Shown: positions 1-20,729, counted from the stretch's first letter. The stretch is DNA of 20,729 nucleotides from a virus (IMGVR_UViG_3300025118_000202:1-20729), one strand, 5' to 3'. Program-made: numbers and translations. The notes: generated by a model from the letters alone, not told the origin.

Positions 1-3000
1 TCTCTTGTTTCCCAATCAAACTTAACTGGTTTTAAAGCATCTACAAACTCTAGTCCTTTATCTAAAGTGTTAATATTTGTTTTATCTCTTTTATCTGATA
101 AAGAGGTAATACTTGTTACTTGACATCTTAAAGTAGCAATATTACTATCACCCAATGTTATTTCATTATCGACATCAACAGCGGTAGCAGCAGCATTATA
201 TCCTATAATTATATTATTTTCACCAGTAGTTAAATCATTTGTACCACTATTACCAGCTAAACCGCCTATAACAGTATTTTTAATACCTGAAGAAATAACT
301 TTACCAGCCTCATACCCCATAGCTACATTATATCCGATTCCATTATAATCTAATGCATTTAATGCACCTTTACCTATAGCTAAATTATTAGAACCTGTAT
401 TTTCTGAACTTAAAGCACCGTATCCTATGGCTATATTGTAAGCTCCAGTCGTAAGTGCATCACCCGCAAGACCACCCATAATTGTATTTTTAGTACCTGT
501 TGAAACCAATTTTCCAGCTTCATAACCTACCGCTGTATTATAAGCATCAGCCCCTGCATCGAGAGATGATAAAGTATGATAACCTATTGCAGTATTTTTT
601 CCATGATCATCTTCTGCACTTAAAGCTTGATAACCTATAGCAACATTATTTGCTCCAGCCGTAAGTGCATCACCTGCCAAGCCTCCTATAAGGGTATTTG
701 CTGTACCTGTTGAAACAGATAAACCAGCGTTATGACCAACAGCTACATTGTGAACATTAATCCCCCCAGCGTCTTGGGCTGCTAAAGCACTAACACCTAT
801 AGCAATACTATTTGATCCTGTATCTTCTGCGCCTAAAGCACCGTAACCCATAGCTACGTTGTAATTACCAGTAGTAAGTGCGTCACCTGTATAACCACCT
901 ATAAGAGTGTTTTTAATACCTGTTGAAACATTTGTACCAGCTACAAATCCTATAGCCACGTTATAAGCATCAGCCCCAGCATCTTGGTTTCTTAAAGCTT
1001 CTTGTCCTATAGCAACACATCTTCCATATGCATCTTCGCTGCCAAGAGCGTGCATACCCACAGCGACATTATACGAACCAGTTGTTAAGGCATCCCCAGC
1101 ATTCGAGCCTATTATTACGTTTTCTGTACCTGTTGAAACAGCTTTACCAGCTTGAAAACCTACCGCTACGTTGTAAGCGTCTGCACCCGCGTCCTGTACT
1201 TTTAATGCCTCTCTACCTATAGCAGTATTTTTACCATGTGCATCTTCTGCACTTAGAGCGGCATACCCAATGGCTACATTATAACTACCTGTTGTAAGCG
1301 CGTCGGCTGCTTGACCACCAACTATTGTGTTTTGTACACCTGTTGAAACATCATTACCAGCATCAAAACCTATTGCAACATTATAAGCATTACCGTCATA
1401 GTTTTGAGCAGATAAAGTACCTCTACCTACAGCGACATTTCTACCGCCTGTATCTTCTGCACCTAAAGCGTATGTTCCTATAGCAACATTAGAACTACCT
1501 GTTGTTAACGCATCACCTGTTGCGCCACCCACAATAGTATTTTCAACACCTGTTGAAACAGCTTCACCAGCATTATAACCTACTGCAACATTATAAGCGT
1601 CTGCTCCTGCATTTTGTAATCTTAAAGCACTATAACCTATAGCGGTATTATTTCCATTCGCATCTTCTGCACCTAATGCTCTATAACCCAAAGCAACATT
1701 ATAACCACCCGTTGTAAGTGCGTCACCTGCAAGCCCTCCTATAATAGTATTTTGTACACCTGTTGAAACATTTAAACCAGCGTTATGACCAATAGCTACA
1801 TTGTGAACATTAATCCCCCCAGCGTCTTGAGCTGCTAAAGCACTAACACCTATAGCAATACTTTTTGATCCTGTATCTTCAGTTGATAAAGCAGATTTAC
1901 CTATAGCTATATTTTCATCACCAGTAGTAAGTGCGTCTCCTGCTAAGCCTCCAATTAAAGTATTATATATACCTGTTGAAACTGCAGTACCAGCTTGATA
2001 ACCCATAGCTGTATTATATCCACTCCCATCATAATTTAAAGCAGTTAAACAATAAGTACCGACAGCAACATTTCTACTCCCTGTATCTTCACTTGTTAAA
2101 GCAGCATGACCAATAGCTGTATTACTATCACCTGTAGTTAAAGCATCTCCAGCAATACCTCCAACTATAACATTCATTGTTCCTGTTGAAACAGCTTTAC
2201 CAGCATTATATCCTAGAGCAACATTATATGCATCAGCACCAGCATCTTGTACTTTTAATGCATTAGAACCAATAGCAACATTCTTTCCATGTGCATCTTC
2301 TGTTTTAAGTGCACTATGCCCTATAGCTGTATTATAGCCTCCTGTTGTTAGCGCCCCTCCAGCATGAACACCCATAAGAACATTAAATGAACTATCAAGT
2401 ATTGCATCACCAGCTAAACTACCAACAATTGTATTTTCAGCGCCTGTTGTAGATAGAGTACTAGCATTATACCCTATAGCTACATTATATGAATTAGCAG
2501 CTGTATTTTGAGTTGCTAAAGCCCCATATCCAATTGCAACAGCTCTTCCTGTTGCGTCTTCTGTTCCAAGAGCACCCTTCCCAATAGCTACGTTTTCATT
2601 ACCAGTGGTAAGTGCATCCCCTGCAAGTCCGCCTATAAGGGTATTTGCTGTACCTGATGAAACAGATAAACCAGAATGATAACCAACAGCAACATTATAA
2701 GTATCTAAAGTAGTCGGACTTGTCATGTTATATAAGGATTGATAACCAACTGCAACATTTCTATCAGCCGCTACGTTTGTTACCATCGATTGTGTACCAA
2801 GAGCTACGTTAGTATTACCTATAGTATTGGCTGCCAAAGAATAATATCCTAAAGCAACGTTATCACTACCTGTTGTTATTGAATAACCAGCTCTAGCTCC
2901 AATAAATGTACTTCTAATAGCTGTTGAAACAGCTTTACCAGCGTCATATCCTATTGCCACATTATATGCATCAGCACCTGCATCTTGTACTTTTAATGCA

Positions 3001-3644
3001 CTAGAACCAATAGCAACATTCTTTCCATGAGCATCTTCTGTAGAAAGAGCTTCGAAGCCTATAGCTGTATTATTTGAACCAGTTGTTAAGCCTATACCAG
3101 CATTACCACCTATTAATGTATTTTCAACACCTGTTGTCATGTCTTTACCAGCTTTATAACCAACTACCACATTATATCCATCAGCCCCTGCGTCTAAATT
3201 TTGTAAAGCTAAATATCCTATAGCTGTATTATAATTATGATTATCTTCAGAGGTTAAAGCTTGATACCCAATAGCTACGTTATAACCACCTGTAGTAAGT
3301 GCATCTCCTGCCAGCCCTCCAATCAATGTATTTCTAACACCTGATGTTAAAGCTGTAGCAGAATTATAACCAATAGCAATATTATAATCACCTGAAGTTA
3401 TAGCATCCATTGCACCTATACCAAGAGCGGTATTATATGTAGCTGCAGATAATGTACCTGTTGTACTATGTCCTACAATTAAAGAACCTGTAAAATCTGT
3501 TCCTTCTATTTTGAAAGCAAGAGGTGTTGTTCCACTAGAATATAATTCTGTGAAGTTATCATTGCAAATCTCAAAAGCGGTTCTTATCGGTGAGCCTGTG
3601 CCATCATTTGCACTTGTTCCTATATCTACTGTTTGTTTACTCAT
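1..3644 (-). CDS. Giant repeat tail fibre with C-terminal peptidase S74 chaperone domain (3' end cut)
   Basis: The reading frame is open from ATG (3642-3644) to the window edge, at least 1214 codons with no stop seen. The first ~60 residues (VDIGTSANDGTG, then AFEICNDNFTELY) look like a virion-attachment segment. From about residue 100, fourteen full units of about 70 residues and a partial fifteenth follow. Each is built from NxAIGxxAL-type sub-repeats, the pattern of YadA-head-like trimeric beta-roll fibres. The last residues (ITLGDSN, then SLSDKRDKTNI, then LKPVKFDWE) are the start of a peptidase S74 intramolecular chaperone, which in this family trimerises the fibre and then cleaves itself off; its catalytic part lies outside the window. 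The likely role is receptor binding at the tail tip. It sits 18 bases after the 55-residue gene. No CGTTATA signal or Shine-Dalgarno precedes it; the leader is nearly all A and T. Confidence 0.9.
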   Translation of the reverse strand, partial: MSKQTVDIGTSANDGTGSPIRTAFEICNDNFTELYSSGTTPLAFKIEGTDFTGSLIVGHSTTGTLSAATYNTALGIGAMDAITSGDYNIAIGYNSATALTSGVRNTLIGGLAGDALTTGGYNVAIGYQALTSEDNHNYNTAIGYLALQNLDAGADGYNVVVGYKAGKDMTTGVENTLIGGNAGIGLTTGSNNTAIGFEALSTEDAHGKNVAIGSSALKVQDAGADAYNVAIGYDAGKAVSTAIRSTFIGARAGYSITTGSDNVALGYYSLAANTIGNTNVALGTQSMVTNVAADRNVAVGYQSLYNMTSPTTLDTYNVAVGYHSGLSVSSGTANTLIGGLAGDALTTGNENVAIGKGALGTEDATGRAVAIGYGALATQNTAANSYNVAIGYNASTLSTTGAENTIVGSLAGDAILDSSFNVLMGVHAGGALTTGGYNTAIGHSALKTEDAHGKNVAIGSNALKVQDAGADAYNVALGYNAGKAVSTGTMNVIVGGIAGDALTTGDSNTAIGHAALTSEDTGSRNVAVGTYCLTALNYDGSGYNTAMGYQAGTAVSTGIYNTLIGGLAGDALTTGDENIAIGKSALSTEDTGSKSIAIGVSALAAQDAGGINVHNVAIGHNAGLNVSTGVQNTIIGGLAGDALTTGGYNVALGYRALGAEDANGNNTAIGYSALRLQNAGADAYNVAVGYNAGEAVSTGVENTIVGGATGDALTTGSSNVAIGTYALGAEDTGGRNVAVGRGTLSAQNYDGNAYNVAIGFDAGNDVSTGVQNTIVGGQAADALTTGSYNVAIGYAALSAEDAHGKNTAIGREALKVQDAGADAYNVAVGFQAGKAVSTGTENVIIGSNAGDALTTGSYNVAVGMHALGSEDAYGRCVAIGQEALRNQDAGADAYNVAIGFVAGTNVSTGIKNTLIGGYTGDALTTGNYNVAMGYGALGAEDTGSNSIAIGVSALAAQDAGGINVHNVAVGHNAGLSVSTGTANTLIGGLAGDALTAGANNVAIGYQALSAEDDHGKNTAIGYHTLSSLDAGADAYNTAVGYEAGKLVSTGTKNTIMGGLAGDALTTGAYNIAIGYGALSSENTGSNNLAIGKGALNALDYNGIGYNVAMGYEAGKVISSGIKNTVIGGLAGNSGTNDLTTGENNIIIGYNAAATAVDVDNEITLGDSNIATLRCQVTSITSLSDKRDKTNINTLDKGLEFVDALKPVKFDWETR
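721..827 (-). repeat. Near-identical repeat copy A (partner 1774-1880)
   Basis: These 107 bases match 1774-1880 with only three mismatches by eye. The two copies are 1053 bases apart, five repeat units. Intervening units have the same protein pattern but much more divergent DNA. The shared stretch encodes the distinctive AAQDAGGINVHN segment. Confidence 0.85.
1774..1880 (-). repeat. Near-identical repeat copy B (partner 721-827)
   Basis: This is the second copy of the 107-base block, with three mismatches to 721-827. Such similarity between non-adjacent units suggests recent duplication or gene conversion within the fibre gene. Confidence 0.85.
2193..2303 (-). repeat. Second pair of similar non-adjacent repeat segments (partner 2931-3041)
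   Basis: About 111 bases align without gaps to 2931-3041, with about eight mismatches counted by eye. The distance is 738 bases (246 codons), not a multiple of 210, because the intervening units 3 and 5 are enlarged. Both copies encode KAV, DAGADAYNVA and EDAHGKNVAIGS segments. Confidence 0.75.
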
Positions 3645-3662
3645 TTTTTAGTTTTTTATTTT

Positions 3663-3830
3663 TTAATATTCTGTTTGATCAGCAGTATATAATGTCGTAT
3701 CTGCCGAAACTAAAGTTGTATCTGCTCTAAAATTAGAAGCATCAGCATTAAAAGGATATATAATCCCCCAGCCATTCGCCTCATTAGTGTTTCCCCACCA
3801 ACTAACCTCATATATGCTTCCGTATGCCAT
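3663..3830 (-). CDS. Small 55-residue protein with three 7-residue ADTT repeats
   Basis: The ATG is at 3828-3830 and TAA at 3663-3665. The N-terminus (MAYGSIYEVSWWGN) is rich in aromatics. The C-terminus carries three tandem seven-residue repeats: RADTTLV, SADTTLY, TADQTEY. It lies between the head-tail connector and the fibre, and its ATG shares one base with the TAA of the preceding 20-codon ORF (TAATG), so it is probably translationally coupled. I recognise no named family. The position next to the fibre suggests a small virion, fibre-adaptor or fibre-assembly protein, but that is inference. Confidence 0.7.
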   Translation of the reverse strand: MAYGSIYEVSWWGNTNEANGWGIIYPFNADASNFRADTTLVSADTTLYTADQTEY

Positions 3831-3892
3831 TATTTAGTTTTTTTGTAAACTATTTCTGCGTTTAATGTGTTTGTTTGTACCCAATATTCCAT
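3830..3892 (-). CDS. Possible 20-residue mini-protein
   Basis: The ATG is at 3890-3892 and TAA at 3830-3832; the product begins MEYWVQTNTLNAEIVYK. The stop overlaps the ATG of the 55-residue gene by one base (TAATG), the arrangement used between real genes elsewhere here. The composition looks protein-like rather than random. Against it are the very short length and the absence of any recognised initiation signal; the 48 bases between it and the connector gene are A+T-rich. It may be a real mini-protein or only a leader that feeds ribosomes to the next gene. Confidence 0.4.
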   Translation of the reverse strand: MEYWVQTNTLNAEIVYKKTK

Positions 3893-3940
3893 TTAAAAAC
3901 TTTTTTAGTTTAACTATATTTTTACTTTTCGGCTTATATA

Positions 3941-4441
3941 TCACAGAACCCAACCATTAAAGGTTGCATCTGAATCTGGAAATACATCACCTCCACTATT
4001 CTGACTATACTCAGGAAATGAACCACTATTATTATTAATGTAGTCTAAAAATCTCTGCGTATAATATTCAGCGGTATTTCTAGCCTTTTGAACTAGAAAA
4101 TCTACCTCTGTTTTACTTACCGTTTCAGCGTTCTCGCTTGTATGCTTATAAATTCCTCCTTGCTTTATTTGATAGGCACTATAAGGAATGAATTCTGCTT
4201 GTGCGTACCAGATTAGCATAGGCTGTACATAATCATTTACTAATGTTAGATAGTTTCCTGCTAAACCTGAGCCAGAAATATCACTGCTTATCTTATCGTA
4301 TAACGTACTGCCTAGATAATTTCGTATTTCTATTTGTTGAGCTACCTTTATAAATTGGATAAATTTATCTGTGTCGGTATTTCCGTCAATGATAGAGTTT
4401 TTTACTAAGTCCGTTCTCGTTATAAATAATACTGTTGCCAT
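3941..4441 (-). CDS. Head-tail connector-like protein (DUF6712-like)
   Basis: The product has 166 residues. The segment from about residue 22 to 120 (DKFIQFIKVAQQIEIRNYLG, then LVNDYVQPMLIWYAQAEFIPYSAYQI, then EVDFLVQKARNTAEYYTQRFLDYI) has the helical pattern and spacing of the small proteins that ring the portal in Bacteroidota phages, which I recall as DUF6712/gp6-like. It begins two bases after the stop of the portal gene, which supports a connector role in head completion. The family name is from memory of sequence patterns, not a search. Confidence 0.6.
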   Translation of the reverse strand: MATVLFITRTDLVKNSIIDGNTDTDKFIQFIKVAQQIEIRNYLGSTLYDKISSDISGSGLAGNYLTLVNDYVQPMLIWYAQAEFIPYSAYQIKQGGIYKHTSENAETVSKTEVDFLVQKARNTAEYYTQRFLDYINNNSGSFPEYSQNSGGDVFPDSDATFNGWVL

Positions 4442-4443
4442 AA

Positions 4444-6255
4444 TTAATTTTTAAAACCCATTTTCTTCCAGTAAGCCGCTGTATAACCTTTATATTGCAT
4501 ATCGTTTGGAGCTACAGAAACCCTTTTAGCGTTTTTTTTACCCTTTGGTGTAAATCCTCTGCTTTTTGCTTCTGTTGATGATATGTTTTCTCCCAAACTT
4601 CTTTCGCCATCTTTTCTCATATATGTTTTGCGATACCATCTATGCTTGCATCTTGCGCCGCCTTTCCAGAGCCAGATTGAATATTTGCTTGAGCCTCCTT
4701 TTCCAAATCCTGCATTGACTACTTTGCTTGTCATAGCTTCTATATCTTCTTTACGATAAACCTTTTTAGCTGAAACCATTTTTCTACAAAATTCTCTTGA
4801 ATTTGCTTGAGTTCTAGCAGGATTGTACATATATCTAACTAAAAATGTATAATCTTCGTATTTTTCTTGTTTACTTTTACCATCTTGAGTATCTTCTTTG
4901 TATGGTCTAGCAACTCCTGTACTTGCAAGCTCTGTTTTGTTTAAATCTTCTATAACTCCATCTAATTCCCCATCAAACTCATAATTAACTTCTCTTTCAT
5001 CTACAATTTCAAAGTTTTTTAATAAATCTTCTTCATTTTCTCCTAAATCAATTAAACTATCAGCAACTTCCGTATCTATAAACTTATTTAGCTCTTTATC
5101 CTCTGATAATTTAACTCCTGTTTCTTCTTCTCTTGTTTCTTCATCTACTACGTTGTCAAGCTCAGTAAATTCAAGCGGCTGAAGCGTTTTAAAGTATAAA
5201 TGCAGCGATATATCGTTGTAAGCTAGTATTTGGTCAAAGGCATTGATTAAAAGTGTCTGAAAAGGTCTAATAACCATGTTATCCATCAAAATAGAAGCGG
5301 TTTTTAGCTCATCTGCGTTACTACCAAAGCCTGTGTTGTCTTTTACCCCTAATAACATAGGACTTACAACCCTATGAGCTACCATAATCTTCTTAGAACT
5401 CTCATCAGACAGAAATTGGTACTGATTATGAGCATCACTTAGCTGAATAGGGTCTATTGTTGCTGCTGTAGCAGGATCGTCGTTAAAAGCAAGTATGAAC
5501 TTGCCCGCATTGGAGCTGCCTGAAAACTTTTCATATATCTTATTTTCTATTATTTCCCTTTGTTCAGGGTCGGGTGTTCCGTTGTTCATGTTAATAAGCA
5601 TACTAGGAGCAAGACCATTCATTATATTATTCAAATGATAGTTAGAAATTTCTTGTTCTAACTCACAATATTGCGTACCGCCCTCATAATCTGGCGGACT
5701 ATAATACTTATATCCTGCTCTATAAGGCTTAATGTACATTATTTCTAAGCCCTCTTTAGATGTACCAAAAGCAGGGATTCGTTTTAATTCGCTATTTCTT
5801 TTATATTTAGCCCAATCATTAAAATAAAAGTAAGCAGGCACTTCTCCTTTTTCGTTACATTTCTCAGCTCTAAGGGTTTCTACAGGTATATGCTCTATTT
5901 CTACAATTCTTGACCTATCTTTTGAATAAATTACCTGTATTGCACATTGACCCATTAATTTTAAATCAGAACACAACCTTCTTACAACTTCATCTCTAAA
6001 TAAAGAAACCATCATTGCATATTGGTCTGGTCGTCTATTAGAATCGGTAGCATCTAAGCCTTTTCCAAATATCATTTCGGAGATTCCGTTTATAATAGCC
6101 ATATTGGTCGGTGAGCCATTATAGCGGTCTATCAAGTATTGGAAATAGTTATTATTTTTGCCAAATGCAATCCACTCTTTACCCATTATCTCTTTTACTA
6201 CAGGAGAAGTGTAAGTACTTAAATTAACAATACTTAATTCAGTTTTATTTTTCAT
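4444..6255 (-). CDS. Portal protein with an added C-terminal Cys/His domain
   Basis: The product has 603 residues. Residues 1-400 look like a phage portal: an N-terminal wing, then NYHLNNIMNGLAPSMLINMN (portal/clip-like) and a stem-like stretch ending near LQPLEF. The portal forms the dodecameric DNA channel at the capsid vertex. An acidic linker follows (about 375-450), then an extra domain from about residue 464: SREFCRKM at 486-493, a KEDIEAM helix, and KGGARCKHRWYRK from 531, with Cys536 and His538. SR-FC followed by a later C-x-H resembles Mu F-type minor head proteins, so this may be a portal-MuF-like fusion. The start shares ATGA with the stop of the 118-residue gene, so it is coupled. 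Finding the portal after the capsid gene is unusual. Confidence 0.8.
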   Translation of the reverse strand: MKNKTELSIVNLSTYTSPVVKEIMGKEWIAFGKNNNYFQYLIDRYNGSPTNMAIINGISEMIFGKGLDATDSNRRPDQYAMMVSLFRDEVVRRLCSDLKLMGQCAIQVIYSKDRSRIVEIEHIPVETLRAEKCNEKGEVPAYFYFNDWAKYKRNSELKRIPAFGTSKEGLEIMYIKPYRAGYKYYSPPDYEGGTQYCELEQEISNYHLNNIMNGLAPSMLINMNNGTPDPEQREIIENKIYEKFSGSSNAGKFILAFNDDPATAATIDPIQLSDAHNQYQFLSDESSKKIMVAHRVVSPMLLGVKDNTGFGSNADELKTASILMDNMVIRPFQTLLINAFDQILAYNDISLHLYFKTLQPLEFTELDNVVDEETREEETGVKLSEDKELNKFIDTEVADSLIDLGENEEDLLKNFEIVDEREVNYEFDGELDGVIEDLNKTELASTGVARPYKEDTQDGKSKQEKYEDYTFLVRYMYNPARTQANSREFCRKMVSAKKVYRKEDIEAMTSKVVNAGFGKGGSSKYSIWLWKGGARCKHRWYRKTYMRKDGERSLGENISSTEAKSRGFTPKGKKNAKRVSVAPNDMQYKGYTAAYWKKMGFKN

Positions 6256-6608
6256 ATTATAATATAATCGTTATCGTAACTATCTTCTGTAGTGTATTCT
6301 CCACTATTCATAGTGTAATAATCGTTATTTTCTTGATCTACAGTTTGGTCTGTACAAAATATCTTATCTTTATAAATTATATCAGTACCCTCTTTCACTG
6401 TCATATCATAAAATCTACCTTCAACTAAAACAGGACTTAAAGCCTGTGCAATTACTAAATAATTTTTGTCAGTTGAAGCACTTATACTACTATAGGTTGT
6501 GGAGGTATTAGTTGAATCGTCTCTTAAAATCATATTAATAGTAGAGGCATAACTTCTTGGAATTATCTTCATTGTTTGACTAGAAGCTGATGTCGTTAAA
6601 TGTATCAT
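6252..6608 (-). CDS. Conserved-looking 118-residue structural-region protein
   Basis: The product is beta-rich with a strongly patterned C-terminal half: LVEGRFYDMTV, then KDKIFCTDQTVDQENNDYYTMN and SYDNDYIII. I recall similar proteins from flavobacterial phages, but no assigned function. It is the first gene after two tandem terminators and carries a CGTTATA-N5-ATG signal, so it probably opens the portal/connector transcription unit. Its last four bases overlap the portal start (ATGA). A head-decoration, connector or assembly role is possible; the sequence does not decide. Confidence 0.65.
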   Translation of the reverse strand: MIHLTTSASSQTMKIIPRSYASTINMILRDDSTNTSTTYSSISASTDKNYLVIAQALSPVLVEGRFYDMTVKEGTDIIYKDKIFCTDQTVDQENNDYYTMNSGEYTTEDSYDNDYIII

Positions 6609-6613
6609 ACTAA

Positions 6614-6620
6614 TATAACG
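6614..6620 (-). promoter_or_regulatory. CGTTATA start-proximal motif before the 118-residue gene
   Basis: On the minus strand CGTTATA is followed by TTAGT and then ATG, a spacing of exactly five bases. The same 7-mer at the same spacing precedes four other genes here. It lies just downstream of two terminators, so a promoter function would make sense, with a transcript that has almost no leader. A translation-initiation signal is the alternative. Confidence 0.6.
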
Positions 6621-6643
6621 AATAAACTTTATATTTTGCGTAT

Positions 6644-6668
6644 AAAAAAAGGAGGTATTAAAACCTCC
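6644..6668 (-). terminator. Rho-independent terminator, second of a tandem pair
   Basis: Read on the minus strand, GGAGGT, a six-base loop and ACCTCC form a perfect six-base-pair stem, followed at once by seven T residues. It lies between the tail-tube-like gene and the 118-residue gene, 36 bases before the latter's ATG. Confidence 0.8.
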
Positions 6669-6706
6669 CTCTAAACTAAATTATGAAAACACTATAACAA
6701 AGATAT

Positions 6707-6746
6707 AAAAAAAAGGGATACGATTTACATATCCCTCTCTTTTTTT
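6707..6746 (-). terminator. Rho-independent terminator, first of a tandem pair (possibly bidirectional)
   Basis: GGGATA and TATCCC (6715-6735) form a six-base-pair stem with a nine-base loop. On the minus strand it is followed by eight T residues. A run of seven T on the other side could make it work in both directions. It starts about 20 bases after the stop of the 178-residue gene. Confidence 0.8.
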
Positions 6747-6766
6747 GAAAACAAGTTAGAACCCTG

Positions 6767-7303
6767 TTAGTTTGGTGTTATTTGAGAACCTTGACTAGCT
6801 CCTGTTACAACTGTTGAAATTGTAAAGTCTGGTGCAGCCATTTCTTGTGCTGTAAACGTCAATGAGTAGCCATTTAGATCGCCCATTGCTGCTCCATTAG
6901 AAAAAGTACCTGTCGTTAACTCACATCCATTAACCTTACCCATTAAATAGTAAGAGCTACCTGCTAAACCACTATAAGCCTCAACCCAAATATGAGGTCT
7001 AGCAATAGCAAGAAGCCTTATTTCTTCTTGAGTATGTCTGTCTTGGAATGTAAAGTTTAAAGTTAATGTACTTTCATAAAATGTAGTACCATTTTCTCGA
7101 GAACTTGTAACACTGGTTTCAAAAGTGGAGTTACCTTTTAAATCAAACTGATATAAAGTAGGAGAACCAGCTATTGCTGAAATTTCGTAATCAGTAATAG
7201 TAATAGCCCCTAATCCACCAAAATCTGCGAAATAAACTGACTTCAAGCCACCTACTCCTGATTTACAGGGTACTTTTCTACCTTTTGTTAATACACACGC
7301 CAT
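6767..7303 (-). CDS. Putative major tail (tube) protein
   Basis: The product has 178 residues, beta-rich and ordered: KSVYFADFGGLGAITITDYE near the N-terminus, YQFDLKGNSTFE and SRENGTTFYESTL in the middle, then RPHIWVEAYSG, YYLMGKVNGCE and MGDLNGYSLTFTAQE towards the C-terminus. These segments match what I remember of major tail or tube-type structural proteins in Bacteroidota phages. It follows the major capsid gene and is bracketed by terminators on both sides, as expected for a highly expressed virion protein. A head-decoration protein is the main alternative, because the rest of the tail module is far upstream. Confidence 0.55.
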   Translation of the reverse strand: MACVLTKGRKVPCKSGVGGLKSVYFADFGGLGAITITDYEISAIAGSPTLYQFDLKGNSTFETSVTSSRENGTTFYESTLTLNFTFQDRHTQEEIRLLAIARPHIWVEAYSGLAGSSYYLMGKVNGCELTTGTFSNGAAMGDLNGYSLTFTAQEMAAPDFTISTVVTGASQGSQITPN

Positions 7304-7319
7304 GTTATTAAAGTATTAT

Positions 7320-7347
7320 AAAAAAGGGTAGGGTTAACTACCCCTTT
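7320..7347 (-). terminator. Rho-independent terminator after the major capsid gene
   Basis: On the minus strand GGGTAG, a six-base loop and CTACCC (7326-7343) form the stem, followed by six T residues. It lies 12 bases after the capsid stop and 17 bases before the next ATG, and no clear promoter is visible in that gap. Partial read-through would set the ratio of capsid to tail-tube-like protein. Confidence 0.75.
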
Positions 7348-7358
7348 CTAGTTAATTA

Positions 7359-8288
7359 TTATGAATAGTAAACAATATCTGCTCCTACTCCGATTTGACA
7401 TCCTGCTGTCCATCTAAGAATTACTCTTACATTTCTGCTTCCGTCTTTGTCTGCCATGTCAATAAATCTTACATCGTTTCTGTCATCTGCTAAACCAGTT
7501 CCCCAGAATAAGTTAGATTTTGGAGTTAATACCATTTTATTATTACCCATGCCATTAGCTACGAAAACTGGAATACCCTCAAAAGTTAATTGTTGGTTAT
7601 TACTGAACCAAGAAGTTCCTTTATTATCAATACCAGCAGCACCTAAACCACTTGTTCCAAATCCACCTAAAGCTCTAATATAAGCTCTAGCTACATTTGT
7701 TGATACATAAAGAGTAAGATCAGCAGCACCTAAACAAGCTGTGCTAGCAGCATCTACTACGCTTCCCATTTGTGCAATTACATTTGCTGAAGTTACCGCT
7801 GAAGCAGCTACATCTACTACATTAGAATCAGCATAACATAAAGCTTGAAAACCATCATAGTCATCAGCTCCTGAAGCACCTTGCCAAATAGAAGTCTCTG
7901 TTGCATCTGCAACCTGAGCAGCTACTCTTGAAATTACATACTCCTCGAAAGAAGCTGGAATTTCAGCATAAGCAGAATATCCCATCTCTGTCGCTTGCCA
8001 TTCTTGTTCCATGTCAGACTTACACAATTGAACATTGCTTTGAAGTTCCATCGTGGTAAGTACTTTCTCTGTTAATGTTAAAGTAGTTGTGGAAGTATCA
8101 AAATTACATGATGCTCCTTTTACTACATTTGCCCAAGCACCTACCTGCAGAACAGACTTGTACCTGACGTTAGGCATAATTGTTATTGCGCCTGCATCTA
8201 AAGTTGCTGCACTTAACAATGCTGCCCCTAAAATTTTACCTGAAAACTCACCAGCGTAAGTTCCTGAGGTATAAGTTGGATTTGCCAT
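7359..8288 (-). CDS. Major capsid protein
   Basis: The product has 309 residues and a composition rich in Ala, Gly, Ser and Thr, typical of capsid proteins. A protein of this size directly after a protease and an acidic scaffold is the standard place for an HK97-fold capsid protein. Segments such as SDMEQEWQATEMGYSAYAEI, GASGADDYDGFQAL, LYVSTNVARAYIRALGG and VRVILRWTAGCQIGVGADIV fit capsid proteins of flavobacterial phages as I remember them. The ATG at 8286-8288 is 12 bases after the scaffold stop in an A-rich leader, with no Shine-Dalgarno. A terminator follows. Confidence 0.85.
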   Translation of the reverse strand: MANPTYTSGTYAGEFSGKILGAALLSAATLDAGAITIMPNVRYKSVLQVGAWANVVKGASCNFDTSTTTLTLTEKVLTTMELQSNVQLCKSDMEQEWQATEMGYSAYAEIPASFEEYVISRVAAQVADATETSIWQGASGADDYDGFQALCYADSNVVDVAASAVTSANVIAQMGSVVDAASTACLGAADLTLYVSTNVARAYIRALGGFGTSGLGAAGIDNKGTSWFSNNQQLTFEGIPVFVANGMGNNKMVLTPKSNLFWGTGLADDRNDVRFIDMADKDGSRNVRVILRWTAGCQIGVGADIVYYS

Positions 8289-8300
8289 TTTTAATTGTTT

Positions 8301-8930
8301 TTAATTATTATACATTTTACTTAACACTCTATCTAAAGAATTTTGCTGTCTATTTTGAGCATACTTTAGATGTGTTTTCTTTTTTACTTCTGGGTTATGA
8401 GTAATTGCTTCAGCAGCAGGTGTTTCTGATAATTGCTGTTTAACTTCTTGCTCAAGTTTTTCAAAATCTTCTTTTTCCCCTATCTTGCTTTTAATATCAG
8501 CGATAGCATCTTCAAGATTTTTAATTCTTTTTTCCATACCTGCCCAGTCATCAACTGCTGCTTCGTCATCTTCTGCCATCTCATCTTCTTTTTCAGGCAC
8601 GTCATCAGAAACTTCTTTATAATCTGCAATAAGTCCTTCTTCTTCTACGACTAGAAGTTTACCATCCTCCATTACATATTCGCCAACAGGCATTGCTACT
8701 TTCTCATCGTCTGTAATGATAAAGATTTCGTCTCCTGCTTTAAATGATTCTGATTCTACTACTGTTCCGTTTTCAAGTTTAGCCTGAGCTAACTCGACTT
8801 TTACTTCTTCTTGGATTTCTTCTTGAGCTTCTAATTGAGTTTCTTCTACTGTTTCATCAATAGATTCTTCAACTTTAGCATCTTCTCCCAAGAAGGTTTT
8901 AATTTTGTTTAAAATTTCGGTTGATTTCAT
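8301..8930 (-). CDS. Acidic scaffold (prohead core) protein
   Basis: The product has 209 residues and is very acidic in the first two thirds (many E/D-rich runs). A compact beta-like segment (AKLENGTVVESESFKAGDEI to VVEEEGLIADYKE, about 50-107) is followed by a predicted coiled coil (MEKRIKNLEDAIADIKSKIG, about 131-170) and a basic tail (VKKKTHLKYAQNRQ) that could bind capsid protein. This layout and its position between the protease and the major capsid protein fit a scaffold that shapes the prohead and is then removed. A CGTTATA-N5-ATG signal precedes it. Confidence 0.75.
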   Translation of the reverse strand: MKSTEILNKIKTFLGEDAKVEESIDETVEETQLEAQEEIQEEVKVELAQAKLENGTVVESESFKAGDEIFIITDDEKVAMPVGEYVMEDGKLLVVEEEGLIADYKEVSDDVPEKEDEMAEDDEAAVDDWAGMEKRIKNLEDAIADIKSKIGEKEDFEKLEQEVKQQLSETPAAEAITHNPEVKKKTHLKYAQNRQQNSLDRVLSKMYNN

Positions 8931-8935
8931 ATTAC

Positions 8936-8942
8936 TATAACG
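8936..8942 (-). promoter_or_regulatory. CGTTATA start-proximal motif before the scaffold gene
   Basis: CGTTATA, then GTAAT, then ATG on the minus strand: the same five-base spacing as at the other four sites. The preceding 43-residue gene ends 23 bases further upstream, so this gene cannot rely on stop-start coupling. Confidence 0.6.
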
Positions 8943-8965
8943 TTATTAAATTTATATTTGCATTT

Positions 8966-9097
8966 TCAGATTTTACCAATGCCTTGATTTACTAGATTTC
9001 CTTTGCAACATTTAGTTGAATAGGTGTTGTCCTCACAAAGACAGGCTCTGCGACCACCTTTTGGACTTGTTCTTGATGGTGTTTTAAATTGTTTCAT
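8966..9097 (-). CDS. Cysteine-containing 43-residue protein
   Basis: The ATG (9095-9097) lies inside the end of the protease gene, a 14-base overlap in another frame; TGA is at 8966-8968. After a basic N-terminus (MKQFKTPSRTSPKGGRR) comes ACLCEDNTYSTKCC, with cysteines at 19, 21, 30 and 31, and a QGIGKI end. The C-x-C ... CC spacing could bind a metal or form disulfides. I have a general memory of ACLC...YSxKCC...QGIG tails in flavobacterial phage proteins, but no known function. Its place between protease and scaffold suggests a minor head-assembly role. Confidence 0.75.
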   Translation of the reverse strand: MKQFKTPSRTSPKGGRRACLCEDNTYSTKCCKGNLVNQGIGKI

Positions 9098-9680
9098 TAA
9101 ATAGATTTTTTATTTTACTTAATACAGCATCTGCTTTTTGTTCCATATCATTAATAGGTTCTTTAGGTCTTTCTGCTTTATCAGCAAAGTAGCCTTCAAT
9201 ACTAAACCCTTTTACCTTACCTGTCTTAACAAATTCCTCCCATACTTCTTCAGAATTTACTTTGACAGCACCCATCCAAGTTCCTATAGGTACATTTAAA
9301 CCATATTTTCTGGATTTGTCATGTACCTCATCCTCCACCAACCAGCTTTCAACAAGTGTTAATCCGTTTAAAGAGTGTTGATGTTCTAAAGTAGCGTTGT
9401 TTTGATTGCCATTCATTAAATAAAGCTGAGATGCTTTCTCTATTGTCTTTTTTGAGAAGTAAATATAATACTCATCTTCGCTTGTTTTTCTGTAGATAGG
9501 TTTATTTGGTACTAGTAAAGCTCCTAGCAGTATTCGTTTCTCGCTAGATACTTCAGCAAGTTTTACTTCTTGTGATTTTAAAGTAATCCATTCTTCTTCA
9601 ATAGCAGGAGATTCTACTAACGAAATTGCTTCTATACCTGAAAAAACTCCATCTCCTAAAATAAGTTCTATTATCTTCAT
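9084..9680 (-). CDS. Head maturation protease, XkdF-like (peptidase S78-type)
   Basis: The product has 198 residues. The N-terminal ISLVESPAIEEEW and the core (ILLGALLVPNKPIYR at 50-64, TLEHQHSL at 97-104, VESWLVED at 110-117, GTWMGAVKV at 133-141, EEFVKTGKVKGFSIEGYF at 148-165) match the XkdF-like phage serine protease pattern. Ser160 in GFSIEG and His100 or His102 are the likely catalytic residues. Such enzymes cleave the scaffold and capsid during head maturation, which fits the scaffold and capsid genes next door. The last 14 bases overlap the 43-residue gene. CGTTATA lies five bases before the ATG. Confidence 0.85.
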   Translation of the reverse strand: MKIIELILGDGVFSGIEAISLVESPAIEEEWITLKSQEVKLAEVSSEKRILLGALLVPNKPIYRKTSEDEYYIYFSKKTIEKASQLYLMNGNQNNATLEHQHSLNGLTLVESWLVEDEVHDKSRKYGLNVPIGTWMGAVKVNSEEVWEEFVKTGKVKGFSIEGYFADKAERPKEPINDMEQKADAVLSKIKNLFNETI

Positions 9681-9685
9681 ATTAT

Positions 9686-9692
9686 TATAACG
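9686..9692 (-). promoter_or_regulatory. CGTTATA start-proximal motif before the protease gene
   Basis: CGTTATA, then ATAAT, then ATG on the minus strand. It marks the start of the head module, in the 31-base gap after the tape measure stop. Confidence 0.6.
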
Positions 9693-9711
9693 TTTAATTT
9701 ATTTTTTTTGT

Positions 9712-11535
9712 TTATCCTAGACTTGCTCCTGTAATTATATTACGATCTAACTCTTGAGCAGTAGTAACATCATTAGAAACTACAAATGCTTGTATAGGAG
9801 GTTGACCGCCTAATACTGAAGCTAATTGATTTGTGCCACTTGCTCCCACTGTGTTAAATTGTGGTATAATTGATTCTATTTCATTTTGTGTGGAAATAGA
9901 CGGACTTGGCACGCTAACATCAATCCCCCTTCCACCACCTAACGTGGATGCAACTTGTTTGGTTTTACCTTTTGCTGCCTTTACTGCTGACATAACACTT
10001 AGTGCAGTTGCAAGGGCTGTTGCTATAAATGGTAAATTAAATGGAGGTGGTGCAACGTTTGCTGCTTTTGCAATCGATGAGGTAGTTTGTACTGATGCCT
10101 CAGCAGCAGTAAGACTTACATTACCCATTGCTGCGGTTGCTTTAACGACATCAGCTTTAAAATTCATAATAGCTTCCTTTGCAATTAAAATTTGTTTAGC
10201 TAAAAGCATTGTCCTTCCTAATCGACTTTCTGCACCTGCTAAATGAACTGCATTGTTAAATGTTTTTTCTTTAATAGCTCTTTTAGATGCCTCAATTCTT
10301 TCTTCTTCTGCTAATCCTTTTTCTCTTTCAGCAGTTTTTTTATCTGCTTTGGCTTTGGCTTTAGCATCATCTTCAGCATCATACTCAGCCTGTTTGGATA
10401 CTAAAGCCTGTCTTCTCGCCGCATCTAATTCATCAGTTACTAGGTTTTGTTCTTCTGCTTGAAGTAAAAGATTTTGGAAATGTTCTTCAATCTTAATTAA
10501 TTCTAAAGCTCTTTTTTCTTCTTTTGAAACAGCCTCAGCATCTCTTATTTGTTTTTTAAGATCAGACATTTTTTTAATTCCTTCTTTTTCTAATCTTTCT
10601 GCTTCTTTTTCATCTGCAACTTTTTTTGCTACTATTGCTTTTCTCTCAGATTCTGCCTCTCTTAAATTTGTAGTGATTTCTGCGGTAAGTGTTTTTTGTT
10701 TCTTTAATCTACTTGCTTCTAATTCTATTAGCCTTGCTTGTAATTGTGCTTGTTCGTCTAAATCATCTTTTGTGCTACCAGACATCAAATTTTCTTGTTT
10801 TTTCGTTTCAAATCTAATTCTAGCTGCTTCTATTTCTTTAATAGTAATTGCTTCTTCTATTGCACCTGCTTCTTTTAATAAACGTATTCTTTCATCTACT
10901 GATACATTTTCCTTGTCTGCTGCTTTTTCTCTAAGTTCATTAAACTTTCTTGTTGCTTCTGCTCTGTCTATTAATAGTTGTCTCTCTAATTTATCAGCTT
11001 TAGCTCTTTGGTCAGAAAGTTCATTTGATTTTTTTATTTCTTCTCGTGTTTCTTTCCCAAAATTCTTCATTTTTTCCCTTAACTCATCATAGGATTTTTT
11101 TGCTTCACCAAACCTCCCTGTAAATACATTAAACATCACCTCTCCTAACCCTGCAACAATATCAGTTACATTGCCAACAACGACCCCAATGCCACTCATT
11201 AATTTAGTAAATCTGTTTTGCCCTTTTTCAGAATTAGTAAACATAGTCGCTAAAGCACCAACAGCAACAACTAACAAACCAATCCCTGTTGCCATAACAG
11301 CAACCTTTAAAGATTTAAAACTTTTAATAACTGTTCCTAGTGTTCCCTTAAGACCTTTAAATTTAGTTATAGCTCCCCCTGTAGTGCTATCTAATATTCC
11401 TCCTAATTTTTCCTGTGAATCTGAAGTTTTATCTACTTGCTTTTCTAACTTAGAATACTCTGATTGCATTTCATCTAAGTTCTTTACAGCCTCTTTGTAT
11501 TTTAATTCAAAATCTATGTAGACTTTCTTTGCCAT
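9712..11535 (-). CDS. Tail tape measure protein
   Basis: The product has 607 residues. The N-terminal part is helical (YKEAVKNLDEMQSEYSKLEK), then come two hydrophobic segments (about 79-100, VAVMATGIGLLVVAVGALAT, and about 113-140), a long charged coiled coil rich in K, E, R and A (about 150-435), an Ala-rich region, a third hydrophobic stretch (LPFIATALATALSVMSAV) and a C-terminal VVSNDVTTAQELDRNI. This layout is that of a tape measure, which sets tail length and enters the host membrane at ejection. At about 1.5 angstrom per residue the tail would be roughly 90 nm. The start lies inside the end of the 49-residue gene (22-base overlap). Large antisense frames come from its A/E/K-rich code and are not genes. 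Confidence 0.88.
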   Translation of the reverse strand: MAKKVYIDFELKYKEAVKNLDEMQSEYSKLEKQVDKTSDSQEKLGGILDSTTGGAITKFKGLKGTLGTVIKSFKSLKVAVMATGIGLLVVAVGALATMFTNSEKGQNRFTKLMSGIGVVVGNVTDIVAGLGEVMFNVFTGRFGEAKKSYDELREKMKNFGKETREEIKKSNELSDQRAKADKLERQLLIDRAEATRKFNELREKAADKENVSVDERIRLLKEAGAIEEAITIKEIEAARIRFETKKQENLMSGSTKDDLDEQAQLQARLIELEASRLKKQKTLTAEITTNLREAESERKAIVAKKVADEKEAERLEKEGIKKMSDLKKQIRDAEAVSKEEKRALELIKIEEHFQNLLLQAEEQNLVTDELDAARRQALVSKQAEYDAEDDAKAKAKADKKTAEREKGLAEEERIEASKRAIKEKTFNNAVHLAGAESRLGRTMLLAKQILIAKEAIMNFKADVVKATAAMGNVSLTAAEASVQTTSSIAKAANVAPPPFNLPFIATALATALSVMSAVKAAKGKTKQVASTLGGGRGIDVSVPSPSISTQNEIESIIPQFNTVGASGTNQLASVLGGQPPIQAFVVSNDVTTAQELDRNIITGASLG

Positions 11536-11663
11536 ATCTCCTGTTTTAATTTTTTATATCCTTCTTTTAATGTTTCGGCTAATTTATATTTGCCTTTAGC
11601 TATTTCAATAGCTTCTGTTTCTCCTTCTACAAAAGGCAATAATTCTAATATATTTTTTATCAT
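11514..11663 (-). CDS. Small 49-residue helical protein before the tape measure
   Basis: The ATG (11661-11663) shares ATGA with the stop of the 695-residue gene; TAG is at 11514-11516, 22 bases inside the tape measure gene. The product (MIKNILELLPFVEGETEAIE, then IAKGKYKLAETLKEGYKKL) is amphipathic and helical with no cysteines. The coupling on both sides is strong support that it is translated. Its place directly before the tape measure suggests a tail-assembly role, but I recognise no family. Confidence 0.75.
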   Translation of the reverse strand: MIKNILELLPFVEGETEAIEIAKGKYKLAETLKEGYKKLKQEIWQRKST

Positions 11664-13747
11664 GTTAATACGCTATTTGTGTAAGTTGTTGTTTTTACTA
11701 TAAGCTCAAGATCTGATTTACCTGTTGTTAAATTAATCTTTATACTATTTATATAATATAGTTCTCCACTTATTAATATAACGTCATTAACAGAATAATT
11801 TAAAATAAATTCTAATGGGAGATGTGCCGATACTTTTATTATTCTCCCGTTTTGTTGAAAGGTTTGTATTATATACTCTTTATAAAATCTTTCAAAAATA
11901 CTATTAGTGTTTATATCTCCATTAAACTCATCATATTCAGCACCAAAATTTAAAGTATGATTTTCATCAGTAGCTACATTTGACGGTGCGTTATATTCAT
12001 TTATAGTTGAGCTTGTTATAGGATAGCTTGTTGAATCTACTACTCTATTAAAAAAGATATATGGCTTTCCGAGTGTTGGCTTACCTTCTGCATCTACCCA
12101 CCATCCCTGTATGTTGTTTGTTTGATCTCCTGAACTATCTTGTAAATTAATTAATACTGTTCTTTCTAATGGAACATCTAAATTAAATGCTTGTCCATCA
12201 TATTTTTCTGGAGCTGAATAGCCTAAATTGCCAAAAACTAAACTAAATTGATTTAAAAATCTTAAACCTGTTTGAGTTACAGGTTCAGCATATTTAAAAT
12301 TAACCTGATTAAAAGGAACAGGTCTATCTATTGTTGCTTTTGTTATATCAATATATTTAGTAATATCTCTGGCAACACCTTTTGTCATGAAGTCATCAAA
12401 GGTTTCTACATATATAGTGCTGCTTGTTAATTTCGTATAAGCAACTAAATTAAACATCTTAAATAAAGCAGTTAAGAAGTCAAGTACTTTTATTTTAGGC
12501 AAGTAATCCTGTATATATATATTATAGCCTAAAGAAAATCCTGTATTTCCGTAATCATGTACTGTTGAAGTTGCTCCTACTGTTTTGCTGATTCTCATGG
12601 CTACTGTTCCACAGGAATTTCTTGCAGGAAATGTTTGACCTGTTTGACAATTTATTCTAATCTCTATATCATACGTTCTTGACGACAATGTGCCACTTGT
12701 TAAAGATGTCATGGTAATTGTATTGAGAGCAGATGAATTAAAAGCAATATTGTTTTTATAATATAATAATTCGTTTGTTGTTATATCCTTAACAATTACT
12801 TCCCCTGTATTAGTGGTTATGCTAGGAGCTAGTGTTGCTCTTATAGAAAATGTTTCTCCCTCGTTTATAGTTAATTTATTTGAAGAAAGTACATCTCCAC
12901 TTCCACACAAATAACTATAATCTGCAAAAGTTAATTTTTTATTTCTTGTAGTTACATCAACACCATACTCGACAGGTGTTATGCCTTTAGCAGACACAGG
13001 GGTTTTTTCTCTATGCAACCATAAGTAAAGCTCATCAAACATAGCACTACCAAAAAATGTTTTTATAGAACCTTCATCTGCCATATTAAAAGTAATATCA
13101 TATTGAGTTTGTATTGCTTCGATAACCCTTTTAAGTTTTATAGCAGGTTTTAATTCCTTTCTTAAATTAGCCCAAGTTGCAGTATCTAATCTATATGAGC
13201 CTGAATCATATTCATAATAATTATTTAGTAATATAAGAGGAACAACTACGTTTCTATTTGCAAGTGTTGTAGCATTTGAGCCTGTTGTTTGTAATCCTGT
13301 TTTAAAAGCATTTAGGAAATCAGCCCCATTATAATCAATATCATACGTTTTAAGTGGATTTAATGAATTTAAATCTTCTTCCCCGAATATATCTTTAATA
13401 TTACTAGGCTTTCCAAAAAATACTACTTTATAAGTATGAGGTTTATTATCCTTCATGCTTACTCCATCTAATCGTATTTGTCCTATTTTAAATGGTACGA
13501 AACTTATTTCGATTCTTGCATCAACTCTAAATCTTGCATCAAATCCATCTTGAATATTAAAATTATAATAATGCTTAAATAGTTTGTTGTTTGTTGCAGA
13601 AGCAGGTAAATTAAAACTTTGAGAAAAAGGAGTAAATATCTTACTTATATCAGAGATGTTCTGAATAGAATCAGTAATACTAATAGTTTCATCCTGAAAT
13701 AAATCAACTCTAGTATCAGATATGTATAATTGTACCTCACGCTTCAT
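11660..13747 (-). CDS. Large tail protein, probable baseplate/tail-tip component
   Basis: The product has 695 residues and is beta-rich. The N-terminal segment (VQLYISDTRVDLFQDETISI, then ISKIFTPFSQSFNLPAS and NNKLFKHYYNF at about 35-63) is a pattern I recall from large tail proteins of flavobacterial phages. The middle contains long beta-sandwich-like stretches, and the C-terminus (HLPLEFILNYSVNDVILISGELYYINSIKI) resembles the end of tail hub or baseplate-type proteins. Its ATG overlaps the previous stop by one base (TAATG). A tail-tip hub or Dit/Tal-like role is inferred from size, neighbours and composition. Confidence 0.6.
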   Translation of the reverse strand: MKREVQLYISDTRVDLFQDETISITDSIQNISDISKIFTPFSQSFNLPASATNNKLFKHYYNFNIQDGFDARFRVDARIEISFVPFKIGQIRLDGVSMKDNKPHTYKVVFFGKPSNIKDIFGEEDLNSLNPLKTYDIDYNGADFLNAFKTGLQTTGSNATTLANRNVVVPLILLNNYYEYDSGSYRLDTATWANLRKELKPAIKLKRVIEAIQTQYDITFNMADEGSIKTFFGSAMFDELYLWLHREKTPVSAKGITPVEYGVDVTTRNKKLTFADYSYLCGSGDVLSSNKLTINEGETFSIRATLAPSITTNTGEVIVKDITTNELLYYKNNIAFNSSALNTITMTSLTSGTLSSRTYDIEIRINCQTGQTFPARNSCGTVAMRISKTVGATSTVHDYGNTGFSLGYNIYIQDYLPKIKVLDFLTALFKMFNLVAYTKLTSSTIYVETFDDFMTKGVARDITKYIDITKATIDRPVPFNQVNFKYAEPVTQTGLRFLNQFSLVFGNLGYSAPEKYDGQAFNLDVPLERTVLINLQDSSGDQTNNIQGWWVDAEGKPTLGKPYIFFNRVVDSTSYPITSSTINEYNAPSNVATDENHTLNFGAEYDEFNGDINTNSIFERFYKEYIIQTFQQNGRIIKVSAHLPLEFILNYSVNDVILISGELYYINSIKINLTTGKSDLELIVKTTTYTNSVLT

Positions 13748-14700
13748 TATACTATATTGTTAATGTAATCGTTTGCATCCTCTACTTCTAATGTATATTG
13801 TATTAGTTTATCGTTTAATAACGATTTCCAAATTAATGAGTTACTTACTACGTTAACAGGTCTGTAATATCCTTCAGTTAAACTTGTTCCTCCACTTGTA
13901 TAAATCCACACATATTCACTTAATAGAATATCTTGCATAACTGCAACATAAGCCTCCGCAATATAATCTGTGTTTAAAGTATATCTATAACTTCCATTTT
14001 TATTAAAGATTTTTTTTTGATGGTTTTTAACATCATAGTTAGAAGAAGAATAGTCGAATATATTTTTTTTAAAGTTTTCTGATTTAGTAGCTATTTTTTT
14101 AGAAGATTTTAAAAAGAAGTATTGATCTTGAGGTACGCCATTTTTATTTATGAATCTCATTAATATAGGAGTGTATTTAGCACTACATATCCTTTCTATA
14201 GTCCAAGTGTAATTACCACTTGCTGCAGCTACACTTGAGGCAGAGGTACTAATGGTTGCTTTAGTTGCTGTTCCTGAGTTCATATCATATGCAAAAGAGG
14301 CTGTACTATCTGGAAGGTAAATTATTTGACTATTACCTGTATTGGTTAATTCATAATCATTTGGGTCAATGTCGTTTCCTGCTACGCCCTGCCAAAAATC
14401 TGAATATCCTTCAAATCCTGTATGAGTTACTGTTGCTGTTGCTAATTGACTTCCTCCTCCATCTACTGCATCATAAGCATACCAAGTAGCTGAAATAGCA
14501 ACAGTGTCTAAAGTGTTATAATCTGGCTCGTAATAATCTCTTGCTAAAGAACTAATTTCAAATACTGTTCTATTAGAGGTTGCGTTTTTGATTATTGTAT
14601 ATCTTAATGTACTATCTAAAGTAAGCTCTAACTTGGCTGATAGGTGCGAACCTGTAGTTATAGTTAGAAAAAACGGACTTCTTAAAAATATATTTGCCAT
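13747..14700 (-). CDS. 317-residue tail structural protein
   Basis: The product starts MANIFLRSPFFLTITTGSHL and is beta-rich throughout, with a Thr/Ser/Ala-rich middle (YDMNSGTATKATISTSASS) and a C-terminal segment (YVWIYTSGGTSLTEGYYRPV, then YTLEVEDANDYINNIV). It starts one base after the HK97 gp10-like gene and is coupled through TAATG to the 695-residue protein, so the two probably form one tail-tip assembly. A distal-tail-like role is possible; I do not recognise a named domain. Confidence 0.6.
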   Translation of the reverse strand: MANIFLRSPFFLTITTGSHLSAKLELTLDSTLRYTIIKNATSNRTVFEISSLARDYYEPDYNTLDTVAISATWYAYDAVDGGGSQLATATVTHTGFEGYSDFWQGVAGNDIDPNDYELTNTGNSQIIYLPDSTASFAYDMNSGTATKATISTSASSVAAASGNYTWTIERICSAKYTPILMRFINKNGVPQDQYFFLKSSKKIATKSENFKKNIFDYSSSNYDVKNHQKKIFNKNGSYRYTLNTDYIAEAYVAVMQDILLSEYVWIYTSGGTSLTEGYYRPVNVVSNSLIWKSLLNDKLIQYTLEVEDANDYINNIV

Positions 14701-14701
14701 C

Positions 14702-15217
14702 TTATTTATTCATGTTTTCTGGAAAGAACCTTTTATCTTGCTCTATGTCAAAAATAAATGCGTCTCTCAATTCGTTTGGTATGTATTTAAATGCTCTTTG
14801 AAAAGGTTTAGTAAAGAATAAGCTTGGCTTAATACCATGTTCAAATATGCTTCTTGCTACTAGATATTGTAAGGATTTTCTTTTTATAAATTTTCCTGAT
14901 TTATCTCTAGTTCCCTCTAAGCCTTTTCTAACTACCCATTGACTAAATGCTTTTGAGGGAGGCATTTTGGTCTTATAACTATAAGGAGTATTATATTTAG
15001 TTTTAATTCCGCTTACGCCTAAATCTTGGAAAGCTCCATAATCCTCCATACTAAACAATAAGTCTATGCTATCTTTATATACATTCATTCTATAATCTAA
15101 ACTATTGTAAAGATTTTTAGTTACATTCTTTTTTCCTTTTGTTAAATTTGTTCTCGCTTGTTGGATTACATATTTAGCAAATTTGTTTAAAGCCTCTTTT
15201 GTTTTTTTTAACTGCAT
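14702..15217 (-). CDS. HK97 gp10-like neck/tail completion protein
   Basis: The product has 171 residues with a helical basic N-terminus (LKKTKEALNKFAKYVIQQAR), NVTKNLYNSLDYRMNVY, then EDYGAFQDLGVSGIKTKYNT and MPPSKAFSQWVVRKG. The order of an N-terminal helix, a beta segment and a [Y/F]G...[Q/D]xG turn is the HK97 gp10 pattern. Those proteins join the neck to the tail. It overlaps the upstream tail-terminator-like gene by ten bases. Confidence 0.65.
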   Translation of the reverse strand: MQLKKTKEALNKFAKYVIQQARTNLTKGKKNVTKNLYNSLDYRMNVYKDSIDLLFSMEDYGAFQDLGVSGIKTKYNTPYSYKTKMPPSKAFSQWVVRKGLEGTRDKSGKFIKRKSLQYLVARSIFEHGIKPSLFFTKPFQRAFKYIPNELRDAFIFDIEQDKRFFPENMNK

Positions 15218-15681
15218 AGGTCTATATCGTTTTGTACAAATACATCAAAGGTGCAAGCCACCCCTGCTAATTCATTTTCAAATCTATCATAAAAGAACTC
15301 ACATGATCCCTCGCTTGCTAATTGATATTTAGTTGTGTATAATGTTCCTTGTCTTAATACTCCTAATAATTTGTTTACTACTGCAAGCTGAGTATTGAGT
15401 ATATCTTGCTCGTTGTTATTACCTCTGAATATATCGGTTGTCGTATCTTTGCTTTGATCTACAATATCCATTGCAAGAACACTAATATTAAATTGTAGTG
15501 TTTGTTCTTGTATTGTAACACTATTAATTATAATATGAGCTAAAGGAAATATTGTTTGTTTAGACAAATCTATTTCTGTGATGTCTCCTGTTGTTACAGT
15601 ATTAACATTCTCATCAGCTAGAAGTTGTGTTTTTAATGTATCTGTTATTTGGTAAAACCCTCTTACTCCTTGATTGCTCAT
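15208..15681 (-). CDS. Tail terminator-like protein
   Basis: The product has 157 residues, starting with a helix (YQITDTLKTQLLADENVNTVTT) followed by alternating strands (IFPLAHIIINSVTIQEQTLQ, then FNISVLAMDIVDQSKD) and a helix (ILNTQLAVVNKLLGVLRQ), ending with strands and DVFVQNDIDLCS. This alpha/beta layout, the length and the position beside a gp10-like gene fit a tail terminator. Its ATG overlaps the stop of the frameshifted chaperone frame by four bases (ATGA), which suggests that ribosomes arrive through that frame. Confidence 0.55.
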   Translation of the reverse strand: MSNQGVRGFYQITDTLKTQLLADENVNTVTTGDITEIDLSKQTIFPLAHIIINSVTIQEQTLQFNISVLAMDIVDQSKDTTTDIFRGNNNEQDILNTQLAVVNKLLGVLRQGTLYTTKYQLASEGSCEFFYDRFENELAGVACTFDVFVQNDIDLCS

Positions 15682-15839
15682 TTATTCATTTTATTTTTTA
15701 TATTTTTTGATTCTAGTTCTGCTTTCTCTTTCATAAAACTTAATGCATATAAACAGGTATGCAAGTTTAGTTTAGTGATATTTTCAATCCGTCTAATATC
15801 TCCCTGAGCGAGTCCGAAAATTGATTGATACCATCCCCA
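15678..15839 (-). CDS. -1 frameshift extension of the tail assembly chaperone (53 codons)
   Basis: This frame has no start of its own near its beginning. It becomes open exactly at the slippery A AAA AAT site and runs to TGA at 15678-15680. It encodes WGWYQSIFGLAQGDIRRIEN, then ITKLNLHTCLYALSFMKEKA and a Lys/Asn-rich tail ending NKMNK. The amphipathic pattern and WGWY motif look far more like a folded domain than the in-frame end of the 216-residue protein (NGDGINQF... ISLN). The frame ends in an ATGA overlap with the next gene. Fused after residue 193 it would give a 246-residue protein, like lambda gpGT. An independent 18-residue ORF from the internal ATG is a weaker reading. Confidence 0.75.
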   Translation of the reverse strand, partial: WGWYQSIFGLAQGDIRRIENITKLNLHTCLYALSFMKEKAELESKNIKNKMNK

Positions 15840-16417
15840 TTTTTTTCCAAAGTTAGCTGTTGCACTAAAGCCTGTGTCTCCTCGTGTTGTAAATAATTCA
15901 GCATAACTTTCGACAAGTCCATCCCTAAATTGTAAAAAAAAATAATAGAACTAAGTACTGCATCCATTGGCATATCTTTCATTTTTTCTGTGTCCTCCCC
16001 TTCGTATTCTTCTATTAAATATTTGTCATTATATTTTTGTGTAATAGGTCTATAAAGAACTGCCATTGCTTTATGTATGTTTTCAAAGTCTCCAACGTAG
16101 GTATCTAAATCTACATACTCGCCAAAAGACATATCCTCCAGCTTAGGAATAAATCCATATTCTTTACCCTTCATAGTAAACTCTCTCACTAGCGGAGGTT
16201 TCTGATTAAACATATCTGTTAGGATTCTAGTAATATCTTTAATGCTAGATGCTTTCATTTTCATAATATGATCACCTCTTATTCCACAAAATATCTCTAT
16301 CATTTTAACAGCTAAAAAGGTTTCGTCTTCGTTATTATCTTGTATCTTTAAAAACTTCTGATATTGTTCTAATGTTATTTCGCTTAAAGTGTCAGGCACT
16401 AATATTTCTACTTGCAT
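15767..16417 (-). CDS. Tail assembly chaperone (unshifted form)
   Basis: The product has 216 residues and starts MQVEILVPDTLSEITLEQYQ. It is mainly helical and acidic in the middle (KYNDKYLIEEYEGEDTEKMK), with FFYNLGMDLSKVMLNYLQ towards the end. Such proteins hold the tape measure and recruit tube protein during tail assembly. I base the identity mainly on the probable -1 frameshift at residues 191-193 (GAA AAA AAT) and on its place at the start of the tail module. Without the shift, 23 more residues follow to TAA (15767-15769). A CGTTATA-N5-ATG signal precedes it. The chaperone usually sits right beside the tape measure; here five genes lie between. Confidence 0.7.
   Translation of the reverse strand: MQVEILVPDTLSEITLEQYQKFLKIQDNNEDETFLAVKMIEIFCGIRGDHIMKMKASSIKDITRILTDMFNQKPPLVREFTMKGKEYGFIPKLEDMSFGEYVDLDTYVGDFENIHKAMAVLYRPITQKYNDKYLIEEYEGEDTEKMKDMPMDAVLSSIIFFYNLGMDLSKVMLNYLQHEETQALVQQLTLEKNGDGINQFSDSLREILDGLKISLN
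15839..15845 (-). other. Slippery heptamer A AAA AAT, probable -1 programmed frameshift site
   Basis: In the chaperone frame the codons are GAA AAA AAT, so the X XXY YYZ heptamer is in phase. The A run is seven bases. A -1 slip replaces the 23-residue in-frame end with the 53-residue frame ending in TGA at 15678. I see no strong downstream hairpin or upstream Shine-Dalgarno by eye, so the stimulator is unknown. Confidence 0.7.
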
Positions 16418-16422
16418 ATATA

Positions 16423-16429
16423 TATAACG
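16423..16429 (-). promoter_or_regulatory. CGTTATA start-proximal motif before the chaperone gene
   Basis: CGTTATA, then TATAT, then ATG on the minus strand. It lies in the 35-base gap after the large terminase stop and opens the tail module. Confidence 0.6.
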
Positions 16430-16452
16430 AAAAAATAAAAAGTTTTAGGAAC

Positions 16453-17616
16453 TTATTGAATTGCGTACTTGCCGAAATTTGGTCTGCTTAATATGCTATA
16501 AGTTGCATATCTAGTTGGGTCAATAATATGGTTGTGTTTATCTTCAGGTACATTAGTTAGTCTGCCAGACTTATCCTCCCTCCACTTATAGTTTCTAAAC
16601 TCTTGTATTGCATTATTAGAGCTAGACAATATATGAATCTTATACCTTTTAAGTAAATCAATACCTGCATTAATAGAATCTCTGCCTTTCATGCTTGGAA
16701 ATATGTTATGCCCCATTGTTCTTAATTCTCTGATTAATCTCGGCTCTGAACTATCAGCATAAATAGGATTGTTTGACAATAGTTCTTTTTTTAAAAATTC
16801 ATTTATATCATTTGTGGTCATTTGAGTTCTATATAAATGCTCCTTAATATACAAGTTGTGTTCTAAGGTATATACAGAAACTAATGTTGAGGGGTCATTC
16901 GAGTAGCCAAAATCCATTCCATAAGCTATTAGCTTTGCATTATAGGGTATTATATCTACTTCAATATATTTAAAAATAGTGCTTCTACTAGCTGCTCTTT
17001 CTCCTAATCCATATATCTGCCAGTATTGTTCATCTGTGTCTTTTAGTCTTTCAATCTCTTGTTTTATAGCATCCTCAACAAAAGGGTTGTCTAGGTAAGT
17101 AGTCTTATAAAAATCACAATCAGCTCTAGGTAATACTTTGTCATAAATCCAATGATATTCATCCGATGGATTAAAGTCAATTACAATACGCTCCTGTGTT
17201 CTAAATATAAGTTGTTGCCAATCTTCATAATACAACTCATTAGCTTCATTAATAAAAAGCAAATCTCTTTTACGCCCTCTAATTTTTTGTGACTGGTCAA
17301 GAGCAATAAACTCAATAAGGTTTCCGAATAAATTATATTCTGAGTTAGATTTGTTATGAAATAACTCACTATACATTTTATTCTTGTTTAAGATTTCTAA
17401 AAAATCCCTTAAGACCGTAGCCCTTAAACTAGGATAAGCCCTCCTACAAATAGTAATGATTTTGTTTTTATTATGAGTACAGTACTCGAAGATTATCCAA
17501 AGCAGTATATTATATGTTTTACCAGACCTAGTCCCTCCTTGTTCTACAATTATCTTTTTATTGCTGTTTACAAGGTGTTTATAAACAATGTTAGTCTTTA
17601 TCTTCTGTTTTGTCAA
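16453..17616 (-). CDS. terL: Terminase large subunit
   Basis: The product has 387 residues. The N-terminal ATPase carries Walker A GGTRSGKT (27-34), Walker B LLFINE (119-124, with Glu124 catalytic) and a DFNPS coupling motif (147-151). The C-terminal nuclease has an RNase H-like site: MDFGYSNDPS with Asp235, YADSSEPR with Asp288, and a third acidic residue expected near the DKHNHIIDPTRY segment. It cuts concatemeric DNA and pumps it into the prohead through the portal. The type resembles the PBSX-like family (Terminase_3). It overlaps the small subunit gene by 26 bases, and the length is complete. Confidence 0.93.
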   Translation of the reverse strand: MTKQKIKTNIVYKHLVNSNKKIIVEQGGTRSGKTYNILLWIIFEYCTHNKNKIITICRRAYPSLRATVLRDFLEILNKNKMYSELFHNKSNSEYNLFGNLIEFIALDQSQKIRGRKRDLLFINEANELYYEDWQQLIFRTQERIVIDFNPSDEYHWIYDKVLPRADCDFYKTTYLDNPFVEDAIKQEIERLKDTDEQYWQIYGLGERAASRSTIFKYIEVDIIPYNAKLIAYGMDFGYSNDPSTLVSVYTLEHNLYIKEHLYRTQMTTNDINEFLKKELLSNNPIYADSSEPRLIRELRTMGHNIFPSMKGRDSINAGIDLLKRYKIHILSSSNNAIQEFRNYKWREDKSGRLTNVPEDKHNHIIDPTRYATYSILSRPNFGKYAIQ

Positions 17617-17947
17617 TTATCTCAATTTGAAAGTTATTAGGCATTCCATCTACTCCTGTTATTTCTTGGCGTTCTATATAACCTCGCTTCTTGCCTTTTG
17701 TTTTTAAATAAAAGATTGTTGCTGGTGTTGAGTTATCTGATATTTGTTTATGAAGTTGTGATTCAGCAAAGTCCAATGCTACATTTTGTAAGTCATCTAC
17801 CTGCTGTTTAAATTCTTCATCTGTATTATACCATTCATAGTAAGTAGTTCTTCCTACTCCTACCTTCTTGCAAGCTGTTGTAACAACTCCTAAGGATTTT
17901 TCTAATGCATCTAATAATGCTTTTTTATGGTGTTCGGTTTTGTTCAT
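17591..17947 (-). CDS. terS: Terminase small subunit
   Basis: The product has 118 residues. A helix-turn-helix segment lies at about 8-42 (ALLDALEKSLGVVTTACKKV, then GVGRTTYYEWYNTDEEF), followed by a helical oligomerisation stretch (VALDFAESQLHKQISDNSTP, then ATIFYLKTKGKKRGYIE) typical of phage terminase small subunits. It binds the packaging site and recruits the large subunit. It starts by a TAATG overlap with the glycosyltransferase-like gene and overlaps the large subunit gene by 26 bases. Confidence 0.85.
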   Translation of the reverse strand: MNKTEHHKKALLDALEKSLGVVTTACKKVGVGRTTYYEWYNTDEEFKQQVDDLQNVALDFAESQLHKQISDNSTPATIFYLKTKGKKRGYIERQEITGVDGMPNNFQIEIIDKTEDKD

Positions 17948-18663
17948 TATAAATTTAATTGTATTGTAAATACATTAGCTTTTCTTTTAACTCTTGAAAT
18001 CATTGAGGGGTAAAGTTTTATTAAATCTTTTATTGCTTTCTTTTCTATATCTATTGTTCTATAATCTTTACATCCTCCCTCTTTAGTCCAATGATCATTT
18101 TCCCAATGCAAATATCTTATTCCTAATATTCCCCCTTTATCTTTTATATGTCTTAAACATATTTCGTAATCTTCTTTGACTACAAAATTTTCATCAAAAT
18201 AATATTCTCCATCATTTATAATTCCCATTAAAGAAGCTGTTACATAAGTTCTAGTTAGTATTGGTTTATAGGGATATGACCCTCTAGGGCTAGATTCTGT
18301 TCTTGTTCCCCAAATCTTATATCCCATCTGCTCACATAAATCAAAATATTTTAAAAATTCTTCATGCCAAAATCCCTGATCTTTTATTTCTATTTTTCTA
18401 GTATTTCTTTTATCTAAAAAATTATAGCCAATATTCTTAGCATCATCGTCTAACATGACCACCCATTTTTCTTTGCTGTTTTTTAATATCCAATTTCTAG
18501 TGGGTGTAATTCCTCTGACCTTTTTTGGTATGCAAACTATGTTTTTTATCAATCCTTTATATTGATGATATTCACTATCAGGAATAAAAAAAGTAGCATC
18601 AGGCAATATTTTATTTGTGCTGGTTAAACCTGCTCTTCCTTTACTTGGTACTGCTATTAACAT
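17947..18663 (-). CDS. GT-A glycosyltransferase, TET-associated (TAGT)-like
   Basis: The product has 238 residues. The N-terminal MLIAVPSKGRAGLTSTNKIL, then VRGITPTRNWIL (49-60), VVMLDDDAKN (68-77) and FVVKEDYEICLRH (160-172) are GT-A fold features. The DDD at 72-74 would hold the metal and sugar nucleotide, and Glu164/Asp165 in KEDYE fits the catalytic or acceptor-side acidic site. A WTKEGGCKDYR segment follows at 192-202. The pattern matches TET-associated glycosyltransferases, a phage family proposed to put sugars on modified bases. The substrate is not shown here. It overlaps the ParB-like gene by 23 bases and is coupled to terS by TAATG. A protein or surface glycan target is the alternative. 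Confidence 0.7.
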   Translation of the reverse strand: MLIAVPSKGRAGLTSTNKILPDATFFIPDSEYHQYKGLIKNIVCIPKKVRGITPTRNWILKNSKEKWVVMLDDDAKNIGYNFLDKRNTRKIEIKDQGFWHEEFLKYFDLCEQMGYKIWGTRTESSPRGSYPYKPILTRTYVTASLMGIINDGEYYFDENFVVKEDYEICLRHIKDKGGILGIRYLHWENDHWTKEGGCKDYRTIDIEKKAIKDLIKLYPSMISRVKRKANVFTIQLNL

Positions 18664-19264
18664 TTATTCTTTTTTTAAATTCATCCCAATATAAAACCCT
18701 CTCTAAACTAACTGCATCAAATGCACTTCCTTTTTTATAGCCTCCCCGCCTAACCATTTTCAGTTTTAATGTTTCTTTTATTTCTTCCCAATCAACGCTA
18801 TTTGGCTCTGCCATTATTAATATATATTCTTTAGGTGGTACTAATTGCACAGATTGTGGGATTTCCATTTCCTCATTCTCCTCCATTGAATCTATTTTAT
18901 CAAATATAGGCACATCTACTCCCCATTCTTCTAGTTGATCTATTTCCCAATTATTACCCAAACTATCCCAATCCCATTCTCCAAAGCTACTATTATCTTT
19001 AACAATAAATTCTTGTTCTTGTTCTGGTGTTAATTCCCAAGCCTTTGCAATCCATACTTCTTTTAATCCAGCATCAATACAAGCCTTTAATCTCATGTTC
19101 CCGCCCAAAACTATCATCTCTTTATTAACTACAATAGGTCGTAGTTTTAACATCTCAGGAAAATCTTTAATGCTTTGTACTAATTTTTTAAATTTATTCC
19201 CTTTTATTACTCTAGGATTATTAGGGTTTGATTTTATTTTTTCTACTTTAACTTGATGTAGCAT
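18641..19264 (-). CDS. ParB/Srx-like domain protein
   Basis: The product has 207 residues. The first ~75 form a ParB/sulfiredoxin-like domain: SNPNNPR (12-18), KLVQSIKDFP (27-36), LRPIVVN (41-47) and VLGGNMRLKACIDAGL (52-67), with GGNMR in the place of the ParB GxxR nucleotide-binding box. The middle is acidic (PEQEQEFIVKDNSSFGEWDW, then MEENEEMEI); the C-terminus is basic with KMVRRGGYKKGSAFDAVSLE. In phages such domains often stand beside DNA-modifying enzymes; here the neighbour is the overlapping glycosyltransferase gene. The full ParB centromere-binding region is absent, so chromosome partition is unlikely. CGTTATA lies five bases before the ATG. Confidence 0.75.
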   Translation of the reverse strand: MLHQVKVEKIKSNPNNPRVIKGNKFKKLVQSIKDFPEMLKLRPIVVNKEMIVLGGNMRLKACIDAGLKEVWIAKAWELTPEQEQEFIVKDNSSFGEWDWDSLGNNWEIDQLEEWGVDVPIFDKIDSMEENEEMEIPQSVQLVPPKEYILIMAEPNSVDWEEIKETLKLKMVRRGGYKKGSAFDAVSLERVLYWDEFKKRINVNSSTK

Positions 19265-19269
19265 AACTA

Positions 19270-19276
19270 TATAACG
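19270..19276 (-). promoter_or_regulatory. CGTTATA start-proximal motif before the ParB-like gene
   Basis: CGTTATA, then TAGTT, then ATG on the minus strand. It lies in the 30-base, otherwise A+T-only-looking gap after the diphosphohydrolase-like gene. Confidence 0.6.
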
Positions 19277-19294
19277 TAATTAATTATTAATTTT

Positions 19295-19588
19295 TTAAAC
19301 TTGTTCTTTTTCTATTTCTTTTTGAAGGTGTGCTAAAGCCCTCCAACAGATTTTGGCTGAATGTCTTATTCCATCTGTATCTATTTTACCTGCTTCTAGT
19401 AGGTGTCTAGTGAGTGCGTCTAGTTCGTCTGTACTTTTTGATCTATCCCAGTGTAGTGGTTTATCTGGGTGGTGTTGTTCGTTTCCCGCTCTTGAAACCT
19501 TAGAAACCTCCGCCAAAGCATCAGGAAAGTATTTAAGAACTCCGCTATATATTGGTAGTTGCTTTCTCTTTTCTTTGTCTTTCTCCAT
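19295..19588 (-). CDS. dATP/dGTP diphosphohydrolase-like small protein (DUF5664-like)
   Basis: The ATG at 19586-19588 gives 97 residues and a one-base TAATG overlap with the zinc-ribbon gene, so I prefer it to the GTG two codons upstream. The segments YFPDALAEVSKVSRAGNEQH, then KPLHWDRSKSTDELDALTRH, LLEAGKIDTDGIRHSAKICW and RALAHLQKEIE match the compact helical family I know as DUF5664 (dATP/dGTP diphosphohydrolase, N-terminal). Conserved E, H and D residues (NEQH, DELDAL, DTDG-RHS) could hold metal. If right, it hydrolyses purine dNTPs and changes the nucleotide pool for phage DNA; activity cannot be read from sequence. Confidence 0.65.
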   Translation of the reverse strand: MEKDKEKRKQLPIYSGVLKYFPDALAEVSKVSRAGNEQHHPDKPLHWDRSKSTDELDALTRHLLEAGKIDTDGIRHSAKICWRALAHLQKEIEKEQV

Positions 19589-19752
19589 TAACACAGATTG
19601 TTTTTAACTCTATATATATGAAATTGCATTATAGTTTTTTTATTATATCTACATTTCCTACATACATCTTGAATGTTTTTTTTGCCATATTTAAATATAA
19701 TAAACTTTTCTTGAGACAATGTATTATTACATTTTTTGCATTTTTTCTTCAT
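19588..19752 (-). CDS. 54-residue zinc-ribbon-like protein
   Basis: The ATG (19750-19752) lies in the last 26 bases of the DnaA-like gene in another frame; TAA is at 19588-19590. The product has CKKC at 5-8 and CRKC at 31-34, a two-knuckle zinc-binding layout, in a very basic protein (MKKKCKKCNN, then VCRKCRYNKK). It may bind DNA or RNA. Similar CxxC...CxxC stubs occur in HNH-type proteins, but no HNH motif is present, so I call it only a small zinc ribbon. The stop shares one base with the next ATG (TAATG). Confidence 0.65.
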   Translation of the reverse strand: MKKKCKKCNNTLSQEKFIIFKYGKKNIQDVCRKCRYNKKTIMQFHIYRVKNNLC

Positions 19753-20185
19753 CTAGTTTTTTAAAGGGTAATTTTTCAACTATGTCCAATAAACTATCCA
19801 CATATTTATCTTCTATATAATCTATTTTGTGAGCCAATATTCCTCTTTTAATCTTTCTGCTTGATGTTTCTTTTTCATTACAGTTTTCATAATTTGGACT
19901 TATATGTTTTTTAATAATATAATGTAATAAGGTTTCTAATTCTTCACTATACTGTCTATATAATTCAAATTTATTAATTGCATAAAGAGCCGTAGCATGA
20001 TTATAATTTTTACCTTTGGATTTAAAGTAATCTCTTATTTGATATAAAGTCATTCCAAAATAAACCCTTAGTATAAAACATAATAAAGACCTATGCTCTG
20101 CGTGTTGTTTTGTTCTTTTATTTTCAAATACATCTACGCCTGTTTGTTTTTTAATTAGTGTTGCTATGTTATTTGCTTGTTTCAT
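19727..20185 (-). CDS. DnaA domain IV-like DNA-binding protein
   Basis: The product has 152 residues. Residues about 30-76 (HRSLLCFILRVYFGMTLYQI, then RDYFKSKGKNYNHATALYAI, then NKFELY) resemble the DnaA C-terminal helix-turn-helix, including the HAT-x-x-YA signature at about 63-69. There is no ATPase domain. Such stand-alone DnaA-C-like proteins are common in Bacteroidota phages and may bind phage DNA at an origin or promoter. The second half is charged and helical. It overlaps the end of the endonuclease gene by 17 bases and carries the start of the zinc-ribbon gene at its end. Confidence 0.7.
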   Translation of the reverse strand: MKQANNIATLIKKQTGVDVFENKRTKQHAEHRSLLCFILRVYFGMTLYQIRDYFKSKGKNYNHATALYAINKFELYRQYSEELETLLHYIIKKHISPNYENCNEKETSSRKIKRGILAHKIDYIEDKYVDSLLDIVEKLPFKKLDEEKMQKM

Positions 20186-20687
20186 ATAATTTTTTTAATT
20201 CATTTTGATATGCTTGAGCTGCTTCTTGTTCTTTTTTATAATATCCTAAATATCTTAGTTTTTGTTTTATTCGTATATGAGCTTTCCATTTATTTGCTGT
20301 TTTATCCCAAGTAACACCAGTATATTTAGAAGTTCCTCTTTTGTCTTTTGAGCAATTTTGTCTTTGTGTTATTACTTGTAAATTATAAAGTCTGTCATTT
20401 AAAGGGTTATTGTCTATGTGATCTACTACTAACTTATGCCCACAAGGTTTATGATTTAAAAAAGCCATAGCCATTAAAACCGATGCTTTCATCTGTTTTT
20501 TTTTCTTTTTGTAGGATGTGTTTACTATATATCTATTTGTAGAATTTATGCATTTAGAAATCAATTTTATTTTATTAAATCTCGAAGTTCTAACGTTTCC
20601 TAAATTACTTACTTGATATACACCTTCAAAGGTTGGTATATCTTTCCAAGTTTCTATGCCTAATCTACTTAATAAAGAATGGATCAT
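20169..20687 (-). CDS. NUMOD4/HNH endonuclease with AP2 DNA-binding domain
   Basis: The product has 172 residues with three modules in order: a NUMOD4-like segment (TWKDIPTFEGVYQVSNLGNV at about 13-32), an HNH nuclease (HKLVVDHIDNNPLNDRLYNL at about 84-103) and an AP2-like DNA-binding domain (KYTGVTWDKTANKWKAHIRI then YLGYYKKEQEAAQAYQNEL). This is the usual build of phage homing endonucleases, which cut a target and spread by repair. It shares ATGA with the preceding gene and overlaps the next by 17 bases, so it is embedded in the operon rather than in an intron. A role in packaging is less likely, since it lies far from terS. Confidence 0.88.
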   Translation of the reverse strand: MIHSLLSRLGIETWKDIPTFEGVYQVSNLGNVRTSRFNKIKLISKCINSTNRYIVNTSYKKKKKQMKASVLMAMAFLNHKPCGHKLVVDHIDNNPLNDRLYNLQVITQRQNCSKDKRGTSKYTGVTWDKTANKWKAHIRIKQKLRYLGYYKKEQEAAQAYQNELKKLYETSK

Positions 20688-20729
20688 AATGTACCTTTTA
20701 TGCAGTAACTATCTAAGTCTGCTCCGTTA
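20684..20729 (-). CDS. 3' end of an unidentified gene
   Basis: The last 14 codons of a gene are visible, ending GADLDSYCIKGTL and TGA at 20684-20686, with a four-base ATGA overlap onto the endonuclease start. The rest lies beyond the window, so no function can be given. Confidence 0.6.
   Translation of the reverse strand, partial: NGADLDSYCIKGTL

Follow-up and report, generated by a model that had tools for sequence, protein, structure and literature searches.

Five copies of the heptamer CGTTATA, each exactly 5 nt before an ATG, are almost certainly promoters in a 20.7-kb viral record (hereafter the window, the whole stretch of 20,729 nt that was analysed), judging from their sequence context there and in related phages, and most of the mRNAs made from them are very probably leaderless. 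CGTTATA (−12 to −6) would be the −10 element of a phage late promoter, paired with an A-rich −33 element that carries AA at −29/−28, mostly reads (A/G)CAAA(A) and lies 13–15 bp further upstream; transcription is predicted to start about 6 nt past CGTTATA, at an A that follows a T. At most genes this A is the A of the ATG, which would yield a leaderless late mRNA, and in some relatives a leader of 1–10 nt would precede the start codon. Host RNA polymerase carrying a small, extracytoplasmic-function (ECF)-like phage sigma factor most likely reads these promoters, which would provide an early-to-late switch; this phage group encodes the factor upstream of the terminase. The account as a whole, in which host polymerase and phage sigma factor serve late promoters with leaderless or short-leader transcripts, is quite probable.

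Every large gene of the window lies on the minus strand. The genes encode a ParB-like protein, a TAGT-type glycosyltransferase, a small-terminase-like protein, the large terminase, tail proteins, a Peptidase_S78_2 protease, a putative scaffold, a capsid-type protein, the portal and a long repeat protein, and the virus is one of marine flavobacteria. The glycosyltransferase gene (17947–18663, minus strand), which adjoins the ParB-like gene, matches TET-associated glycosyltransferases (PF20691, E = 1.4e-12) and also glucosyl-HMC glucosyltransferase (phrog_842); to judge from this gene, the phage DNA may be modified and glycosylated. The repeat protein (3–3644, minus strand; 1214 aa, open-ended) is highly repetitive, with repeats like AYNVAVGYxAGxxVSTGxxNTLIGGLAGDALTTG, and its C-terminal stretch DKRDKTNI..LKPVKFDWET resembles S74 fibre chaperones; it is a probable tail fibre. 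An HNH-endonuclease-like gene at the window edge (20169–20687, minus strand) was judged by eye from the sequence. The name "chaperone" given to the 216-aa gene in the initial annotation finds no family support, its sole match being to a family of unknown function.

Table 1. Predicted promoter elements in the window, with the genes they precede.
Feature	Position	Strand	Basis
118-aa gene, first of a unit running into the portal (4444–6255)	6252–6608	−	Gene calls, family search
Predicted −10 element CGTTATA, 118-aa gene (ATG 6608–6606)	6614–6620	−	Motif counts, weighted profile
Predicted −33 element CGCAAAA, 118-aa gene, AA at −29/−28	6635–6641	−	Sequence; weighted profile
Intrinsic terminator, GGAGG-loop-CCTCC stem and T7, ending at about −36, directly 5′ of the 118-aa gene promoter	6644–6668	−	ΔG −11.4
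209-aa putative scaffold gene, first of a unit with the 309-aa capsid-type gene (7359–8288)	8301–8930	−	Gene calls, family search
Predicted −10 element CGTTATA, putative scaffold gene	8936–8942	−	Motif counts
Predicted −33 element (GCAAAT region), putative scaffold gene	8957–8963	−	Sequence
Head maturation protease gene, Peptidase_S78_2	9084–9680	−	PF14550, E = 4.9e-15
Predicted −10 element CGTTATA, protease gene	9686–9692	−	Motif counts; IMG/VR scan
Predicted −33 element (AACAAAA region), protease gene	9707–9713	−	Sequence
216-aa gene of unknown function	15767–16417	−	phrog_32199
Predicted −10 element CGTTATA, 216-aa gene after the terminase	16423–16429	−	Motif counts
Predicted −33 element (CTAAAAC region), 216-aa gene	16444–16450	−	Sequence
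207-aa ParB-like gene, first of a unit with the glycosyltransferase, small-terminase-like and large terminase genes	18641–19264	−	Family searches
Predicted −10 element CGTTATA, ParB-like gene	19270–19276	−	Motif counts
A-rich −33 position, weak match, ParB-like gene	19291–19297	−	Sequence; weighted profile

All five CGTTATA-N5-ATG sites of the initial annotation lie where it had placed them, on the minus strand (Table 1), against 0.03 expected, and the chance count in shuffled sequence that it had proposed reached five in none of 100 shuffles. CGTTATA irrespective of spacing occurs 11 times in the window (2 expected); the two further minus-strand copies already noted are correct, and there are four plus-strand copies (959, 3278, 4418, and 11989) that it did not mention. 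The motif had also been tied to genes uncoupled from their upstream neighbor: a gap of at least 30 nt does precede all five genes (30, 35, 31, 153, and 158 nt), but the gapped starts at 7303, 11535, and 15681 lack CGTTATA, and in some relatives the motif lies less than 20 nt past the end of the upstream gene or overlaps that end. A 607-aa gene without CGTTATA carries AGGAG just 5′ of its ATG (11535–11550, minus strand); such a Shine-Dalgarno-like sequence is unusual in this phylum. Terminator-like hairpins follow the capsid-type gene (7330–7344, minus strand) and a 178-aa gene (6707–6743, minus strand); the latter gene, which has no CGTTATA promoter, is probably transcribed by read-through. 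A scan for sigma-70 type promoters gave no excess over shuffles, as expected from the phylum of the host, and a search for the host-type pattern TTG-N17-21-TAnnTTTG showed no strand bias (37 sense vs. 55 antisense) and did not reveal a host-type early promoter pattern.

Related loci were gathered from IMG/VR by terminase and capsid searches (160 loci). In these loci and the window together, CGTTATA stands exactly 5 nt 5′ of an ATG at 186 coding-strand sites and at none on the opposite strand, the enrichment at N5 for which a scan of related phages had been suggested; no other distance from 0 to 30 nt accounts for more than 18 coding-strand sites. When k-mers were counted without bias at 1217 gene starts, CGTTATA at −12 was the top 7-mer, and the genes carrying it belong to unrelated families (216-aa, ParB-like, protease, 118-aa, scaffold, and 124-aa). 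When IMG/VR was scanned for ACAAAA-N14-CGTTATA-N5-ATG irrespective of homology, at least 130 sites were found. Of the matches listed, 122 stand before genes of these families and three before mid-sized genes of other kinds at phage-like loci; another belongs to a protease-like start that is cut off, and the remaining four repeat a single chance match within coding DNA. Among these matches, the bipartite pattern is restricted to the present group of phages.

The upstream DNA of these sites is partly conserved by descent, and the promoter profile was weighted by gene family and upstream relatedness, whereby 124 distinct sites amount to only 32 effective independent upstream regions. In the weighted profile, A occupies −29 and −28 in 100%, positions −30 to −26 are A-rich, and −18 to −13 are nearly all A/T; T occupies −1 in 100% (98 of 98 core sites) and is found there at 39% of other gapped gene starts. 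An ECF-type −35 element would contain AAC; the upstream element is (A)ACAAA(A) in many sites and GCAAAA or, as before the 216-aa gene, TATAAAA in others. ParB-like promoters match it only weakly. The Bacteroidetes −7 box TAnnTTTG is absent at all five window sites, where CGTTATA occupies its position.

Relatives without CGTTATA carry another heptamer (CGTTATC, TTATATA, AGTTATA, or CTATATA) exactly at −12 in several genes at once, with the −33 position unchanged and mostly T at −1, and no record combines CGTTATA with CGTTATC or TTATATA. The cultured Nonlabens phage P12024S, whose portal is 37.5% identical, has CGTTAAT: five CGTTAAT-N5-ATG sites (0.19 expected), four of them with ACAAA-N14 upstream (0.01 expected), the base 5′ of the ATG being T, C, or A. 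In this phage, the pattern with N15 spacing gave no matches, the true spacing being N14 to ACAAA. The −10 element contains CGT in most phages (CGTTATA, CGTTATC, and CGTTAAT), the exception being the TTATATA clade. Such joint change at many unlinked sites points to one trans-acting reader.

In relatives of sufficient length, a divergent protein of ~160 aa is encoded that carries the signature of sigma region 2; this signature was matched in 19 of 29 records (E 4e-6 to 1e-3), too weakly to pass the Pfam cut-off. Among the 24 members of this family, PF04542 is matched by 17, also below cut-off, with a region 2.1 of the EDLVQEMY type, and the PHROG "RNA polymerase sigma factor" by 13; a profile made from the ~160-aa proteins also finds further loci as well as gp33 of P12024S, annotated in its record as containing Sigma-70 region 2. 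An AlphaFold2 model (pLDDT 85) of the protein from L006, the nearest relative of the window phage (terminase 88% identical), is matched best in the PDB by ECF sigma factors; the model spans 158 aa, has eight helices and can be aligned from end to end with SigL, SigE, and sigma-E, although the superposition over that length is loose (TM ~0.4). Pfam searches of family members gave no match to sigma region 4; as modeled, the protein would be an ECF-like sigma factor composed of regions 2 and 4, with no room for regions 1.1 and 3. The Pfam match lies below the cut-off, and this assignment draws on the fold model and the PHROG match. Two loci that encode the main sigma factor also encode a second, more divergent sigma-like protein of ~200 aa (L045, 8250–8850; L017, 11571–12036). 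Searches of cultured phages by tblastn gave no match for the L006 protein and, for P12024S gp33, only itself and P12024L. The sigma gene of L006 lies ~5.5 kb upstream of the terminase, and from this position we infer that the window phage's own sigma gene, which is outside the 20,729 nt, lies just beyond the window edge, at a predicted distance of ~2.5 kb; the contigs overlapping the upstream edge comprised one close relative (L347), which starts inside the query gene.

That the phage sigma factor reads these promoters is probable. The phages with TTATATA form a single clade, and their sigma factor differs at the end of the region 2.3/2.4 helix, where DLxRK is replaced by NTHKK. Alternatively, the same promoters could be read by a host sigma factor or another phage factor, the phage sigma having another job. 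Flavobacteria own ECF sigma factors, and in one host motif a CGT box stands at −10 (PMC9723704); the link between sigma factor and promoter consists of co-occurrence and a few clades only. This alternative is nevertheless unlikely given the limitation of the bipartite pattern to one phage group among the IMG/VR matches listed and the set-wise −10 switch, with its altered helix in the TTATATA phages; the scan of host genomes proposed in the initial annotation found no enrichment in 80 Flavobacteriaceae genomes (431 matches vs. 666 for the reversed control).

Two readings of CGTTATA had been offered initially, a −10-like promoter for leaderless mRNA and a new translation-start signal. As a translation-initiation signal in the mRNA, CGTTATA-N5 would replace the Shine-Dalgarno sequence in a host that hardly uses one, in keeping with the exact ATG spacing at most genes and with the lack of Shine-Dalgarno sequences in Bacteroidetes (PMC6847099). 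The sites where the ATG has moved speak against this: at 34 promoter-like sites whose ATG is not at N5 (it is mostly at N6 to N15; L093, where an N5 ATG opens a short frame, was left out), the spacing from motif to ATG is lost while pyrimidine-A is kept at N5/N6 in 28, compared with 22 of 201 control sites (Fisher P = 4e-17), and the predicted initiator pair thus appears anchored to the motif rather than to the start codon. An intrinsic terminator precedes 17 of 17 sites in the 118-aa family, its T-run stopping between −36 and −32, and a hairpin with a T-run lies upstream at 31 of 41 sites in the 216-aa family (43 of 344 control starts); since the terminator ends just 5′ of the promoter, transcription must restart right before the gene, and the 5′ end must lie downstream. 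The conserved −33 element and the differing heptamers between phages likewise argue against a translation signal, and the lack of enrichment in Flavobacteriaceae genomes indicates that the motif is no general feature of host gene starts. A translation signal is, on this evidence, very unlikely; the promoter reading is favored by the initiator tied to the motif, the upstream terminators and the absence of host enrichment, and is also supported by the second element, the short-leader sites and the sigma factor in relatives. Chance or A+T-rich composition combined with shared ancestry, suggested by a very A+T-rich sequence and many homologous sites, is hardly credible, being ruled out by the counts (at least five unrelated gene families, absence on the opposite strand, persistence after relatedness weighting) and contradicted by recurrence in the distant P12024S.

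The promoters described here would make late-gene control readable as a code in a common uncultivated phage group of marine Flavobacteriaceae, and would tie this code to a candidate phage sigma factor that does not reach family cut-offs. With their set-wise changes of the −10 element, these phages offer a natural series for the study of how sigma specificity changes, and a leaderless-mRNA phage programme in a phylum without Shine-Dalgarno sequences is directly testable in cultured P12024S. More tentatively, it is possible that the whole phage lineage makes nearly all of its late mRNAs leaderless by means of its own sigma factor, that late genes are translated by another route than leadered host mRNAs, and that sigma factor and −10 box evolve together, as sets, towards specificities that are incompatible with one another. 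A literature search returned no earlier report of the motif and the sigma factor; most subscription journals lay outside its reach, so a prior description is possible.

In phage T4, the small sigma factor gp55 redirects host polymerase to late genes via a phage-specific −10-like box; T4 late promoters have TATAAATA, lack a −35 element and depend on a co-activator and the sliding clamp. The phages described here resemble T4 in having a small phage sigma factor, here a candidate, and a phage-specific −10-like box for late genes, but differ in having a −33 element and predicted starts at the ATG. In Bacteroidetes promoters, the downstream box spans −12 to −5, transcription starts 4–5 nt beyond it, and there are AT motifs at −28 and −18 (PMC6847099). 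Compared with the primary promoter of this phylum (−33 element and −7 box TAnnTTTG), the phage elements occupy the same positions, provided that +1 is the A of the ATG; however, the phage box is CGTTATA, the upstream element is (A/G)CAAA(A), and phage transcripts would start at the ATG, whereas leaders exceed 10 nt in 87% of the transcripts predicted for F. johnsoniae. A CGT box at −10 is also part of SM6, an ECF-type motif of F. psychrophilum (PMC9723704), and the phage system resembles ECF sigma/promoter pairs in its small sigma factor with predicted regions 2 and 4 and in a −10 element that starts with CGT in most phages; unlike these pairs, it is phage-encoded and very divergent, its putative regulon consists of phage structural genes, and one clade has TTATATA without CGT. 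A −10-like signal ~10 nt upstream of the start codon is taken as a sign of leaderless mRNA (PMC3160421), and the phage genes resemble leaderless genes recognised in this way, since their signal, too, is as far from the start codon as a promoter would be; they differ in forming a dedicated phage regulon, in a host family in which ~5.5% of mRNAs are leaderless (PMC9723704). The promoter system differs from host ECF promoters, T4-type late sigma systems, and leaderless genes with a −10 signal alike.
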